A DNA stretch of 64,000 nt, from contig CAJVXP010000010.1 in the NCBI GenBank assembly GCA_913009685.1, positions 1-64,000 on the forward strand, given 5' to 3'. This DNA comes from an uncultured Bacteroidota bacterium. GTDB lineage: Bacteria; Bacteroidota; Bacteroidia; Bacteroidales; F082. Shown piece after piece: positions 1-64,000 of this stretch (the first letter of the stretch is position 1; each line of letters begins with the position of its first letter). The notes beneath the pieces are model-generated. The model did no database searches. It was not told where the DNA came from and worked only from the letters and a program-made list of their open reading frames with translations. Made by a program: the position numbers and the translations under genes.

Positions 1-53
1 GCATACGAGATAAAGGAATGTGACTGGAGTTCAGACGTGTGCTCTTCCGATCT
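1..53 (+). other. Illumina P7/i7 adapter contamination
   Basis: Bases 1-11 match the 3' end of the P7 flow-cell oligo (GCATACGAGAT). Bases 12-19 (AAAGGAAT) sit where an 8-base i7 index belongs. Bases 20-53 match the TruSeq read-2 adapter, ending in the diagnostic GCTCTTCCGATCT. This is synthetic library DNA left on the contig end and should be trimmed. Genomic sequence starts at about 54. Confidence 0.97.
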
Positions 54-75
54 AAAGTTTTTTCCTATTACAGGG

Positions 76-115
76 ATTGTAACGAAATAACCTATTTGTT
101 TCGACTCGCTCATTT
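76..115 (+). repeat. End fragment of the dispersed repeat also found at 43610-43766
   Basis: Bases 76-93 (ATTGTAACGAAATAACCT) differ at one base from the reverse complement of the right terminal repeat of the 43610-43766 element. The similarity continues inward for about 25 bases (TCGACTxGxTCxTTTGCAC on both). Only one end is present before the contig stops. A repeat at a contig terminus may be why the assembly broke here. The rest of 54-226 shows no gene. Confidence 0.55.
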
Positions 116-226
116 GCACTTTTTCTTTGTTGCAAAAGTTTTAAACAACTTCTGTAAATAAGAATATTGCAACCAAACAATTTCACGGTAATTGTAACAT
201 CAAGATTTTTAATTTATTACGGGATA

Positions 227-1573
227 TTACCTTAATTCTCCTTCTTTTACAACAACTTTGGCTTTCCAGCGTCCGGTTTTATAGTAAGTAAAAGCAAGTG
301 TAAGTCCCACAAACCAGGCAACGGGAATGCCCCACCAGATGCCGATAGCACCAAATTTTAAAGAGAGGAACCAGGAAACCGGAATACGTACAAACCACAG
401 CGAAATAATGGAGATAAACATGGGAATCATGGTGTCGCCTGCACCGCGCATAACGCCGTTTATGGAAAACATGGTGGCAAAGACCATATAGAAAAGCGGG
501 ACAATAAGCAGATAGTGCTTCCCTATCTCAACAACCCCGGCATCTTTGGTAAAAATCTGCATAAGTGGTTCGGCAAATAGCAGGGCTAAAACAGAAATAA
601 CAACAGCAACTATATTAGCCATCAGCAGGGTGGCAATAAGGCCTTTGCGAATACGCTCCATTTTACCGGCTCCGATATTTTGGCCAACAAAAGTAGCGAG
701 TGCCGCTGAAAAATTCATAGCCGGCATGGCGGCAAACGAATCAATACGGATAGCAACACTGTAAGCGGCAATAGTAGAGGTTCCGAACATGTTTACAATG
801 CGAAACAGGGCCATAAAGCCCATCGCTACAAAGGTTTGCTGAAAACCGGTCGGCAAGCCGATTTTTAAACTTTTTCTGAAAATGATCTTGTCGAATCGCA
901 TACGCCGGGGATGAAAATCCAGGAACTTGTGATAACGATTCATATAAAAAATAATAGCGAAAAATGCCGCAGCCTGTGCAATAACCGTGGCAGCAGCGAC
1001 ACCTTTTATACCCCAGTGGAAAATCAGGACGAAAATCAAATCCAGCGCAATGTTCAGCAGCGTGGAACCTCCGAGAAAGTAAAAAGGAGTTTTGGAGTCG
1101 CCAAGCCCTCGCATGATAGCACTGGTCCCCTGAAATCCGAAAAAGAAAATAAACCCAAGCGCATAGACTTTAAAATATTGAACTGCTTCGGGAAGAACAT
1201 CAGCAGGGAGATCGATAAGCCGGAAAATATCTTTGGCAAAAAGTATGCCCAGTATGGTTATTGCAATGGCGGCAAAAAACATGAAGATGTAAAGGGTGTC
1301 GATGGCTCGTTTGACCTGCTCCATCTTTTTTGCCCCGAAATATTGAGAGATAATAACAGTGGAACCAATGGCAATGCCTACAACAAAAGAGATAAGAGCA
1401 AAAATAAAAGGAAAGTTAGCGCCTACCGCTGCAAGAGCTTCCTTTCCGATGGCTCTTCCTACCACGATACTGTCCACAACATTGTACAACTGTTGGAAGA
1501 CATTGCCTGCCAGCATGGGTAATGCAAAATGTAATATCAGCTTACCCTCTTTGCCTGTAGTTAAGTCCTTCAA
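227..1573 (-). CDS. MATE family efflux transporter
   Basis: A 448-residue integral membrane protein with the full length and hydrophobic pattern of the multidrug and toxic compound extrusion family (two MatE halves, about 12 helices). The N-terminus MKDLTTGKEGKLILHFALP followed by QQLYNVVDSIVVGR and ALAAVG is characteristic of the family and supports the start at 1573. It would exchange Na+ or H+ for cationic drugs or metabolites across the inner membrane; the substrate cannot be read from sequence. The gene lies 25 bases downstream of tatA on the same strand, so the two are probably co-transcribed, though no functional link is evident. Confidence 0.93.
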   Translation of the reverse strand: MKDLTTGKEGKLILHFALPMLAGNVFQQLYNVVDSIVVGRAIGKEALAAVGANFPFIFALISFVVGIAIGSTVIISQYFGAKKMEQVKRAIDTLYIFMFFAAIAITILGILFAKDIFRLIDLPADVLPEAVQYFKVYALGFIFFFGFQGTSAIMRGLGDSKTPFYFLGGSTLLNIALDLIFVLIFHWGIKGVAAATVIAQAAAFFAIIFYMNRYHKFLDFHPRRMRFDKIIFRKSLKIGLPTGFQQTFVAMGFMALFRIVNMFGTSTIAAYSVAIRIDSFAAMPAMNFSAALATFVGQNIGAGKMERIRKGLIATLLMANIVAVVISVLALLFAEPLMQIFTKDAGVVEIGKHYLLIVPLFYMVFATMFSINGVMRGAGDTMIPMFISIISLWFVRIPVSWFLSLKFGAIGIWWGIPVAWFVGLTLAFTYYKTGRWKAKVVVKEGELR

Positions 1574-1598
1574 ATTCTATGGCGTTTCGCGATAGTCT

Positions 1599-1871
1599 TT
1601 ACTTTTTGTGACTTTTGGTACTACTCTCTGTTTTCAGCAGATTTTTGGGATTAATTTTCTCCACATCCTGTTTAAAATCATTGATGTCTGAAGCAACATC
1701 TTTCAAGTCACTGGCAAGTCCTTCTTCGTCCACTGCTTTTTTAAACTCCTTCATCCCTTTACCAAGGCCTCTTGCCAACTCGGGAATCTTTTTCCCGCCA
1801 AATAACAAAAGAATTGCCACAGCAATCAAAATCATTTCCGGAGTACCAATTATACCGCAATATTGTATCAT
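1599..1871 (-). CDS. tatA: Twin-arginine translocase subunit TatA/E
   Basis: A 90-residue protein with one N-terminal transmembrane helix (about residues 8-24), then the TatA signature [23 protein letters not shown], an amphipathic helix and a charged, Lys-rich tail. TatA oligomers form the pore through which folded proteins with twin-arginine signals cross the inner membrane, working with TatC. The tatC gene is in this window but 53 kb away (54543-55379), and no tatB-like gene is seen. This is the minimal TatAC arrangement known from many Bacteroidota. It starts its own short transcript with the MATE gene downstream. Confidence 0.93.
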
Positions 1872-2067
1872 GATAAAATATTTTTACAAAAGTAAACATT
1901 TCATTGTTTACATTGATGTGTTTGGGGGGCTAAATAATTTCAAGAACCATATTCTGCGTATCACTTAAAACGACCGGGGACCTTTTGCACATCACACTTA
2001 ACGCATAGTTTCCTGACACCTTAATTTATGTTTAACTCTTTTTTCTCCTGACTTTTGCTTTTAACTT

Positions 2068-2868
2068 TTAGCCTTTTAACTTTAAACTTATCTCCCACAG
2101 CCGCTCCTGTACTTTCCTGTCGTAGGAAATGGCCGCCGACTTTACTGCCTGTTGGCTGACAAGGTAAAGTCCGGTTTTCATATCCATTTCCGGCGAAACG
2201 GCAGCAAAAACAGAGTTTTGTGCCCCCTGATGCACACTGGCGCCTCCCATGCCCCACCCGGCATGCAACAGTTTGGTATTGATAGCACCCGGATGCAGAC
2301 AGTTGGCGGTTACATCTGAATCCGAAAGTATCCTCGCCAGCTTGTAAGTAAACAACACATTTTCCAGCTTTGAAACGGCGTAAGCATTGTAAGGGTCAAA
2401 ATATTTTTCACCGTTGAGGTTATCGAAATCGATACTCCCCGACTGTGCCATGGAACTGACGTTTACAATACGCGCGCCCGGCGTACTTTTAAGTAAATCA
2501 AGCAATTCCAGCGTTAGCGCAAAAGGCGCCATGTGGTTTACCATGAAAGTCCGTTCAAGGCCGTTGGGTAAAATAATCTTTTCATTCTCAAAAACACCGG
2601 CATTGTTTAGCAATACATCTAAGCGTGATTGACGTGCTTTGATAGTTTCAGCGAGAGTTTTTATCTCGTCAAAATCAGTGAGGTCGGCGTGTACAGCTTC
2701 AACTTTATCATTGCCGGAAGTGTTACGAATCCTGGCGGCAGCTTTTTCACTTTTTGCTTTATTTCGTCCGTGTACCAACACTTTATGGCCCATTTGTGCC
2801 AGTTCCAGGGCTGTTTGCTTTCCAATACCATCGGTGGCGCCGGTAACCAGAATTGTTTTTGCTTCCAT
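2068..2868 (-). CDS. Short-chain dehydrogenase/reductase (SDR)
   Basis: A classical SDR fold of 266 residues from the ATG at 2868. Another in-frame start 22 codons upstream (2934) lacks SDR-like sequence and would lie upstream of the likely -7 element. Visible motifs are the nucleotide-binding TGATDGIG (residues 9-16), NNAG (88-91), catalytic Ser139 in NVSS, and YAVSK with Tyr163 and Lys167. The ARG at HGR (32-35) after the second strand suggests NADPH preference. The closest resemblance is to retinol-dehydrogenase/WW-oxidoreductase-like SDRs; the substrate is unknown. A TAnnTTTG element on the minus strand (2890-2897) lies just upstream. The gene is divergent from transketolase. Confidence 0.9.
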   Translation of the reverse strand: MEAKTILVTGATDGIGKQTALELAQMGHKVLVHGRNKAKSEKAAARIRNTSGNDKVEAVHADLTDFDEIKTLAETIKARQSRLDVLLNNAGVFENEKIILPNGLERTFMVNHMAPFALTLELLDLLKSTPGARIVNVSSMAQSGSIDFDNLNGEKYFDPYNAYAVSKLENVLFTYKLARILSDSDVTANCLHPGAINTKLLHAGWGMGGASVHQGAQNSVFAAVSPEMDMKTGLYLVSQQAVKSAAISYDRKVQERLWEISLKLKG

Positions 2869-2889
2869 TTTTTTCAAACTTGATTTGCC

Positions 2890-2897
2890 CAAAATTA
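2890..2897 (-). promoter_or_regulatory. -7 promoter element for the SDR gene
   Basis: Read on the minus strand this is TAATTTTG, a perfect match to the Bacteroidota -7 consensus TAnnTTTG. It lies 21 bases upstream of the ATG at 2868 and excludes the longer upstream start. No convincing -33 TTTG was found. Confidence 0.55.
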
Positions 2898-2954
2898 CAA
2901 AAATTCGCGCGAAGCGGATACCAGCATCTCCCATTTAAAATCGGATGAAAATCG

Positions 2955-2962
2955 TATTTTTG
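2955..2962 (+). promoter_or_regulatory. -7 promoter element for transketolase
   Basis: TATTTTTG matches TAnnTTTG exactly and predicts a start near 2968, giving an untranslated leader of about 55 bases before the tkt ATG at 3023. It faces away from the SDR promoter. Confidence 0.55.
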
Positions 2963-3022
2963 CCATGAAAACGAAATATTTTCATGTAGAAATCACATTT
3001 AACACCTTTACAACTGATAAGT

Positions 3023-5002
3023 ATGAATCTGAACACCGAACTGGATAAGAAAACCGTAGCTGTCATTCGCAGCCTCATCATGGATGGAACCCGTAAAGCC
3101 AATTCAGGCCATCCCGGCGGCGCTATGTCGTCCACCGATATGGCTTACATCCTTTTTAAATATTATTTGCGGTACGATCCTGACGACGCGCGCTGGCTCA
3201 ACCGCGACCGATTCATACTTTCGGCAGGACACGAAAGCATGCTGCTCTATTCTTTGCTGCATTTGCAGGGTTATCTTGCTGTAGACGAGCTGAAACGGTT
3301 CCGGCAAATGAACAGCTTAACACCCGGGCATCCCGAACACGGGCTTACCCCCGGCGTGGATGCTACTACCGGTCCGCTGGGACAAGGGGTGGGAATGTCC
3401 GTAGGAATGGCCATAGCCGAAGCTGCCCTTTCCGCTCAAATGGGAGAAAATATCATCGACCATTATACTTATGTGCTGGCCGGCGACGGCGACCTGCAAG
3501 AACCTGTTTCTCTTGGTGCCGCTGCCAATGCAGGGCATCTCGGACTGGGTAAACTGATTTTGTTTTATGACAAAAACAATGCGCAGATTTCCGGTAGCAC
3601 TTCCCGTGCCGACAGCACCAACATCAACAAAGTATTTGAAGGTTTAGGATGGCAGGTTCTGGAAATTGATGGCCACGACCATATACAGATAAGCCTTGCT
3701 ATCGAAAAGGCACAGGAAGAAAAAAACAAACCGGCCATCATCATCGGGCGTACTGTGATGGCCAAAGGCGCTGCTACTGTGGAAGGAGATTTTCACACCC
3801 ACGGCTCGCCGCTGTCGCAGGAAGAAATTGCTGCAACAAAAGTGAAAAACGGCTTACCCGGCGACAAAGACTTCTATGTTCCCGATGAAGTGTATGTCCA
3901 TTTTCGCTCTGGTTTCAAAGAAAAACGAAAAGCCGTTACCGGCTGGAAAGCACTGGCTGAGAAAAAATCCGCAGCCGATGCCTCTTTTGCCAAAAAATAC
4001 CAGGCTATTTTGGATAACAACCTTACTCCTGATTTGAAAGTTCCGGATTTTAAGGCCGGAGAGAAACTGGCCACACGGGCTGCTTTCGGAAAAACGCTGG
4101 CCCACTTTGCACAACAAACCGATACCATCCTCGGAGGCTCAGCCGACCTGGAGCCCTCCAACCAGACCAAAGCTTATGCTGATGTTTCCGGTGAATTTAC
4201 CCGCGACGACCGCAGCGGGCGGAACCTCTCTTTTGCCGTCCGCGAGTTTCCCATGGCAACCATCCTGAACGGCATTGCCCTGCACGGCGGTTTCCGGCCT
4301 TTCGGTGCTACTTTTTTAGTCTTCTCCGACTATGCCAAACCAGCTATGCGCCTGTCGGCATTGCAGAAATTGCCGGTTCTTTATGTTTACACCCATGATT
4401 CGTTTTATGTGGGCGAAGACGGTCCGACACACCAGCCCATCGAACAGCTGAGCGGATTACGTTCCATGCCGGGATTGCTGGTTTTCCGGCCGGCCGAAGC
4501 CCGCGAAACAGCCGCCCTCATGCATCTGGCTTTTGAGACAAATGACAAACCCGTGGCTATGGCCTTTACCCGGCAGCCGCTGCCCACACTCGAAGTGAAA
4601 AATATAGAAGGAAAAGTAAAAAAAGGCGCTTATATCCTTTCGGGATCGGAAGAGGAAAAACCCGATATCATCTTGATTGCCAACGGATCAGAAGTACACC
4701 TCGCCCTTGCTGCAGCCAAACTTATTAGTGGTAAAAAAGTGCGTGTTGTAAGTATGCCATGTATGGAACTTTTCGATGAGCAACCGCAGGAATACAAAGA
4801 CGCCGTATTGCCTCCCGATGTAAAATACCGTGTTAGCATTGAAGCTGCCAGCACTTTCGGATGGGGAAAATATGTAGCCGAAGGATGGAGTTTCGGCATT
4901 GATCATTTTGGTGCTTCCGCTCCGGCCGGCGTACTGGAAAAAGAATTTGGATTTACCCCCGAAAACATTGCCCGTCTGGTGGAAGAACGGTTTCATCAAT
5001 AA
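3023..5002 (+). CDS. tkt: Transketolase
   Basis: A full-length transketolase of 659 residues. It moves two-carbon ketol units between sugar phosphates in the non-oxidative pentose phosphate pathway using thiamine diphosphate. N-terminal domain landmarks are SGHPGG (28-33), the thiamine-binding GDGDLQE (154-160) with its downstream Asn in DKNNAQISG, and GHPEHG near 102. The middle domain carries the DSFYVGEDGPTHQP loop with the catalytic-region His. A C-terminal domain follows. The start codon matches the expected N-terminus and follows a good -7 element. The next gene on the same strand is rpe, from the same pathway, 176 bases away across a small inverted-repeat element. Confidence 0.97.
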   Translation: MNLNTELDKKTVAVIRSLIMDGTRKANSGHPGGAMSSTDMAYILFKYYLRYDPDDARWLNRDRFILSAGHESMLLYSLLHLQGYLAVDELKRFRQMNSLTPGHPEHGLTPGVDATTGPLGQGVGMSVGMAIAEAALSAQMGENIIDHYTYVLAGDGDLQEPVSLGAAANAGHLGLGKLILFYDKNNAQISGSTSRADSTNINKVFEGLGWQVLEIDGHDHIQISLAIEKAQEEKNKPAIIIGRTVMAKGAATVEGDFHTHGSPLSQEEIAATKVKNGLPGDKDFYVPDEVYVHFRSGFKEKRKAVTGWKALAEKKSAADASFAKKYQAILDNNLTPDLKVPDFKAGEKLATRAAFGKTLAHFAQQTDTILGGSADLEPSNQTKAYADVSGEFTRDDRSGRNLSFAVREFPMATILNGIALHGGFRPFGATFLVFSDYAKPAMRLSALQKLPVLYVYTHDSFYVGEDGPTHQPIEQLSGLRSMPGLLVFRPAEARETAALMHLAFETNDKPVAMAFTRQPLPTLEVKNIEGKVKKGAYILSGSEEEKPDIILIANGSEVHLALAAAKLISGKKVRVVSMPCMELFDEQPQEYKDAVLPPDVKYRVSIEAASTFGWGKYVAEGWSFGIDHFGASAPAGVLEKEFGFTPENIARLVEERFHQ

Positions 5003-5043
5003 GCTGTTCGACCGGAACTTAAAAAAAATTAAAAAACGATGTC

Positions 5044-5133
5044 GAAAAATCAGCAAATAAATACCTATTGTTCCCCTCCCTGGAGGGGCGTAGGGGTGGG
5101 TTTATTTAAAATATATTTATTTGCTTATTTTTC
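5044..5133. repeat. 90-bp inverted-repeat element (MITE-like) between tkt and rpe
   Basis: The arms 5044-5063 and 5114-5133 are reverse complements over 20 bases with one mismatch. The core holds a second palindrome, CCCCTCC-CT-GGAGGGG (5073-5088), followed by GTAGGGGTGGG. G+C-rich cores of the CCCCTCC/GGAGGGG kind are common in intergenic repeats of this phylum. No clear target-site duplication is visible. The RNA would fold into a long hairpin between the two pentose phosphate genes. Confidence 0.75.
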
Positions 5134-5178
5134 AAATCATAATAACTTCTTTAGCTGTACACAACTTTAACCCAAACC

Positions 5179-5856
5179 ATGGAAACACACAAAATTTATA
5201 TCGCCCCTTCCATTCTGTCGGCTGATTTGCTCCAGTTGAAAATGCAGGTGGAAATGCTGACCGAAAACGGTGCCGATTTTATCCACGTGGATGTGATGGA
5301 TGGCCACTTTGTACCCAACCTTACTTTTGGTCCCAACATGGTAAAAGCGCTGAAACGTATTACTTCTCTCCCATTGGATGTGCATCTGATGATCAGCAAT
5401 CCCGATTTGTATATTGAGGATTATGTACGGGCCGGCGCCGACATTCTGACGGTCCACGAGGAAGCCTGTACACATCTCCACCGGACCATCCAATCCATTC
5501 ACCAACAGGGAATAAAAGCAGGTGTCTCACTCAATCCGGCCACATCGCTGTCCACAATTGAAAATGTGCTGGACGATATTGATTTGCTGTTGATTATGAC
5601 CGTCAATCCGGGATTCGGCGGACAGAAATTCATCCCGCAGGGATTAAAGAAAATTGCGGAAGCCAGGAAGATGATTAATGCCTCCGGCCGGGATATTTTG
5701 CTGGAAGTGGATGGCGGGGTGGACAGCTCCACCGTGGAAAGTATTGTACAGCACGGCGCCCGTGTTTTGGTATCAGGCAGTGCCATTTTCGGACAGAAAG
5801 ATATTGTTGCCGCCATGCAAACATTGAAAAGCTTAGGAGAAAAGACTTTGTCGTAA
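5179..5856 (+). CDS. rpe: Ribulose-phosphate 3-epimerase
   Basis: A 225-residue TIM-barrel enzyme that interconverts ribulose 5-phosphate and xylulose 5-phosphate, supplying the substrate of transketolase encoded just upstream. Recognisable elements are the N-terminal IAPSILSADL, the metal-site motifs DVMDGHFVPN and DVHLMI, GVSLNPAT, the mobile loop VNPGFGGQ, and the phosphate-binding EVDGGV and GSAIFG near the C-terminus. Length is normal for the family. It is convergent with the GT4 gene (stop codons 48 bases apart), with no obvious intrinsic terminator between them. Confidence 0.97.
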   Translation: METHKIYIAPSILSADLLQLKMQVEMLTENGADFIHVDVMDGHFVPNLTFGPNMVKALKRITSLPLDVHLMISNPDLYIEDYVRAGADILTVHEEACTHLHRTIQSIHQQGIKAGVSLNPATSLSTIENVLDDIDLLLIMTVNPGFGGQKFIPQGLKKIAEARKMINASGRDILLEVDGGVDSSTVESIVQHGARVLVSGSAIFGQKDIVAAMQTLKSLGEKTLS

Positions 5857-5904
5857 GGGCAAACCAACACCATTTCAATGATCCGGACAGGGACGAAAGC
5901 CTGC

Positions 5905-7173
5905 TTATCGCAATATTTCTTTTGCATAGTTCGTCCAACTCATCTCCCTGGACGTTTCCGCCATATTTTCACGCGGGATAGGATGTTCAATGGCTTTGCG
6001 CATCACTTTTGTCATGGAAGTAATATTCTCCGGCTCTGCAAGATAGCCATTGTACCCGTCTTTAATAGTTTCGGTAAAATGGCCTACCCGCGTGGCCAGC
6101 ATGGGCATATTAAAGTTGTAAGCAATGGATTCTATCCCCGAAGGTGTTGCCGTCAGATAAAAAAGCATGATGTTATCGCTCACCTGGAAATATTTGTGCA
6201 CCATCTCATTAGGAACAAAATCGTTCACAATATGTGTTTTGTCTTTTAGTCCTAATTCGTCAATCAAAGACAGCGGCTGATAGTTGCGTTCGTCGTCCTG
6301 TTTTTTCAGAAAAATCTTTTTGGCCAGCCCGAAAACGGCGTTTTTCAAACGTGTGGAAAGCTTTTTATTGTCCAGTGTATTCCAAAACGATTCACCCACA
6401 ATCAACAGCGAGACATCATCGTGCTCTTCCGCCAGCCTGGCAAAAGCTTTGATGACATTGTGAAGACCTTTGTATTTCCGAATAAAGCCAAAAAACAGAA
6501 ATACATGCTTTTTCAGTCCCATCTCCTTTTTGGCTTTTTTCACATCAAACTCAGGGTCGGGCTGAAACATGTCGTACACAGGATGATACAACTTCAGTAC
6601 TTTAATACCTTTGCCGATGAATTTTTGTCTGCGTTCCAGCACTTCAAACTGTTTTTTAGGAAAAAGCTGTTTTAACTCATCAGCCGTTTTGTAAGCATGC
6701 ACCACATAAGCATCTGCATGACGGATTCCTTTTTTGGTGTAAAAATTGTCCAGTGCACTTCCCTCTTTCTGGATGACGAAATGAAGGTCAAAAAAGACCT
6801 CCATATCCTTGTTTTTCTTCAGCTTACGGGCAATATATCCCAACGGTAATCCCTGAATGGCAATAGCCCACTGGAAAATCACCTTTTGTGGCTTCAGGCT
6901 CCTGATAAGTTTTACGGTAGCGTGCCAGCTCAGTGGATTATTGTAATTGGTTATGTAATGCACTTTGATGCCGGTGCCGGCCAGCTGATCCACTTTGCTT
7001 TTCCGGTCGATAAAATCGCGGGGGATGATGGCCGGATATTGCTGCGTCCAGGAAACGATGTGAACATCAGTATCTTTCATCTTATCAAAAGCCTTGGCCA
7101 ATGAAGTATTGTAGTTGGCAATTCCGCCTTTGAACATAGGTCCCGGCCCGAAACAAACAATGATTTTCTTCAT
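5905..7173 (-). CDS. Glycosyltransferase family 4
   Basis: A 422-residue GT-B fold protein. The N-terminal acceptor half begins MKKIIVCFGPGPMFKGGIANYN with a glycine-rich loop. The C-terminal half carries the GT4 signature region VFLFFGFIRKYKGLHNVIKAF, LLIVGE, and PSGIESIAYNFNMPMLAT(R)VGH with a conserved nucleotide-sugar-contacting Glu. It probably adds a sugar to a cell-surface glycan or lipid carrier at the cytoplasmic face of the membrane; donor and acceptor are unknown. It is the last gene of a leftward set of DUF4199, GT2, epimerase and GT4. Confidence 0.85.
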   Translation of the reverse strand: MKKIIVCFGPGPMFKGGIANYNTSLAKAFDKMKDTDVHIVSWTQQYPAIIPRDFIDRKSKVDQLAGTGIKVHYITNYNNPLSWHATVKLIRSLKPQKVIFQWAIAIQGLPLGYIARKLKKNKDMEVFFDLHFVIQKEGSALDNFYTKKGIRHADAYVVHAYKTADELKQLFPKKQFEVLERRQKFIGKGIKVLKLYHPVYDMFQPDPEFDVKKAKKEMGLKKHVFLFFGFIRKYKGLHNVIKAFARLAEEHDDVSLLIVGESFWNTLDNKKLSTRLKNAVFGLAKKIFLKKQDDERNYQPLSLIDELGLKDKTHIVNDFVPNEMVHKYFQVSDNIMLFYLTATPSGIESIAYNFNMPMLATRVGHFTETIKDGYNGYLAEPENITSMTKVMRKAIEHPIPRENMAETSREMSWTNYAKEILR

Positions 7174-7243
7174 AAATGATTACCTGATCGTTATCTTTTC
7201 TCTAAAGTTGAAACCAAATCCAATTTTAAAGCTGAAATGTTCC

Positions 7244-8284
7244 CTACAACTTTTTCAAAGCAGCCTCATAAACCCGGCGCATCCCCTCTTCGAGGGAAAT
7301 TCTCGGTGTCCAGCCGAACTTTTCTTTTACCAGAGTGGGATCGCCGTAACGCGACTGCACACCTACCGGTTTGTCGAGCAGCGGTTTAATAGTCGGTTTA
7401 TAACCGGCAAAAGAGGTAAAGACATCAATCAGTTCAAGGAAACTGGTCAGTTTGCCCGAACCAATGTTGTAAGCCGAACCGTCGTACACTTCATCCATCA
7501 AAATTTGGATAAAATCAATAATGTCATCGATGTGGACAAAATCACGTCCCTGTTTTCCGCTGCCCCAAACCTCAAAAGGATTCTCCTTTTTGGCCGCCCG
7601 CAAAGCAATGGCAGGCACTGGATAGCTGGTTTCCTGGTCTTCGCCGTAACCGGAAAACGGACGGATACAAACGATGGAGATACCATAATATTTGGCGGCA
7701 ATCTGCGCCAGAAATTCGCCGGTGAGCTTGGTCCATCCGTAGGTCATATCCGGCGTTCCGAGGTTTTTATTGAAATCGATATCACTCTCTTTCAGGGCCA
7801 GAGCACCCTCCACATTCTGCAAGCTTGTCGGGTAGGCTGCGCTGGAGCTGGGGTAAAGTACACGATCGGGTTTATGACGTGTAATCCAGTAGAAAAATTC
7901 AGCGTCAATACTCAAATCAAGACCAACCATCATCGGGTCACCGTCAATTTTCAACCGTCCGCCCACAATGGCAGCAAAATGAAAGACATCGTTAAAATGG
8001 TTAAAATCCAAATCATATTTCTCCTGAATGTAACGTGGATTTTCTCTTTGATAAAAAAGAAAATTTCGGAAATCGCCTTTCCAGAAATAGAGTCTTTCAT
8101 CCTCACCGATAATCTCCAAATCCTTAAACGGTTTGGAAGTAAAATTCTCCAGCCACTCTTTGGGGTGCCTCCCGATAGACAAATCATCCACCACAAAAAT
8201 CTTATCTTCCGTAGTTTTCAACAGGCGTTTCACCACATTTCTGCCGACAAAACCGCAACCCCCTGATACCAAATGTATTTTCAT
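7244..8284 (-). CDS. NAD-dependent epimerase/dehydratase (extended SDR)
   Basis: An extended SDR of 346 residues with the N-terminal Rossmann motif GGCGFVGRN, a Ser-rich PSSSAAYP catalytic segment and the active-site YGWTK (Tyr and Lys). The C-terminal substrate-binding part ends WTPRISLEEGMRRVYEA, as in UDP-glucose 4-epimerase and UDP-glucuronate decarboxylase relatives. It most likely converts a nucleotide sugar used by the neighbouring glycosyltransferases. The sugar cannot be told from sequence. The gap to the downstream GT4 gene is 70 bases. A low-complexity repeat (8339-8470) separates it from the upstream GT2 gene. Confidence 0.88.
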   Translation of the reverse strand: MKIHLVSGGCGFVGRNVVKRLLKTTEDKIFVVDDLSIGRHPKEWLENFTSKPFKDLEIIGEDERLYFWKGDFRNFLFYQRENPRYIQEKYDLDFNHFNDVFHFAAIVGGRLKIDGDPMMVGLDLSIDAEFFYWITRHKPDRVLYPSSSAAYPTSLQNVEGALALKESDIDFNKNLGTPDMTYGWTKLTGEFLAQIAAKYYGISIVCIRPFSGYGEDQETSYPVPAIALRAAKKENPFEVWGSGKQGRDFVHIDDIIDFIQILMDEVYDGSAYNIGSGKLTSFLELIDVFTSFAGYKPTIKPLLDKPVGVQSRYGDPTLVKEKFGWTPRISLEEGMRRVYEAALKKL

Positions 8285-8338
8285 CTGTTTATTATTTTTT
8301 TTATTGTTGATGATCAGTTATTTATTTCAAAAGAAGAA

Positions 8339-8470
8339 AAAATTCACAAACCCCAAATGACAAATCACAAATAAATTCCAATATCAAAAATTCCAATGTC
8401 CAAAAAGTTTCGGATTTTCATTTTTGGATGACTGGTGCTTATTTGGTTTTTGGTTTTTGAATTTTGGGTT
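8339..8470. repeat. Low-complexity stem-forming repeat (CCAAATGACAAATCAC type)
   Basis: The left half is A-rich with repeated CAAAT/AATTCCAA units (8346-8408). The right half is the loosely complementary T-rich series TTATTTGGTTTTTGG...GAATTTTGGGTTTT (8437-8470). The halves can pair into a long imperfect hairpin between the epimerase and GT2 genes. The same vocabulary recurs at 43556-43605 with 43855-43900, at 44330-44450 and at 58080-58135. Confidence 0.6.
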
Positions 8471-9415
8471 TTATTTTTTAAAATTGACATATTTTTTAAT
8501 ATGATATTTTCTCATTTCGTTAGAGCTGCGCGAAATCATCTCACCGAGGAAACCGGCAAGAAACAGCTGCGTCCCTAAAATCATGGCCAGCAAACCTAAA
8601 TAAAACAGTGGCCGCTCGGTCATTTTATAAGCCTCCAGAAAAATCTTTGCATAAGCCAAATAACCGGCAATGACAAAACCGATAAAAAAAAGCATCGAAC
8701 CCAACGCCCCGAAAAAGTGCATGGGACTTTGGATAAACCGTGAAGTAAACGTGATGGAAAGCAGATCAAGGTAACCTTTTATAAACCGGTCGATGCCGAA
8801 TTTGGTCACACCATATTTCCGTTTACGGTGCTGTACCACCTTTTCGCCGATATTCCGAAAGCCTGCCCACTTGGCTATCACCGGGATATAACGGTGCATT
8901 TCGCCATAAACCTCAACGGTTTTCACCACATCCGAACGGTAGGATTTCAGGCCGCAGTTAAAATCGTGCAGTTTTATTCCCGAGAGCACACGGGTAGTAT
9001 AATTGAAAAATCTGGAAGGAACCGTTTTGGTAACGGGGTCGTAGCGTTTTTTCTTCCATCCCGACACCATATCGTAACCCTCCTCTTTTATCATCCTGTA
9101 CAATTCGGGAATCTCATCGGGGCTGTCCTGCAAATCGGCATCCATGGTAATGACCACCTCGCCCGAAGTCATTTTGAAGCCTTCGTTCAGCGCAGCGGAT
9201 TTTCCGTAATTCCGCAAAAAACGAATCCCTTTAATATTTTCATTTTCAGCCGAAAGATTTTCAACCACTTCCCATGAATTGTCGTTGGAGCCATCGTCCA
9301 CGTAAATAATTTCAAAAGAGAAATGATGGATTTCCATCACACGCAGAATCAAATCATTCAACTCCCTTAACGATTCGTCCTCGTTGTACAAGGGGATGAC
9401 AACTGAAATATCCAT
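8471..9415 (-). CDS. Membrane glycosyltransferase family 2 (DPM1/ArnC-like)
   Basis: A 314-residue GT-A enzyme. Residues 1-220 show VVIPLYNEDESLREL, VDDGSND (39-45) and the metal-binding DADLQD (92-97). The QHRKRKYGVTKFG segment is typical of polyprenyl-phosphate glycosyltransferases. Two C-terminal transmembrane helices (about 233-255 and 270-295) anchor it. By family it would load a sugar onto undecaprenyl phosphate or modify a lipid-linked glycan. It lies 14 bases after the DUF4199 gene, a pairing seen repeatedly in Bacteroidota. Confidence 0.9.
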   Translation of the reverse strand: MDISVVIPLYNEDESLRELNDLILRVMEIHHFSFEIIYVDDGSNDNSWEVVENLSAENENIKGIRFLRNYGKSAALNEGFKMTSGEVVITMDADLQDSPDEIPELYRMIKEEGYDMVSGWKKKRYDPVTKTVPSRFFNYTTRVLSGIKLHDFNCGLKSYRSDVVKTVEVYGEMHRYIPVIAKWAGFRNIGEKVVQHRKRKYGVTKFGIDRFIKGYLDLLSITFTSRFIQSPMHFFGALGSMLFFIGFVIAGYLAYAKIFLEAYKMTERPLFYLGLLAMILGTQLFLAGFLGEMISRSSNEMRKYHIKKYVNFKK

Positions 9416-9429
9416 GGGTTCATTTTTTG

Positions 9430-9951
9430 CTACGCAAGGGTTCTGTCCTCACGCTTGGCAAAAATAGCAATTATTAATGAAAATATCGTCCCGGCAATGA
9501 TGTACCATATAAAGCCTGTGATAGCCCTTAAAACAGGGGTGGCAAACATTTTCACCATATCGAGGGCTTTTTGGAGATCCTGATCACTGATATTCGGATT
9601 AGAGGCCAAAATTTTATCTTCAGCTTCAGAAATCCCATTGGTCAAAGCAGCCGTATCAATATATTTCAAATAGAAGAACGTAAAAATTCCAAGCAGGATG
9701 GCAACGAAAAAAGCTATCCAGAAGCCAACACCAAAGGCCTTTCCGTAAGACATTACGCCTTCTAATTGTTTTTCTCTGATATTACTAATTCCCCAATACA
9801 TACCTCCCACAAAAAAGAGATAGCCGATTAGATTCCATGAAGAGTGCATGTCTACGCCGGCGAGGTACATAATTAATGTATAAACAATCATGGCTAATCC
9901 GGTAAGCAAGCCAAATTGTAGTGCCGGCACAAAGGTTGATTTTTTTTCCAT
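9430..9951 (-). CDS. DUF4199 domain-containing membrane protein
   Basis: A 173-residue protein with four predicted transmembrane helices (about 12-30, 38-55, 74-98, 142-165) and a soluble loop at 100-140. The pattern, including GGMYWGISNIREK and the MSYGKAFGVGFW segment, is that of DUF4199, a family found almost only in Bacteroidota. Function is unknown. Its position directly before the membrane GT2 gene suggests a role with that enzyme, perhaps in lipid-linked sugar handling. It is the first gene of the leftward cluster. Confidence 0.85.
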   Translation of the reverse strand: MEKKSTFVPALQFGLLTGLAMIVYTLIMYLAGVDMHSSWNLIGYLFFVGGMYWGISNIREKQLEGVMSYGKAFGVGFWIAFFVAILLGIFTFFYLKYIDTAALTNGISEAEDKILASNPNISDQDLQKALDMVKMFATPVLRAITGFIWYIIAGTIFSLIIAIFAKREDRTLA

Positions 9952-9997
9952 GTTTTTATTTTTTTTTGTTTTGTGACGTAAAATTAAAAATAAATCC

Positions 9998-10027
9998 TTT
10001 GCAAAAAGAAAAACATTTGTATTTTTG
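9998..10027 (+). promoter_or_regulatory. Promoter of the SRP RNA gene
   Basis: A -33 element TTTG (9998-10001) and a -7 element TATTTTTG (10020-10027) are separated by 18 bases. This is close to the Bacteroidota sigma-ABfr layout (TTTG, 19-21 bases, TAnnTTTG). It predicts transcription from about 10032, exactly where the RNA stem begins. Confidence 0.8.
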
Positions 10028-10031
10028 CAGC

Positions 10032-10129
10032 GGGTAAGTCTTATACGACCAGCTCCTGCTGAATTCCCCCAGGCCCGGAAGGGAGCAAGGGTAGGTGGTC
10101 GTAGCGGTGCGATATAAGTAGCTTACCCA
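10032..10129 (+). ncRNA. ffs: Signal recognition particle RNA (small, 4.5S type)
   Basis: The universally conserved SRP apical domain is present: CAGGCCCGGAAGGGAGCA with the GGAA tetraloop, bounded by the asymmetric internal loop (GACCAGCTCCTGCTGAA opposite GGTAGGTGGTC). Outer strands GGGTAAG near 10032 and GCTTACCC near 10121 close the stem. A run of nine or more T residues follows at 10130 and serves as the terminator. The RNA pairs with Ffh to target membrane proteins co-translationally. Confidence 0.95.
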
Positions 10130-10139
10130 TTTTTTTTTG

Positions 10140-10214
10140 AAGTACCTAAAACACTTTAAGTACTTCAAACTTTAGACACTCCCCACTTTAGCCACTTCAA
10201 ACTTTAGCCACTTT
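10140..10214. repeat. Short imperfect tandem repeats of the ACTTTAGCCACTT type
   Basis: Between the SRP RNA and the YrdC-family gene, the units ACTTTAAGTACTTCAA, ACTTTAGACACTCCCC, ACTTTAGCCACTTCAA and ACTTTAGCCACTTTTT follow one another with a 16-17-base period. A trace of the same vocabulary appears at 21085-21112 (AGTTAGCTAAAAGTTGGAGTGCCTAAG). No coding potential is evident. Confidence 0.55.
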
Positions 10215-10246
10215 TTCCTTATCTTCGCTTAATTAAAAACAAAGAC

Positions 10247-10861
10247 ATGCTGATAAAAATTTATCCTGAAAATCCTGCACCGCGCCACATACAGACCGTT
10301 ATAGAGGCATTAAATCAGGGTCGGATTATCATTTTCCCCACCGACACAGTGTATGCCATGGGCTGCGACTTGCTTTACCACAAAGCTTTTCAAAAGATTC
10401 AACAGATAAAAGGACAGGAAAAGGCCAAAAACAATTTTTCCATCATCGTGAAAGACCTCTCCATGCTTTCAGAATATACTCTGCCCATCGGCAACACCAT
10501 TTTCAGGCTTATGAAGAAAAACCTCCCCGGACCGTTTACCTTTATTTTAAATGCCAACAGCAAAGTGCCTAAACTGTTCCAGAGCAAAAAGAAAACACTG
10601 GGAATTCGTATCCCTGACAATAAAATCCTCATGCACATTGTGGAGGAGCTGGGACATCCGCTGGTGACCACCTCCATTCACGACGAGGATGAAGTTGTGG
10701 AATACACTACCGACCCCGAACTCATCTACGAAAAGTACGGTCACATAGTGGAAACAGTAATTGATGGTGGCTACGGCGACAATGAAGCTTCCACAGTGGT
10801 GGACTGCACTTCCGGCGAGCCGGTGATCATCCGTCAGGGAAAAGGAACGCTGAACAAATAG
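10247..10861 (+). CDS. Sua5/YciO/YrdC/YwlC family protein (threonylcarbamoyl-AMP synthase-like)
   Basis: A 204-residue protein with the YrdC fold. Visible motifs are FPTDTVYAMGCDL near 30, SIIVKDLSM, LPGPFTFIL near 100, GIRIPDNK near 122, HPLVTTS, and the C-terminal STVVDCT(S)GEPVIIRQGKG. Family members make threonylcarbamoyl-AMP for the t6A37 modification of ANN-decoding tRNAs. The short length without a Sua5 C-terminal domain and the general pattern fit the YciO-like subgroup, whose exact reaction is less certain. A TATCTTCG element 20 bases upstream resembles a -7 box. The tRNA-Lys downstream is itself a t6A substrate, which may be coincidence. Confidence 0.88.
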   Translation: MLIKIYPENPAPRHIQTVIEALNQGRIIIFPTDTVYAMGCDLLYHKAFQKIQQIKGQEKAKNNFSIIVKDLSMLSEYTLPIGNTIFRLMKKNLPGPFTFILNANSKVPKLFQSKKKTLGIRIPDNKILMHIVEELGHPLVTTSIHDEDEVVEYTTDPELIYEKYGHIVETVIDGGYGDNEASTVVDCTSGEPVIIRQGKGTLNK

Positions 10862-10920
10862 ATGTCAAAAAGGTTTCTCTAAGACATTGCAAAAAATTCA
10901 ATGATTTTTTTTAAAAAGGT

Positions 10921-10950
10921 TTTGCTAAATTAAAAAAAATACTACTTTTG
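10921..10950 (+). promoter_or_regulatory. Promoter of tRNA-Lys
   Basis: A -33 TTTG (10921-10924) and a -7 TACTTTTG (10943-10950) are spaced by 18 bases, the same geometry as the SRP RNA promoter. It lies 38 bases upstream of the mature tRNA 5' end. Confidence 0.75.
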
Positions 10951-10988
10951 CGCCTCCATTTATGCATAGCATTGCTACGCGAAAGAAT

Positions 10989-11061
10989 GATTCGTTAGCT
11001 CAGTTGGTAGAGCATCTGCCTTTTAAGCAGAGGGTCCCGGGTTCGAGCCCCGGACGAGTCA
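10989..11061 (+). tRNA. tRNA-Lys (anticodon TTT)
   Basis: A 73-base cloverleaf. The acceptor stem GATTCGT (10989-10995) pairs with ACGAGTC (11054-11060) through one T-G pair, followed by discriminator A. The D arm is AGCTCAGTTGGTAGAGC. The anticodon arm CTGC-CTTTTAA-GCAG gives anticodon TTT. The T arm is CCGGG-TTCGAGC-CCCGG. CCA is not encoded. It is followed at once by an intrinsic terminator. Confidence 0.97.
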
Positions 11062-11066
11062 CTCCT

Positions 11067-11100
11067 ATAAAAAGCTGCTCCTTTGAGGCGGCTTTTTTTA
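11067..11100 (+). terminator. Intrinsic terminator of tRNA-Lys
   Basis: AAAAAGCTGCTC and its partner GGCGGCTTTTTTT form a stem around a short loop (CTTTGA), ending in a run of T residues just after the tRNA. Confidence 0.8.
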
Positions 11101-11123
11101 TTTCCATACAATGCAGTCTCCAC

Positions 11124-11206
11124 TTTTTTTGTTAATTTGCCCCAAAATTAGGAACCATGAAAGAGACCATAAGAAATCTGAGAGACCACGGCTTTGAAGT
11201 TATTCC
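11124..11206 (+). repeat. Left copy of an 83-bp direct repeat flanking the AT-rich island
   Basis: This stretch matches 20450-20532 at 82 of 83 positions, the one difference being C at 11141 against G at 20467. The repeat covers the promoter region and first 17 codons of the LUD-domain gene. Past the repeat the two copies diverge but keep scattered identity for about 25 more bases. The 9.3 kb between the copies is visibly more AT-rich than either flank. Confidence 0.93.
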
Positions 11207-11252
11207 AGATAGGGATGCTGAAGAAGCATTAGTTGAGCCATGGTTAATATAA
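11157..11252 (+). pseudogene. Truncated 5' remnant of a LUD-domain gene
   Basis: An ATG-initiated frame of 31 codons ending in TAA. Its first 17 residues (MKETIRNLRDHGFEVIP) are identical to the intact LUD-domain protein at 20483. The next residues DRDAEEALVEPWLI only loosely match VRNATEALETAKKF before the stop. The rest of the gene is absent here. It is best explained as the stump left when the island at 11.2-20.45 kb inserted in or recombined with this gene. The diverged tail may come from a foreign homologue. It is unlikely to encode a working protein. Confidence 0.88.
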
Positions 11253-11339
11253 AATTTCATTATCTGGATCAAGATGAACGTTCTCTAAAAATATACATGT
11301 CAAAAAGTGTTAATCCGGAATTACAAAGAATATTTTATA

Positions 11340-11368
11340 TACTTTTGTACTCATTATACCGTTTCGGT
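11340..11368 (+). promoter_or_regulatory. -7 element and putative TetR operator for the island regulator
   Basis: TACTTTTG (11340-11347) is a perfect -7 element. The palindrome ACCG-TTT-CGGT (11358-11368) lies just downstream, around +5 to +15 of the predicted transcript and 15 bases before the tetR ATG. That placement suits autorepression by the TetR-family protein. No second copy of the palindrome was found elsewhere in the island. Confidence 0.5.
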
Positions 11369-11383
11369 CTAAAAAAATAATAA

Positions 11384-11971
11384 ATGTCAATAGACGCAAC
11401 AAAAAATAAGATTATCAGCGTAGCAGCCAGACTCTTCGGGAAATATGGTTTTAACAAAACCTCCATGAATGAAATTGCTTTGGTTGCCCGGAAAGCAAAA
11501 GGATCTTTATATTATCATTTTGCCAGCAAAGAAGAATTGTATGTGAAGGTGGTGGCAACTGAAATTCAAAATTTAAAAGACAGCCTTTCAATTATTGTTA
11601 ACAACACTGAATTAAAGGCAGATAAAAAAATCATGTATTACATGATTAAACGAATGGAAATCATGCATTTGGCAGTAAATTATCATGATTCTTTAAAGGC
11701 TGATTTTTTTGAGCATTTTGAATTTGTGGACAACCTTCGTCAAGAACTCGACAAATGGGAGCATATACAGTTAGGAAATATTATCAATCAGGGAATTGAT
11801 CAAGGGGTATTCGCTAATTACAAGGGCAAACTGGAAGTTTTACTGGATATGGTCATTATGGTACTAAAAGGACTGGAGATACCCTTTTTTATTCAGGATA
11901 AATACGATGAATTCAGACCACATTTTGAATTTTTGAGTAACATTTTAATGAAAGGTCTGGCTCAAGATTAA
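11384..11971 (+). CDS. TetR/AcrR family transcriptional regulator
   Basis: A 195-residue repressor-type protein. The N-terminal DNA-binding domain (about 5-52) contains AARLFGKYGFNKTSMNEIALVARKAKGSLYYHFASKEELY, a textbook TetR helix-turn-helix. The C-terminal ligand domain is family-specific and its ligand is unknown. It is the first gene of the + strand island and precedes acyltransferase, MMPL and lipase genes, so the likely signal is a fatty acid, acyl-CoA or other amphipathic compound. A possible operator (11358-11368) sits in its own leader. The codons are clearly more AT-rich than those of genes outside the island. Confidence 0.92.
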   Translation: MSIDATKNKIISVAARLFGKYGFNKTSMNEIALVARKAKGSLYYHFASKEELYVKVVATEIQNLKDSLSIIVNNTELKADKKIMYYMIKRMEIMHLAVNYHDSLKADFFEHFEFVDNLRQELDKWEHIQLGNIINQGIDQGVFANYKGKLEVLLDMVIMVLKGLEIPFFIQDKYDEFRPHFEFLSNILMKGLAQD

Positions 11972-12025
11972 AAAAATTTATCCATAAATTGACTACAGAA
12001 CCAATAAAGTATAAAGAACATACAA

Positions 12026-12130
12026 ATGAAAGATAAAATATTGATAAATGAATTTCTAAAAGATGAAAATATAGGGGCAAAAGCATCAAGTTCTAACAGG
12101 CTTGTAAGGAATAAAATAAGCCTAATTTAA
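12026..12130 (+). CDS. Small ORF (34 aa), unrecognised
   Basis: ATG at 12026 opens 34 codons (MKDKILINEFLKDENIGAK..., ending NKISLI) and stops one base before the acyltransferase ATG at 12132. No family is recognised. It could be a leader peptide that couples translation to the acyltransferase, a fragment of a decayed gene, or chance in AT-rich DNA. The tight spacing to the next start is the main argument for it being translated. Confidence 0.3.
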   Translation: MKDKILINEFLKDENIGAKASSSNRLVRNKISLI

Positions 12131-12131
12131 T

Positions 12132-12689
12132 ATGAAAATAGTGTCAGGTAAAATATTAAAACTATTAGGATGGAAAATTGTTGGAAATTTCCCTAATATT
12201 AATAAAAGTGTGGTTGTTATGGCACCTCACACAAGTTATTGGGACTTTGTTTTAGGCCGGTTGTATTTAGATGCAGTGGGTAGAAGCAACAATACACTTA
12301 TGAAAAAAGAGATATTCATTTTTCCGTTAAATATACTGATGAGTAAACTTGGCGCAATTCCGATTGATAGAGGTAATAAGAAAATAAGCTACGTATCTCA
12401 ATTAAAATCAATCTTTAACGAAAGAGATGAGTTTAATTTATTTATTGCACCGGAGGGAACAAGAAAACAGACTACCCGTTGGAAAAAGGGTTTCTTTCAT
12501 ATAGCTAAAGAAGCAGATGTTCCTATCCTTCTAAGCTATATTGATTACAAAGAAAGAAAAATAGGGATAGAGGGCATTGTTAATGATACAAGCAGTATTG
12601 AAAGCACCATGAAAGAGGTAAATAAATTTTACAAAAACAAAAACGCGAAATACCCCGAGAATTTTGCTTTAGATAAAAGATTTCAATAA
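12132..12689 (+). CDS. Lysophospholipid acyltransferase family protein (PlsC-like)
   Basis: A 185-residue protein with the glycerophospholipid acyltransferase motifs. The HX4D active site is APHTSYWD (His33, Asp38), followed by a GAIPIDRGNKK segment (motif II region) and APEGTR (Glu108-Arg111) of motif III. By family it transfers an acyl chain to a lysophospholipid or similar acceptor at the inner membrane. It is shorter than housekeeping PlsC (about 240 aa) and resembles the compact forms linked to exopolysaccharide or specialised lipid clusters. It sits between the island regulator and the MMPL transporter, with a 135-bp MITE-like element inserted after it. Confidence 0.9.
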   Translation: MKIVSGKILKLLGWKIVGNFPNINKSVVVMAPHTSYWDFVLGRLYLDAVGRSNNTLMKKEIFIFPLNILMSKLGAIPIDRGNKKISYVSQLKSIFNERDEFNLFIAPEGTRKQTTRWKKGFFHIAKEADVPILLSYIDYKERKIGIEGIVNDTSSIESTMKEVNKFYKNKNAKYPENFALDKRFQ

Positions 12690-12711
12690 TTATTTTTTAA
12701 ATAAATCTGTC

Positions 12712-12860
12712 TAAAAAACAATACTCCGGTAAGTTTTTATAACAACCTGAAAACGAGCTTATTAACTAATGAGATGCGAAATGGTTAATTTATTCTATAT
12801 CAGTACGTTATGTTTCGTGTAATAGTCGATTTCAAAAACTTACCGGAGTATTGTAAAAAA
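12712..12860. mobile_element. MITE-like element with 19-bp terminal inverted repeats
   Basis: The element body is 12719-12853 (135 bp). Left end CAATACTCCGGTAAGTTTT (12719-12737) is the exact reverse complement of 12835-12853. The sequence TAAAAAA flanks it on both sides in the same orientation (12712-12718 and 12854-12860), as expected for a 7-bp target-site duplication. The region is AT-rich, so chance is possible. The interior has no ORF. It separates the acyltransferase from the MMPL gene and may carry regulatory effects. No transposase with matching ends is in the window. Confidence 0.75.
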
Positions 12861-12907
12861 TATAATTATCACAAAATACAAATCTGTTTAAAAAGAATGA
12901 AATTAAA

Positions 12908-15166
12908 ATGAAAAATTTAGCAAAGCTTATCATAAAATACAGGATTGTAATCGTTCTCTTAACGTTTGGGCTTACCGTCTGGCTCGGTTATCAAATAAAA
13001 GACCTGAAGCTGGATGCAGACATCATCAATTCGTTGCCTAATAATGATTCGGTAGCTGTTACTTATAAAAATATTGGCAACCAATTTGGCGGCAACTCCA
13101 TGGGGATGATAATCCTGAAGACAGACAATATTTTTAAAACTTCTGTTCTTGAAAACATAAAACAAGTTACCGACACCCTGCAACAGACCGATGGTATCTC
13201 AACGGTTACCAGTCTTACCAATATCATTGATATTAAAAAAGAAGATGGCGGAATTGACATCAGTAACCTGGTTGACCCATATGACCTTCCCCGAACAAAA
13301 TCAAAACTTGACAGCCTGAGAGCGAGGGTTATGTCAAAGGACATGTATAAAGGGAATATTGTATCTGCAGACGGCACTTCAACCATTATTATGTTCACTT
13401 TGAACGATGGCGTTGACAAACAGGCTGTTGCCAAAATTGTGAAAGAAAAAGTAAAATCAATGCACCTTCCGGAAAAAGTCTATTTCGGGGGAATGCCCAT
13501 GATGATGGATGATGTGGCACACTTAATGAAACGTGACATGAGTACCTTATTACCCATCGCGCTTATTGTTATCATGCTTATTCTTTTCCTGAGTTTCCAG
13601 TCGGCACGAGGCGTTATATTACCCTTACTATCATCAGCTATATCCATAATTTGGGTACTGGGCATCATGCAGTTGCTCGGATTTAATCTGGATTTGATTT
13701 CAAGCAACATCCCCATTGTCCTGCTCGCTGTCGGAAGCGCATATACCATTCATGTCATCAACCGTGTTAACGAGGAAAAGGGGAAAAACCGAAAAAAGGC
13801 ACTTGTCAGGGCACTGACTTATATCACGGTTCCGGTATTCCTTTCGGGAATTACTACTGTATTTGGCTTCTCATCCTTTATTTTCGGTGCTTACCTGACT
13901 ATGATCAGAAACTTTGGAATATTTACTTCTCTCGGGACACTTTTTGCCATGATTATTGCCCTTGTTTTTGTTCCCGCTTTAGTTTCCCTGTTTTCGGTGT
14001 ACAGGAGAAAAAACACAAAGGCTAAAGTTAAAAAAAGAGAAAACACATTAATGGGGAAATGGTTCCTGATGCCATTTTCAAGACTAATAGCCAAACATCC
14101 TAAATATATATTCGCCGGTTCGCTCTTGTTGATCCTTGTCAGTGTTATTGGAGTTTTTCAGATAAAAACCAGTGTGAACATGGTCAATTACTTTGAAAAA
14201 ACCAATTCAACCCGTATTACGGAAGACTTGATGCAACAAAAATTCGGTGGTTCTTTACCTGTATTCGTGGTCTTTAAGGGGGACATGCAAAGCCCTGAAG
14301 TACTGAATACTATGATGGAAACAGAAGATTACATGAAAAAATATCCTTATGTAAAAACCACCGAATCCGTGGCTGACCTTATTAAGCAGATGAATAATGT
14401 GATGGGAGAAGGATCAAAAATTCCGAATTCAAAACTTAAAATACAGCAACTTTGGTTTTTGCTCGAGGGTCAGGACATCATGCCACAACTCGTTACTAAA
14501 AACCTGAATGAAGGAATCATACAGTCGCGTTTCGGTTCAGCCGACAGCAAGGATATGGAGAATTTTGTAACCTATATGAATAAATTTATTACAGCCCACT
14601 CAACTAAAGATTGTCAAATATCACTTACAGGGATGCCTTCGGTTTATGTCAGACTTAATAACAGTTTGGTCAGAAGTCAGTTTACGAGCCTGGGACTTGC
14701 CATTTTATTGGTTATTTTCATTGTTTCCCTTGTTCTAAAATCTATCAGGAAAGGATTTTATGCAGCCGTTCCAATCATTGTTACCATTATCTTTTTATTT
14801 GGTTTTATGGGTTATGTCGGTATTGCGTTAAACGTGGCTACCGTATTGGTTGCCAGTATTGCTCTTGGAATGGGAATTGATTATTCCATTCATATTATCA
14901 CCTATTATTACAACGACTTTAATGAGACCATGAACGTGGAAAGATCCATTAAAAACACGATGATGGTTAGTGGTAAAGCCATTATTATCAATGTGGTTTC
15001 CGTGGCTGCCGGTTTTTTAGTACTCCTTTTCTCTCATATCGTCCCGATTCAGGATTTTGGGTTGCTTGTGGCGTTAAGCATGGTAGGCTCAGGTTTTGCA
15101 GCCCTGACGCTCTTGCCTGTCATCCTGATTATGGACAGTAGAAAATACTTAAAAAATACTAATTAA
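12908..15166 (+). CDS. MMPL/RND-type lipid transporter
   Basis: A 752-residue RND-superfamily protein with two repeats, each made of one N-terminal helix, a periplasmic domain and five more helices (about 12 helices in total). The two MMPL cores are visible at IVLLAVGSAYTIHVINR and SIALGMGIDYSIHIITYYY, the latter with the Asp-Tyr pair of the proton relay. Relatives export lipids or hopanoid-type molecules, or act in hydrophobe efflux. Together with the LolA-like protein directly downstream and the outer-membrane barrel at 19062, it could form an inner-to-outer membrane lipid transfer path. That assembly is inference. Confidence 0.92.
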   Translation: MKNLAKLIIKYRIVIVLLTFGLTVWLGYQIKDLKLDADIINSLPNNDSVAVTYKNIGNQFGGNSMGMIILKTDNIFKTSVLENIKQVTDTLQQTDGISTVTSLTNIIDIKKEDGGIDISNLVDPYDLPRTKSKLDSLRARVMSKDMYKGNIVSADGTSTIIMFTLNDGVDKQAVAKIVKEKVKSMHLPEKVYFGGMPMMMDDVAHLMKRDMSTLLPIALIVIMLILFLSFQSARGVILPLLSSAISIIWVLGIMQLLGFNLDLISSNIPIVLLAVGSAYTIHVINRVNEEKGKNRKKALVRALTYITVPVFLSGITTVFGFSSFIFGAYLTMIRNFGIFTSLGTLFAMIIALVFVPALVSLFSVYRRKNTKAKVKKRENTLMGKWFLMPFSRLIAKHPKYIFAGSLLLILVSVIGVFQIKTSVNMVNYFEKTNSTRITEDLMQQKFGGSLPVFVVFKGDMQSPEVLNTMMETEDYMKKYPYVKTTESVADLIKQMNNVMGEGSKIPNSKLKIQQLWFLLEGQDIMPQLVTKNLNEGIIQSRFGSADSKDMENFVTYMNKFITAHSTKDCQISLTGMPSVYVRLNNSLVRSQFTSLGLAILLVIFIVSLVLKSIRKGFYAAVPIIVTIIFLFGFMGYVGIALNVATVLVASIALGMGIDYSIHIITYYYNDFNETMNVERSIKNTMMVSGKAIIINVVSVAAGFLVLLFSHIVPIQDFGLLVALSMVGSGFAALTLLPVILIMDSRKYLKNTN

Positions 15167-15253
15167 GCATATGGAAAATCAGGTTAAAATGGGCACAGGA
15201 AGTACGAGAACAATTATATAAATTAAATTAATAAACTTTTAAATGTAAATAAA

Positions 15254-15988
15254 ATGAAAACAGTAAAATTATCAGTATTAATAAGTGCGTTATTTCTTTT
15301 GGTTGGATTTAACGTTAATGCACAAAATGCAACCACCATCCTTAAAAAAATGGATGATGTCATGTTTTCCGCGAAAGACCAAAGTGCAACAGAAAAAATT
15401 ATCCTGACCGATAAAGACGGAAGCATAAGAACACGTGAAGCAACTATTAAGCAGAAGGGAAACAGCATGCGTCTGTTCCGGTTTGTGAAACCGGCTTCAC
15501 AGGCAGGCATTTCTATACTTTCGTTACCCAACGATGTTATGTATTTGTATATGCCGGCGTTTGGAAAAGTAAGAAGAATATCGTCCAGCGTAAAGAGCCA
15601 AAATTTTGCAGGAACCGATTTTTCTTATGATGACATGGAATCGAAACCTTATTCTGAGAAATATACGTCTAAATTGCTCAAAACAGAGGCAGGGGACTTT
15701 GTATTACAGTTGATTCCCAAATCTAAACGATCGGCTTATTCTAAAATAATTGTTACTGTTGACAAAATAAATGGTTACCCTGTTAAAATGGAGTTTTACG
15801 ACAGGGGAAACAAAAAGTTTAAAGTGGCCGATTATCAATTTAAAAAAATTGGGAAATACTGGAATGCTTCTGTTATCACCATGACCAACCTCAAAAAACA
15901 TCATCAAACAAAAATGATCATGTCGAGCGTAAAATACGATCAGGGTCTTAGTGATGAAGACTTTACGGTGAGAAAATTGGAACAATAA
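15254..15988 (+). CDS. LolA-like outer membrane lipoprotein-sorting protein
   Basis: A 244-residue secreted protein. A signal peptide (residues 1-23, MKTVKLSVLISALFLLVGFNVNA) precedes a LolA/DUF1329-like beta-sheet fold: ILKKMDDVMFS, a repeated amphipathic strand pattern, VMYLYMPAFGKVRRI and FAGTDFSYDDME. The last two segments are the hallmarks of the family annotated as outer membrane lipoprotein-sorting protein that accompanies MMPL transporters. It probably carries a lipid or lipidated cargo through the periplasm. It lies 87 bases after the MMPL gene, on the same strand. Confidence 0.88.
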   Translation: MKTVKLSVLISALFLLVGFNVNAQNATTILKKMDDVMFSAKDQSATEKIILTDKDGSIRTREATIKQKGNSMRLFRFVKPASQAGISILSLPNDVMYLYMPAFGKVRRISSSVKSQNFAGTDFSYDDMESKPYSEKYTSKLLKTEAGDFVLQLIPKSKRSAYSKIIVTVDKINGYPVKMEFYDRGNKKFKVADYQFKKIGKYWNASVITMTNLKKHHQTKMIMSSVKYDQGLSDEDFTVRKLEQ

Positions 15989-16056
15989 AATAGTAATATT
16001 TTTTGAAGGAGAGTGTTCTTTAAGTGAATATCCTCCCCGGTATATACTTTATAGCG

Positions 16057-16929
16057 ATGAAAAACAAAGTAGCTTTAGTATTGTCAAGTGGCGGGTCAAA
16101 AGGGCTTGCCCATATTGGAGCAATCAATGTCCTCGAGAAAAACGGATTTGAAATCACGTCTGTTTCAGGCTCATCTATCGGTTCGGTGATAGGTGGTATA
16201 TATGCCATGGGAGAATTGCCGAGATATACGGAATGGGTAAAAACTTTAAATAAAAAGACAATTTGGGGGCTGATGGATTTTGCTTTCTCTACTCAGGGTT
16301 TGCTAAAAGGAGAAAATGTTTTTAATAAAATGAAAACATTTATTCCCGACAGAGATATTGAAGAGATGAATATCCCTTTTTCTGCCATTGCCACTGATTT
16401 AATCAACGAAAAGGAAGTTGTTTTTGATAAAGGCAGTTTTTATGATGCTGTTCGTGCTTCAGTTGCCATCCCCACGGTATTTACACCTGTAAAATATAAA
16501 GATACCATATTGGTGGATGGAGGCGTGTTAAATCCGTTGCCAATTGATCATGTAAAACGATCAGAAGACGACCTCTTGGTTGTCGTTAATTTATATGGCG
16601 ATAAAATTAAGAAGGATATTAAGGAAAAAGAAAACCCGAAATCAGTAACGCTGATTAACAAATTTATCAAACTTATCTATTCCGGTGACAAGAGAAACAG
16701 TAGCTATTTTAGCTTGCTAAATGAGACAACTTCAACCATGATTCATCGCATTGCTAAATTAAGTATCGAAAAATATCAACCCGATATTGTGGTTAACATT
16801 CCAGCAGATTCTGCCGGTACGTTCGCTTTTTATAAATATGGTGAGCTAATCCAATTAGGTGAAGATGCCACTAACCTGGCCATTAATAATTATTACTTTA
16901 ACCAGAAAAAAAATGATTCAAGAAAATAA
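16057..16929 (+). CDS. Patatin-like phospholipase
   Basis: A 290-residue lipid acyl hydrolase from the ATG at 16057. An in-frame GTG at 16024 would add 11 residues without family similarity. Visible features are the oxyanion loop SSGGSKGLAHIGA (10-22), the nucleophile elbow GSSIG with Ser40, and the catalytic Asp in VDGGVLNPLP. It resembles bacterial RssA/YlbK-type patatins. No signal peptide is evident, so it likely acts on membrane lipids from the cytoplasmic side. Its 3' end overlaps the following GT2 gene by 17 bases, indicating translational coupling. Confidence 0.92.
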   Translation: MKNKVALVLSSGGSKGLAHIGAINVLEKNGFEITSVSGSSIGSVIGGIYAMGELPRYTEWVKTLNKKTIWGLMDFAFSTQGLLKGENVFNKMKTFIPDRDIEEMNIPFSAIATDLINEKEVVFDKGSFYDAVRASVAIPTVFTPVKYKDTILVDGGVLNPLPIDHVKRSEDDLLVVVNLYGDKIKKDIKEKENPKSVTLINKFIKLIYSGDKRNSSYFSLLNETTSTMIHRIAKLSIEKYQPDIVVNIPADSAGTFAFYKYGELIQLGEDATNLAINNYYFNQKKNDSRK

Positions 16930-17629
16930 AATAACAGCCGTAGTTTCGGTTTACAACGAAGAAAAAACCTTGAAAAATGTTGTCAATAACCTGATAAACT
17001 GCAGCCTCGTTGACGAGCTTATTGTGGTAAATGACGGCTCTACCGACAGCACTTCAAAAGTATTAAATCAAATAGCAGCATCGCATCCTTTTCAAAATAT
17101 AGAATTTGAAAAGAACAGAGGAAAATCGTACGCTATGACCACCGGTGTTGAACATGCATCAGGCGACATTATTGTTTTTGTTGATGCCGACCTTATCGGT
17201 TTTAGCTGTGAACATATAAAAGCACTGACACTTCCACTAATTTCCAGCCAAACTAATATGGTAATCGGACGCAGGCCGGCAGAAAATCCCAAAATGGATA
17301 TTACCGGTCCTATGGATGATTGGCTTGGAGGAGAAAGGGCCGTCTACAAAGAGGATATTTTACCCATCCTTGGCAGGATGAGGGAAACCAAATTCGGAGT
17401 TGAAACACTACTCAATCTTTATTTTAAAAGTAAAACCGATACGAATAAACAAACAATTATTGTTAATTTGGAAGGGCTTGTTCATGTAAGAAAATACAAA
17501 AAATACAGCCGCCCGAAAGCAGCAATAAACTATGCTAAAGCTACTTCTCAAATCGTACGAACCGTGTTTGTTAACTACGTTCTCATTTTTACGATTGTTA
17601 GAAATGTCTTTACAAATCTCAAACTTTAG
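16913..17629 (+). CDS. Glycosyltransferase family 2, island copy 1
   Basis: A 238-residue GT-A enzyme beginning at 16913 (MIQENKITAVVSVYNEEKT). Longer frames starting upstream lie inside the patatin gene and do not match. Motifs are VYNEEKT, IVVNDGSTDST, NRGKSYAMTTG, the metal-binding FVDADL, and a GGERAVYKEDILPIL...FGVETLLNLYF acceptor-side segment. There is no membrane anchor. It is clearly paralogous to the enzyme at 18376 along its whole length. The NRGK/DADL/GERA pattern recalls glucosyl-3-phosphoglycerate-synthase-like and lipid-glycosylating GT2s; the true substrate is unknown. It overlaps the lipase gene by 17 bases and is followed closely by a LysE-type exporter. Confidence 0.88.
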   Translation: MIQENKITAVVSVYNEEKTLKNVVNNLINCSLVDELIVVNDGSTDSTSKVLNQIAASHPFQNIEFEKNRGKSYAMTTGVEHASGDIIVFVDADLIGFSCEHIKALTLPLISSQTNMVIGRRPAENPKMDITGPMDDWLGGERAVYKEDILPILGRMRETKFGVETLLNLYFKSKTDTNKQTIIVNLEGLVHVRKYKKYSRPKAAINYAKATSQIVRTVFVNYVLIFTIVRNVFTNLKL

Positions 17630-17638
17630 GATAGCGTT

Positions 17639-18304
17639 ATGATTTTCATTGCCTTTGGTATCGGGTTAATAATTTCTGTTCCATTGGGACCTTTGGGCCA
17701 GATGATGTTGAACAGAGCTGTTGACAGTGGCTTTTGGCATGGATTCTCCATAGCCATTCTGGCGGCTCTGGCCGACTTTATTGTTTGTGATTTTTTTCTA
17801 ATTGGAACAGTATCTGTCGGGGCAATCAGTCCATGGGTAAAAATCGTGCTTCAGTTAGCCGGTCTTGTCTTCTTGTTTTACATGGGAGTAAAGGAAATTA
17901 TTCTTCCCTTTATAAAAAATAAAAGAAATAAAACTCCTGAAAAAAAAGAAAATGAGGTAACAGAAAAGCTCAAATTAGATAAAAAATCTATTTTAAAAAA
18001 CATCGCTGTAGTCGTGAGCTATTATCTTTCTAACCCTACCTATCTTGCTTTTTGGCTAAGCTTTTCCGTTTTGATCAATCAAAAATTTATCGTTCAGCAT
18101 GATTTGTTGCATTACACACTGTTCAGTTTGTTTTTTGCTCTTGGAACATTGACCTGTCAGTATATTGCCATAAAAATTGTACAGGGCGCGACAATTAACA
18201 GCAAGATGCTGGATGTCTTAAAATACATCTCTATCCCATTGTATTCAGGTACACTCTTGTATTTTATTTATCATGTTACTCAAAATATTATTCAAATAAT
18301 ATAG
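17639..18304 (+). CDS. LysE/RhtB-type membrane exporter
   Basis: A 221-residue protein with six predicted helices. The N-terminal signature is FGIGLIISVPLGPLGQMMLNRAVDSGFWHGFSIAILAALADF, where the Pro-Gly-Pro pattern and following helix are characteristic of the LysE superfamily. A cytoplasmic Lys/Glu-rich loop (about 98-120) separates the halves. Classical members export amino acids, and some distant ones act on other small molecules. Its place between two paralogous GT2 genes (9 and 71 bases from its neighbours) argues for a role in the same island pathway rather than general amino-acid export. Confidence 0.82.
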   Translation: MIFIAFGIGLIISVPLGPLGQMMLNRAVDSGFWHGFSIAILAALADFIVCDFFLIGTVSVGAISPWVKIVLQLAGLVFLFYMGVKEIILPFIKNKRNKTPEKKENEVTEKLKLDKKSILKNIAVVVSYYLSNPTYLAFWLSFSVLINQKFIVQHDLLHYTLFSLFFALGTLTCQYIAIKIVQGATINSKMLDVLKYISIPLYSGTLLYFIYHVTQNIIQII

Positions 18305-18375
18305 CCATCGAATAAAAAATAATTGCTTTTAAATAACAAAGAAGGAGAAAACATTAATAACCAAAAGCACTGACC

Positions 18376-19059
18376 ATGAAAACAATATCAGCAATAATTT
18401 GTGTTTATAACGAAGAAAAAACAATTAAAGATGTCGTTTCAATTGTATGCGATTACTTTTTTGATGAAATGATTGTAGTGAACGATGGTTCAACCGACAA
18501 AACCGGTGATATCTTGAATGAACTTGGTAAGTTTTATGATTTCAAATACATTAAATTAAAAGAAAACAGAGGAAAAGGCTTTGCCATGGCTACCGGTGTT
18601 GAAAATGCAAGCGGTGAAATTATTGTGTTTGTTGATGCCGATTTGTCTAACTTAAAAGAAGACCATTTATTTGAATTGGTAATGCCATTGTTGCACAAAA
18701 AGGCTGATATGATACTTGGCCAGGCAACGGAAACATTAATTGACTACAGTATAAATCCTTTTAAATCGTTTACCGGTGAAAGGGCTGTATTAAAAAAAGA
18801 CATATTGCCCATTGTTGATAAAATGAAAAGTTCAAGGTTTGGTGTTGAAACACTCATAAATCTTTATTATCAATCAGAAGGCAAAAAAGTGAAGTATGTA
18901 ATGCTTAAAGATTTAAAACACCCAACAAAATTTGATAAGGTTTCCAAACGACGAGCAATAAAAGAATTTGCAAAAGAAGGGCATCAAATTGCATTAACTG
19001 CATTTAAGAATTTCAATTTAATAACAAGTTCAATAAAAAATAAATTAAAAATTAATTAA
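18376..19059 (+). CDS. Glycosyltransferase family 2, island copy 2
   Basis: A 227-residue soluble GT-A protein. Motifs are ICVYNEEKT, IVVNDGSTDKT, ENRGKGFAMATG, FVDADLSN, and TGERAVLKKDILPIV...FGVETLINLYY. It aligns end to end with the enzyme at 16913, so the pair arose by duplication, but they differ enough to have distinct acceptors or donors. A Lys-rich C-terminus (KHPTKFDKVSKRRA, ending IKNKLKIN) suggests a peripheral contact with acidic membrane. It is followed two bases later by the outer-membrane barrel gene. Confidence 0.88.
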   Translation: MKTISAIICVYNEEKTIKDVVSIVCDYFFDEMIVVNDGSTDKTGDILNELGKFYDFKYIKLKENRGKGFAMATGVENASGEIIVFVDADLSNLKEDHLFELVMPLLHKKADMILGQATETLIDYSINPFKSFTGERAVLKKDILPIVDKMKSSRFGVETLINLYYQSEGKKVKYVMLKDLKHPTKFDKVSKRRAIKEFAKEGHQIALTAFKNFNLITSSIKNKLKIN

Positions 19060-19061
19060 AA

Positions 19062-20441
19062 ATGAAACGAAACAATTTAATTATCCTGTTATTTATCATC
19101 TTGTTACTCGGAACACAAACGACTAAAGCCCAAACGGGAAACAAACTAAAATTATCCGGCTATTTACAAACCGACCAACGTATTTTAACGCAATCGCCAC
19201 ATGATTGGGCGTGGAATGAAAATCGGCTGAGTTTTCAACTGGATAAAAAAATTTCCGGAAGGGCAAAATTCCACAGCGAAATATGGCTGCGTAATATAGG
19301 TATTCCTCACATCACTTCAAGTACCGATTTGTATAATAAAGGTATCGTGGATCCCTGGAACCTGGAAATCAGAGAGGCTTACGTGCAGATTTACGGTTTG
19401 TTTACCAAAAATCTGGACGTAACCATCGGCCGGCAGCGCATCGCCTGGGGCACGGCAGATAAGTTTAACCCAACGGATAACCTGAATCCCTATGATTTTG
19501 AAGACATCCTCGACTTTGGCCGGCATCGGGGTTCCGATGCCATCACGTTAAATTACTATCTTAGCACAAACTATTCAATACAAGGTGTTTTTATCCCTTT
19601 TTACCAGCCTGACAATCTGCCTGTAGGTATGTTCGCCAACATATTCAGCATGAACATGACGCTACCCCGGGGACTTCAATTAAAATCGTTTACCGATGAA
19701 ATCAATATGCCACTTTATAATCTTGGCAAAAGTTCTACAGTCGGATTAAAATTCAAAGGATTTGCTGCTGGCATCGACTTTTCGCTGAGCTACGTTTGGG
19801 GTCGTTATGGTCTCCCTTTTGATACTTTTAATTCTCTTTTGCCGGTGGATACAGTTGGGGGAGTTTCCGTGAACTCACGACTTTCTTTTCCAAGAACGCA
19901 TATCTTTGGAGCAGATTTTGCCACGAGCGTTGGCGGTGTTGGCTTATGGGGTGAAGCCGCTGTATTTATTCCTGAACATCAAGTGGTGAGGAGCACGGAT
20001 GTTACTGCACTCCATCCTGCTTCACCCGTACCGGTTTTGATAGACAGCGTAGTGCTTCATAAAAAGCCGTATGTAAAATTTGTTTTAGGCGCAGATTACT
20101 CTTTCTCAAACGATTCCTATCTTAATTTCCAATATCTGCATGGCTTTGTGAATGAACGCGGCAGCAAAAACCTGAATGATTATTTTATTTTAAGATATGA
20201 GATGAAATTTTTCGAGGATAAATTGAAAATTGCGCCACTCAGCGGGGGAGCTGTGGTTACTAACTGGAAAAATGTAAAAAATAATTATGCCATTTTTTAT
20301 GTACCTCAAATAACCTATATGGCTACTGATAATGTTGAATTGGATCTTTCTGCCGGTATTTTTTGGGGGAAAGGAGATAATCTTTTTGCTAAGCTCGCCG
20401 ATTATAATATGCTCATGTTCAAAATGAAATACAGCTTTTAA
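19062..20441 (+). CDS. Outer-membrane beta-barrel protein (DUF1302/porin-like)
   Basis: A 459-residue exported protein. The signal peptide covers about residues 1-23 (hydrophobic, ending TTKAQ). The mature part is built of alternating amphipathic strands, contains VTIGRQRIAWGTADKFNPTDNLNPYDF, and ends in the aromatic C-terminal strand MLMFKMKYSF that is typical of outer-membrane barrels. The GRQ...WG...NP-D block resembles DUF1302-type proteins, which in Proteobacteria accompany LolA-like DUF1329 proteins and MMPL transporters. It is the last gene of the island, and the right copy of the 83-bp repeat starts 9 bases after its stop. Confidence 0.82.
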   Translation: MKRNNLIILLFIILLLGTQTTKAQTGNKLKLSGYLQTDQRILTQSPHDWAWNENRLSFQLDKKISGRAKFHSEIWLRNIGIPHITSSTDLYNKGIVDPWNLEIREAYVQIYGLFTKNLDVTIGRQRIAWGTADKFNPTDNLNPYDFEDILDFGRHRGSDAITLNYYLSTNYSIQGVFIPFYQPDNLPVGMFANIFSMNMTLPRGLQLKSFTDEINMPLYNLGKSSTVGLKFKGFAAGIDFSLSYVWGRYGLPFDTFNSLLPVDTVGGVSVNSRLSFPRTHIFGADFATSVGGVGLWGEAAVFIPEHQVVRSTDVTALHPASPVPVLIDSVVLHKKPYVKFVLGADYSFSNDSYLNFQYLHGFVNERGSKNLNDYFILRYEMKFFEDKLKIAPLSGGAVVTNWKNVKNNYAIFYVPQITYMATDNVELDLSAGIFWGKGDNLFAKLADYNMLMFKMKYSF

Positions 20442-20449
20442 TTGCCGTT

Positions 20450-20532
20450 TTTTTTTGTTAATTTGCGCCAAAATTAGGAACCATGAAAGAGACCATAAGA
20501 AATCTGAGAGACCACGGCTTTGAAGTTATTCC
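20450..20532 (+). repeat. Right copy of the 83-bp direct repeat
   Basis: Matches 11124-11206 with one mismatch. It contains the poly-T tract, a TAATTTG box (20459-20465) that may be the -7 element, and the first codons of the intact LUD gene. The downstream gene would therefore keep its promoter after the insertion. Confidence 0.93.
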
Positions 20533-21082
20533 TGTTAGAAATGCTACAGAAGCCCTGGAAACTGCCAAAAAGTTCTTTACCGGAGCCAGGTCGGTCGGAC
20601 TGGGGGGATCGGTTACGGTGCAGGAGACAGGATTACTCTCCTGGCTGCGCGAACAGACCGGTTTTCAGCTTTTTGACCAATATGAAGAGAACATCTCCAT
20701 GGAAGAAAATGTGGAACGCCGCCGGAAAGGATTGCTGGCCGACATTTATGTCACAAGTTCCAATGCCGTTACCCGCTCAGGTTATCTTGTGAATGTGGAT
20801 GGTGCGGGAAATCGCGTTGCAGCACAAGCGTACGGCCCCAAAAAGGTGTTGCTCATCGTCGGAAAAAACAAAATTGTTCCCGATGTGGAGGCCGGATTCA
20901 GGCGCATCGAAGAGGTGGTAGCCCCCAAAAATGTGGAACGCGTCAACAAAAAAGCTTTCTCCCTGAAAAAAGAACAGAAATATACAGTTCAAAACATCCA
21001 AAGCGTCTTCGTAGTCATCAAAAAAACGGACAACAAAAACCGGATAAGTCTGATTTTGGTGGATGAGGAGTTAGGGTTTTAA
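20483..21082 (+). CDS. LUD domain protein (LutC/YkgG-like)
   Basis: A 199-residue LUD (formerly DUF162) domain protein. Landmarks are KKFFTGARSVGLGGSVTVQETGLLSWLRE, DIYVTSSNAVTRSGYLVNVDGAGNRVAAQAYGPKKVLLIVGKNKIV and RIEEVVAPKNVERVNKKA. LutC-type proteins take part with LutA and LutB in L-lactate oxidation, but stand-alone copies like this one have no settled function. No lutA or lutB is adjacent; a lactate-dehydrogenase-like gene lies at 60964 but is far away. Its base composition is G+C-richer than the island to its left. It is the intact partner of the stump at 11157. Confidence 0.9.
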   Translation: MKETIRNLRDHGFEVIPVRNATEALETAKKFFTGARSVGLGGSVTVQETGLLSWLREQTGFQLFDQYEENISMEENVERRRKGLLADIYVTSSNAVTRSGYLVNVDGAGNRVAAQAYGPKKVLLIVGKNKIVPDVEAGFRRIEEVVAPKNVERVNKKAFSLKKEQKYTVQNIQSVFVVIKKTDNKNRISLILVDEELGF

Positions 21083-21390
21083 AAGTTAGCTAAAAGTTGG
21101 AGTGCCTAAGAATACCCCATGCCGGCACATGCAAAACGGGAGTTAAATATTTCCAAAAATTCATTGAAGTTATTTTTAGCGAAAGCAATGATCCGGAACG
21201 TCATGCCGACATCTCTTAGACAGACTACCGGAATAATCGACCTATATGAAGAAAATCAGACTGAAACCCGGATGGTCGACACACATTTTCACACAAATGG
21301 AGCAAGCATCCGTTTGTGCTACAGCTCCACTACTTATGTTCTCCCGCATTTCCTATCTTTGTCCGCAGATCTTTACCAAAACCCAAAATC
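21083..21390. other. Gene-free interval before the M3 peptidase
   Basis: This 308-base stretch has no convincing gene. Open frames in it lack family features and run into the peptidase leader. It holds a perfect -7 element, TATCTTTG (21354-21361), about 30 bases before the peptidase ATG. No terminator was found after the LUD gene. Confidence 0.6.
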
Positions 21391-23508
21391 ATGAAAAAAA
21401 CTTTTTACTTATTGATGCTGGCAGCTATTTTTCTGAGCGCCTGCCGTCAACCCGTTAAGAACAAAACGACCATGAGAAAAAATCCTTTGCTCGGAACTTT
21501 TAACACTCCTTTCGGCGTTCCGCCCTTCAGCAAAATCAAAAATTCCGACTATCAGGAAGCCTTTAAAAAAGGAATTGAACAGCAAAACGCAGAAATCGAA
21601 AAAATTGCCAACAATCCGAAAGCCCCTACTTTCGCCAACACGGTGGAAGCCCTCGAAGAAAGCGGGAAACTGCTGGATCGTACCAACACCATTTTCGAAA
21701 ACATCCTGTCAGCTAACACCAACGACACCTTACAGAAAATCGCCAAAGATGAAGCGCCCGTACTTTCAGCTCATTCGGATAATATCCTTATGAACCGGAA
21801 ACTTTTCGGCCGCATCGATAAAGTATATCAGCAAAAAGACAAACTAACGCTAACCACCGAACAAAACACCCTACTCGAAAAAACCTACAAACGGTTTGTC
21901 CGTGGCGGCGCCAAACTCTCCGCATCCGACAAAGAAAAACTGAAAACAATCAATGGCAAACTGAGTGTCTTCTCCCTTCAATTCGGCGATAATGTACTGG
22001 CCGATAACAACGCATTTCAACTTTACCTTACCGACAAAAAAGACCTTGCCGGTCTGCCACAGCCGGTCATTGATGCTGCTGCCGAAACTGCTAAAGCACA
22101 AGGCAAAAACAGAGGCTGGATGTTCACCCTCAACAAGCCCAGCCTGATACCATTTCTGCAATACTCTGCCCGACGCAGCCTGCGCGAGAAAATGTTTAAA
22201 GGTTACATCATGCGTGGTGATAACAACAACAAAAACGACAACAAAGCCATCCTCAAACAAATGGTTAACCTGCGGCTTGAAAAGGCCAAACTGCTCGGCT
22301 ATCCCACTTACGCCGACTATGTGCTGGAGCTGAACATGGCCAAAAATCCGCAAAATGTCTTTAAACTTCTCGGTCAGATTACGCCCGCCGCCATGAACAT
22401 GGCCAAAAAAGAGGCCGCCAACCTGCAAAAGCTGGCTGATGCCGAAGGAAACCATTTCAAAATCCAACCCTGGGACTGGTGGTATTACACCGAAAAACTG
22501 AGAAAACAAAAATACAACCTCGACGATGCCGAACTCCGCCCCTATTTTGCCCTCGAAAACGTACGGAAAGGTCTCTTCAACGTGCTCAACAAACTCTACG
22601 GCATCACTTTTAAGCTGAACAAGGATATTCCTGTCTATCAAAAAGATGTGCGGGCATACGAAGTGCACGAAGCCAACGGCAAACTAATCGGCATTTTGTA
22701 CATGGACTTTTATCCCCGGCCCACCAAACAGGGCGGCGCCTGGATGACAGCCTACCGCAAACAACATTACGAAAACGGCAAAAATATCCTTCCCATCATC
22801 TCGGTGAATTATAACTTCACCAAACCCACCGGCACCACGCCGGCATTGCTGAGCATGGATGAGGTGGAGACTATGTTTCACGAGTGTGGTCACGCCATGC
22901 ACGGACTTTTCAGCCAGTGCCGGTACGAAAGTCTGTCGGGCACCTCCGTCCCACGCGATTTTGTGGAGATGCCGTCACAGATTATGGAAAACTGGGCCAC
23001 TGAGCCGGCCGTGTTGAAAAGCTACGCCAAAAACTACAAAACAGGAAAGCCCATTCCCGATGCCCTCATCAAAAAGATGGAAGCCGGCAGTAGGTTCAAC
23101 CTCGGCTTCACGCTCACCGAATACCTCGCCGCCTCTTATCTCGACATGGACTGGCACACCATCACAAAACCATTCACCGGAAAAGTCAACACCTTCGAAA
23201 AGGAAGCCATGAGCCGCATCCATCTCATTCCCGAAATCGTGCCACGCTACCGCAGCACCTATTTCAACCACATTTTCTCCGGTGGTTACGCCTCGGGCTA
23301 CTACAGCTACGTCTGGGCCGAAGTCATCGACGCCGACGCCTTCCAGGCCTTCAAAGAAAACGGCCTGTTCGACAAAACCACCGCCACCCGTTTCCGCAAA
23401 GACATCCTGTCCAAAGGGGGCACCGAAGACCCCATGAAACTCTTCAAAGCCTTCCGTGGCCGTGCCCCCAAACCCGATGCCTATATGAAAAAGAAAGGAC
23501 TGAAATAA
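21391..23508 (+). CDS. M3 family metallopeptidase (Dcp-like), lipoprotein
   Basis: A 705-residue protein. The ATG at 21391 gives a lipoprotein signal MKKTFYLLMLAAIFLSAC with the lipidated Cys18; an in-frame start 25 codons upstream would spoil it. The catalytic zinc motif HECGH is at residues 497-501 (context ETMFHECGHAMHGLF), with the third ligand Glu in the downstream conserved helix. Sequence and length match peptidyl-dipeptidase Dcp of the thimet oligopeptidase family, which removes C-terminal dipeptides from oligopeptides. The lipobox places it in the envelope, facing the periplasm or surface. It has its own -7 box at 21354-21361. Confidence 0.94.
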   Translation: MKKTFYLLMLAAIFLSACRQPVKNKTTMRKNPLLGTFNTPFGVPPFSKIKNSDYQEAFKKGIEQQNAEIEKIANNPKAPTFANTVEALEESGKLLDRTNTIFENILSANTNDTLQKIAKDEAPVLSAHSDNILMNRKLFGRIDKVYQQKDKLTLTTEQNTLLEKTYKRFVRGGAKLSASDKEKLKTINGKLSVFSLQFGDNVLADNNAFQLYLTDKKDLAGLPQPVIDAAAETAKAQGKNRGWMFTLNKPSLIPFLQYSARRSLREKMFKGYIMRGDNNNKNDNKAILKQMVNLRLEKAKLLGYPTYADYVLELNMAKNPQNVFKLLGQITPAAMNMAKKEAANLQKLADAEGNHFKIQPWDWWYYTEKLRKQKYNLDDAELRPYFALENVRKGLFNVLNKLYGITFKLNKDIPVYQKDVRAYEVHEANGKLIGILYMDFYPRPTKQGGAWMTAYRKQHYENGKNILPIISVNYNFTKPTGTTPALLSMDEVETMFHECGHAMHGLFSQCRYESLSGTSVPRDFVEMPSQIMENWATEPAVLKSYAKNYKTGKPIPDALIKKMEAGSRFNLGFTLTEYLAASYLDMDWHTITKPFTGKVNTFEKEAMSRIHLIPEIVPRYRSTYFNHIFSGGYASGYYSYVWAEVIDADAFQAFKENGLFDKTTATRFRKDILSKGGTEDPMKLFKAFRGRAPKPDAYMKKKGLK

Positions 23509-23860
23509 TCACGAACTATTTTAAAGTAAAGCCTTTGCAACTGTCGTATCAACTAACCGTCATTCCGAGGCCGGGTGACGAATAGGAATCTGTTGTGTCA
23601 ACGTCCGGCTTTGTTTGGCAACCGTTGCTCTTTCGGATTTGCAATCCGAAAGTATTAGGTATAAGGATTTTAAATCCTTTAACTCGAAAGGTCGGGATTG
23701 CAAATCCCAACCAGCAGAAAACTTATTGGAATGGCGGTTGTATTACAATTCCTCTCTTCAGCCTCGCAAAGACGGGGCTTTTATACTCACTCCGCCTCTG
23801 GCGCAAGTCTTGTGCGTAAACTTTATAAGCGGTTGACTTGTTCCCTGGCCAATACATCTC
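23509..23860. repeat. REP-like palindrome cluster downstream of the M3 gene
   Basis: Three palindromes occur in order. The first, 23630-23652, has arms CTTTCGGATT/AATCCGAAAG around TGC. The second, 23663-23679, is AAGGATTT-T-AAATCCTT. The third, 23690-23712, has arms GGTCGGGATT/AATCCCAACC. The same ordered set, with TGT or ACA cores, recurs at 27374-27456 and in degenerate form at 25745-25885. A GCAAAGACGGGGC motif (23763-23775) is related to GTCCCGTCTTTGC at 25667. These are intergenic dispersed repeats; no gene is present up to the BlaI operator region. Confidence 0.7.
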
Positions 23861-23876
23861 CCCTCACAAAAAAATC

Positions 23877-23892
23877 AACTAAATTTTTAGTT
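23877..23892. promoter_or_regulatory. BlaI-type operator 1
   Basis: AACTAAA-TT-TTTAGTT is an inverted repeat with 7-base arms, 80 bases before the blaI-like ATG. It shares the ACTAAA/TTTAGT core with operator 2, and the same general form is bound by BlaI/MecI dimers. Confidence 0.7.
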
Positions 23893-23935
23893 ATTTATTT
23901 GGATGTTTGCAAAATGTTTATTTCCTTTGCAATAA

Positions 23936-23955
23936 ATAACTAAAGTTTTAGTTAT
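23936..23955. promoter_or_regulatory. BlaI-type operator 2
   Basis: ATAACTAAAGTTTTAGTTAT is an inverted repeat with 9-base arms, ending 16 bases before the ATG at 23972. Together with operator 1 it gives two sites about 61 bases centre to centre, spanning the expected promoter. This is the classical autoregulated arrangement of blaI-blaR operons. Confidence 0.8.
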
Positions 23956-23971
23956 AATAAAAACAAAAAAG

Positions 23972-24349
23972 ATGAAAACACTCACCAAAGCCGAAGAGCA
24001 AATCATGCAAAAACTCTGGGACATGAAAAAAGCCCATGTCAAAGACATCATTGCAGAACTGCCCCGCCCCAAGCCGGCATACAACACCGTTTCGACCATC
24101 ATCAGGATACTGGAAAAAAAAGGGTTTGTGAGCCATCATGCGCATGGCAAAACCCATGAATATTTTCCGCTGGTTTCGAAAAAAACATACAGAAAGACTT
24201 TTTTCAGCAACTTTTTTCAGAACTATTTCAGCAATTCTTACCTCGCTTTTACCTCTTTTTTTGCAAAGAATCAGGACCTGAGTCTCGAAGAACTGGAAGA
24301 GATGCAAAAAATTATTGAAGAAGAAATCAAAAAGAAAAACAACCTTTAA
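23972..24349 (+). CDS. BlaI/MecI/CopY family transcriptional regulator
   Basis: A 125-residue winged-helix repressor. The N-terminal domain carries LTKAEEQIMQKLWDM, VKDIIAELP and YNTVSTIIRILEKKGFVSHH, the BlaI signature. The C-terminal dimerisation helix contains the acidic run LSLEELEEMQKIIEEEIKKK. It should bind the two palindromes upstream and repress itself and the M56 gene 10 bases downstream, until the M56 sensor triggers its inactivation. No beta-lactamase or efflux gene follows, so the regulon beyond this pair is unknown. Confidence 0.93.
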   Translation: MKTLTKAEEQIMQKLWDMKKAHVKDIIAELPRPKPAYNTVSTIIRILEKKGFVSHHAHGKTHEYFPLVSKKTYRKTFFSNFFQNYFSNSYLAFTSFFAKNQDLSLEELEEMQKIIEEEIKKKNNL

Positions 24350-24359
24350 TCGAAAAATC

Positions 24360-25631
24360 ATGAGCCCGTTTATGCTTTATCTCATCAGATCGTTCCTGAG
24401 CATGGGGATCTTTTATATCACCTGGATCCTTTTTTTCAGGAAGCAAACCGATTTCCGGTTTAACCGGTATTATCTGATCCTCACGACACTGCTGTCAGTA
24501 TTTATCCCCCTGGTTCAGCTTCCGGAACTGCTTCCAACAGGTTTTCATAACCCCATCGGGCAGTTATCGGTTGTTCAAATCGGAGAAGTACTGGTTGGGA
24601 GCACAGGAAGCCATTCTGCCGCCGGTGCTGGATGGTCATTAGCGACAGTACTTTGGGGAATTTATCTTCTCGGAATGGTTGTTATGACCGTTCGCTTTGT
24701 GCTGAGCCTTCGACAACTTTACCGCCTTGTCCGGAAATCGGAAACACGAAAAAAGGACGGAATAAAATTTGTCTTTCCCACCGGAGAGCTCCCGGTCTTT
24801 TCCTTTTTCCATCTGATTTTTATCAGTAAAGAAATGTTTGAGACCCCCCATGCTATTGCCATTATCAGCCACGAGAAAGTTCATATCAAACAAAAACATT
24901 CCCTTGATTTACTGACACTTGAAATACTATGTATCTTCCAATGGTTCAATCCTTTTGTTTATCTAACAAAAAAAGCCGTTAAAGAAAACCACGAATTCAT
25001 TGCCGACAGCGGCATGTCTGTTTCCGAAAGCAGCGGAAACAGTTATCTGAACCTGCTTTTCAGAGAAGCCAGCGGCCTTGAATTCAGCCCGATTACCCAT
25101 AATTTCAGTTATTCACTTTTAAAAAAACGTATGATCATGATGAAAAATCAAAAATCGCAAAGAAGAATGCCGGTAAAACTGTTGTTGAGCGCACTTGCCC
25201 TCTCCTTAACCCTGTTTGCCTGTAGCAACTCCTCCCAACCGGCTACGGAAAAGACATCAAAAAATCTTAAAGAGACCACCCAGGTTAATGCAAATTTACC
25301 CCAAACCGACACCGGAAAAGTTTTTATGGTAGTCGATAAAATGCCGGAATTTCAGGGTGGAGTCAAAAAGCTATTGAATTATCTGGCCACAAACATCAAA
25401 TATCCGGCAGAAGCCCGTAAAGCCAAAATACAAGGACAGGTTGTCGTGAATTTTATTGTTGAAAAAAACGGCAGCATAAGTCATGTTAAAATAACAAAGG
25501 GCATTGGCCACGGTTGTGACAAAGAAGCTGTGAAAGCAGTGGAAAACATGCCTCGCTGGATACCCGGTCAGCAAAAGGGGAAGCCGGTGCGCGTCAATTT
25601 TAACCTTCCTGTTCGTTTCAGTTTACAATAA
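24360..25631 (+). CDS. M56 (BlaR1-like) peptidase with C-terminal TonB domain
   Basis: A 423-residue membrane protein from the ATG at 24360, which leaves a 10-base gap to blaI; a longer in-frame start at 24315 overlaps blaI. Transmembrane helices lie at about 5-22, 30-50 and 87-110. The M56 zinc motif HEKVH is at 171-175. After the peptidase domain comes a second signal-like segment KLLLSALALSLTLFAC (Cys288) that resembles a lipobox. A TonB C-terminal domain follows: MPEFQGGVKKLLNYLATNIKYP...GKPVRVNFNLP. The sensor ligand is not evident, and the TonB domain suggests the signal involves TonB-dependent outer-membrane transport. Confidence 0.9.
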   Translation: MSPFMLYLIRSFLSMGIFYITWILFFRKQTDFRFNRYYLILTTLLSVFIPLVQLPELLPTGFHNPIGQLSVVQIGEVLVGSTGSHSAAGAGWSLATVLWGIYLLGMVVMTVRFVLSLRQLYRLVRKSETRKKDGIKFVFPTGELPVFSFFHLIFISKEMFETPHAIAIISHEKVHIKQKHSLDLLTLEILCIFQWFNPFVYLTKKAVKENHEFIADSGMSVSESSGNSYLNLLFREASGLEFSPITHNFSYSLLKKRMIMMKNQKSQRRMPVKLLLSALALSLTLFACSNSSQPATEKTSKNLKETTQVNANLPQTDTGKVFMVVDKMPEFQGGVKKLLNYLATNIKYPAEARKAKIQGQVVVNFIVEKNGSISHVKITKGIGHGCDKEAVKAVENMPRWIPGQQKGKPVRVNFNLPVRFSLQ

Positions 25632-25925
25632 CCGGGCCGCCCGCTATAGTCCCACTACTACAAAAGTCCCGTCTTTGCGATGAGTTCCGGGCAAGCATAT
25701 GCGATGGAGCGAAAAAGTAATCTTCTTAGCTCAGCTCTTCCCCTCGGCTCCTTCGGATTTCAACTGGTCGGGATTACAAATCAACGTAGAATCTTTGAGC
25801 GTGGACATCCAAAGCGGCAGAGCCGATACACGTGCAACCCGAATGTTAGCGGGAATGGGGATTTGAAATCCCGGCCACCGGTAATGCATTTATGGAATGC
25901 TCCTCGTCTATTCGATGCATTTTCG
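25632..25925. repeat. Degenerate REP-like and TCATTGCGAGG-type repeats before purB
   Basis: The segment 25663-25722 (GTCCCGTCTTTGCGATGAG...GCGATGGAGCGAAAAAGTAATCTT) resembles the widespread bacterial dispersed repeat built on GTCATTGCGAGG...GAAGCAATCT. The segment 25745-25885 is a decayed copy of the CGGATT/GGGATT palindrome cluster seen at 23630 and 27374, here broken up by about 80 unrelated bases. No gene is supported in the interval. Confidence 0.55.
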
Positions 25926-25933
25926 TATTTTTG
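25926..25933 (+). promoter_or_regulatory. -7 promoter element for purB
   Basis: TATTTTTG matches TAnnTTTG exactly and ends 17 bases before the purB ATG at 25951. It argues against the longer open frame that begins at 25897. Confidence 0.6.
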
Positions 25934-25950
25934 AAAAAAAATTAAAGCCT

Positions 25951-27303
25951 ATGGAACTGTCTCCGCTTACCGCTGTATCCCCTGTTGATGGCCGCTATCA
26001 TAACAAGACAAAAGTCCTTTCGGAGTATTTCTCAGAATATGCGCTGTTTCGCTACCGCACGCAGGTGGAAATAGAGTATTTTATCGCTTTGTGCCGGCTG
26101 CCGCTGCCGGGATTGAAGGAAATAGGTACTTCTCATTTTGAAACTTTGAGAAAAATTTACCAAGACTTCTCCCCTACCGATGCTCTGGCCATCAAAGAGA
26201 TAGAAAAAATTACCAACCACGATGTGAAAGCGGTGGAGTATTTTATCAAGGAGAAGATGGATGCCGCCGGGCTGAGCGAATACAAAGAGTTTATCCATTT
26301 CGGACTTACCTCGCAGGACATCAACAATACGGCCATGCCGCTGGCGCTGAAAGAAGCGCATGAGTCGGTGATTTTTCCGGCGCTGGACAAGCTGAAAAAG
26401 CAATTGGTGCAACTGGCTTTTCAATGGAGAGAAATTCCCATGCTGGCCCGCACACACGGCCAGCCGGCTTCGCCAACGCATCTCGGAAAAGAGCTTTATG
26501 TCTTTGTGGAAAGGATAGAAAACCAATTCGATATGCTTCAAAGCATTCCCTTTTCCGGAAAATTCGGCGGTGCTACGGGCAACATGAACGCCCACGTGGT
26601 AACCTATCCACACATAGGCTGGGAGGAATTTGCCAAGGATTTTATGACCAATCATCTCGGACTACACCGGCAGAAAACAACAACACAAATCGAACATTAC
26701 GATTATCTCGCTGCTTATTTCGACGGGTTGAAACGTATCGACAGCATCCTGCTGGATTTGAGCCGCGACATGTGGATGTACATCTCCATGAATTATTTCA
26801 AACAAAAAATCAAAGCCGGAGAAGTGGGTTCTTCGGCCATGCCGCACAAGGTCAATCCCATTGATTTTGAAAATGCAGAAGGCAACCTCGGGCTGGCCAA
26901 CGCCTTTTTTGAACATCTCGCAGCCAAGTTGCCGGTATCGCGTCTGCAACGCGACCTGACTGATTCAACCGTTATTCGTAACATTGGTGTACCACTGGCA
27001 CATCTGCTCATTGCCATACAGTCGCTGGAAAAAGGGCTGGGAAAGCTGATTCTAAACGAAGAAACACTGAAAGCCGACCTGGAAAACAACTGGGCTGTGG
27101 TGGCCGAAGCCATTCAAAATATTTTACGGCGTGAGCACTATCCACAACCTTATGAAACGCTGAAAGCACTTACCCGCACCAACGAAAAAATGAATGAAAA
27201 AGTCATTCATGATTTCATTGACAAGCTGGATGTGTCGGAGGCTGTAAAAAAAGAATTAAAAGCCATCCGTCCGGAAAATTATACCGGGCTGAAGCTGATA
27301 TAA
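25951..27303 (+). CDS. purB: Adenylosuccinate lyase
   Basis: A 450-residue enzyme of the fumarase/aspartase superfamily. It removes fumarate from SAICAR and from adenylosuccinate in purine and AMP synthesis. The start at 25951 gives MELSPLTAVSPVDGRYHNKT, the usual N-terminus of the E. coli-type enzyme. Conserved regions are FIHFGLTSQDINNTA, the catalytic His region ARTHGQPASPTHLGKE, the signature loop GEVGSSAMPHKVNPIDFENAEG, and RTNEKMNE near the C-terminus. It stands alone, preceded by a -7 element and followed by a strong palindrome (27315-27346). Confidence 0.97.
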   Translation: MELSPLTAVSPVDGRYHNKTKVLSEYFSEYALFRYRTQVEIEYFIALCRLPLPGLKEIGTSHFETLRKIYQDFSPTDALAIKEIEKITNHDVKAVEYFIKEKMDAAGLSEYKEFIHFGLTSQDINNTAMPLALKEAHESVIFPALDKLKKQLVQLAFQWREIPMLARTHGQPASPTHLGKELYVFVERIENQFDMLQSIPFSGKFGGATGNMNAHVVTYPHIGWEEFAKDFMTNHLGLHRQKTTTQIEHYDYLAAYFDGLKRIDSILLDLSRDMWMYISMNYFKQKIKAGEVGSSAMPHKVNPIDFENAEGNLGLANAFFEHLAAKLPVSRLQRDLTDSTVIRNIGVPLAHLLIAIQSLEKGLGKLILNEETLKADLENNWAVVAEAIQNILRREHYPQPYETLKALTRTNEKMNEKVIHDFIDKLDVSEAVKKELKAIRPENYTGLKLI

Positions 27304-27314
27304 AAAATATTTTC

Positions 27315-27346
27315 CACCTTTCAGGTCGGGTTCGACCTGAAAGGTG
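27315..27346. repeat. Perfect 14-bp stem hairpin after purB
   Basis: CACCTTTCAGGTCG (27315-27328) and CGACCTGAAAGGTG (27333-27346) pair perfectly around GGTT. No T-run follows on the + strand, so a classical terminator is doubtful. It may stabilise the mRNA 3' end or be a member of a dispersed palindrome family. Confidence 0.65.
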
Positions 27347-27608
27347 AACAAAAAAGACAGGCACACAAGCTCCTTCGGATTTGTAATCCGAATGTTGACG
27401 GGAAAGAGGATTTTAAATCCCTAAACATGAAAAGGTCGGGATTACAAATCCCAACCAGCGGCAAGGGTTCTTCCGAATTTGTAATTGAACCAGATCATTG
27501 CTATGAGTACCAGGTTAGCCCGTGCGTTGAACCGATGTCGATTAACCAATATATTCCTCCCGAAAATCCCTTTTAACTTTGGCCAACTTCGATCAGAAAA
27601 CAAAGTTT
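27347..27608. repeat. REP-like palindrome cluster downstream of purB
   Basis: The ordered palindromes are TTCGGATT-TGT-AATCCGAA (27374-27392), GGATTTTAAATCC (27408-27420) and GGTCGGGATT-ACA-AATCCCAACC (27434-27456). The order and spacing match the 23630-23712 set, and both end in CCAGC. The remaining DNA to the NhaD stop shows nothing. Confidence 0.7.
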
Positions 27609-29051
27609 CTAATGATGGAAAATAAATTCATTTTGCACATAATAGGTAGCAATACCTGCAATGTATCCGAGAAGAGCCAGCCAGGCTATTTTTTTCATGT
27701 ACCAGATAAAATCGATTTTCTCAAGAGCCATAGCCACTACGCCGGCAGCAGAACCAATAATCAGAATACTTCCACCGGTACCGGCGGCGTAAGCCAACAG
27801 CTCCCAGAAGGCACCATTTTGTACAAAATGCTGCATAAAAGCCGGTTCAGAAGAAGCTGCAACCAAAGTATGAGTCATAATTGGATACATACCCATGGCA
27901 GCAGCGGTAAGAGGCACATTATCCACAATGGAGGATAACAATCCGATGGCACCATTTATGAGGTAAATATTGTGCATGTGTTTGTCGAAATATTCAGCCA
28001 TAACCTGCAAATGTCCTGCAGATTCAAGAGCAGCCACTGCCGACAAAATACCGAGATAGAACAAAATGGTAGGAATATCGACTCTTTTCAGAATACCCAC
28101 AACAGTAAATTTTCGCCTGTCCTCAAGCGTACCATTTTTGTGTATAAACTCAGTAGCAACCCAGATAACACCGAGACTGAAAAGCATACCCATATACGGA
28201 GGCAGGTCGGTCAGTTCTTTAAAAACAGGGACAAAAATCAAACCGCCGATACCTATTGCTAACATAAGCATACGCTCGCGCGGGGATGTCTTGAAACTAT
28301 CAGAAGTATCCACTGCCGGTTTTTCAACATGACCTTTCAAATAAATAGAAACCACAGCGAGCGGAATGACCAGGCTGACAATGCTGGGCAGAAAAACCAT
28401 TCCCATGATATCCAGGGCAGTAATCTGGCCGCCAATCCAGAGCATGATGGTCGTTACATCGCCTATGGGCGTAAAAGCTCCACCTGCATTGGCTGCGATA
28501 ACAATCATACTGGCAAAAAACCAACGCGACTTTTTATCATCAATAAGCTTACGTAACAGGGCAATCATCACAATAGTGGTTGTCATATTGTCCAGTACTC
28601 CTGACAGGAAGAAGGTAATAGTAGCAACAGTCCATAAAAGTTTAACCTTATTGGTTGTCTTAATTCTATCCGTAATTACCCTGAAGCCTTCATGCTGGTC
28701 CACCGTTTCCACAATGGTCATGGCACCGAGCAGAAAGAAGAGTATTTGTGCCAAATTGCCAAGATGAGAAACCACTTCATGGTCTGTAATGAAATATTTC
28801 ATCTGGGCAATCAGGCTTACACCTTCATACTTATGCTTAAAAGCAGCCAGATCCGAGCTTTTCAAAAAATGTTCCCACGAAGGACTGAAACCCAGATTAA
28901 GAATACCAGGCAGGCCAAAGATATAAACAACCCAAATGACTACGCCCAACAAAAGGGCGGAAGCTGCTTTATCAACCTTAATAGGTTCTTCCATGGCAAT
29001 GGCGAGATAGCCCAAAACAAACACTATAAGCATTAATATAAATGTTGTCAT
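27609..29051 (-). CDS. nhaD: NhaD-type Na+/H+ antiporter, copy 1
   Basis: A 480-residue inner-membrane protein with about 11-12 helices and the NhaD/ArsB-like ion transporter pattern. Features include AASALLLGVVIWVVY, FFLLGAMTIVETVDQHEGF, GVLDNMTTTIVMIALLRKL, ANAGGAFTPIGDVTTIMLWIGGQ, and SSIVDNVPLTAAAMGMYP, with the paired Asp-Asn motifs that line the ion path. It exchanges cytoplasmic Na+ or Li+ for H+. It is a tandem paralogue of the gene at 29252 and very similar along its length. It has its own -7 element on the minus strand (29086-29093, TATTTTTG). Use of nhaD fits a saline or alkaline habitat. Confidence 0.94.
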   Translation of the reverse strand: MTTFILMLIVFVLGYLAIAMEEPIKVDKAASALLLGVVIWVVYIFGLPGILNLGFSPSWEHFLKSSDLAAFKHKYEGVSLIAQMKYFITDHEVVSHLGNLAQILFFLLGAMTIVETVDQHEGFRVITDRIKTTNKVKLLWTVATITFFLSGVLDNMTTTIVMIALLRKLIDDKKSRWFFASMIVIAANAGGAFTPIGDVTTIMLWIGGQITALDIMGMVFLPSIVSLVIPLAVVSIYLKGHVEKPAVDTSDSFKTSPRERMLMLAIGIGGLIFVPVFKELTDLPPYMGMLFSLGVIWVATEFIHKNGTLEDRRKFTVVGILKRVDIPTILFYLGILSAVAALESAGHLQVMAEYFDKHMHNIYLINGAIGLLSSIVDNVPLTAAAMGMYPIMTHTLVAASSEPAFMQHFVQNGAFWELLAYAAGTGGSILIIGSAAGVVAMALEKIDFIWYMKKIAWLALLGYIAGIATYYVQNEFIFHH

Positions 29052-29251
29052 CTTTTTTTTGTTTTTGTTTGTTAAAAAGTATCGGCAAAAATATTTAAAT
29101 CCGAATGTTTAATGAATCAATATATATCATAATAAATCCTAAATTTTAGTATTTTGTAATGGGTACAGATAAGCATATCCGATAAAAAACATCTTAATCT
29201 TAGTTTATCAGAAAGAAATCTCACAGCCAAAAAGGTAGGGGATAATAATTA

Positions 29252-30697
29252 TCACATATGGAAAAGAACCAAATCCTGCAACCAGTATATCAAAATGCCG
29301 CCAAAGTATCCAATCAAAGCTAACCAGCTAATTTTCTTCATGTACCAGATAAAATCAATTTTTTCTAATGCCATGGCAGCAACGCCGGCAGCGGAGCCAA
29401 TAATCAGGATACTTCCACCGGTACCGGCGGCATAAGCCAGTAGTTCCCAGAATGCACCATCCTGTATGAAATGATGTAAATAAACGGGTTCGGCAGAAGC
29501 AGCTACCATAGCGTGTGTCAGAACAGGATACATGCCCATGGCTCCTGCCGTAAGCGGTACGTTATCAACAATGGAAGAGAGCAAACCAATAGCAGCATTG
29601 ATACCATAAATGTTATGAACGTTTTTATCAAGCCAGTGGCTGGCCAGAGCCAGATGACCGGCAGACTGAAGCGCAGCAACAGCCGTCAAAATGCCGAGGA
29701 AGAAGAAAATAGTCGGAATATCTACCTTTTTTAGTACACCCATAACGGATAATTTCCGGCGGTCCTCAACCGTTTTACCTTTATGAATTAACTCCGTGGT
29801 AATCCAAATTACACTTAAGCCAAACAACATTCCCATGTAAGGAGGCAAATGAGTAATTGTTTTAAATACCGGGACAAATACCAGTGCCCCTACCCCCATA
29901 AAAAGCAAAAGTTTACGCTCAAATGGCGTAGTAAAAGCAACCGTTTCACTTGCATCAATTTTGGGTTTTTCCACGGTTCCTTTCAAATAAACGGAGACAA
30001 TAAGTAAAGGGAAAAGCATATTGAAGACACTGGGGACAAATACCATTGCAATAATATTGCCGGCTGTAACCTGCCCGCCTATCCAAAGCATAATAGTTGT
30101 TACATCGCCAATGGGCGAAAACGCACCACCCGCATTGGCAGCAATAATCACCATACTGGCAAAGAACCATCGGGTTTTTTTATCGGCTACCAGTTTATTT
30201 AATAAGGTAACAATCACAATGGTTGTTGTAAGATTGTCCAAAATGGCTGACATAAAAAAGGTTAGGATACTAAGAATCCATAAAAGTTTCACCTTACTGG
30301 TAGTCGTAATTTTATCTGTAATAAGCTTGAACCCCTGATGTTGATCCACCGTTTCCACGATGGTCATAGCGCCGAGCAGGAAGAAAAGAATTTCACTGAT
30401 TTCTCCAAGATGTTCAACAACTTGTTTATCAACCACAAAATACCTCATCTGTTCAAGAAGTGTGGCATGAGGATGGGCTTTTAAAAATTCGGCCATCATG
30501 GAACTCCCGCCGAAATTTTTCCAGGCATCACTAAAGCCGAGGGAAAGGATGTTGGAAACGTCCAACAGATAAACAGACCAAACAAGTACGCCCAGCATCA
30601 GGGCAGAAGCTGCTTTATCAATTTTTATAGGATGTTCCAAAGCAATGGCAGTATATCCGAGAATAAAAACTACCACCATTAGGGTAAAACTAAACAT
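29252..30697 (-). CDS. nhaD: NhaD-type Na+/H+ antiporter, copy 2
   Basis: A 481-residue NhaD paralogue with the same landmarks as its neighbour (FFLLGAMTIVETVDQHQGF, SAILDNLTTTIVIVTLLNKL, ANAGGAFSPIGDVTTIMLWIGGQVTAGN, SSIVDNVPLTAGAMGMYP). It differs mainly in the N-terminal third and in loops. The perfect -7 element TACATTTG on the minus strand (30727-30734) lies 29 bases upstream. Copy 1 begins 200 bases further on with its own promoter, so the two can be expressed separately, possibly under different ion or pH conditions. Confidence 0.94.
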   Translation of the reverse strand: MFSFTLMVVVFILGYTAIALEHPIKIDKAASALMLGVLVWSVYLLDVSNILSLGFSDAWKNFGGSSMMAEFLKAHPHATLLEQMRYFVVDKQVVEHLGEISEILFFLLGAMTIVETVDQHQGFKLITDKITTTSKVKLLWILSILTFFMSAILDNLTTTIVIVTLLNKLVADKKTRWFFASMVIIAANAGGAFSPIGDVTTIMLWIGGQVTAGNIIAMVFVPSVFNMLFPLLIVSVYLKGTVEKPKIDASETVAFTTPFERKLLLFMGVGALVFVPVFKTITHLPPYMGMLFGLSVIWITTELIHKGKTVEDRRKLSVMGVLKKVDIPTIFFFLGILTAVAALQSAGHLALASHWLDKNVHNIYGINAAIGLLSSIVDNVPLTAGAMGMYPVLTHAMVAASAEPVYLHHFIQDGAFWELLAYAAGTGGSILIIGSAAGVAAMALEKIDFIWYMKKISWLALIGYFGGILIYWLQDLVLFHM

Positions 30698-31106
30698 ATC
30701 TGTTTGCGTTTGTTAATTATTAGCGGCAAATGTAAGGAAAGAATTTAATCCGGCTCCAATCTTAAAAAGCTTAATCAATACATGTAGAGGAAATTTATTT
30801 GAGGTCTAAATAGGCTCTATGTCGATTTGTGTGGGCAGCGTTTTTGTTATTTGTCTCTTTGTTATTTGGAATTTTTTGACATTTTTTTCCTTTACGACAG
30901 CATGGCATCCTAATTCACCCACACAAATCAACATAGAACCCCAAAATATATTAGCTCCGAACCTGCGGAATTTAAGGTTAAAGCAAAATAATAATTTCCC
31001 GCTTTTTTAGTTTAACTAACAGTCCGGTGTTTAAAAGAAAGCAAACGCATAAAAGTATAACAACGGTTCAGATAGTATTTTTACATTTAATATTAAGGAA
31101 TAAATT
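30698..31106. other. Intergenic interval between nhaD and exbB
   Basis: This 409-base interval contains the divergent -7 element for nhaD copy 2 (30727-30734, minus strand), the inverted-repeat element at 30813-30940, and a near-consensus TATTTTTA box (31076-31083) ahead of exbB. A 63-codon open frame crossing the element has no protein-like features. Confidence 0.6.
30813..30940. mobile_element. 128-bp inverted-repeat element (type member of a dispersed family)
   Basis: The 23-base ends (30813-30835 and 30918-30940) are reverse complements with two mismatches. Their core is CTATGT(C/T)GATTTGTGTGGG. The interior, read in reverse, matches about 36 bases of the element at 43512-43936 (GTCAAAAAATTCCAAATAAC and onward) plus a looser match beyond. 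Single ends recur at 43915-43936 and 58173-58194. There is no ORF and no clear target-site duplication. It looks like a non-autonomous MITE-like family whose transposase is elsewhere in the genome. Confidence 0.75.
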
Positions 31107-31808
31107 ATGATAACAGCCATTATTCTTCAGCTACACGAAACCGCCCAGGTGCTGGGAACCGAAGCCGTTAAAGGTGAAATCAGCCTGCCCATTATCCAAC
31201 TGGCAGAAAAGGGAGGATGGATTATGGCCATTCTCGGAGTACTTTCGGTGATTGCAGTTTATATTTTCATCGAAAGATATCTCGTCATCAGCAGATCCTC
31301 ACGCGAAGACAAAAATTTCATGAACAATATCAGGGAGTTTATTCTGAGTGGCAAATTGGATTCGGCCAAAGCGTTGTGCCAGACAAACAATTCGCCCATT
31401 GGCAGAATGATTGAAAAAGGACTGCGCAGGCTGGGGAAACCACTAAACGACATCAATGCGGCCATTGAAAACGTAGGGAAGTTAGAAGTTTCAAAATTGG
31501 AGAAAAATGTGGCCGGACTGGCGACCATTGCCGGCGCCGCACCTATGCTCGGGTTTCTCGGAACCGTCATCGGCATGATACGCGCTTTTTATGATATGTC
31601 TATGGCCGGAAATAATATCAATATCGAGTTGCTTTCGCAAGGCATCTATCAGGCCATGATTACAACCGTAGGCGGATTGATTGTGGGTATCATGGCATAC
31701 ATCTTTTATAATGTCCTCGTAGCAAGAATTCAAAAAATAGTTAATATTTTGGAAATCAGAACTTCGGAGTTTATGGATTTACTCCATGAACCGGCTAAGA
31801 AAAGATAA
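31107..31808 (+). CDS. exbB: MotA/TolQ/ExbB proton channel family protein
   Basis: A 233-residue protein with three transmembrane helices (about 38-60, 142-165, 185-208). The TolQ/ExbB signature is VAGLATIAGAAPMLGFLGTVIGMIRAFYDM, followed by GIYQAMITTVGGLIVGIMAYIFYNVL. It forms the pentameric proton channel that, with ExbD, energises a TonB-like protein to drive outer-membrane transport. It is the first gene of a three-gene operon with an ExbD and a TonB-like protein, 59 bases before exbD. Confidence 0.93.
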   Translation: MITAIILQLHETAQVLGTEAVKGEISLPIIQLAEKGGWIMAILGVLSVIAVYIFIERYLVISRSSREDKNFMNNIREFILSGKLDSAKALCQTNNSPIGRMIEKGLRRLGKPLNDINAAIENVGKLEVSKLEKNVAGLATIAGAAPMLGFLGTVIGMIRAFYDMSMAGNNINIELLSQGIYQAMITTVGGLIVGIMAYIFYNVLVARIQKIVNILEIRTSEFMDLLHEPAKKR

Positions 31809-31867
31809 CCGGCGAAACCGGATAATTAAATTGCAGATGTCCTAAATTCATTAAACAGTTTGGAAAA

Positions 31868-32281
31868 ATGGCTATTGAAACACGAAATAAAATTGATGCC
31901 CATTTCAACATGGCTTCCATGTCGGACCTGGTGTTCCTGCTTCTCATATTTTTTATGCTCACCTCCACCCTTGTGTCCCCAAACGCCATAAAATTGTTAT
32001 TGCCGGGCAGCAACAGCAAAACTATGGCCAAACAAAGCCTGACAGTCTATATTAATAAGTCACGTAACTTTTTTCTCGAAGACAAACCGGTAAAACCTTC
32101 TCAGCTTGAACAACAGATTTATAGCAGAATAAGGGCTAACACACAAGCAACTATTGTCTTACGAGCCGACAGATCTGTTCCAATACAGGATATTGTAACG
32201 GTAATTGATGCGATAAACCAAATCAATGCCGAGTACAAAACCAAACATAAAATTATTTTGGCTACCAGCCCCAAGAGATAA
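31868..32281 (+). CDS. exbD: ExbD/TolR biopolymer transport protein
   Basis: A 137-residue protein with one N-terminal transmembrane helix (about 16-38, SMSDLVFLLLIFFMLTSTLV). The Asp at the start of that helix is the proton-carrying residue of the family. A periplasmic domain ends VIDAINQINAEYKTKHKIILAT. It partners ExbB in harvesting the proton motive force. The start at 31868 (MAIETRNKIDAHFNMASMSD) fits the family. Eleven bases separate it from the TonB-like gene. Confidence 0.93.
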   Translation: MAIETRNKIDAHFNMASMSDLVFLLLIFFMLTSTLVSPNAIKLLLPGSNSKTMAKQSLTVYINKSRNFFLEDKPVKPSQLEQQIYSRIRANTQATIVLRADRSVPIQDIVTVIDAINQINAEYKTKHKIILATSPKR

Positions 32282-32292
32282 AGCAACAGGTT

Positions 32293-33180
32293 ATGAAGAT
32301 GGACAAAGACAAGTGGAGAGCACTCATAGGAACCATCATTTTCCATGGTATTCTTTTGCTTGCGTTGGCATTTCTTGCTTTGCAAACGCCTCTCCCGCTC
32401 CCGGGCGAACAAGGTGTGGAAGTTAGTTTGGGAACTTCCGGCACCGGACTGGGAAATCAGGCCATGCAGATGCGACAAAAAACCATGAAGCCCAAACCAT
32501 TACCAAAACCTGTTTCTCATCCGAAACCGCCTACACCAAAGCCGCAACCCAAGTCAGTGGTAACGCATCAAAAAAATCTGACACAAAACACGGAAGAAGC
32601 GCCATCACTGGAAAAGAAGAAAACACGGGCGAAAAAGAAAGCCGTTAAACCGAAGAAAGCAAAACTGGAGAAGAAGGTTTCAAAAGTACCTGTAACAGAA
32701 AAAAAGGTCGATTCTGCCCGGATAGCTAAAAAAGCTCCGCCGCTGAAAAAGCCCCAACCAGTGGTCAACCAGAGAGCGCTGTTCAAACTGGCGCCGGGAA
32801 GCCAAAACCAAAGTCAGGGTATAAGAAGCGGCACCGGTGACCAGGGCAAGCCACATGGTTTCAAGGAAAGCAATGTTTACAACGGACGAGGAGGTAAAGG
32901 ACGTGGTATCTCTTTCAGCCTCGGCGACCGCGGAGCGAAGTTTCTGGACAAACCCTCCGCTTCTTTTACCGAGCAGGGGACTGTGGTGGTAAGAATCGAG
33001 GTGAACCCGCAAGGAAAAGTTACCAATGCCCGTGTATTTGCCAAAGGGACAACTGTGGTGAGTGAAAATCTGCGGCAACTGGCCGTACAGTCTGCCAAAA
33101 ACTCCCTTTTCAGTACCGACCCGACAGCACCGGGCATACAAATCGGAACCATCACCTATCATTTTATTCTGAAAAGGTAA
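32293..33180 (+). CDS. TonB-like energy transducer
   Basis: A 295-residue protein with the three-part TonB/TolA layout. An N-terminal membrane anchor (about 10-28, GTIIFHGILLLALAFLAL) is followed by a long Pro- and Lys-rich periplasm-spanning region at about 60-160 (KPKPLPKPVSHPKPPTPKPQPK and Lys-rich KKTRAKKKAVKPKKAK repeats). The C-terminal TonB-type domain (about 215-295) contains GTVVVRIEVNPQGKVTNARV. It would relay energy from ExbBD to TonB-dependent receptors. The very basic linker is low-complexity, so similarity there means little. Confidence 0.85.
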   Translation: MKMDKDKWRALIGTIIFHGILLLALAFLALQTPLPLPGEQGVEVSLGTSGTGLGNQAMQMRQKTMKPKPLPKPVSHPKPPTPKPQPKSVVTHQKNLTQNTEEAPSLEKKKTRAKKKAVKPKKAKLEKKVSKVPVTEKKVDSARIAKKAPPLKKPQPVVNQRALFKLAPGSQNQSQGIRSGTGDQGKPHGFKESNVYNGRGGKGRGISFSLGDRGAKFLDKPSASFTEQGTVVVRIEVNPQGKVTNARVFAKGTTVVSENLRQLAVQSAKNSLFSTDPTAPGIQIGTITYHFILKR

Positions 33181-33247
33181 GAGGGATAACCTGAGTTCGG
33201 GATAACAGGTTTTATATTTTCACCGTAGCTATTGGGAATAAAATTTC

Positions 33248-33255
33248 TACATTTG
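33248..33255 (+). promoter_or_regulatory. -7 element for folC, implying a leaderless mRNA
   Basis: TACATTTG fits TAnnTTTG. Only four bases separate it from the folC ATG at 33260, so the transcript would start at or next to the first codon. Similar spacing is seen for the genes at 42109 and 57835. Confidence 0.5.
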
Positions 33256-33259
33256 CCGT

Positions 33260-34552
33260 ATGAACTACGACGAAACTATCCAATGGCTTTTCGACAGGTT
33301 ACCCATGTACCAGCGTGTGGGACAGGCTGCTTACAAAGCCGACCTCTCCGGCACAAAAACCCTGCTGGCGCAACTCGGTCAGCCACAGGAAAATTTCAAA
33401 GCCATCCACGTAGCCGGAACCAATGGCAAAGGTAGCGTAGCACATATTATTGCTTCCGTTTTGCAGCAGGCAGGTTACAAAACCGGACTTTATACTTCGC
33501 CACACCTGCGCGACTTTCGCGAAAGAATCAGAGTAAACGGTGAAATGATTCCCAAAGAAAAGGTGGTTGATTTTGTCGGGAGTTATCACAACGATTTTGA
33601 AAAGATTAATCCCTCTTTTTTTGAAATGACCGTGGGCATGGCTTACCGGCATTTTGCCGACGAAAAGGTGGATTTTGCGGTGCTGGAAACAGGCATGGGC
33701 GGACGATTAGACTCAACCAACATTTCAAATCCGGTACTTTCCATCATCACCCACATCGATTACGACCATACACAGTTTCTTGGAGATACGCTGGAAAAAA
33801 TAGCCGCCGAGAAAGCAGGCATTATTAAAAAAGGTATTCCTGTGGTTCTCGGTAGAAGACAAAAAGAAACCACGCCGGTTTTTGAAAAAGCCGTCAGAGA
33901 CAAAAACACATATCTCATTTTTGCGGAAGATCATTTTGAACTTCGAAAAATAGAGACCCGCAATCCGATGGAAAAACATTATGATGTTTGGTGTGACAAT
34001 AAACTCTATCTCGAAAATGTCAACAGCCCGCTTTTGGGTAATTACCAAATGGAAAATATAGCCACGGCATTGCAAAGCATCCTGGAACTAAACCAATCGG
34101 GGCATATCAAGATAGAAAAAGAAACGATACGCGAAGGATTGGAAAACACCGTTGCAAATACCCATCTGCTCGGTCGATGGCAAATTCTCAACAAAAATCC
34201 GCTAACCATTGCCGACACCGGCCACAACCGCGAAGGAATTATGGCCGTTCGGCAGCAGCTGCAGGAAACCGATTTCAGACATTTGCATTTTGTTTTGGGC
34301 ATGGTGTCTGACAAAGACCACGAAGAAGTATTGACTTTACTACCCACGAATGCAACCTATTATTTTTGCAAGGCAGACATCCCCCGCGGGCTGGACGCCA
34401 AATTACTAAAGGAAAAAGCTTTTAAAGCCGGGCTCAACGGTAGCACTTATCCCTCTGTAATGCATGCCTACAACTCGGCGGTAAACAATGCCGGTTCGCA
34501 TGACCTGGTCTTTGTGGGTGGCAGCACTTTTGTAGTGGCAGAAGTGATTTAA
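33260..34552 (+). CDS. folC: Bifunctional folylpolyglutamate synthase/dihydrofolate synthase
   Basis: A 430-residue Mur-ligase-fold enzyme that makes dihydrofolate from dihydropteroate and adds glutamates to folates. The start MNYDETIQWLFDRLPMYQRVGQAAYK is the usual N-terminus. The P-loop HVAGTNGKGSVAHIIASVLQQAGYKTGLYTSPHL, the ETGMGGRLDSTN segment, ITHIDYDHTQFLGDT and TIADTGHNREGI are all present. The likely promoter abuts the ATG. It follows the TonB operon by 79 bases but has its own -7 box, so it is probably a separate unit. Confidence 0.96.
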   Translation: MNYDETIQWLFDRLPMYQRVGQAAYKADLSGTKTLLAQLGQPQENFKAIHVAGTNGKGSVAHIIASVLQQAGYKTGLYTSPHLRDFRERIRVNGEMIPKEKVVDFVGSYHNDFEKINPSFFEMTVGMAYRHFADEKVDFAVLETGMGGRLDSTNISNPVLSIITHIDYDHTQFLGDTLEKIAAEKAGIIKKGIPVVLGRRQKETTPVFEKAVRDKNTYLIFAEDHFELRKIETRNPMEKHYDVWCDNKLYLENVNSPLLGNYQMENIATALQSILELNQSGHIKIEKETIREGLENTVANTHLLGRWQILNKNPLTIADTGHNREGIMAVRQQLQETDFRHLHFVLGMVSDKDHEEVLTLLPTNATYYFCKADIPRGLDAKLLKEKAFKAGLNGSTYPSVMHAYNSAVNNAGSHDLVFVGGSTFVVAEVI

Positions 34553-34692
34553 AAGCCAACTAAACAGGCTGGAAATCAGCCATTTAGCAGGCAGACAAGC
34601 CAGTCTGTTTCTCCATTGCTTATCTTTATTCTAAATATCTGATTCCGTAAAATTTTCTCTCTGATTTTAGGAAAGTTGTCCCGGTGATTTTT

Positions 34693-34700
34693 TACCTTTG
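34693..34700 (+). promoter_or_regulatory. -7 promoter element for the ALDH7-type gene
   Basis: TACCTTTG is a perfect TAnnTTTG match 38 bases before the ATG at 34739. The preceding 34553-34690 shows no other feature. Confidence 0.6.
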
Positions 34701-34738
34701 CAAACGTTTTAAAAAGAGTCAAATAAAAATATAAACAG

Positions 34739-36295
34739 ATGAGTATTAAACATAATAAGGAAGATATTCTCAGTAATCTGGGAATTGAAGCCATCAATCC
34801 GGGTGTATGCACCGGAACAGAATGGATAGATACGGATGGTGATATCACCACATCCTTTTCCCCCATTGATGGGAAGGAAATTGCCAAAGTAAAAAACGCC
34901 ACCCTTGATGATTACGAAGCAGTTATCGAAAAAGCCGAAGCCGCTTTTAAAGAATGGCGTAAAGTACCGGCTCCCATCAGAGGCGAGCTGGTTCGTCAGA
35001 TTGGCCTGGCACTGCGCGAAAACAAAGAGTACCTCGGTGCACTGGTTACGCTGGAAATGGGAAAGATCTACCAGGAAGGACTGGGCGAAGTGCAGGAGAT
35101 GATTGACATCTGTGATTTTGCCGTAGGACAGTCCCGGCTGATTAACGGTACCAATCTGCAATCAGAAAGAGTAAATCATCGACTGTCGGAACAATATCAT
35201 CCTTTGGGCATTGTCGGACTGGTAACTTCCTACAACTTCCCGGTAGCTGTTTGGGCATGGAACAGTGCTCTCGCCATCATTGCAGGTGATGTGGTCGTTT
35301 GGAAACCTTCTTCCAAAACCCCGCTTACAGCCATTGCAACACAAAGAATTATCACGAAGGTACTGAAAGACAACAATGTTCCGGAAGGAGTCTTTAACCT
35401 TGTGGTTGCCAAATCGTCGGTTATGGGCGACAACTTCCTGAGCGACAAGCGGGTCAGACTGCTTTCCGTTACCGGTTCCACAGCCGTCGGAAAACGTGTG
35501 GGCGGCATCGTTGGCAAACGTCTCGGAAAAACCATTCTGGAGCTGGGCGGTAATAATGCCGTCATCATTGCTCCGAGCGCCGATATCCAAATGGCCGTTA
35601 TGTCCACCGTATTTGGCACCGTGGGAACCGCCGGACAACGCTGTACGACCACACGCCGCGTGATTATTCACGAAGACATTTATGATGAAGTACGCGACAA
35701 GTTTATTGCTGCTTACAAAAACGTTGTTCCCCGTATCGGGAATCCTTTGGATGAAGATTATCTCGTAGGACCGCTTATCGATAAATTTTCTGTTGAGCTG
35801 TTTAGCAATGCGGTAAACAAAGTTCAGGAAGAAGGTGGTAAAGTGCTCTTCGGCGGCGAAGACCTTAGCGGCAAAGGCTTTGAATCGGGAAACTATGTGA
35901 TTCCCTGTATTGCAGAGGCTGAAAATCATTTCAAAATTGTGCAGGAAGAGACCTTTGCTCCTATTGTTTACCTCATCAAATACAAAGGCGACATCACCAA
36001 TGCCATTGAAATTCAGAATGATGTACCGCAGGGCCTTTCTTCGGCCTGCTTTACGCTGGACATGCGCGAAGCGGAGACTTTCCTCTCTTATGCCGGCTCT
36101 GATTGCGGCATTGCCAATGTAAACCTGGGGACTTCCGGAGCAGAAATCGGCGGCGCCTTTGGTGGAGAGAAAGATACCGGTGGCGGACGCGAGTCCGGAT
36201 CCGATGCATGGAAAATCTACATGCGCCGCCAAACCAACACCATTAATTTTGGTACTGAGTTACCACTGGCACAAGGAATTAAATTCGATATTTAA
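34739..36295 (+). CDS. Aldehyde dehydrogenase, ALDH7/aminoadipate-semialdehyde type
   Basis: A 518-residue NAD-dependent aldehyde dehydrogenase. The cofactor region shows GLVTSYNFPVAVWAWNSALAI and VTGSTAVGKRVG. The general base is Glu in TILELGGNNA and the nucleophile is Cys in GTAGQRCTTTRR. The C-terminal NLGTSGAEIGGAFGGEKDTGGGRESGSDAWKIYMRR is diagnostic of the ALDH7 (antiquitin, AmaB) group, which oxidises alpha-aminoadipic semialdehyde in lysine catabolism. No other lysine-degradation gene is adjacent. It ends at a strong intrinsic terminator. Confidence 0.92.
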   Translation: MSIKHNKEDILSNLGIEAINPGVCTGTEWIDTDGDITTSFSPIDGKEIAKVKNATLDDYEAVIEKAEAAFKEWRKVPAPIRGELVRQIGLALRENKEYLGALVTLEMGKIYQEGLGEVQEMIDICDFAVGQSRLINGTNLQSERVNHRLSEQYHPLGIVGLVTSYNFPVAVWAWNSALAIIAGDVVVWKPSSKTPLTAIATQRIITKVLKDNNVPEGVFNLVVAKSSVMGDNFLSDKRVRLLSVTGSTAVGKRVGGIVGKRLGKTILELGGNNAVIIAPSADIQMAVMSTVFGTVGTAGQRCTTTRRVIIHEDIYDEVRDKFIAAYKNVVPRIGNPLDEDYLVGPLIDKFSVELFSNAVNKVQEEGGKVLFGGEDLSGKGFESGNYVIPCIAEAENHFKIVQEETFAPIVYLIKYKGDITNAIEIQNDVPQGLSSACFTLDMREAETFLSYAGSDCGIANVNLGTSGAEIGGAFGGEKDTGGGRESGSDAWKIYMRRQTNTINFGTELPLAQGIKFDI

Positions 36296-36305
36296 TATTA
36301 TCACG

Positions 36306-36342
36306 GAGCTGTTTTATCACATTAAAACAGCTCTTTTTTTTA
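36306..36342 (+). terminator. Intrinsic terminator after the ALDH7-type gene
   Basis: GAGCTGTTTTA (36306-36316) and TAAAACAGCTC (36323-36333) form a perfect 11-bp stem with a 6-base loop, followed by nine T residues. Confidence 0.92.
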
Positions 36343-36359
36343 ACACAAAATTTTTTTCT

Positions 36360-37568
36360 ATGAAAATTAAATCATTTATCTTTTTGTTAGTCGCAGCATT
36401 TATGCTCAACTTTCAATCCTTTGCACAAAGCGACACAACCGCTAAAAAAGAAGTTAAAGGTTATCATTTCACGGATGAAGTTGTCGTACCCCACACATCC
36501 GTGAAAAACCAATACCGTTCCGGTACCTGCTGGAGCTACTCGGGCATCGGCCTTGTTGAAGCAGAGATCCTGCGTACCACAGGCAAAAAATACAACCTGT
36601 CTGAGATGTTCTGTGTAAACCACATGTACTCCGACAAAGCCATTAAATATGTGCGTTTGCACGGGAAAATGCAATTCGGTTCGGGAGCAGAAGATGAGGA
36701 TGTATTCCGTGTTATCAGAAAATACGGTATGGTTCCCGATTCGGTTTACAGCGGCATGCATTACGGCACCAAACTCCCCGTTCAGGGAGAACTGGATGCT
36801 GTTTTACAGAGTTTCGTGGACGCTGTTGTCTCCAATAAAAACCGTCATCTGACACCCGTTTGGCACAAAGCTTTTGACGAAATTCTGGCTTCTTATCTCG
36901 GAAAACTTCCCAAAACTTTTACTTACAAAGGAAAAGAATATACGCCACAGAGTTTCAGAGATATGACCGGATTTAATCCTGACAACATTGTGTCCGTAAC
37001 ATCTTTCAAAGACCATTCTTACTACAAAGCTTTCCCAATAGCTATTCCAGATAATTGGTTGTGGGCTTCTACCATGAATGTTCCTTTGAACGACATGATG
37101 GCTATTATCGACAATGCATTGAAAAACGGCTATACCGTTGCATGGGGTGCTGATGTAAGCGACCGTGGTTTTAACTGGAAAAAAGGCGTTGCCATTATTC
37201 CCAACAAAAATCCTAAACTTACCGGCAGCGACCAGGCCAAATGGGAAGCTTTGAGCCAAAAGCAACAACAAAAAGAGCTATATAACTTCGATTCTATTGT
37301 CCAGGAAGTTACCGTAACTCCCGAAATGCGTCAGGAACATTATGACAACTATCTCGTAACCGATGACCACGGTATGCAGATTGTTGGCATTGCCCGTGAC
37401 CAAAAAGGTGACGTTTTTTACAAAATCAAAAATTCCTGGGGAACCGACCAGATTTATCATGGATATTTTTACGCTTCCAAAGCTTTTGTTGAGCTGCAGA
37501 CTATTGGAATTGCCGTAAATAAAGAAGCTATTCCGAAAAAAATCAGAAAGAAAATGGGAATTAAATAG
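36360..37568 (+). CDS. C1 family peptidase (bleomycin hydrolase/aminopeptidase C type), secreted
   Basis: A 402-residue papain-fold cysteine peptidase of the C1B group. The ATG at 36360 gives a signal peptide MKIKSFIFLLVAAFMLNFQSFAQ; the longer open frame from 36159 lies inside the ALDH gene. Catalytic residues are visible: Gln in VKNQYRSG and Cys in SGTCWSYSGIGLVEAE, with His in DDHGMQIVGIARD and Asn in YKIKNSWGT. It probably trims peptides in the periplasm. A secreted bleomycin-hydrolase-like enzyme is common in Bacteroidota although the classical form is cytosolic. Confidence 0.93.
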   Translation: MKIKSFIFLLVAAFMLNFQSFAQSDTTAKKEVKGYHFTDEVVVPHTSVKNQYRSGTCWSYSGIGLVEAEILRTTGKKYNLSEMFCVNHMYSDKAIKYVRLHGKMQFGSGAEDEDVFRVIRKYGMVPDSVYSGMHYGTKLPVQGELDAVLQSFVDAVVSNKNRHLTPVWHKAFDEILASYLGKLPKTFTYKGKEYTPQSFRDMTGFNPDNIVSVTSFKDHSYYKAFPIAIPDNWLWASTMNVPLNDMMAIIDNALKNGYTVAWGADVSDRGFNWKKGVAIIPNKNPKLTGSDQAKWEALSQKQQQKELYNFDSIVQEVTVTPEMRQEHYDNYLVTDDHGMQIVGIARDQKGDVFYKIKNSWGTDQIYHGYFYASKAFVELQTIGIAVNKEAIPKKIRKKMGIK

Positions 37569-37588
37569 ATTCCTTTTTCAAAAAAGAC

Positions 37589-37625
37589 AAAAAAGCCGGG
37601 TGATATAATTTCGTCCGGCTTTTTT
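37589..37625. terminator. Bidirectional intrinsic terminator between convergent genes
   Basis: AAAAAAGCCGG (37589-37599) and CCGGCTTTTTT (37615-37625) form a stem with A and T runs on both sides, serving the C1 peptidase (+) and the antiporter gene (-). The stop codon of the minus-strand gene lies at its right edge. Confidence 0.88.
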
Positions 37626-39538
37626 TACTGTTCAGGCTTTCCCTGTATTATCTTCCGCACCTCTTGCAAGGCCGTCGGTGTTCCGAAAATATGCAGTAAA
37701 TCGCCCAAACGAAGGTAAGTCTCACCATGCGGGATAAAGGACGTTTTATCTCTCGTAATCATCATCAAAACGGCACCACTGTGGAAAGGCACCTCTTTCA
37801 GGTGTTTACCATCCATCGCTTTGTTGGTGATAGTAATCTCCTCAACGCTGTAGTTTTCAAATGTCTCAACCAAATCGTGGTAAGTTGTCGGCCGGAGTAT
37901 AAGGTTCTCAATGGCTGTAGCCAATATCCTGTGCAAATCGATGGACACCACGCCAAGACGGGTGAGTTTTTCCACACAGGGCATTTTACAGGCACGCATA
38001 ATTATCCGCTCATGTAGCAGCTCGTTACGCAGAAAGTTTACAATTTCATAATTTCTCTTATCATCCCCGGTTTCGACAACCACATAATTTTCAGGAGTTA
38101 GTTTAAGCTTCTTATAAATATCCGGATCTGCCCCATCGCCACTGACAATGAGCAGCCCTTTGCTATTTATTTCCTGAAAACGATCCTTGTCTTTTTCAAT
38201 AATTATCACTTTCTTTCCATGAATATTCATACGTCTTGCCAGCAAAACACCGGTGCTGCTACCACCAACAATCAACGTTTTCTCACCTTCGGCAAGTTTT
38301 ACGGGATTAACCCAATTGAAGATTGCCGGTGAAAGCAGGCAGGTAATCACTGCCATCAAGACAAAGCTTGCATTGATACCGGGTGTAATTACGCCAAGTT
38401 GCAATCCGATTGCGGAAGCAGCAATAATAAGGCTTAACCGCGACGACATTAAAAAGCCTGCCGCCACAGTCTTTTGCATGCCGAAAAGCCTTGTCCACAG
38501 CAGCGAAGGCACAATTTTTACCAGAAACAGCGTGAGCAGCAACAGCCCGAAAAATCCAAATAACGACTGGTCAAATTCTTTTAGTGCAACCGGGTCGAAT
38601 TGCATGCCGACCATGATAAAAAAGACAGGGATGATGAAGCCGTATCCCATGCCATCCAGTTTAATCATCAGCACCGAGCGCCCCTTGTGCAAAAGAGTGG
38701 ACAAAATTAAACCGCTGAGGAAAGAGCCAAGCAAAACCACCTCTTCGCTAATGTATTGCGAAAGCACCACAAAGATTAAAATCATAACTACCGTTCCGCG
38801 CACCCTGATTTGTGAGGCAGCATGAGAAAGCTGAAAAACCAGCTTTTTCAAATGACTAATATGTTTAATTCTGTTACCAAGACGGTAAGAAAGATAAAAC
38901 ACAAAGAAAAGAATCAGGATGTAAAGCAGCTCTACTTTAAAGCCGTTTTTTATGATAAAAGCCGTAAAAGTAAAGAGGATGATACTCAGGATATCTGCGA
39001 GAGCAGCAGAAATGATAATCATCTGACCGAAACGGGCGGATAGTTCGCCACGACTTTTCAACACCGGCAAAACAATGCCCACAGAGGTTGTCCCCATGAT
39101 AAGCGAAAAATACCAGACATGGGGAATATTTATCAAACGTGCCAGCAAAAGGGTTGCGCCATAAGATAAGGCGATGGCGATGACAAAATGTGCAATCCCT
39201 ACCAGCAGCGGATTTGCCACAAAGCGAGAATAGTTCAGCTTCTTTCTTGGAAAAGAAGCGATGATCTGGTCCATATCAATCTCCAGCCCACTGAGAAACA
39301 TCAGAAAAATAAATCCCGTTAACGCCAGAAATTCCAAAATATGAAAACTGACGGTAGCGTGATTTGTCAGGACAAAATGGCCAAGCAGATAACCAAAGAT
39401 AATTTCAACAATAACCGCCGGGATTTTTCTCAGCCTTAACAGAGACAGCAAAATAGGGACTATCCAGGCTACTATAGTAACCAGCAACAGCGGATAATAA
39501 TCAAAATGAAAGGACAGACTAAGCAGCATAAATAACAA
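37625..39538 (-). CDS. CPA2 cation:proton antiporter with TrkA (RCK) domains
   Basis: A 637-residue protein. Residues about 1-385 form a Na+/H+-exchanger domain of 12-13 helices (HFVLTNHATVSFHILEFLALTGFIFLMFLSGLEIDMD; TTSVGIVLPVLKSRGE). A cytosolic RCK_N domain follows (EKTLIVGGSSTGVLLARRMNIHGKKVIIIEKDKDRF) with its nucleotide-binding glycine loop, then a TrkA_C domain (about 550-637). This is the KefB/KefC-like layout, in which nucleotide binding gates K+ or Na+ exchange for H+. No KefF/KefG-type partner is nearby. With the two NhaD copies it is the third cation/proton antiporter in the window. Confidence 0.93.
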   Translation of the reverse strand: MLFMLLSLSFHFDYYPLLLVTIVAWIVPILLSLLRLRKIPAVIVEIIFGYLLGHFVLTNHATVSFHILEFLALTGFIFLMFLSGLEIDMDQIIASFPRKKLNYSRFVANPLLVGIAHFVIAIALSYGATLLLARLINIPHVWYFSLIMGTTSVGIVLPVLKSRGELSARFGQMIIISAALADILSIILFTFTAFIIKNGFKVELLYILILFFVFYLSYRLGNRIKHISHLKKLVFQLSHAASQIRVRGTVVMILIFVVLSQYISEEVVLLGSFLSGLILSTLLHKGRSVLMIKLDGMGYGFIIPVFFIMVGMQFDPVALKEFDQSLFGFFGLLLLTLFLVKIVPSLLWTRLFGMQKTVAAGFLMSSRLSLIIAASAIGLQLGVITPGINASFVLMAVITCLLSPAIFNWVNPVKLAEGEKTLIVGGSSTGVLLARRMNIHGKKVIIIEKDKDRFQEINSKGLLIVSGDGADPDIYKKLKLTPENYVVVETGDDKRNYEIVNFLRNELLHERIIMRACKMPCVEKLTRLGVVSIDLHRILATAIENLILRPTTYHDLVETFENYSVEEITITNKAMDGKHLKEVPFHSGAVLMMITRDKTSFIPHGETYLRLGDLLHIFGTPTALQEVRKIIQGKPEQ

Positions 39539-39678
39539 TTGGTAAAGAAATCCCGTGAATTATATCCTGGCTAAGATAAGCAAAATTTACTTTTTCCGCT
39601 TTGTTGTGAAGGTATCTCACTGTTAAAAATTTTCTCATTATTTTTTATCATACGAAAGCCGGCAATTTGATTTTACCT

Positions 39679-39802
39679 TATCTTTGCTTTTCGGTAACAC
39701 ATAAATTATGTTAGCGAACAACATCTTTCAAAACCACGTTCAGCCTGCTTCCTTCCGGGATGAGGTTATTCATTTTTCAGACGGTTTTTACCGTCTTTTT
39801 TT
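39679..39802 (+). promoter_or_regulatory. pyrB leader with promoter and possible attenuator
   Basis: The -7 box TATCTTTG is at 39679-39686. Downstream, AGACGGT (39779-39785) and ACCGTCT (39790-39796) form a 7-bp stem with a TTTT loop followed directly by a T-run to 39802. This has the form of an intrinsic terminator, 30 bases before the pyrB ATG and inside the predicted leader. An ATG at 39760 opens a frame rich in Phe, Val and Tyr that runs through the hairpin and into pyrB without a stop. The arrangement recalls UTP-sensitive attenuation of enterobacterial pyrBI. Confidence 0.55.
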
Positions 39803-39831
39803 ATGTTTTTTATCATCAAAATCAAACCTCC

Positions 39832-40752
39832 ATGATTAATTTAAAAAACCGGAGTCTGGTCTCCATAACTGATTACAGCAAAGAAGAGATTCTGAAAGTC
39901 CTCGACATCGCTGAAAATTTTGAAAAAGACCAGCGGCAGAAAATTCTTACTAACCATGTGATTGCTTCACTGTTTTTTGAGCCTTCCACCCGCACCCGGC
40001 TTAGTTTTGAAAGCGCCGTGCAGTATCTCGGCGGCAGCATCATCGGCTTTGCCAGTGCAGGCACTTCCAGTGTCAAAAAAGGCGAATCACTGAAAGACAC
40101 CATTCTTACAGTCAGCAATTACTCAGACCTCATCGTTATGCGCAACCCGCTGGACGGCAGCGCGCGGTATGCCAGCGAGGTTTCGCCCATACCAATCATC
40201 AATGCCGGCGATGGTGCCAACCAGCATCCGACACAATGTCTGCTCGATTTGTATTCCATCCGTAAGACGCAGGGAACGCTGGAAGACATTCACATTGCCC
40301 TCGTGGGTGATTTAAAATACGGCCGTACCGTCCATTCGCTGGTGCAGGCGCTGAGCCTTTTCAATGCCACTTTCCATCTGGTTTCTCCCGAATCACTAAA
40401 ACTGCCGAGCAGCGTAAAAAAATGGATTAAAGATGCCGGGCTGGAATATTACCAGTATACGGAGCTTTCGGATGTTATTCCCTTTGCCGATATTATTTAC
40501 ATGACCCGCATTCAGGGCGAGCGTTTCCCGGATCCCATAGAGTACGAAAAGGTGAAAAATTCGTACATTTTAGAAAACAGCATGCTGGAAAAATCTAAAG
40601 AGTCCATGCGTGTACTGCATCCGCTGCCCCGCGTGAACGAAATCAGCGAAGATGTGGACGACAATCCCAGAGCTTACTATTTTCAACAGGCAAAAAATGG
40701 TGTTTACGTCAGACAGGCACTTATTACCGCTATCTTAGGATTAAAAGGATAA
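39832..40752 (+). CDS. pyrB: Aspartate carbamoyltransferase catalytic subunit
   Basis: A 306-residue enzyme that joins carbamoyl phosphate and aspartate, the committed step of pyrimidine synthesis. The ATG at 39832 (MINLKNRSLVSITDYSKEEILKVL) matches family N-termini; the frame is open 24 codons further up, but that part is the leader. Carbamoyl-phosphate binding FFEPSTRTRLSFE, HPTQCLLDLY, the LVGDLKYGRTVHSL segment and HPLPRVNEI are present. It is followed 27 bases later by the regulatory subunit, so it forms an E. coli-type allosteric ATCase. Confidence 0.97.
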   Translation: MINLKNRSLVSITDYSKEEILKVLDIAENFEKDQRQKILTNHVIASLFFEPSTRTRLSFESAVQYLGGSIIGFASAGTSSVKKGESLKDTILTVSNYSDLIVMRNPLDGSARYASEVSPIPIINAGDGANQHPTQCLLDLYSIRKTQGTLEDIHIALVGDLKYGRTVHSLVQALSLFNATFHLVSPESLKLPSSVKKWIKDAGLEYYQYTELSDVIPFADIIYMTRIQGERFPDPIEYEKVKNSYILENSMLEKSKESMRVLHPLPRVNEISEDVDDNPRAYYFQQAKNGVYVRQALITAILGLKG

Positions 40753-40779
40753 AGAAAACAGCTTTAAAATTCTCAAAAC

Positions 40780-41247
40780 ATGAAAAACAAAAGAACAGAA
40801 CTGAAAGTATCGGCCATTCGCAGCGGCACGGTCATCGACCATATTCCGGCAGAAAACACTTTTCGCGTTTTTGCCATGCTCAACTTAGAAAACAGTGCCG
40901 ACCACGTTTATTTCGGCACCAATCTGGAGAGCCGGAAACTGGGAAAAAAAGGCATCATAAAAATCAGTAATATATTTTTCAAACCAGAGGAAATCAGCAA
41001 AATAGCTTTGGTTGCTCCCAATGCCACGCTCATAGAAATAAAAGACTACGAAATCGTCAAAAAAGAACAGGTTTTGCTTCCGGGGGAGATTCAAAAAATC
41101 GTGAAATGTGTCAACCCGAAATGTGTTACCAACAACCAAAACGTGCCGACGTATTTTAAAATTATATACGACCATCACGGGACTATGAAGCTGGCCTGCC
41201 GCTATTGCGAAAAGACCATGAGCATGGATGACATCGAATTTATTTAA
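40780..41247 (+). CDS. pyrI: Aspartate carbamoyltransferase regulatory subunit
   Basis: A 155-residue protein that binds CTP/ATP and confers allosteric control on PyrB. The N-terminal nucleotide-binding domain starts LKVSAIRSGTVIDHIPAE, matching E. coli PyrI closely. The C-terminal zinc domain has four Cys ligands in CVNPKC and CRYC. CTP, made by PyrG encoded at 58320, would be the feedback inhibitor. It is co-transcribed with pyrB. Confidence 0.97.
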   Translation: MKNKRTELKVSAIRSGTVIDHIPAENTFRVFAMLNLENSADHVYFGTNLESRKLGKKGIIKISNIFFKPEEISKIALVAPNATLIEIKDYEIVKKEQVLLPGEIQKIVKCVNPKCVTNNQNVPTYFKIIYDHHGTMKLACRYCEKTMSMDDIEFI

Positions 41248-41352
41248 ATAGCGCTTACAAGAATATCCGGGAAAATCCCGGCGGATTTCCTATTTTTACC
41301 TTTCCCAAAATGCTTTAGGAACGATTTTGATTTTGGTATAAACAATAAAGGC

Positions 41353-42027
41353 ATGGCCGTTAAAAAACATCCCGTTCTCCGGCTGATAGAACAGGGCGAA
41401 GGATTGCATTTGGACTTTAAATTTGAGGTTTCGGATGCCCCTAAATTTGCCCGTTCGCTGGTGGCTTTTGCCAATACCGATGGCGGCACGTTGCTTATCG
41501 GCGTGAAAGACAACGGGAAAATCGCCGGAATTCGTTCGGAGGAGGAGTTTTATATGATTCAGAATGCTGCCATGCGCTACTGCACACCTGAAGTTTCGTT
41601 TCAAACCAAAGAGTGGCAGATACAGGGAAAGAAAGTGCTGGAAGTTATCATTCCCAAACCTGTCCCGGCTCAGACGGGAGGGAACCTGATTCCTTATAAA
41701 GCGCCTGATAAAAATGGGAAACCTAAAGCTTTTATACGTATTGACGACGAAAACATGCTGGTTAGCGGGGTGCAAATGAAAATCTGGCAAAAACAAAAAA
41801 ACAGGAAAGAGGTTCGCTTTTCCAACAGTTCCGAAGAAAAAACCCTGCTTGCCTGCCTGAAAGAAAATGAACAACTTTCGCTTTCTGATCTCAAAAGAAA
41901 TTGCGGCCTCTCCTCTTTCAAGACCGAAAAACTGCTGGCCGATTTTGTGATTCTCGGACTTGTAAAAATGGAAACAACGGCGGGAGGAGATTTTTTCTCG
42001 CTGGAAAATGTTCCGGAGTTGATTTAA
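41353..42027 (+). CDS. AlbA_2/Schlafen-type putative nucleic-acid-binding protein with winged helix
   Basis: A 224-residue protein. Residues about 10-130 show the AlbA_2 (AAA_4, Schlafen-core-like) pattern: EQGEGLHLDFKFEV, ARSLVAFANTDGGTLLIGVKDNGKIAG and IPYKAPDKNGKPKAFIRI. The C-terminal 70 residues (EEKTLLACLKENEQLSLSDLKRNCGLSSFKTEKLLADFVILGLVKME) look like a winged helix-turn-helix. Such proteins are often called transcriptional regulators or ATP-binding proteins, but no Walker motif is seen and no target is known. It lies between pyrI and a barrel protein gene. Confidence 0.8.
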   Translation: MAVKKHPVLRLIEQGEGLHLDFKFEVSDAPKFARSLVAFANTDGGTLLIGVKDNGKIAGIRSEEEFYMIQNAAMRYCTPEVSFQTKEWQIQGKKVLEVIIPKPVPAQTGGNLIPYKAPDKNGKPKAFIRIDDENMLVSGVQMKIWQKQKNRKEVRFSNSSEEKTLLACLKENEQLSLSDLKRNCGLSSFKTEKLLADFVILGLVKMETTAGGDFFSLENVPELI

Positions 42028-42094
42028 GACGATCAGGGAAAAAAGAATATATTGGCAGATTCAAAAGCTACCGCTACAATTACAGGATTATTCG

Positions 42095-42102
42095 TACTTT
42101 TG
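42095..42102 (+). promoter_or_regulatory. -7 element abutting the ATG at 42109
   Basis: TACTTTTG fits TAnnTTTG and ends six bases before the start codon, predicting an essentially leaderless transcript for the barrel protein gene. Confidence 0.5.
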
Positions 42103-42108
42103 TAATCT

Positions 42109-42747
42109 ATGAAAGCCAGGATTTTCATATTTGTTTTGGCCGCTCTGATACCTTTTCAATACATGCAGGCGCAGACGTCCGGGCAGGATATGCAAGATTT
42201 TGCGAAAAGTCAGACTGCTTTCAGGCCTGATGTCCGGCTTTCTCTTGGCTCTTCCTTTTATAGCTTTTACCCGGGCATGAATGGTTTCAGCACCTGGGTT
42301 GCTCCCGAAATCAGTATGCCCATCAACAAAAAATGGACATTTGCCGTCGGCATTGCTTACACCAGTTTTCTGACTACAGGCGCCCCGAAGACAGCGGGAT
42401 TCGGCAACACAGTTCAAAACTTCGGTTCGGTTTATGTGAAAGGCAGATATCAGGCTAACGAAAAACTTGACATCACGGTCGTCGGCTACAAAACATTCAA
42501 CCTTTCACCACAAAAGCCCGAAGACAAGGTTAATCCCCGTGCCATAGATTTTAGCAACAGCGGCGCCATGGTTAGCGTAAACTACAAAGTGAGCAACCAT
42601 TTCAGTATTGATGCCGCTTTTTCCATGGAACAGCGTCATTATAACGCCTTCGACCTCTATGGATACGGCTTCCCCGGTTTTGGTGGCGGATATTACGGCA
42701 GCCCGATGGGCACTGTGGTTCCCGGAGGATTTTATTCCCGGTTTTAA
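42109..42747 (+). CDS. Predicted outer-membrane barrel protein, function unknown
   Basis: A 212-residue exported protein. The signal peptide covers about 1-21 (MKARIFIFVLAALIPFQYMQAQ). The mature chain has alternating strands typical of a small barrel (VRLSLGSSFYSFYPG, WTFAVGIAYTSF, NFGSVYVKGRYQ, DITVVGYKTFNL, AMVSVNYKVSNHFSIDAAFSM). The Gly/Tyr-rich tail YGYGFPGFGGGYYGSP is low-complexity. No family is recognised. The SIMPL-domain gene follows after 37 bases and is probably in the same transcript. Confidence 0.75.
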   Translation: MKARIFIFVLAALIPFQYMQAQTSGQDMQDFAKSQTAFRPDVRLSLGSSFYSFYPGMNGFSTWVAPEISMPINKKWTFAVGIAYTSFLTTGAPKTAGFGNTVQNFGSVYVKGRYQANEKLDITVVGYKTFNLSPQKPEDKVNPRAIDFSNSGAMVSVNYKVSNHFSIDAAFSMEQRHYNAFDLYGYGFPGFGGGYYGSPMGTVVPGGFYSRF

Positions 42748-42784
42748 TTCCGGACAATTTATTACTTCTTAAAAAATAATCATC

Positions 42785-43495
42785 ATGAATAATTCAAAAA
42801 ACCACATCTGGACAGGTCTGTTTATCGGCATTGGCCTGACCGTGTTGGGATTTTTTATCCTGCAGAGCGCACGTGTAATGAGATTCAGTAATCGTTATGT
42901 GAATGTAAAAGGCCTTGCCGAAAAAGAGGTAAAAGCCGATGTAGCCATCTGGCCCATCACTTTTAAAGAAGCCGGAAATAACCTGTCCGACCTTATGAGG
43001 ATTGTGAAAAAAAATAAAAATATCATTGTTAAATTTCTAAAAAAGCAGGGATTTACCGATGATGAGATTACCGTGTCGCCTTTAGCAACCAACGATTTGA
43101 CTATGGATCAATACAGAACCAAACCTCCTCAATATCGTTACATTACAACCACAACCATTACGGTTTACTCCCACAAAGTGGATGCTGTACGCAAAGCCAT
43201 GGGGCTTGTGAATGAGCTGGGGCAACAAAACATTGCCATCTTACCGCAAAACTTTGACAACAAGACACAGTTTTTGTTTACGGGTCTTAACAAAATAAAA
43301 CCCGGCATGGTAGAAGAAGCCACGGCTAACGCCCGAAAGGTTGCCTATAAATTTGCCAAAGATTCAGGCAGTAAACTTGGAGAAATCAAAAGCGCTTACC
43401 AGGGGCAGTTTTCTATTACCAACCGCGACAGCAACACGCCATACATCAAAAAAGTGCGAGTGGTAGTTACCATGGATTATTATCTCGCTGATTAA
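42785..43495 (+). CDS. SIMPL domain (DUF541) protein
   Basis: A 236-residue protein with an N-terminal membrane anchor (about 9-29, GLFIGIGLTVLGFFILQSA) and a periplasmic SIMPL/DUF541 domain. Landmarks are VNVKGLAEKEVKADVAIWPI, IVKFLKKQGFTDDEITVSPL, TTTTITVYSHKVDAVRKAMG and EEATANARKVAYKFAKDSGSKLGEI. Family members are linked to envelope or oxidative stress (YggE) but have no settled biochemical activity. It follows the small barrel protein, suggesting an envelope role. Confidence 0.9.
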   Translation: MNNSKNHIWTGLFIGIGLTVLGFFILQSARVMRFSNRYVNVKGLAEKEVKADVAIWPITFKEAGNNLSDLMRIVKKNKNIIVKFLKKQGFTDDEITVSPLATNDLTMDQYRTKPPQYRYITTTTITVYSHKVDAVRKAMGLVNELGQQNIAILPQNFDNKTQFLFTGLNKIKPGMVEEATANARKVAYKFAKDSGSKLGEIKSAYQGQFSITNRDSNTPYIKKVRVVVTMDYYLAD

Positions 43496-43511
43496 GGCTC
43501 TTTCTCATTTT

Positions 43512-43936
43512 AGTGGGCATATCAGGATGTCTTGGTGCCGTATGAGGAAAAAACGTCAAAAAATTCCAAATAACAAAGAGACAAATAACAAATAAATCCC
43601 AATATTCAGGCATTATTACGAAATAAGTTGACCAAAGCAGACGATGTTATTTTGTGCGGTAACAAGGCAAAAAACGTAGACATAGCCGTAGCTATGGCGA
43701 GGCTTTTTAACGTAGTTAGCGTGCAAAAGAACAAGTCGGAACGGTCAGGTTATTTCGTAACAATACCTTAATGTCAAAATATTCAAATTTTAGCATGAAT
43801 AATGGTACATATAATTGTAGGGGACTTCTAATACGGTTTTGGTTATTGCTTTTTGAATCATTGATTATTATTTGATATTTGGAGATTGTTATTTGTAATT
43901 TATCAAAACGCTATCCACACAAATCGACATAGAACC
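43512..43936. mobile_element. Composite dispersed repeat with a nested inverted-repeat element
   Basis: The right end (43915-43936) matches the terminal repeat of the 30813-30940 element. The left part (43512-43595) matches that element's interior, including an identical run starting GTCAAAAAATTCCAAATAAC at about 43550. The left terminal repeat itself is reduced to GTGGGC. A different inverted-repeat element (43610-43766) sits in the middle, so this copy looks invaded and enlarged. The motif AGGGGACTTCTAATA is at 43819-43833. No gene is supported in 43496-44049. Confidence 0.65.
43610..43766. mobile_element. 157-bp inverted-repeat element nested in a larger repeat
   Basis: The ends 43610-43633 and 43743-43766 are reverse complements over 24 bases with four mismatches, with common core TTACGAAATAA. 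The interior has CATAGC-CGTA-GCTATG (43680-43695) flanked by GGCAAAAAACGTAGA and GAGGCTTTTTAACGTAG, a second tier of imperfect symmetry. A truncated relative lies at the contig's left end (76-115). There is no ORF. Confidence 0.7.
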
Positions 43937-44024
43937 GGTATTATTTAGCCTGGTTTTGTCGAAATACTTTTGAAAAAATAGTTAAATATTTGAGATTAAC
44001 GGTCTGCCTGCCGTGTTTTTCTAT

Positions 44025-44032
44025 TATTTTTG
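44025..44032 (+). promoter_or_regulatory. -7 element for the DUF3098-uppP-truB-queA region
   Basis: TATTTTTG is a perfect -7 match 17 bases before the DUF3098 ATG at 44050. Confidence 0.6.
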
Positions 44033-44049
44033 GCAAAAATTAATCTGTT

Positions 44050-44313
44050 ATGGTACAAAAGAAACAGGTAAAAGAAACGGGCGGGAAAAAGGGATTACAA
44101 CTTGCTTTTCAAAGGGAGAACTACATTTACATGTTTATCGGCCTGGCGTTACTGGCTTTGGGTTTCCTGATTATGATAGGGGGAGGTTCGGATACAACTG
44201 ATAAATTTAGTCCTGCTATCTTTGATTTTCGCCGTATTACGCTGGCACCTTTGCTGATTTTGGCAGGCTATGGTGTTGAAATTTATGCCATTATGAAACG
44301 TCCTAAAGCGTAA
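44050..44313 (+). CDS. DUF3098 domain-containing membrane protein
   Basis: An 87-residue protein with two transmembrane helices (about 28-48 and 62-80). The pattern NYIYMFIGLALLALGFLIMIGGGSD...FDFRRITLAPLLILAGYGVEIYAIM is that of DUF3098, a Bacteroidota family. Its gene normally precedes uppP, truB and queA, as here. Function is unknown. Its partner in many genomes is ftsX, which is not adjacent in this window. It is separated from uppP by a 193-base low-complexity repeat. Confidence 0.88.
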   Translation: MVQKKQVKETGGKKGLQLAFQRENYIYMFIGLALLALGFLIMIGGGSDTTDKFSPAIFDFRRITLAPLLILAGYGVEIYAIMKRPKA

Positions 44314-44329
44314 TAGCCTAAACCGGGAA

Positions 44330-44450
44330 AACCAAATGACAAAAAAATCCCAAATTCTAAATTCCAAATCCAACACAAAGTCTAAGAATGTTAGTTTAGC
44401 TTTTTTGAGATTGTTATTTGGTGATTGTTTGTCATTTGTAGCTTGGTTTA
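44330..44450. repeat. Low-complexity stem-forming repeat between DUF3098 and uppP
   Basis: The left part AACCAAATGACAAAAAAATC...AATTCCAAATCC is loosely complementary to GATTGTTATTTGGTGATTG...GTCATTTGTAGCTTGGTTT on the right. It has the same vocabulary as the arrays at 8339 and 43556. It may form a long hairpin in the operon mRNA. Confidence 0.55.
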
Positions 44451-44506
44451 TGTAATTTTCTGCCAAATAGTGATCAATTTTAAAAATACATACTAAATCC
44501 TTTTTC

Positions 44507-45286
44507 ATGACATGGTTTCAAGCTCTTATCCTTTCTATCGTAGAAGGTCTTACTGAATTTTTACCGGTATCTTCCACCGGCCACATGATTCTAATGGAAG
44601 GCATTCTCGGGATGAAAAGCAATGATTTCATTCAGGCTTTTATCATCAACATTCAGTTTGGCGCCATTCTTTCGGTGGTAGTCTTGTACTGGAAACGGTT
44701 TTTCCAAACATTCTCCTTTTATTACAAATTGTTTGTGGCTTTTTTGCCGGCTGCTATTATCGGACTTTCACTCATTCATTATATCGACGAGTTACTTCAA
44801 AGCGTTTATGTGGTGGCGGTCATGCTGATACTGGGAGGTGTTGTGTTGGTGTTTGTTGATAAATGGTTTAAAAATCCCGCGAAGAACCAGGAAGTTACTT
44901 ATAAAAAAGCGTTGGTTATCGGATTCTATCAGGTACTTTCCATGATTCCGGGCACCTCCAGGTCGGCAGCAACTATTATCGGTGGCATGACACAGAAACT
45001 CACAAAAAAAACCGCTGCCGAATTCTCATTTTTTCTTGCTGTCCCCACCATGTTTGCCGCTTCGGGTTATAAGCTGCTGGAAAACTACAAAGCCATAAAT
45101 GTCGATAATATCGGACTTCTTTTGTTCGGCAACGTGGTCGCTTTTGTGGTGGCTATGTTTGCCATAAAATCCTTTATCCGTTTCCTTACCAACCATGGCT
45201 TTAAGCTGTTTGGCTACTACCGTATTATTGTTGGCCTGACAATTCTGATTCTGTACTATTTTGGCGTTAACTTAAGTATTTCCTAA
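44507..45286 (+). CDS. uppP: Undecaprenyl-diphosphate phosphatase
   Basis: A 259-residue membrane phosphatase (BacA family) with about eight helices that recycles undecaprenyl pyrophosphate, the carrier for peptidoglycan and surface glycans. The two catalytic motifs are visible: [17 protein letters not shown] at 13-29 and [16 protein letters not shown] near 150. The last base of its stop codon is shared with the start of truB (stop ends at 45286, ATG begins at 45286), giving tight translational coupling. Confidence 0.96.
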
Positions 45287-46002
45287 TGGCTTTTAATTTC
45301 CGGGAAGGTGAAGTACTGTTGATCGACAAGCCACTGGGGTGGACTTCTTTCGATGTGGTAAATTCTCTCCGTTATTTCATTTGTAAAGCTTATAATATCA
45401 AAAAATTAAAGGTCGGACACGCCGGAACACTTGATCCTATGGCTACCGGGCTGTTGATTATTTGTACGGGGAAAATGACCAAACAAATTGACCGGTTTCA
45501 GGGGATGAGCAAAGTGTATGTCGGACAAATGTGCCTTGGGGCAACTACTCCCTCTTACGATAAAGAGACGGAACCCGATCGGCAATTTGATATTACTCCA
45601 CTCAATATTGATATGCTTAAGGAGAAAAGCCACCTGCTTCTCGGAGAAATTGATCAGGTCCCCCCACTCTATTCTGCCATTAAAGTTAATGGCGAACGAG
45701 CCTATAAACTGGCAAGAAAAAAGGAAGATGTTAAGCTTAAATCAAGAAAGGTAACAATTTATCAATTCGATATAGTGAATTATAATCCTCCCCATGCCGA
45801 ATTTTATGTCAAATGCAGCAAAGGGACTTATATCCGCTCACTGGTACGTGATTTTGGCGAAAGCCTGAACAACGGCGCCTACCTCTCTGCTTTGAAACGA
45901 ACCCAAATCGGAGAATATTCATTGTCAGATGCCCGGAGTCCGGAGTCCTTTAAAGAAGAGGTTTTGCGTGAAACGGGAGCCGGTTTCATTCGGGAAAACT
46001 AA
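45286..46002 (+). CDS. truB: tRNA pseudouridine-55 synthase
   Basis: A 238-residue enzyme that converts U55 to pseudouridine in the T loop of tRNAs. Motifs are GEVLLIDKPLGWTSFDVV, KVGHAGTLDPMATGLLIICTG with the catalytic Asp, YDKETEPD, PPLYSAIKVNGERAYKLAR and CSKGTYIRSLVRDFGE. It lacks a PUA extension, as is usual in this phylum. It overlaps uppP by one base. Confidence 0.96.
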   Translation: MAFNFREGEVLLIDKPLGWTSFDVVNSLRYFICKAYNIKKLKVGHAGTLDPMATGLLIICTGKMTKQIDRFQGMSKVYVGQMCLGATTPSYDKETEPDRQFDITPLNIDMLKEKSHLLLGEIDQVPPLYSAIKVNGERAYKLARKKEDVKLKSRKVTIYQFDIVNYNPPHAEFYVKCSKGTYIRSLVRDFGESLNNGAYLSALKRTQIGEYSLSDARSPESFKEEVLRETGAGFIREN

Positions 46003-46039
46003 ACGGTTCGGTTTCAGCCGGCTAAGTAGAATGCGTTAC

Positions 46040-46070
46040 TTGACAAACCCTTTAAAATAACTTACCTTTG
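46040..46070 (+). promoter_or_regulatory. Promoter for queA
   Basis: A -33-like TTG (46040-46042) and a -7 TACCTTTG (46063-46070) are spaced 20 bases apart, matching the Bacteroidota sigma-ABfr geometry. This gives queA its own promoter despite following truB. Confidence 0.65.
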
Positions 46071-46126
46071 CACGCTTTTTATAAACAGAAAAGTTCTACT
46101 GATTTCTTAACAAATACCTGTACATA

Positions 46127-47176
46127 ATGAAATTATCACAATTTAAATTTATTTTACCTAAAGAGTTAATTGCCAGCCATCCGCCAAAAGAAAGGGAAGC
46201 AGGAAGAATGATGGTTGTAGACCGCAGGAAGCAAACCATCGAGCACAGAAATTTCAGGGATATTCTGGAGTATTTCTCCGATGGAGATACTTTTGTGATA
46301 AACAACACCAAAGTCTTTCCCGCTCGTCTGCATGGCGAAAAGGAAAAAACAGGGGCAAAAATTGAAGTTTTTCTTCTCCGTGAGCTTAACAAAGAGAGCC
46401 GGTTATGGGATGTGATGGTTGACCCGGCACGAAAAATAAGAATTGGAAACAAATTATATTTCGGTGAAGAAGAAACCCTTGTGGCAGAGGTCATCGACAA
46501 TACTACTTCCCGTGGTCGTACCTTGCGTTTTCTGTATGATGGCCCTTACGAAGAGTTTAAAGAAACGCTGAAACGTCTTGGTGAAACACCATTACCTAAG
46601 ATACATGAACGTCCGGTAGAGCCGGAAGATGACGAACGGTTCCAGACAATTTATGCAAAATATGAAGGCGCTGTGGCTGCTCCCACAGCCGGCCTTCACT
46701 TTTCAAGAGAACTGATGAAACGGCTGGAAATCCTCGGGGTGAATTTTGCCGAAATAACGCTGCATACCGGTTTGGGAAATTTCCGCAACATCGAAGTGGA
46801 AGATCTTACCAAACACAAAGTCGATTCGGAGGAACTTATTGTAACTCCTGAGGCAGCCGGAATTATTAACCGTTCCATAGAAAACAAACGTAAGTTGGTA
46901 GCAGTTGGAACTACAAGCATGAAAGCATTGGAGTCGGCAGTTTCTATCACCGGAAGAATTAAACCTTACAACGGCTGGACCAATAAATTTATTTTCCCGC
47001 CTTATGAGTTTAAAACGGCAAATGCTATGATTACCAATTTCCATTTACCCTATTCCCCCATGTTTATGATGGTTTCGGCATATCTGGGTTACGATTATGC
47101 TTTTGAAGTTTACCGGCAGGCAATTAAAGAAAAATATCAGTTTTTCACCTATGGTGATGCCATGCTGATAATTTAA
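46127..47176 (+). CDS. queA: S-adenosylmethionine:tRNA ribosyltransferase-isomerase
   Basis: A 349-residue enzyme that builds the epoxyqueuosine ring on tRNA wobble bases from S-adenosylmethionine. Landmarks are the N-terminal [97 protein letters not shown], and the C-terminal [48 protein letters not shown]. It needs queuosine precursors from elsewhere in the genome; no other que gene is in the window. Confidence 0.97.
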
Positions 47177-47605
47177 GTTTATAAATGAATTTTTGGTGAA
47201 GCCCGACTGTATAATCAGCCGGGCCAGGGCAAACGCATCATCTTTTACACAAATTTTACAGAGAATACGTTTTACAACAATTTATATCGATAAGTTATTG
47301 TAAACCACAAAAGTACTTTTTTCGCAGTGGATTAAAATCCACTACTATTGTTTGAGTCGTCCCTAACGGGACTTTTTTATTGAAGTCCCGTTAGGGACGA
47401 CTCAATCCTTGCCTATAAATTCATTTATAGGGTCAATAGAACAGGTTGTCATTTATATGATGCGTTTGCCCTGGGTAAATAAATACCTTCCCTTGAAAGT
47501 TGCCTGTTTTTATTTTAGCTTTGTGGCAGATTTCAATTAACAAATATTAACGACTGCCAAACAACGATTTTAGTATTTTGCAGCACCAAAATAAAGTATT
47601 AGCAA
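47177..47605. other. Gene-free interval between queA and lepB holding a palindromic element
   Basis: The 429-base interval contains the element at 47224-47474 with its internal hairpins. Past the element, 47475-47605 leads to lepB without a clear consensus promoter; GTATTTTGC near 47573 is one base short of TAnnTTTG spacing. No coding potential was seen. Confidence 0.6.
47224..47474. mobile_element. 251-bp element with perfect 18-bp terminal inverted repeats and nested hairpins
   Basis: The ends CCAGGGCAAACGCATCAT (47224-47241) and its exact reverse complement (47457-47474) enclose three further palindromes. One is AGTGGATT-AA-AATCCACT (47325-47342). The second is a perfect 23-bp stem, 47352-47374 with 47383-47405, with core TCGTCCCTAACGGGAC. 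The third is CCTATAAAT-TC-ATTTATAGG (47412-47431). There is no ORF. It looks like a composite MITE-like or REP-type repeat. Confidence 0.78.
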
Positions 47606-49120
47606 ATGATTGAATTACTTATTTTTATTCCACTTTCTTTTACCATTCCCACCATTTTTTTATGGGTACAGTTTGAAAAAGCCGGACGAAAAGCCTGGGA
47701 AACGGTTGTTCCTTTCTACAATCTATACGTTTTTTTGAAGATTATTAAGAAACCCCTTTGGTGGTATCTGCTGTTGCTATTTCCTTTTATCAATGTATTT
47801 ATGTATATGCTGATGCTGGTGGAAATGGCAAAATGTTTCGGAAAATACAGCTTAGGCGAACAGTTTCTTGCAGTAGTTTTTCCTTTTTTCTATTTTCCCT
47901 GGCTCGCTTTTCAAAAAGAGGAAAAATTTGTTGATCCCGATGAGCGTAAAGAACCGAGAAAAAGTGCTGCCCGCGAGTGGACAGATGCTATTATTTTTGC
48001 TGTAGTAGCCGCCACCATCATTCGTACTTTTCTCATCGAAGCTTACACTATTCCAACCTCTTCCATGGAAAAATCACTGCTTGTAGGCGATTATCTTTTT
48101 GTAAGTAAGATTGCCTATGGCCCGAAGGTGCCTAATACGCCGCTGTCGTTTCCTTTTGTTCATCACACCATGCCTCTCACAAAGCACCTTAAATCCTATC
48201 TCACCTGGATTGAATTGCCCTATTGGCGTTTGCCCGGTCTGGAAACGGTTCACAGAAACGATGCGGTAGTATTCAATTATCCTGACGGCGATACGGTTTC
48301 CACCCGTTTCCAGAGCAACATCAGCTATTACACCCTGGTAAAACAGTATGGCCGCAAAAGAGTTTGGAGCGACAAAAAAGATTTTGGCGATATCATTTAC
48401 CGGCCTGTGGACAAACGCGAAAACTTTATTAAAAGATGTATCGGGCTCCCCGGTGATTCGTTACAGATTATCAGTCGCAAAGTGTTTATCAACGGAAAAG
48501 AAAACCATGACCCCGGAAAGAAAGAATTTGAATACAGGGTTATCACCGATGGGCACTCCATCAACCCCATTATCCTCGACCGCCTGAACATTACCGAAGG
48601 CGGACGCACAAATATTCCGGGACAATTCATTTATATGCTGACGGATAAAGCACGCGATGGTCTGAAAAAACTCCCCATTGTAAAAAGTATCGAAGTTTTT
48701 AATATTTCCAAAGGAATACGTGACCCGGAAATTTTTCCCTTTAGTGATACCTATAAATGGAATCGCGACAATTACGGACCGATATATATCCCCAAAAAAA
48801 GAGCCACCATTGCTTTGAACCTGAAAGTCTTGCCTCTTTACAGAAGAGTAATCCGCGTGTATGAAGGCAACCAACTAAAGGTAAAAGATGGAAAAATTTA
48901 TATTAACGGTAAAGTAGCAGATCATTATACCTTTAAAATGAATTATTACTGGATGATGGGTGATAACCGTGACAATTCAGCCGACTCGCGTTACTGGGGT
49001 TTTGTGCCTGAAAATCACATCGAAGGCAAAGCTGTTTTTATCTGGTTGTCGCTTGACCCTCATAAATCCTTGTTAGAAGGGAAAATACGCTGGAACAGAC
49101 TTTTTACTTTCGTCCGGTAG
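47606..49120 (+). CDS. lepB: Signal peptidase I with N-terminal DUF5684-like membrane region
   Basis: A 504-residue protein, longer than typical signal peptidases (about 300-330). Residues 1-100 hold several helices with the pattern KAGRKAWETVVPFYNLYVFLKIIKKPLWWYLLLLFPFINV, which resembles DUF5684. The S26 peptidase domain follows. The nucleophile is Ser153 in YTIPTSSMEKSLLVGD, the general base is Lys in FIKRCIGLPGDSLQI, and GDNRDNSADSRYWGFVPE is the C-terminal signature. A large insertion (about 290-430) separates the Lys and box E regions. It removes signal peptides from secreted proteins at the outer face of the inner membrane. Confidence 0.93.
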   Translation: MIELLIFIPLSFTIPTIFLWVQFEKAGRKAWETVVPFYNLYVFLKIIKKPLWWYLLLLFPFINVFMYMLMLVEMAKCFGKYSLGEQFLAVVFPFFYFPWLAFQKEEKFVDPDERKEPRKSAAREWTDAIIFAVVAATIIRTFLIEAYTIPTSSMEKSLLVGDYLFVSKIAYGPKVPNTPLSFPFVHHTMPLTKHLKSYLTWIELPYWRLPGLETVHRNDAVVFNYPDGDTVSTRFQSNISYYTLVKQYGRKRVWSDKKDFGDIIYRPVDKRENFIKRCIGLPGDSLQIISRKVFINGKENHDPGKKEFEYRVITDGHSINPIILDRLNITEGGRTNIPGQFIYMLTDKARDGLKKLPIVKSIEVFNISKGIRDPEIFPFSDTYKWNRDNYGPIYIPKKRATIALNLKVLPLYRRVIRVYEGNQLKVKDGKIYINGKVADHYTFKMNYYWMMGDNRDNSADSRYWGFVPENHIEGKAVFIWLSLDPHKSLLEGKIRWNRLFTFVR

Positions 49121-49189
49121 GGTCGTTCAGAAAAACCACTTTCTTCTTCCCGATGTTATCCGACAGAGGGAGGCCTTTCTGCTTTCTAA

Positions 49190-49315
49190 ATGAAAACCAG
49201 GAAGGATTTTGTGCGTAAAGTCAGCCGAAAAACCATCGTGAACAAAAGCGAACAGTTTGCCATAACATTGGAATTATACCAGCATGTTTTTCAGTATATT
49301 AAAAAGTTCATTTGA
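49190..49315 (+). CDS. Small ORF (41 aa) downstream of lepB, unrecognised
   Basis: ATG at 49190 opens 41 codons (starting MKTRKDFVRKVSRKT, ending QYIKKFI) and stops ten bases before the convergent permease gene's stop codon. The sequence is basic and of balanced composition, with codon use like neighbouring genes. It is not recognised as any family, and no ribosome-binding site or promoter is obvious. It could be a small basic protein, the remnant of a larger gene, or a chance frame. Confidence 0.3.
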   Translation: MKTRKDFVRKVSRKTIVNKSEQFAITLELYQHVFQYIKKFI

Positions 49316-49324
49316 TATTATTGG

Positions 49325-50557
49325 CTAACTAAGTTTAATACTTTGATAATCTTTTAACAAAAAACGCACCGGATACCAGGCAGCAAACAGGCCGATAACA
49401 AAAACAGTAACAAAGACATACACAAAATCAAGCATTTGCATCTGCACCGGATAAGCGTTAATGATAAAGCCACCATTGCCCGAGCCCAGCCGCACCAAAC
49501 CGAAATGCTGCTGAAGCCACAATATCACAAACCCGGCAATGAGTCCCGAAGCGGCGCTTAGCAAACTAATCATTATGCCCTGGCGGAGGAAAATCCGGCG
49601 CAGCGTTTGCATGTCGGCTCCCATACTTTTCAAGACGGCAAGGTCCTTCATCTTTTCTACAATCAGAATAGCGACAGAGCCAATCATGTTGAAGGAGGAC
49701 AAAATCAGGATGAAAACCAAAATCAGAAAAACCGCCATTTTTTCCGATTTCATGATTTTAAACAGCGTTTCATTTTGCTGAAAGCGGTTTTTTATTACAA
49801 ATTGTTTTCCTGCAACATCTTCTATCTTTTTCTGAATTTCATCCACCGGAATGCCTTTTCTCAAAAAAATTTCCAGCGAGGTAACCTCATCGCTATAGTT
49901 GAGTAATTCACGGGCAAAACGCAATGGTACCAGCACGTATTTCTGATCAAAATCCTGCTGAACGGAAAAAACACCCACCGGCTGAGTTACCTCGCTGTTA
50001 AAAGCATTTTGAAAATTAAAAGAGGAAGCATTGCCGCGACGGGGAACCAGCACTGTCAGCAGTTGTTGTGTGTCGTGCGTATTTATACCAAGAAACCAGG
50101 CTACACCGGCACCCACCACGGCAAAATTTGCTTTTCCGGATTGCAGGACAAAAGTACCGGCACGCATCATAGTATCTAACTTATTTACTTTCATGTAATT
50201 TGGCGAAAGCCCCATGATTTTCCCAATGTATTGTTTGTCGCCATATTTAAACAGCGCATCCTCTTCTACCACTTGCACAACCTGGGCTACACCGGAAAGC
50301 TGTTGGATTTTTTCCGCGGGAAATTGCACATAATGAAATGTTTTGCCCTGTTTTGCCGTAATCATAAAATCGGGATTAAAAGAGTGGTAAAGCGAAGAAA
50401 TTACGTGCTCGAAACCGTTGAAAACAGAAAGCACCACAATCAGGGCAGCCGTACCAATGCCCAGCCCAATCATTGAGATAAGTGATATCACATTAATCAG
50501 ATTGTGCGACTTTTTGGAAAAAAGATAACGCCGCGCCATAAAAAGCGAAAACTGCAT
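49325..50557 (-). CDS. LolC/LolE-type ABC transporter permease (FtsX/MacB fold)
   Basis: A 410-residue inner-membrane protein with one N-terminal helix (about 22-48), a periplasmic MacB-like core domain, and three C-terminal helices (about 275-300, 325-350, 375-398). The start MQFSLFMARRYLFSKKSHNLINVISLISMIGLGIGTAALIVVLSVFNGFE and the FILILSSFNMIGSVAILIVEKMKDLAVLKSMGAD block are diagnostic of lipoprotein-releasing permeases. These extract lipoproteins from the inner membrane to LolA. No ATPase (LolD) gene is adjacent, which is usual in this phylum. Confidence 0.92.
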   Translation of the reverse strand: MQFSLFMARRYLFSKKSHNLINVISLISMIGLGIGTAALIVVLSVFNGFEHVISSLYHSFNPDFMITAKQGKTFHYVQFPAEKIQQLSGVAQVVQVVEEDALFKYGDKQYIGKIMGLSPNYMKVNKLDTMMRAGTFVLQSGKANFAVVGAGVAWFLGINTHDTQQLLTVLVPRRGNASSFNFQNAFNSEVTQPVGVFSVQQDFDQKYVLVPLRFARELLNYSDEVTSLEIFLRKGIPVDEIQKKIEDVAGKQFVIKNRFQQNETLFKIMKSEKMAVFLILVFILILSSFNMIGSVAILIVEKMKDLAVLKSMGADMQTLRRIFLRQGIMISLLSAASGLIAGFVILWLQQHFGLVRLGSGNGGFIINAYPVQMQMLDFVYVFVTVFVIGLFAAWYPVRFLLKDYQSIKLS

Positions 50558-50702
50558 AAATTCTGTTTTTCTTTTACTCTACAAATATCCGATAATTACG
50601 CAAACAAAAGAAAAACCAGACATCTTCTCTATAAACAAAGCGTGAAATTACCTTATCATAACTTTAGATGCAACGGACATATCAAATTTTATCTTCTTCC
50701 GG

Positions 50703-51398
50703 TCATCCCGATTTTGCAATAGATTTCAGCCGGTCGTAATCGACAAGAGTAATGGTTTTGTTCTGAATATCTATCAAACCATCTCTTTTAAATTCAGAGA
50801 AAGTGCGGATGGTATTTTCCGTAGTCATAGCGATGAGTTCGCCGATTTCGCGGCGTGTGATAGGGAGGTTAAATATCTTTTTATGATAAACATCATCGGC
50901 AAAATAGAGTAAAATGGTGGCAATTCTTCCTTTGAGCTGTTTCTGGCTTTGTTCAAACCTGCTTTCAATGATCTCATCTGAAATATTACTCATCCTGTTT
51001 AAAACACGCATGGCAAAATCTCCGTTTGTGCAGATAATATGTTCCAGCACCTCTAAATCCACATCGCAAACAAGAGTCTCCTCTATCGCCTCAATGCTAT
51101 ATCTGTAACTCGTTTTCGTAAATATTGTGAGCAGATTCACAAAATCTCCCGGTTTGTTGAGACTGAGAATTTGTTCCTTTCCTCTCGTGTCGGTTTTGAA
51201 AAGTTTGACCATACCCCTGCGCAAATATAAAAAGGAATCTACCTTTTCTCCTTCGTATTTTATCACCTCGCCTCTCTTGTAGAGTCTCTCCGCACGGGCG
51301 TCATTTATCAGTTTATACTCAAAATCATCAAGGTCACCAAACAACATCTGCCTGTAAACACATGTTTTACAGCTTTTTATATCTTTCTTTATTTTCAT
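50703..51398 (-). CDS. Crp/Fnr family transcriptional regulator
   Basis: A 231-residue regulator. The start chosen is the ATG at 51398 (MKIKKDIKSCKTCVYRQ). An ATG seven codons upstream (51419) overlaps the perfect -7 box at 51417-51424 and would precede the transcript. The N-terminal cNMP-binding fold (about 25-140) includes RGEVIKYEGEKVDSFLYLRRGMVKLF and KPGDFV. The C-terminal HTH_Crp domain shows LPITRREIGELIAMTTENTIRTFSEFKRDGLI. The N-terminal CKTC pair and an internal Cys allow a redox or Fe-S sensor, but the classical FNR spacing is not clear. It is divergent from the sulfide-oxidation operon. Confidence 0.88.
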   Translation of the reverse strand: MKIKKDIKSCKTCVYRQMLFGDLDDFEYKLINDARAERLYKRGEVIKYEGEKVDSFLYLRRGMVKLFKTDTRGKEQILSLNKPGDFVNLLTIFTKTSYRYSIEAIEETLVCDVDLEVLEHIICTNGDFAMRVLNRMSNISDEIIESRFEQSQKQLKGRIATILLYFADDVYHKKIFNLPITRREIGELIAMTTENTIRTFSEFKRDGLIDIQNKTITLVDYDRLKSIAKSG

Positions 51399-51416
51399 TC
51401 TAAAATGTTTAAACCA

Positions 51417-51439
51417 CAAAGATACATGATTTATATCAT
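51417..51439 (-). promoter_or_regulatory. Divergent control region: -7 box and FNR-like palindrome
   Basis: The minus-strand -7 element TATCTTTG (51424 down to 51417) drives the Crp/Fnr gene. Immediately upstream on that strand is the perfect palindrome ATGAT-TTAT-ATCAT (51426-51439), which has the architecture of FNR sites (TTGATnnnnATCAA). The site would block the regulator's own promoter when bound. It lies about 53 bases upstream of the predicted sqr start on the other strand, compatible with activation. Confidence 0.65.
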
Positions 51440-51472
51440 AGCATAAAATACAAATAATTAATTATATAGATA

Positions 51473-51480
51473 TAAATTTG
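51473..51480 (+). promoter_or_regulatory. -7 promoter element for the sqr operon
   Basis: TAAATTTG fits TAnnTTTG and lies 35 bases before the sqr ATG at 51516. Confidence 0.6.
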
Positions 51481-51515
51481 CATTTGATTTTTAAATTATT
51501 AATAATAAAAGTTGT

Positions 51516-52745
51516 ATGAAAAATTTATTGATATTGGGAGCCGGTACGGCAGGCACAATGATGGCGAATAAAATGCGGAAAACACTTTCCCGTGAAGAGT
51601 GGAATATTACCATTGTTGATCAGTTTAAGACGCACTATTACCAGCCGGGTTTCCTGTTTATTCCGTTTGGAATTTACACGCGCAAAGATGTAATAAAACC
51701 TAAAAATGATTTTTTCCCCATTGGTGTGAATGTCATTTATTCAAAAATAGAGAAGATTGAACCGGAGAAAAATCATGTTTTACTGGATGATGGTGTGGTA
51801 CTCAGTTATGACTATTTGCTGATTGCCACCGGAACACGTACAGCTCCTGAAGAAACGCCCGGCTTAAAAGACAAGCTGTGGCACAAAGAGATTTTTGATT
51901 TTTATACCATTGAAGGAGCCGTGGCTCTCGCCGATTTCTTTAAAACATGGCAGGGTGGCGAGCTTGTGGTGAACATTGCCGAATTGCCTTACAAATGTCC
52001 GGTGGCTCCACTGGAATTTGTCTTTTTCGCCGATGCTTTTTTCACCGAAAGGGGCTTACGTGACAAAGTAAAAATTACTTATGTTACCCCTTTACCAGGT
52101 GCTTTCACCAAACCGAGAGCCACGAAGATGCTGGGTGAACTGCTGAAAACAAAAAACATAAACATTATTCCCGACTTCAACATTGCAGAAGTAAATAATG
52201 ATGAGAAGAAAATTATCGATTTCGGTGGCAAAGAAGTGAAATTTGATTGTCTCGTAAGTATTCCCACCAACCTGGGAAGCAAGGTGATTGAGCGTAGCGG
52301 AATGGGCGATGATATGAGCTTTGTTCCCACTGATAAGCACACACTACAGTCGCGCGACTATAAAAACATTTTTGTGATTGGCGATGCTGCTAATCTGCCC
52401 ACTTCAAAAGCCGGTTCCGTAGCTCATTTTGCTTCTGAGATTCTGGAAGAAAACCTGATGTGTGCCATCGAAGGCCGCCCTTATACCGCCAGCTTCGACG
52501 GCCATGCCAACTGCTATATAGAAACAGGTTATTGCAAAGGAACGCTCATCGACTTTAACTATGATACAGAGCCGCTTCCAGGGATGTTTCCTTTCCCCGG
52601 TGTAGGACCTTTTGGCTTGTTAAAGGTAACCCGTACCAACCATTACGGAAAGTTACTCTTTCGGTGGATTTACTGGCATATTTTACTGAAAGGCAAAGAA
52701 ATGCCTATTGATTCTGAGATGCAAATGGCCGGTAAAAAGCTTTAA
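51516..52745 (+). CDS. sqr: Sulfide:quinone oxidoreductase-like flavoprotein
   Basis: A 409-residue FAD enzyme. The N-terminal dinucleotide motif is LLILGAGTAGTMMAN (4-18), the second flavin motif is IFVIGDAANLPTSKAGSVAHFASE (285-308), and YLLIATGTRTAPEETPG (100-116) lies between. Cys161 in YKCPVAPLEF is in the position of a catalytic Cys of SQR, and Cys333 or Cys340 (ANCYIETGYCKGT) could be its partner. The enzyme would oxidise sulfide to bound persulfide or polysulfide and reduce quinone at the inner face of the membrane. The operon context (DUF1641, TusE-like, DsrE-like) supports a sulfur role. The exact SQR type is not settled. Confidence 0.9.
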   Translation: MKNLLILGAGTAGTMMANKMRKTLSREEWNITIVDQFKTHYYQPGFLFIPFGIYTRKDVIKPKNDFFPIGVNVIYSKIEKIEPEKNHVLLDDGVVLSYDYLLIATGTRTAPEETPGLKDKLWHKEIFDFYTIEGAVALADFFKTWQGGELVVNIAELPYKCPVAPLEFVFFADAFFTERGLRDKVKITYVTPLPGAFTKPRATKMLGELLKTKNINIIPDFNIAEVNNDEKKIIDFGGKEVKFDCLVSIPTNLGSKVIERSGMGDDMSFVPTDKHTLQSRDYKNIFVIGDAANLPTSKAGSVAHFASEILEENLMCAIEGRPYTASFDGHANCYIETGYCKGTLIDFNYDTEPLPGMFPFPGVGPFGLLKVTRTNHYGKLLFRWIYWHILLKGKEMPIDSEMQMAGKKL

Positions 52746-52779
52746 GCATACGTTGGGTATTAATTTAAAACTTAAAGCT

Positions 52780-53463
52780 ATGAATGAAAAAAATATGCAG
52801 GAACAAATAGATGCCATGAACCGTAAGCTCGACCTCGTTCTTGAAGAGATACAGGCTCAACGTGAGATCCGGAAAAATGTCTCCGATCTTTCAGCCGACC
52901 TGTACATTGTCGGGAAAGATATGTTTAGTTCAGCGGTTACCGAGCTGGATAATGCAGGCGTTGAAATAGATGGTGAAGCGGTAAAAGTGCTGTTGTTGAA
53001 AGTGGTCAGAAATATTGATACACTCAATGAATTGTTTGATATGCTGGAGAGTGGATACGATTTTATTCACGATGTCTCCCCGATTCTGCACCAAATAGGG
53101 CTGGATGGTATTAAAGCCATGAATGAACTCGAAAAGAAAGGCTATGTGGATTTCTTGAAAGAGTCGGGAAAAATTATCGATAATGTCGTTACCCATTTCT
53201 CTACGGAAGATGTTGGATTATTGGCTGAAAATGTTGTGACCATCCTCGAAACCGTTAAAAACCTCACCCAGCCCGAAATGCTCAGCGCTATTAACAACGG
53301 CCTGGTAGTTTATAAGAGCCTGGATGTAAACAATATTCCGGAATACTCACTTTTCAAGGCTTTGCGGGCCATGAATTCTCCGGAGTTGCGCAAAGGCCTT
53401 GGCTTCATGATTACTTTCCTGAAAAATATTGCTACGGAATCGGAGAAAAAAGCAAAAAAATAA
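52780..53463 (+). CDS. DUF1641 domain-containing protein
   Basis: A 227-residue helical protein starting at the ATG at 52780; upstream in-frame codons lie inside sqr. It begins with a coiled-coil-like stretch (QEQIDAMNRKLDLVLEEIQAQREI) and carries the DUF1641 core DVGLLAENVVTILETVKNLTQPEMLSAINNGLVVYKSL and SLFKALRAMNSPELRKGLGFMITFLKNI. DUF1641 proteins are regularly encoded next to SQR-like enzymes and sulfur carriers but have no known activity. The gene begins 34 bases after sqr and ends 39 bases before the tusE-like gene. Confidence 0.88.
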   Translation: MNEKNMQEQIDAMNRKLDLVLEEIQAQREIRKNVSDLSADLYIVGKDMFSSAVTELDNAGVEIDGEAVKVLLLKVVRNIDTLNELFDMLESGYDFIHDVSPILHQIGLDGIKAMNELEKKGYVDFLKESGKIIDNVVTHFSTEDVGLLAENVVTILETVKNLTQPEMLSAINNGLVVYKSLDVNNIPEYSLFKALRAMNSPELRKGLGFMITFLKNIATESEKKAKK

Positions 53464-53502
53464 AACAAAAACATTATTTTTAATCTCAAAATAAATAATA
53501 TT

Positions 53503-53814
53503 ATGACAACAAAAACAATAGCTAACTTAAGTGTGGAAGTAACCGATGAGGGTTATCTCAAAGATGTATCCGCATGGAACAAAGAAATTGCAATAGCCAT
53601 TGCAAAAGAAGAAGGTATCGAACTTACTGACAAACATTTCGAGGTTATCGAATTTATACGTAATAAAGTAGCGGCCGGAGAGGGGTTGACTATTCGTGGC
53701 ATTGGTAAATCCGGCGTAGTTGATGCAAAAACTTTTTATCAGTTGTTTCCCGGTGCACCGTTGAAAAAAGCAACCAAAATTGCAGGGGTTTCCAAACCGG
53801 TGTCCTGCATATAA
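53503..53814 (+). CDS. tusE: TusE/DsrC-family sulfur carrier
   Basis: A 103-residue protein of the DsrC/TusE family (VTDEGYLKDVSAWNKEIAIAIAKEEGIELTDKHFEVIEFIR, TIRGIGKSGVVDAKTFYQLFPGAPLKKATKIAGVSKPVSCI). The penultimate Cys102 is the sulfur-binding CysA. The second Cys that defines respiratory DsrC, eleven residues upstream, is replaced by Thr91, and Cys102 is the only Cys in the protein. It can therefore carry a persulfide but cannot form the DsrC intramolecular disulfide or trisulfide. Its operon points to accepting sulfur from SQR or the DsrE-like protein rather than to tRNA thiolation alone. Confidence 0.93.
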   Translation: MTTKTIANLSVEVTDEGYLKDVSAWNKEIAIAIAKEEGIELTDKHFEVIEFIRNKVAAGEGLTIRGIGKSGVVDAKTFYQLFPGAPLKKATKIAGVSKPVSCI

Positions 53815-53861
53815 TACCAAAACGAATCTCAAAATCCGATGTAATGTTATCTTGAATTATG

Positions 53862-53927
53862 CCGATATATATTTGAAGCGCCTTTAAAGCGTTGAGAATT
53901 ATACGGCGTATTTCAAAAATATATCGG
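53862..53927 (+). repeat. Intercistronic hairpin between tusE and the dsrE-like gene
   Basis: 53862-53878 and 53911-53927 pair over 17 bases with two mismatches (core CCGATATAT/ATATATCGG), enclosing a 32-base loop. No T-run follows, so it is not a terminator. It may set differential mRNA stability or be another dispersed repeat. The surrounding 53815-53951 has no gene. Confidence 0.6.
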
Positions 53928-53951
53928 GATAAACATTAAAACTTACAAACA

Positions 53952-54455
53952 ATGGAAAATGAAAAAAAGTATCCTTTGAAAAAAATCCTGATGATTTGTT
54001 CGAAGGGAAATCTGGAGGATGTGTATGCAGCACTCGTCATGGCCAACGGAGCGGTGATGGAAGGTATTGAAACCAAATTGTTCTTTACCTTTTTCGGACT
54101 GGATGCCATCACTAAAAAGACAATGAATAAGTTGCACACGGCTACGGTCGGTAACCCTGCCATGCGAATGCCAGGCGGGCTGCCTTTTCCCACGCTGCTG
54201 GGTGTTTTGCCGGGAGTAGAAGCCGGCGTATCTAAAATGATGAAAAAGGGAATGGAAAAACTGGACATGCCTCCGGTGGACGAATTTCTTGAACTCATCG
54301 AAGCCGGCGGTGGTGAAATTTTTGCCTGTAAACTTGCTGCCGACATGTTCAACCTCAAAAAAGAAGACTTTCACGAAACGGTCAAAGCCATTATTACTGT
54401 TGGTGACTTGTACGCGATGTGCGATGGTCTTGGAACTCAGATTGTTTTTACATAA
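53952..54455 (+). CDS. DsrE/DsrF/DrsH-like family protein
   Basis: A 167-residue protein with a DsrE-like Rossmann-type fold: KKILMICSKGNLEDVYAALVMANGAVMEGIETKLFFTFFGLDAI, then a Met/Pro/Gly-rich loop (NPAMRMPGGLPFPTLLGVLPGVEAG), then a conserved C-terminal half with GGGEIFACKLAADMF and DLYAMCDGLGTQIVF. Cys16, Cys126 and Cys157 are present. Cys126 is in the usual sulfur-carrying position. Members shuttle sulfane sulfur between enzymes. It is the last gene of the sqr operon, before an intrinsic terminator. Confidence 0.9.
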   Translation: MENEKKYPLKKILMICSKGNLEDVYAALVMANGAVMEGIETKLFFTFFGLDAITKKTMNKLHTATVGNPAMRMPGGLPFPTLLGVLPGVEAGVSKMMKKGMEKLDMPPVDEFLELIEAGGGEIFACKLAADMFNLKKEDFHETVKAIITVGDLYAMCDGLGTQIVFT

Positions 54456-54469
54456 GGGGACTTCTAATA
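54455..54469 (+). repeat. 15-bp motif AGGGGACTTCTAATA, one of three copies
   Basis: Exact copies occur at 54455-54469 (+), 43819-43833 (+) and 58143-58157 (-). The last two lie inside or beside the CTATGTCGATTTGTGTGG repeat family. Here it overlaps the dsrE-like stop codon region and precedes the terminator. Confidence 0.7.
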
Positions 54470-54491
54470 ACAAAAAAGAGTTTATTTACAG

Positions 54492-54520
54492 AAAAACCTT
54501 GCCATTGGCGAGGTTTTTTT
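54492..54520 (+). terminator. Intrinsic terminator of the sqr operon
   Basis: AAAAACCTTGCC (54492-54503) pairs with GGCGAGGTTTTT (54507-54518) through one T-G pair and a short ATT loop, followed by more T residues. The tatC -7 element starts at its right edge. Confidence 0.85.
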
Positions 54521-54527
54521 ACTTTTG
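54520..54527 (+). promoter_or_regulatory. -7 promoter element for tatC
   Basis: TACTTTTG matches TAnnTTTG and overlaps the end of the preceding terminator T-run. It leaves about 15 bases to the ATG at 54543. Confidence 0.6.
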
Positions 54528-54542
54528 GGCATTCATTTTAGC

Positions 54543-55379
54543 ATGGAAAAGCAAACAACAAAAAATAATTCCCAACAGGAAGAAAAAGTAATGTCTTTTT
54601 GGGATCATCTCGAAGAACTGCGCGGGCACATCTTTCGTTCACTGCTGGCTGTCGTTATATTGGCAATATTTGCTTTTTTAAACAGGCATATCATTTTTGA
54701 TACAATTATTTTGGCGCCAAGCAGCTCTAACTTTATTACTTTCAGGATGTTGTGTAAATTCGGGCATTGGTTGTCTATTGACTCGTTGTGTATCCCAAAT
54801 ATGCATTTGAAAATCATCAGTCTTAAAATGTCAGCACAGTTTCTGACACACATCTATATTTCGGCAGTGGCTGGTTTTATTTTGGCTTTTCCATACGTCC
54901 TTTGGGAAATATGGCGCTTTGTCCAACCCGCTATGCATACGAACGAAAGAAAATACTCCAGAGGCGGACTTTTAATTAGTACATTGTTATTTCTTACCGG
55001 TATTATATTCAGTTATTTCACGATTGTTCCTCTCATGGTGAACTTTCTGGGAAACTACTCAGTCAGCCAGGATGTGATCAATCAGATTTCACTCAGCTCT
55101 TACATTAGCTCGGTGGTTTCGGTAACTTTTGCTGTGGGGATTGTTTTTGAATTACCCATCCTGGTTTATTTTTTAACTAAGATTGGTATCGTTACCCCCG
55201 ACTTTTTGACAAAAAACCGAAAATATATGATTGTGATTCTCCTCATCGTTTCCGCCATAATTACGCCTCCGGATATGTTTAGCCAGGTTTTGGTCTTTGT
55301 ACCTTTGTGGGCACTTTACGAGCTCAGTATTCTGGTTTCCAAACGGGTATATAAACGCCTGTTGAAAGAGGCTGTTTAG
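54543..55379 (+). CDS. tatC: Sec-independent protein translocase TatC
   Basis: A 278-residue protein with six helices. The TatC signature is near the N-terminus (MSFWDHLEELRGHIFRSLLAVV), with the conserved FxxPxVLWEIWRFVQPA(M)HTNERKY cytosolic segment and a late ITPPDMFSQVLVFVPLWALYELSI. TatC recognises twin-arginine signals and works with TatA encoded at 1599. The ATG at 54543 is chosen because a -7 box lies just upstream; a further in-frame Met at 54591 also remains possible. A hydrophilic 20-residue N-terminal extension precedes the first conserved motif. Confidence 0.95.
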   Translation: MEKQTTKNNSQQEEKVMSFWDHLEELRGHIFRSLLAVVILAIFAFLNRHIIFDTIILAPSSSNFITFRMLCKFGHWLSIDSLCIPNMHLKIISLKMSAQFLTHIYISAVAGFILAFPYVLWEIWRFVQPAMHTNERKYSRGGLLISTLLFLTGIIFSYFTIVPLMVNFLGNYSVSQDVINQISLSSYISSVVSVTFAVGIVFELPILVYFLTKIGIVTPDFLTKNRKYMIVILLIVSAIITPPDMFSQVLVFVPLWALYELSILVSKRVYKRLLKEAV

Positions 55380-55393
55380 CAGTTTTTTGTCAG

Positions 55394-57835
55394 CTACCGG
55401 AACCAAACTTTGGTAATTCCGGCACCTCCCAGCTCCACTGGCGCATCACCGAAACGCTCAATCTCCGGTACCGATTGAAAATATTCCCTAATGATTTCCC
55501 TCAGAATACCATATCCTTTGCCGTGCAAAATGCTCACCTCTTTTATACTCAGTAAAAGCGCATCATCAAGGTATCGCGTCAGCAGTTCCATGGCTTCATC
55601 GGCTCGTTTTCCACGCAAATCCAGCGTCAGTTCAAAGTGTGCGGCTTTCCGGTTAATGTCTTGCATAACCCCTGAATAACTATGCTTTTGAGTAAAGCGT
55701 GCCGGCTTTTTGTTTGTTTTTTGAAGTTTATCCGTTGAGATTTTCAGCCTGATATTATTGATGTTTACAAAAGCCTCCTCTCCTTCCACAGCAAGCAGTT
55801 CGCCTACAACGCCGTTTTCTCTCACCTCGACAAAATCTCCGGGATGCAGCGGTTCTGACGACAATGTCTCAACACGTTCCGACTGTGTTTTTTCTTTTTC
55901 AAAATGCTTTGGCGTTATCTTTTTTTGGGGTAACGGTCGACTTTTTAGCGATTGCTCAAGTTTTTCTTTGGTCTCCTCCAACTGCTGACGCAGCTGCTTT
56001 GTTTTTTCTTTGTCTGCCTGTGCCTCTTTGATTTCACGGATGGTGTTTTCTATGACACGGTTCGACTGCCGGACAATTTCAAGCGCTTCCTCTTTGGCCT
56101 GCCGAATAATCTGTTTTTTTTCAGCTTCCAAATGCTCTGTCAGCTGTTTGTATTTTTCAATGAGCTGCGATAGTTTTTCGTCCGAAACTAAAATCTCTTT
56201 CTCTTTTTGTGCCATGCTGATTTTGTCGGCTTCCAGCTGCTGCAGCTGTGTATCGAAACGCAGGTGTTTTCCTCCGCTTTTCTTTTTGGCACGGTTGAGC
56301 ACATCCTGCGGAAAGCCGATTTTTCTGGCTATCTCAAAGGCAAAAGAGCTGCCGGGCTTGCCTGTCTTCAACTGGTACAACGGTTTCAACGCTTTCACAT
56401 CAAACAGCATGGCTCCGTTGATGACCCCTTCGAGGCGTTCGGCTGTTAGTTTCAGGCTGGTGTAATGCGTGGTGATAACGCCAAAGGTTTGTTTGTGTAC
56501 CAGCTGTTCCAGCGCGGCTTCGGCAATGGCTGCTCCGAGCTGCGGTTCGGTGCCGGTGCCAAATTCATCAATCAGGATAAGGCTTTTGCTATTAGCATGT
56601 TGCAGGAAAAATTTCATGTTTAGCAAATGGGAGCTGTAAGTACTCAAATCATTTTCAAGGGATTGCTCATCACCTATATCAATAAAAATCCTGTCGAAAA
56701 TACGAAATTCACTGTCGGGAGAAGCGGAAACAGGCAGCCCGCATTGCAGCATATATTGCAATAGTCCCACAGTCATAAGACAAACAGATTTTCCGCCGGC
56801 ATTGGGACCGGAAATAAGCAGTAACCGATTTTCTTTGTCCAACTCCATTTCCATCGGCACCACCGTTTTCCCCGAAGCTTTATGTGAAAGGTACAGCAAC
56901 GGATGAATACCTTTTTTCAACAAAAAATGAGACTTCCTGGTAATCACCGGGCGCGCCGCACCGATTTTGAGGGAAAAAGTCGCTTTGGCGCGGATAAAAT
57001 CCAACAGCCCCAATGTTCGGTATGCCGCTGTCAAAGGTTCAAGATAAGGCCGCAATGTATCGGCAAAGCGGGTTAGGATGGCAATGATTTCGCGGCGCTC
57101 TTTATTTTCCAGCTCAAGTATTTCATTGGAGACCTCAAAGCTGCTGACAGGTTCGATAAAAACAGTTTGTCCGGTGGCCGATTCATCATGGATAATTCCT
57201 TTCAGGGCTCTTTTGTCAGCAGCTTTCACAGGAATAACCGGCCGGCCGTTGCGGATGGTGATTTCGGCATTCTCGGGCAGCCAGCCCGATTTTTTGGCCT
57301 GCGAAAAGGCTTTCCGAACCTCCTGCATAACCTGGCGCTGCCTGGTCATCATTTGCCGGCGGATCTCTGCCAGTTTTGAGGAAGCTGAATCTCTGATTTC
57401 CCCTTTGTCGTCCAGGATGCGGTCAGCATTCACCAGCAGTTCAGCGGGTATATTCAAATCTGCAATGAGCATTTTCAATTGCGGAGACTCCTCTGCTTCC
57501 CTGTTTTTAAAAAAGATGAGGATATTTTGTAATGTGCGCAGTGAGCTTTTCAGGTCGAACAATGCTTCCTGCTCCAGGTAAGTTCCGGGAGTTTTCAACC
57601 TGGCCAGTTCGGCTCGCAAATCAATGTAATCGCTTATGGGAAAGGCCTCTCCTGTTTCCAGAATCCGAATGAATTCGGCGGTTTGCAGCAGCATTTTATC
57701 AATGATCTGCAGGTTGGTCGAAAAACGGATTTTGGTTACATATTCTCTGCCCATTTCGCTGATGCAGGCTTCTGCAAGAAATGTTCTGATAGTATCGAAA
57801 CCAATCTTTTGCTCAAAATTTTCCGGATAAATCAT
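55394..57835 (-). CDS. mutS2: MutS2 endonuclease/ribosome-rescue ATPase
   Basis: An 813-residue protein. The N-terminal core and clamp helices are followed by the MutS-type ATPase with Walker A SGPNAGGKS and Walker B LILIDEFGTGTEP. A long Lys/Glu/Gln-rich coiled coil (about 515-620) comes next, then a KOW-like segment (PLHPGDFVEVRENGVVGELLAVEGEEAFVNI), and a C-terminal Smr domain with LDLRGKRADEA and ILHGKGYGILRE. MutS2 suppresses recombination and splits collided ribosomes. Its -7 element (57841-57848) lies five bases from the ATG, so the mRNA is probably leaderless. Confidence 0.96.
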   Translation of the reverse strand: MIYPENFEQKIGFDTIRTFLAEACISEMGREYVTKIRFSTNLQIIDKMLLQTAEFIRILETGEAFPISDYIDLRAELARLKTPGTYLEQEALFDLKSSLRTLQNILIFFKNREAEESPQLKMLIADLNIPAELLVNADRILDDKGEIRDSASSKLAEIRRQMMTRQRQVMQEVRKAFSQAKKSGWLPENAEITIRNGRPVIPVKAADKRALKGIIHDESATGQTVFIEPVSSFEVSNEILELENKERREIIAILTRFADTLRPYLEPLTAAYRTLGLLDFIRAKATFSLKIGAARPVITRKSHFLLKKGIHPLLYLSHKASGKTVVPMEMELDKENRLLLISGPNAGGKSVCLMTVGLLQYMLQCGLPVSASPDSEFRIFDRIFIDIGDEQSLENDLSTYSSHLLNMKFFLQHANSKSLILIDEFGTGTEPQLGAAIAEAALEQLVHKQTFGVITTHYTSLKLTAERLEGVINGAMLFDVKALKPLYQLKTGKPGSSFAFEIARKIGFPQDVLNRAKKKSGGKHLRFDTQLQQLEADKISMAQKEKEILVSDEKLSQLIEKYKQLTEHLEAEKKQIIRQAKEEALEIVRQSNRVIENTIREIKEAQADKEKTKQLRQQLEETKEKLEQSLKSRPLPQKKITPKHFEKEKTQSERVETLSSEPLHPGDFVEVRENGVVGELLAVEGEEAFVNINNIRLKISTDKLQKTNKKPARFTQKHSYSGVMQDINRKAAHFELTLDLRGKRADEAMELLTRYLDDALLLSIKEVSILHGKGYGILREIIREYFQSVPEIERFGDAPVELGGAGITKVWFR

Positions 57836-59942
<2,107 letters not shown>

Positions 59943-59946
59943 AATG

Positions 59947-60372
59947 TCAATTTTTTAAAGCTTCTTTCACGGCTTTCATTAAAACGGATTTGGTTTTCAC
60001 CCCGACAAACTTCTTGACGATTTTGCCATTTTTAAAAACCAAAATAGTAGGAATATTACGGATGCCCAGTTCGGCAGCAACACGTTGATTATTCTGCACA
60101 TCCAGTTTGCAGATTTTGGCCTCATCACCAATTTCTTCGGCAACTTCGCTCACCATCGGCCCCTGAATTTTACACGGCGTACACCAGGCAGCCCAAAAGT
60201 CCACCAGGCTGACTCCTTTGGCAATTTGTTTTTTGAAAGTAGCATCAGTAAGAATGACCAATTTTTCACTCTCCGGCTTCCCGGACACAGTAGCCATCAT
60301 TTTGTAACGACGGTAAAAAGAGAACACGAGGATAATAAAAAGAACCCCGAAAACAATCCAGAAAATGTGCAT
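59947..60372 (-). CDS. Membrane-anchored thioredoxin-like protein
   Basis: A 141-residue protein with an N-terminal transmembrane segment (about 4-20, FWIVFGVLFIILVFSF) followed by a thioredoxin domain. The active site is WCTPC (Trp63, Cys64, Cys67), with the cis-Pro loop RNIPTILVF. The charged RRYK after the helix suggests an inside-facing domain, but orientation is uncertain. The ATG overlaps the stop codon of the preceding thioredoxin gene (TAATG), so the two are translationally coupled. Confidence 0.9.
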   Translation of the reverse strand: MHIFWIVFGVLFIILVFSFYRRYKMMATVSGKPESEKLVILTDATFKKQIAKGVSLVDFWAAWCTPCKIQGPMVSEVAEEIGDEAKICKLDVQNNQRVAAELGIRNIPTILVFKNGKIVKKFVGVKTKSVLMKAVKEALKN

Positions 60373-60692
60373 TAAAGTTGTTTTTTAATTTGGTTAATTA
60401 AATAGCTTTTGTTTTGGACTCCAGGCATCTGCATGATAACCTTACCTTCTTTCATCAAAATGAGAAAAGGGATGTTACGCACGCCGAAACGGTCGGCAAG
60501 CAGGCGGTTGTCGCTCACATTGATTTTTCCGATGTTCAGCTTGTCGCCAAACAGGCCGGCCAGCTCTTCGTACACTTTGTCCTGCACCTGGCAGGCAGTG
60601 CACCACTCTGCCCAAAAGTCCACCAGCCACAAGCCGGAGTTTAACCGGGCTTCCCAGTTAACAAAATTTATATTTACAAAGCCTTCTTCCAT
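60372..60692 (-). CDS. Thioredoxin-like protein with WCTAC active site
   Basis: A 106-residue soluble thioredoxin fold. LWLVDFWAEWCTACQ carries the redox pair Cys31 and Cys34 with Ala in place of the usual Pro, and RNIPFLILMKEGK provides the cis-Pro loop. Replacing Gly-Pro by Thr-Ala should shift the redox potential relative to classical thioredoxin. It is encoded first in a two-gene unit with the membrane-anchored partner, which suggests they exchange electrons or share substrates. The substrate is unknown. Confidence 0.9.
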   Translation of the reverse strand: MEEGFVNINFVNWEARLNSGLWLVDFWAEWCTACQVQDKVYEELAGLFGDKLNIGKINVSDNRLLADRFGVRNIPFLILMKEGKVIMQMPGVQNKSYLINQIKKQL

Positions 60693-60717
60693 TGGAGGGG
60701 CAAAGATAGAGGTTTTT

Positions 60718-60800
60718 CCATGTTTACCACAAAGGTTTTTCCGTATTTACCACAAAGACCGCGAAGGATTTTCACAAAGGGTCGCGAAGGGTCGCCTTTT
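60718..60800. repeat. Short interspersed repeats of the ACCACAAAGGxxGCGAAGG type
   Basis: TTTACCACAAAGG, TTTACCACAAAGACCGCGAAGG, TTTCACAAAGGGTCGCGAAGGG and GTCGCC follow one another upstream of the thioredoxin pair. This degenerate tandem vocabulary (CACAAAG, GCGAAGG) is seen in intergenic regions of many bacteria. Nothing else is seen in 60693-60963. Confidence 0.5.
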
Positions 60801-60963
60801 TGCTATCTATGGCACAAATTCTCATTCGGTGAATCTTTGTGCCGGAAGTAAAAGAGCTAAAAAGCGGAATAAAACCAATCATGAAAAAATGGGGATAACC
60901 TTAAAATTATAAAATCAGGTCATCCCCATTCATCAGAACACTCATTAAATTAACTGCTTTTAT

Positions 60964-63675
60964 TTATTTTTTTATCACAGCAGCGGCAGCAGCACTACAG
61001 ATGACAGTACTGTCTTTCAGTAATTCCATAGCGTTTTGCATAAAGCCCAGTATTTTTTCGGAATTATTTTCCACAGGTAAGCCCATAGCATTAGCCACCA
61101 ATTCTGCAATTCCAATTTGCTTTATTTTTGTATTCATGGCATGGCAAGTTGTATTAAATTGAGATGCACAGCCGGCGCAATTGGTAATGAGCAATTCGGC
61201 TCCGGTTTGTTCCGCTTCTTTTACTCTTTTGATGGCTGTGTATTGAACAGTGTTTCTGTCATCGAAAACAGCGACCAAACCACAACAAGAGGCATTTTCC
61301 CTGTTAAGATCCATTTCTTTTAGCTTAACACCCGGGATGGATTCTATCAGTTCGCGTGGTTCTTCGTAATGGCCAAACCAACGGCCTGTATGACATGAAT
61401 CGTGATAGGTTACTTTTACATTTGGCTTATTTACGAATTTCAACTTACCGGCTTTCTGTAATTCATTCAGAAAAACAGTTGAATGTTTAAATTCAACATT
61501 ACATGGAATATTCATTTCTTTGGCCATCTTTGCATAGTTCTCTTTAAAGAAAGCATAACATCCCGGGCATGAGAGCACTACAGTTTCCACTTCCCGTTCG
61601 ATAAATAATTCCAGATTTTCTCTTACCTTTTTCTCCAAATCATTTTTATATCCGCCGAGAGCGAGATATAATCCACAGCAGTTTTCTTTCTCTCCGAACC
61701 AAACAAATTCCTGACCGGCCTTATGGAGGATTCTTGTAAATGATTTGGCCATATTATCTGTTACCGTTGAAGCCCAACAGCCAGACCAGTAAGCAACTTT
61801 ACCTTTGTCAAGATAAGGAGCGTCTATCCATTGCGTCTTATCTTTCTTGCTTATACCCCAGAAATTCCCAGCTTCAACCACATTTTTGCGGATAGCAGAA
61901 AGGCCTGTATTTTCCATATCCATATTTTTCAGGTCAAACCTTACTTTCATCCAGTTAAAGGTGTTAAGAGAATTGACCTGACAGACTCTGTCACATTTTT
62001 TACAAGTAGCACAAATTGAAAAGACTCTTGCTACTTCTTCGGTCATATCTATCTTGCCTTGAATAAGTTGATTCATTAGAAAGTACTTACCACGCGGAGA
62101 GTTAGTCTCCCAGGGATTAGCGCCAAATACTGTACAAACATCCCTGCAGTATCCGCATAAGGCACAATTAAAAGTATCCTGTGTAACCTGGTCATTTAAT
62201 GGCGATTTTTTAGAGTTTCCACCTTGTGCATTTGTAAGGAGCAATCCGGCAAGTCCGACAAGTCTTCTGCTGGAATTTGCCATTTTCATGGCCATGCTGA
62301 GAAGTTTTATGGGAGAATTTTTGTCCATGGAAGATGGGACTATTTTACCCGGATTCATGATTTCGTTGGGGTCAACAGACTGTTTATATTTCCATACTTT
62401 CTTTAATTTTTCCTTGCCGAGAATCTTTTCTGCCTTTTCGGTGAAATACATTCCAATAGAATAGGGTTCACCGTCGTATTTCTCACTCGTTTCTATAACA
62501 TCAAGTGAATTAGCATAAGCCAGCGGGAAGCCAAGCTTTCTTTCGTCGGAAAGCATGAACCCGAGTACGGACATTTTATCAGTGCCCACCATGGTGCCTT
62601 CCAGCGCAAATTTACTTTTAAACCTGTTTTCAATCTCATTGATAAATTTATCAATGTTTTTTATAGGATTGACCACTTCTGATGCGATGAGTGTGGGCCC
62701 CAGTTTTTTAAACCTCATCGGGTAAAATTTATCATCCCATTCTTCTTTGGCTTTATCAGAACTAAGCAAATTTCCCTGAGTTGCAACAAGCAATTTTTTT
62801 ATGGCAGAATAATATTCCTTCACTTTGTCATTCGACATGACCATCGTGATATGGTACAAACTTTCATCTAAAATTCTATGTCCGCTTGCCAACTGTTTTA
62901 GGGAGGTTAAACCCGGTGTCGAGAAGGTAACATTCCATAAAGGAATATTATTTTCACGGAGTAAATTCAAAAATCTTACAGCGTTTACCAATTTACCGAA
63001 TGATGCGAGATAAACGCTCTCTTCTGTTTTTTCTCTAAGATAAAAGGTGATACTCAAAATAATACCGGTTATTCCGCAAAGAGAATAAACAAAATCAAGT
63101 TTTTCACCGGATAGTTTAACAATTGTGTTGTTTGGTTGAAGGAGTTCAACCTCAGCAATGTTATCCCTGAATTTTCCAAATTCATAGCTCCCGTAGCCAC
63201 TGCCACCTTGTGCTGCCCATCCGCCAACAGTTGCCGAGTTGGCACTTGAGGGGAAAAGCCTGAGCGCCAGATTTTGTTCGGCAATCGTTTTTTCAACATG
63301 AGTCCATATTACGCCAGGCTCAACTTTGCAGGTTTTATTCGTTGCATCGATGTTGAGTATCCGGTTCATCCTTACCATATCAACAACAATTCCCCCTTTT
63401 GTGGGAACACTTCCCCCAAATCCGGCTGTTCCGGCTCCTCGTGGGATAATCGGGATGTTTTCTTTAGACACATATTCCATCAGTTCAATAACCTGTTCCC
63501 GAGATTTCGGCTGCATAACGCCATCGGGAACATTGTTAAACATCTTTTGGATTTGCCTGGGTATCACACCCATATCATGGGAATAAACAATGCGTTCTGT
63601 GTCTTTAAAACGCACTCCCCTTCCAAATAAAGTTTGAAACTTTTCTTTGGTTTCAATTGACAGATTTGTTTTCAT
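60964..63675 (-). CDS. Fused FAD-linked oxidase and Fe-S oxidoreductase (D-lactate dehydrogenase/GlcDF-like)
   Basis: A 903-residue fusion from the ATG at 63675; a start 14 codons upstream would cross the operator-like palindrome. The N-terminal part (about 1-450) is a FAD_binding_4/FAD-oxidase_C module with IPRGAGTAGFGGSVPTKGGIVVDMVRM and GGWAAQGGSGYGSYEFG. Next come two 4Fe-4S clusters (CALCGYCRDVC and CATCKKCDRVC). Two CCG domains follow (SGCWAS...ENCCG...SCPGC and YHDSCHTG...ASCCG...NCAGC). By family it oxidises D-lactate, glycolate or another 2-hydroxy acid and passes electrons to quinone or a partner. The poly-Ala C-terminus (CSAAAAAVIKK) is unremarkable. Confidence 0.9.
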   Translation of the reverse strand: MKTNLSIETKEKFQTLFGRGVRFKDTERIVYSHDMGVIPRQIQKMFNNVPDGVMQPKSREQVIELMEYVSKENIPIIPRGAGTAGFGGSVPTKGGIVVDMVRMNRILNIDATNKTCKVEPGVIWTHVEKTIAEQNLALRLFPSSANSATVGGWAAQGGSGYGSYEFGKFRDNIAEVELLQPNNTIVKLSGEKLDFVYSLCGITGIILSITFYLREKTEESVYLASFGKLVNAVRFLNLLRENNIPLWNVTFSTPGLTSLKQLASGHRILDESLYHITMVMSNDKVKEYYSAIKKLLVATQGNLLSSDKAKEEWDDKFYPMRFKKLGPTLIASEVVNPIKNIDKFINEIENRFKSKFALEGTMVGTDKMSVLGFMLSDERKLGFPLAYANSLDVIETSEKYDGEPYSIGMYFTEKAEKILGKEKLKKVWKYKQSVDPNEIMNPGKIVPSSMDKNSPIKLLSMAMKMANSSRRLVGLAGLLLTNAQGGNSKKSPLNDQVTQDTFNCALCGYCRDVCTVFGANPWETNSPRGKYFLMNQLIQGKIDMTEEVARVFSICATCKKCDRVCQVNSLNTFNWMKVRFDLKNMDMENTGLSAIRKNVVEAGNFWGISKKDKTQWIDAPYLDKGKVAYWSGCWASTVTDNMAKSFTRILHKAGQEFVWFGEKENCCGLYLALGGYKNDLEKKVRENLELFIEREVETVVLSCPGCYAFFKENYAKMAKEMNIPCNVEFKHSTVFLNELQKAGKLKFVNKPNVKVTYHDSCHTGRWFGHYEEPRELIESIPGVKLKEMDLNRENASCCGLVAVFDDRNTVQYTAIKRVKEAEQTGAELLITNCAGCASQFNTTCHAMNTKIKQIGIAELVANAMGLPVENNSEKILGFMQNAMELLKDSTVICSAAAAAVIKK

Positions 63676-63710
63676 AAACTCTTTTTTTAGGTTAATATAA
63701 ATAATCAAAA

Positions 63711-63732
63711 CGAACATTCGTTCGGTAATGTT
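63711..63732. promoter_or_regulatory. Palindromic operator candidate between the TetR-type and oxidase genes
   Basis: Two nested palindromes lie in the 66-base gap: CGAAC-ATTC-GTTCG (63711-63724) and AACATT-CGTTCGGT-AATGTT (63713-63732). They are placed to control the oxidase gene starting at 63675, and the TetR-type protein encoded just upstream is the natural candidate binder. Confidence 0.5.
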
Positions 63733-63741
63733 GAAAAAAAA

Positions 63742-64000
63742 TTATTCTTTTTTAATGGCATTCCATGTAATCTCATAAGCCCTCTCAATGTAGTCAGTTA
63801 TAGGCAGTTCAAGTTTTTTATCGAAGTAAAGTTCTATATATCTTGAAACGCTACCTGACAAAATCGTATAATAGAGATAAGAATCGCCTGCTTTTATCTC
63901 ATTATTTTTCTGGCCGTATTTGATAATATCCATGACTAATATGAAACCTTCGCTCGAACAGATACTTATTCTTTCATTAAAAATATCCTGTGGACGGGCA
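63742..64000 (-). CDS. C-terminal part of a TetR-family-like regulator (cut by window edge)
   Basis: The frame is open from the window edge to the stop at 63742, giving at least 85 residues (beginning ARPQDIFNERISI, containing DIIKYGQKNNEIKAGDSYLYYTILSGSVSRYIELYFDKK, ending EITWNAIKKE). The helical pattern with an Asn/Glu-rich IKYGQ(K)NNEIK turn and a late LSGSV segment is typical of TetR C-terminal ligand domains, but the DNA-binding half lies outside the window, so the call is provisional. An internal ATG at 63933 is not the real start. It would regulate the oxidase gene downstream. Confidence 0.6.
   Translation of the reverse strand, partial: ARPQDIFNERISICSSEGFILVMDIIKYGQKNNEIKAGDSYLYYTILSGSVSRYIELYFDKKLELPITDYIERAYEITWNAIKKE

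Follow-up and report, generated by a model that had tools for sequence, protein, structure and literature searches.

An operon between two copies of a LUD gene start

The window, the whole stretch of 64,000 nucleotides that was analyzed, contains an island enclosed by a direct repeat. The DNA between the two repeat copies is one operon of nine genes, all on the forward strand, in the order TetR, acyltransferase, MMPL, LolA-like, patatin, GT2, LysE, GT2 and DUF1302. The features of the locus are:

10989..11062, +, tRNA-Lys (ttt), left neighbour, outside the repeat
11124..11206, +, left repeat copy: native LUD leader, ATG, 16 further codons and 2 bases
11157..11249, +, LUD stump of 31 codons, of which approximately codons 18-26 are diverged LUD sequence
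11384..11971, +, TetR-family regulator (PF00440, 54.2 bits)
12132..12689, +, PlsC-type acyltransferase (PF01553, 62.5 bits)
12719..12853, no strand, MITE-like element of 135 bp with 20-bp inverted ends, internal to the operon
12908..15166, +, MMPL (HAE3-type RND) exporter (PF03176, 172.5 bits)
15254..15988, +, LolA-like outer-membrane lipoprotein-sorting protein (PF17131, 174.1 bits)
16057..16929, +, patatin-like phospholipase (PF01734, 99.5 bits)
16913..17629, +, first GT2 glycosyltransferase (PF00535, 88.9 bits)
17639..18304, +, LysE-type translocator (PF01810, 56.5 bits)
18376..19059, +, second GT2 glycosyltransferase (PF00535, 94.9 bits)
19062..20441, +, DUF1302 protein, probably outer-membrane (PF06980, 33.1 bits, cut-off 23.2)
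20450..20532, +, right repeat copy, adjoining the 3' end of the operon
20483..21082, +, intact resident LUD gene for a 199-aa LUD-domain protein (PF02589, 124.8 bits)

The MMPL exporter scored 307.1 bits against TIGR00921, under the cut-off of 351.9 for that model. The operon products probably make or remodel a lipid or glycolipid and move it to the outer membrane, under predicted control by the TetR-family regulator. No paper titles on this operon were found in the open-access literature searched.

An earlier note on this DNA had described the repeat, the 31-codon stump to which its left copy leads, the intact LUD gene at its right copy and the location of the island on one strand, and the analysis confirmed all four. 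The copies align without gaps and are identical at 82 of 83 positions (98.8% over 83), and the pair can be extended to 104 nt at 93%. The repeat scored 157 bits, whereas in 20 dinucleotide-shuffled versions of the window no direct self-match scored above 37.4 bits. The sole mismatch lies in the leader (C at 11141, G at 20467), and the coding part is identical at all 50 of 50 bases. Upstream of the left copy, the sequence resembles by eye the spacer between the tRNA and LUD genes in the genomes G002 and G003. The tRNA-Lys lies outside the repeat as claimed, although it ends at 11062 and is thus 61 rather than 63 bases away. Integration targeted to the tRNA was rejected: the repeat begins 61 bp past the tRNA-Lys gene and holds none of it.

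The claim that the stump diverges after codon 17 was partly right: the sequence is diverged, but stays LUD-like for approximately nine codons past the repeat, to about codon 26. This tail of 27 bases, examined post hoc, matches the resident LUD gene at 17 of 27 bases, a score attained at 2 positions out of 53,973 in the background, and the LUD gene of G005 at 18 of 27 bases, reached by 4 of 53,973 in a comparison likewise made post hoc. The tail is thus unlikely to have arisen by chance, as the earlier note guessed in suggesting that the incoming DNA carried a foreign LUD homologue.

Pfam detected no integrase, resolvase or transposase family among the nine operon proteins. The earlier statement that the island holds neither integrase nor transposase therefore stands for the proteins, but the 135-bp MITE-like element had gone unreported. 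This element is flanked by a target duplication, TAAAAAA, at 12712-12718 and 12854-12860; the element is present in five copies and, of 12 genomes in the genus, was found in this one alone. A composite transposon was rejected, since none of the nine proteins matched a transposase family and no transposable elements were found at the island ends. No intron was found by Rfam in the window stretches 9560-12760 and 18950-22053; the Rfam run, which covered these two stretches, L089 and L013, identified a group II intron piece in G008.

The empty site in congeners and the source of the operon

The earlier note predicted that an empty site would show tRNA-Lys followed by one LUD gene. This arrangement was found in G011, where the gene order is the same and LUD directly follows tRNA-Lys, and G003 and G004 agree with it on the tRNA side. 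Joined without the island, the window flanks align to G011 over 1,511 columns at 80.0% identity, and the resident LUD is 89% identical to that of G011 (weak LUD matches in G010 and G041 were excluded from the orthologues). The operon was absent after tRNA-Lys in 10 of the 11 congeners, those in which the site could be inspected. The empty sites in G011, G003 and G004 support the proposed insertion with duplication of the LUD start.

The coding part of the repeat is identical at 50 of 50 bases between the copies, as compared to 45 of 50 against G011 and against G004, which agrees with the claim of a recent event. Both copies carry lineage-specific states seen in no relative. Because these shared states are absent from the relatives, this lineage is where the duplication took place or where its copies were homogenised. 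Sequence comparison thus supports a duplication that appears young relative to the species split, and the operon was very probably inserted here in this lineage.

The GC content of the island is 0.3595, outside the range of 0.397-0.447 for 363 other window stretches of the same length, and its dinucleotide distance is 0.047, as compared to a maximum of 0.036 in 37 other stretches. The reported AT-richness is therefore real. As a sign of recent import it is weak evidence, because several other genomes also have an operon AT-richer than its flanks: its GC is 0.346 in G008 (flanks 0.427 and 0.392) and 0.332 in G012 (flanks 0.428 and 0.450). In G031 the flanks are AT-richer than the operon, opposite to G008 and G012.

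The operon is patchy, being present in 13 of 173 family genomes, counts from which a weak TetR match in L097 (33% over 87 aa) was excluded, and it occupies other places in four congeners (G002, G006, G008 and G010). The operon genes group with those of congeners, and the source is therefore probably the same or a nearby genus; relocation within the genome may be an alternative to import. A donor with the operon adjoining a LUD start was not found among the six checked of seven loci from a single scan of named genomes. In plasmid records, four matches to the DUF1302 protein were 22-28% identical. No gene-start repeats like that of the window were found at 12 other operon loci tested, two of which gave only 14-16 bp matches; the set includes two incomplete tests, since one flank is missing at L086 and the DUF1302 end is missing from the L093 stretch. 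The repeat pair at L092 is part of its attC-like sites.

Possible routes of integration into the LUD gene start

The favoured explanation, to which we give about an even chance, is that DNA with a diverged LUD start integrated by homologous recombination, combined with conversion; this is preferred over site-specific insertion with a lost integrase, and neither is proven. The incoming DNA, circular or linear and probably derived from this genus or one close to it, would have had a diverged LUD 5' end beside the TetR promoter. Homologous recombination would have taken place between this end and the resident LUD start behind tRNA-Lys, and gap repair or later gene conversion would have spread resident sequence to both junctions, which would account for the 83 bp of near-identity. 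No recombinase of the operon's own would be needed. LUD stays whole because the right copy retains the leader and start codon. The empty sites, the shared lineage-specific states, the LUD-like tail, the absence of a recombinase family and the patchy operon all support homologous integration. Against it, the tail is no longer than 27 bases and was chosen for examination post hoc, no donor turned up among the six loci checked, a stretch of 83 bp is little for homologous recombination to act on, the conversion step was invented to explain the abrupt drop in identity at the 83rd base, and a site-specific recombinase would also explain identical cores with diverged arms.

Such a recombinase is the basis of a possible, though rather unlikely, alternative, in which an element targeting the LUD 5' end has the two 83-bp copies as its attL and attR. 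As in islands that target dusA, its attP would have supplied attR with a restored leader and start codons, and the integrase would have been lost or acted in trans. The direct repeats at both ends, the intact gene at the right end and the empty site in relatives are consistent with this, and a conserved inverted repeat in the leader (TAATTTG, 3 bases, CAAATTA, seen by eye in G011) could be the core site, but may simply be a promoter or operator. However, an integrase is absent from the nine proteins, and there is no room for one beyond the operon, since the DUF1302 gene stops 8 bp before the right copy and the spacer from stump to TetR is approximately 135 bp. The genome itself, 87.8% complete, contains two tyrosine recombinases (304 and 319 aa), both on other contigs, and no resolvase was found in it. 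The absence of a comparable repeat at the 12 other operon loci tested also speaks against a site-specific element.

The target-derived appearance of both copies would also suit an illegitimate insertion, in which a staggered break and fill-in produced a long target duplication, the incoming DNA held no LUD and the likeness of the tail is accidental. We consider this improbable, given how few background positions equal the tail match. Transposon target duplications are usually much shorter, and 83 bp far exceeds them.

It is very unlikely that the arrangement is old and that recombination between the repeats removed the operon from the relatives: such loss would leave precisely an empty site, and the four congeners do hold the operon elsewhere, but separate losses in G011, G003 and G004 or in their ancestors would be needed, and the copies share states that all three lack. 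A false join in the draft genome is equally remote, despite its 64 contigs, its incompleteness and the position of three of the five MITE-like copies at contig ends, since real DNA with the lineage-specific leader is needed at both junctions, one base distinguishes the copies, and the operon holds a repeat element that, of 12 genomes in the genus, was found in this one alone.

Integron-like arrays and known integrative systems

A homologous operon, 99.5% identical over 9.5 kb, was observed in G025 (genus g15) and G031 (genus g8). It shares the core of the window operon (TetR, MMPL, LolA-like, PlsC-type acyltransferase, patatin, GT2 and DUF1302), with proteins 47-65% identical to those of the window and an extra GlsA-like acyltransferase. 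It is bounded by attC-like hairpins near a recombinase, whereas the window is without such sites: a search with 35 sources found none in the window at E<=1 with filters, and with filters off the best match over 10900-20700 had an E of 0.55. An integron-type cassette in the window was rejected, with no attC-type site at the operon end. A stricter custom script identified just one attC-like site in each of L091 and L092.

Arrays of structure-conserved attC-type sites, as in integrons, were found in G025, G031 and similar cases, and in G028 a stretch of about 18 kb carries 16 such sites, all on the same strand. Across 36 sites, in an alignment fitted to the model, the outer helix is paired in 97.0% of cells and 17 of 19 helix pairs changed on both sides; alignment A4 was limited to 10 chosen loci and to their matches at E <= 1e-4. 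The G025 recombinase lacks the additional domain specific to IntI. Its alignment to IntI4 (2A3V) breaks into two pieces, with chain residues 178-244 left out opposite 25 residues of the recombinase (467-491), but its alignment to a XerC-like chain is in one piece; against TIGR02249 it scored 220.9 bits (cut-off 265). Next to that recombinase, the arrays hold cassettes approximately 5 and 9 kb long. No titles on integron-like arrays with a recombinase lacking the IntI domain were found in the open-access literature searched. It is doubtful, though conceivable, that an integron-like system, with structure-conserved attC-like hairpins and a recombinase that lacks the integron-specific domain, moves the operon family between these Bacteroidota as a giant cassette of many genes. 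On this reading, the copy in the window would be a cassette that escaped, settled in the LUD start through homology and no longer has its hairpin site. If the array system works, integron-type gene capture is broader than its present definition.

The locus is a clear natural example of an entire regulated operon that was gained at a gene start although it has no integrase itself: sister species keep the empty site, and the start of the neighbour was duplicated, so that the LUD gene was not lost. It also illustrates that a nearby tRNA can mislead, since the repeat belongs to a protein gene.

In Campbell-type integration, a circle enters by homologous recombination, and direct repeats flank the insert without a dedicated recombinase. 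The window island is likewise flanked by direct repeats of a homologous segment, with no dedicated recombinase, but the identity ends abruptly, so that conversion or gap repair must be added to the plain scheme. Among the marks of a site-specific integrative element, direct end repeats and an empty site were found in the window, and an integrase within the element was not. The integrative elements that occupy the dusA 5' end, such as IMEVchUSA3, carry an integrase and transfer functions according to the passages of PMC8409611 that describe them, whereas the window island has neither visibly, and its repeat is an 83-bp near-identical one with a diverged target remnant at the left. As in those passages of PMC8409611, the insertion entered a protein gene at its 5' end, relatives have an empty site, and the element side supplies a new gene start, so that the target is predicted to stay expressed here as well.

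The duplicated LUD start and the empty site

The window corresponds to contig C10 of its own genome (G000:C10), and the 83-bp direct repeat flanking the island was confirmed at 11124-11206 and 20450-20532, with 82 of 83 positions identical and a spacing of 9,326. The match scored 157 bits over 104 nt, whereas none of 20 dinucleotide-shuffled versions of the window exceeded 37.4 bits. Each copy contains a 33-nt leader and 50 coding bases; the coding part is fully identical, and the sole mismatch is in the leader (11141 C versus 20467 G). As described in the earlier note, the left copy leads into a 31-codon frame (the stump) and the right copy into the intact LUD gene; the latter encodes a 199-aa protein. 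The tRNA-Lys is located upstream and outside of the repeat, as also claimed, but the distance of 63 bases was incorrect, with the gene ending at 11062, 61 bases before the repeat. The leader contains an imperfect palindrome at 11131-11155 and 20457-20481 (by eye; TAATTTG, 3 bases, CAAATTA in the congener G011), with the mismatch in its centre, and this palindrome may represent a promoter, an operator or a recombination core.

The predicted empty site was found in G011, where LUD starts 62 bp past tRNA-Lys and the operon is absent. The gene order in G011 is transketolase, RPE, glycosyltransferase, epimerase, GT2, DUF4199, Sua5, tRNA-Lys and LUD, followed by two opposite-strand genes (response regulator- and histidine kinase-like, by eye), M3 peptidase, BlaI and BlaR. 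Two other congeners, G004 and G003, match this arrangement on the tRNA side. The window flanks joined at the repeat are 80.0% identical to G011 over 1,511 aligned columns. Since LUD shows the same level of identity to G011 (89%) as its neighbours Sua5 (89%) and M3 peptidase (91%), we infer that the right-hand LUD gene is native. No operon follows tRNA-Lys in the 10 of 11 congeners that could be inspected there, over at least 1.8 kb each; in the remaining congener, G010, the contig ends 516 bp past the tRNA. A full LUD gene is absent from six congeners, and in G005 it is distant from tRNA-Lys. In G002, a pseudo-tRNA and approximately 1 kb of other DNA separate the tRNA from LUD, in a region split over two contigs with a 127-base overlap, and the operon is located on a different contig. 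We conclude that the insertion is real, with the empty site present in relatives.

Only 308 bp (21083-21390) separate LUD from M3 peptidase in the window; this interval holds the two regulator- and kinase-like genes in G011, and such genes follow LUD in G004 (by eye). The tRNA-Lys 3' end and terminator are duplicated downstream as pseudo-tRNAs in G002 and G004 (L013:1-141, L085:9020-9146, L014:9258-9451), and the interval has therefore been altered repeatedly in the genus. A Bacteroidales small SRP RNA (RF04183, 107.9 bits) is located at 10025-10132, with a degenerate 16-bp tandem repeat downstream (10152-10212).

Both repeat copies share states that are absent from the five LUD-bearing relatives, such as AGA at codon 6, and G011 and G004 each differ at 5 of the 50 coding bases that are identical between the copies. 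This places the origin of the duplication, or its homogenisation, later than the split from G011. Beyond codon 17, 17 of 27 stump bases agree in register with the resident LUD, and 18 of 27 with the G005 LUD. In the rest of the window, 17 is reached at 2 of 53,973 positions against the resident LUD and 18 at 4 of 53,973 when the best of six LUD genes is taken; inside the island, a match of 18 occurs at 2 of 9,189 positions. Because so few background positions reach its match, the tail, although it spans few bases and was singled out post hoc, is most likely a diverged LUD start brought in with the operon, consistent with the foreign LUD homologue suggested in the earlier note.

Content, composition and distribution of the operon

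Nine genes lie between the copies, in the order TetR, PlsC-type acyltransferase, MMPL exporter, LolA-like protein, patatin, GT2, LysE, GT2 and DUF1302. All are on one strand, and no integrase or transposase family is found among the nine proteins, both as previously stated. The DUF1302 gene is separated from the right repeat by 8 bp, and approximately 60 bp upstream of TetR resemble, by eye, the stretch upstream of TetR in the congener G008. The family names (acyltransferase, phospholipase-like protein, two GT2, MMPL exporter, LolA-like carrier and DUF1302) point to the synthesis or remodelling of a lipid or glycolipid and its transfer to the outer membrane, controlled by TetR. The exporter scored below the cut-off of TIGR00921. 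The sister operon in G025 (genus g15) has an extra protein scoring just over the cut-off for GlsA, lyso-glycine-lipid acyltransferase (261.5 versus 260), which hints at aminolipids.

The island is AT-richer than its surroundings, as claimed, with a GC content of 0.3595 compared to 0.397-0.447 in 363 other stretches of this length; in dinucleotide distance it also lies above all 37 other stretches compared. However, the operon is AT-rich elsewhere too (G008, 0.346 versus flanks of 0.427/0.392; G012, 0.332 versus 0.428/0.450; QMOR, 0.386 versus 0.468/0.451), so that composition supports a foreign origin only weakly. Short versions match the host GC (G006, 0.470; G010, 0.405), and the pattern is reversed in G031 (genus g8), where the operon is at 0.36 and the flanks are AT-richer (0.312/0.305).

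Close DUF1302 relatives (E <= 1e-60) were identified in 13 of 173 family genomes, own genome included, from 5 of 16 genera, and in 5 of the 12 genomes in this genus. In trees, the window DUF1302 groups with G008 and G010 (100/100) and TetR with G008 (100/100), whereas MMPL groups with G006, G002 and G010 (100/99) and the G008 MMPL with G012 (100/99); a number of the remaining forks are weakly supported, and some of the rows are long. The operon is a mosaic, circulating chiefly within this genus or close to it. LUD was not found next to the operon at six mapped loci of the seven from the named-genome scan (L110 being the seventh), the records of which are labelled Bacteroidales or Bacteroidetes, and one Flavobacteriales. 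In G008 the operon begins behind tRNA-Cys, with a group II intron piece (RF02001, 46.3 bits; L089:14697-15009) between this tRNA and TetR.

The island contains one further feature:

12719-12853: MITE-like element of 135 bp; its ends are inverted repeats of 20 bp, and the target duplication is TAAAAAA

The element occurs at five places in its own genome, three of them at contig ends, and no copies were found in the 11 congeners. For this reason, the arrival of the operon in this lineage probably dates back at least to the spread of the element, unless the element was also present in the donor.

attC-like sites beside related operons

The homologous operons of G025 and G031 are 99.5% identical over 9,519 bp, with differences near the ends. 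A binning error could explain this identity, but the flanks of the two operons differ. At one end, identity is lost within a long hairpin site that resembles an integron attC, inside its core (TTGCCAACG); at the other, the G025 contig stops within a site. A covariance model built from three such sites matched 64 of 172 family genomes in 13 of 16 genera (E <= 1e-4), with one match in the own genome, outside the window, and none within it. G028 contains 16 sites on one strand in approximately 18 kb, and weaker matches were observed near DUF1302 in G082 (L153) and L110. Among 36 sites, in an alignment whose fitting to the model favours the helix, 97.0% of outer-helix cells are paired and 17 of 19 pairs have changed on both sides. 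The covariation score was reached by 0 of 500 shuffles, and slid controls dropped from 0.570 to at most 0.112. The AAC/GTT core is nearly invariant.

At least 13 contigs from at least 11 genomes carry a site together with a match to the recombinase found near such sites in G025, among the matches listed, some of which are perhaps ordinary Xer proteins. The IntI-specific insertion, which serves to distinguish integron integrases among the tyrosine recombinases (PMC9668308), is missing from this 578-aa recombinase. Its DUF5710-like N-terminus is weak in G025, clearer in G031 and absent from the G012 protein. Complete integrons have been reported in Bacteroidetes/Chlorobi, including Salinibacter ruber (PMC9024848). 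The multi-gene units beside the recombinase, which measure approximately 5 kb (six genes) and 9.3 kb (nine genes), would be unusual; the homologue of the window operon shared by G025 and G031 is one such unit, bounded by attC-like sites. Arrays with multi-gene units were observed at L092:1-16247, L091:924-17498, L174:3961-19860 and L175:707-2044. The system offers a lead on the operon family rather than an explanation for the window repeat.

Routes of insertion

Homologous integration followed by conversion or gap repair would account jointly for the target-derived copies, the LUD-like tail on the left and the absence of a recombinase, and we give this route about an even chance. Its main rival, site-specific integration at the gene start, has a precedent in the dusA elements (PMC8409611) and appears rather unlikely: these elements carry integrases, and the own genome (87.8% complete) has two tyrosine recombinases (304 and 319 aa), both on other contigs, and no resolvase was found in it. 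The kind of insertion is already known. Like the dusA elements described in that source, the island lies at a gene start, but it differs from them in having no integrase among its nine proteins, and is a good example of an integrase-free duplication of a gene start.
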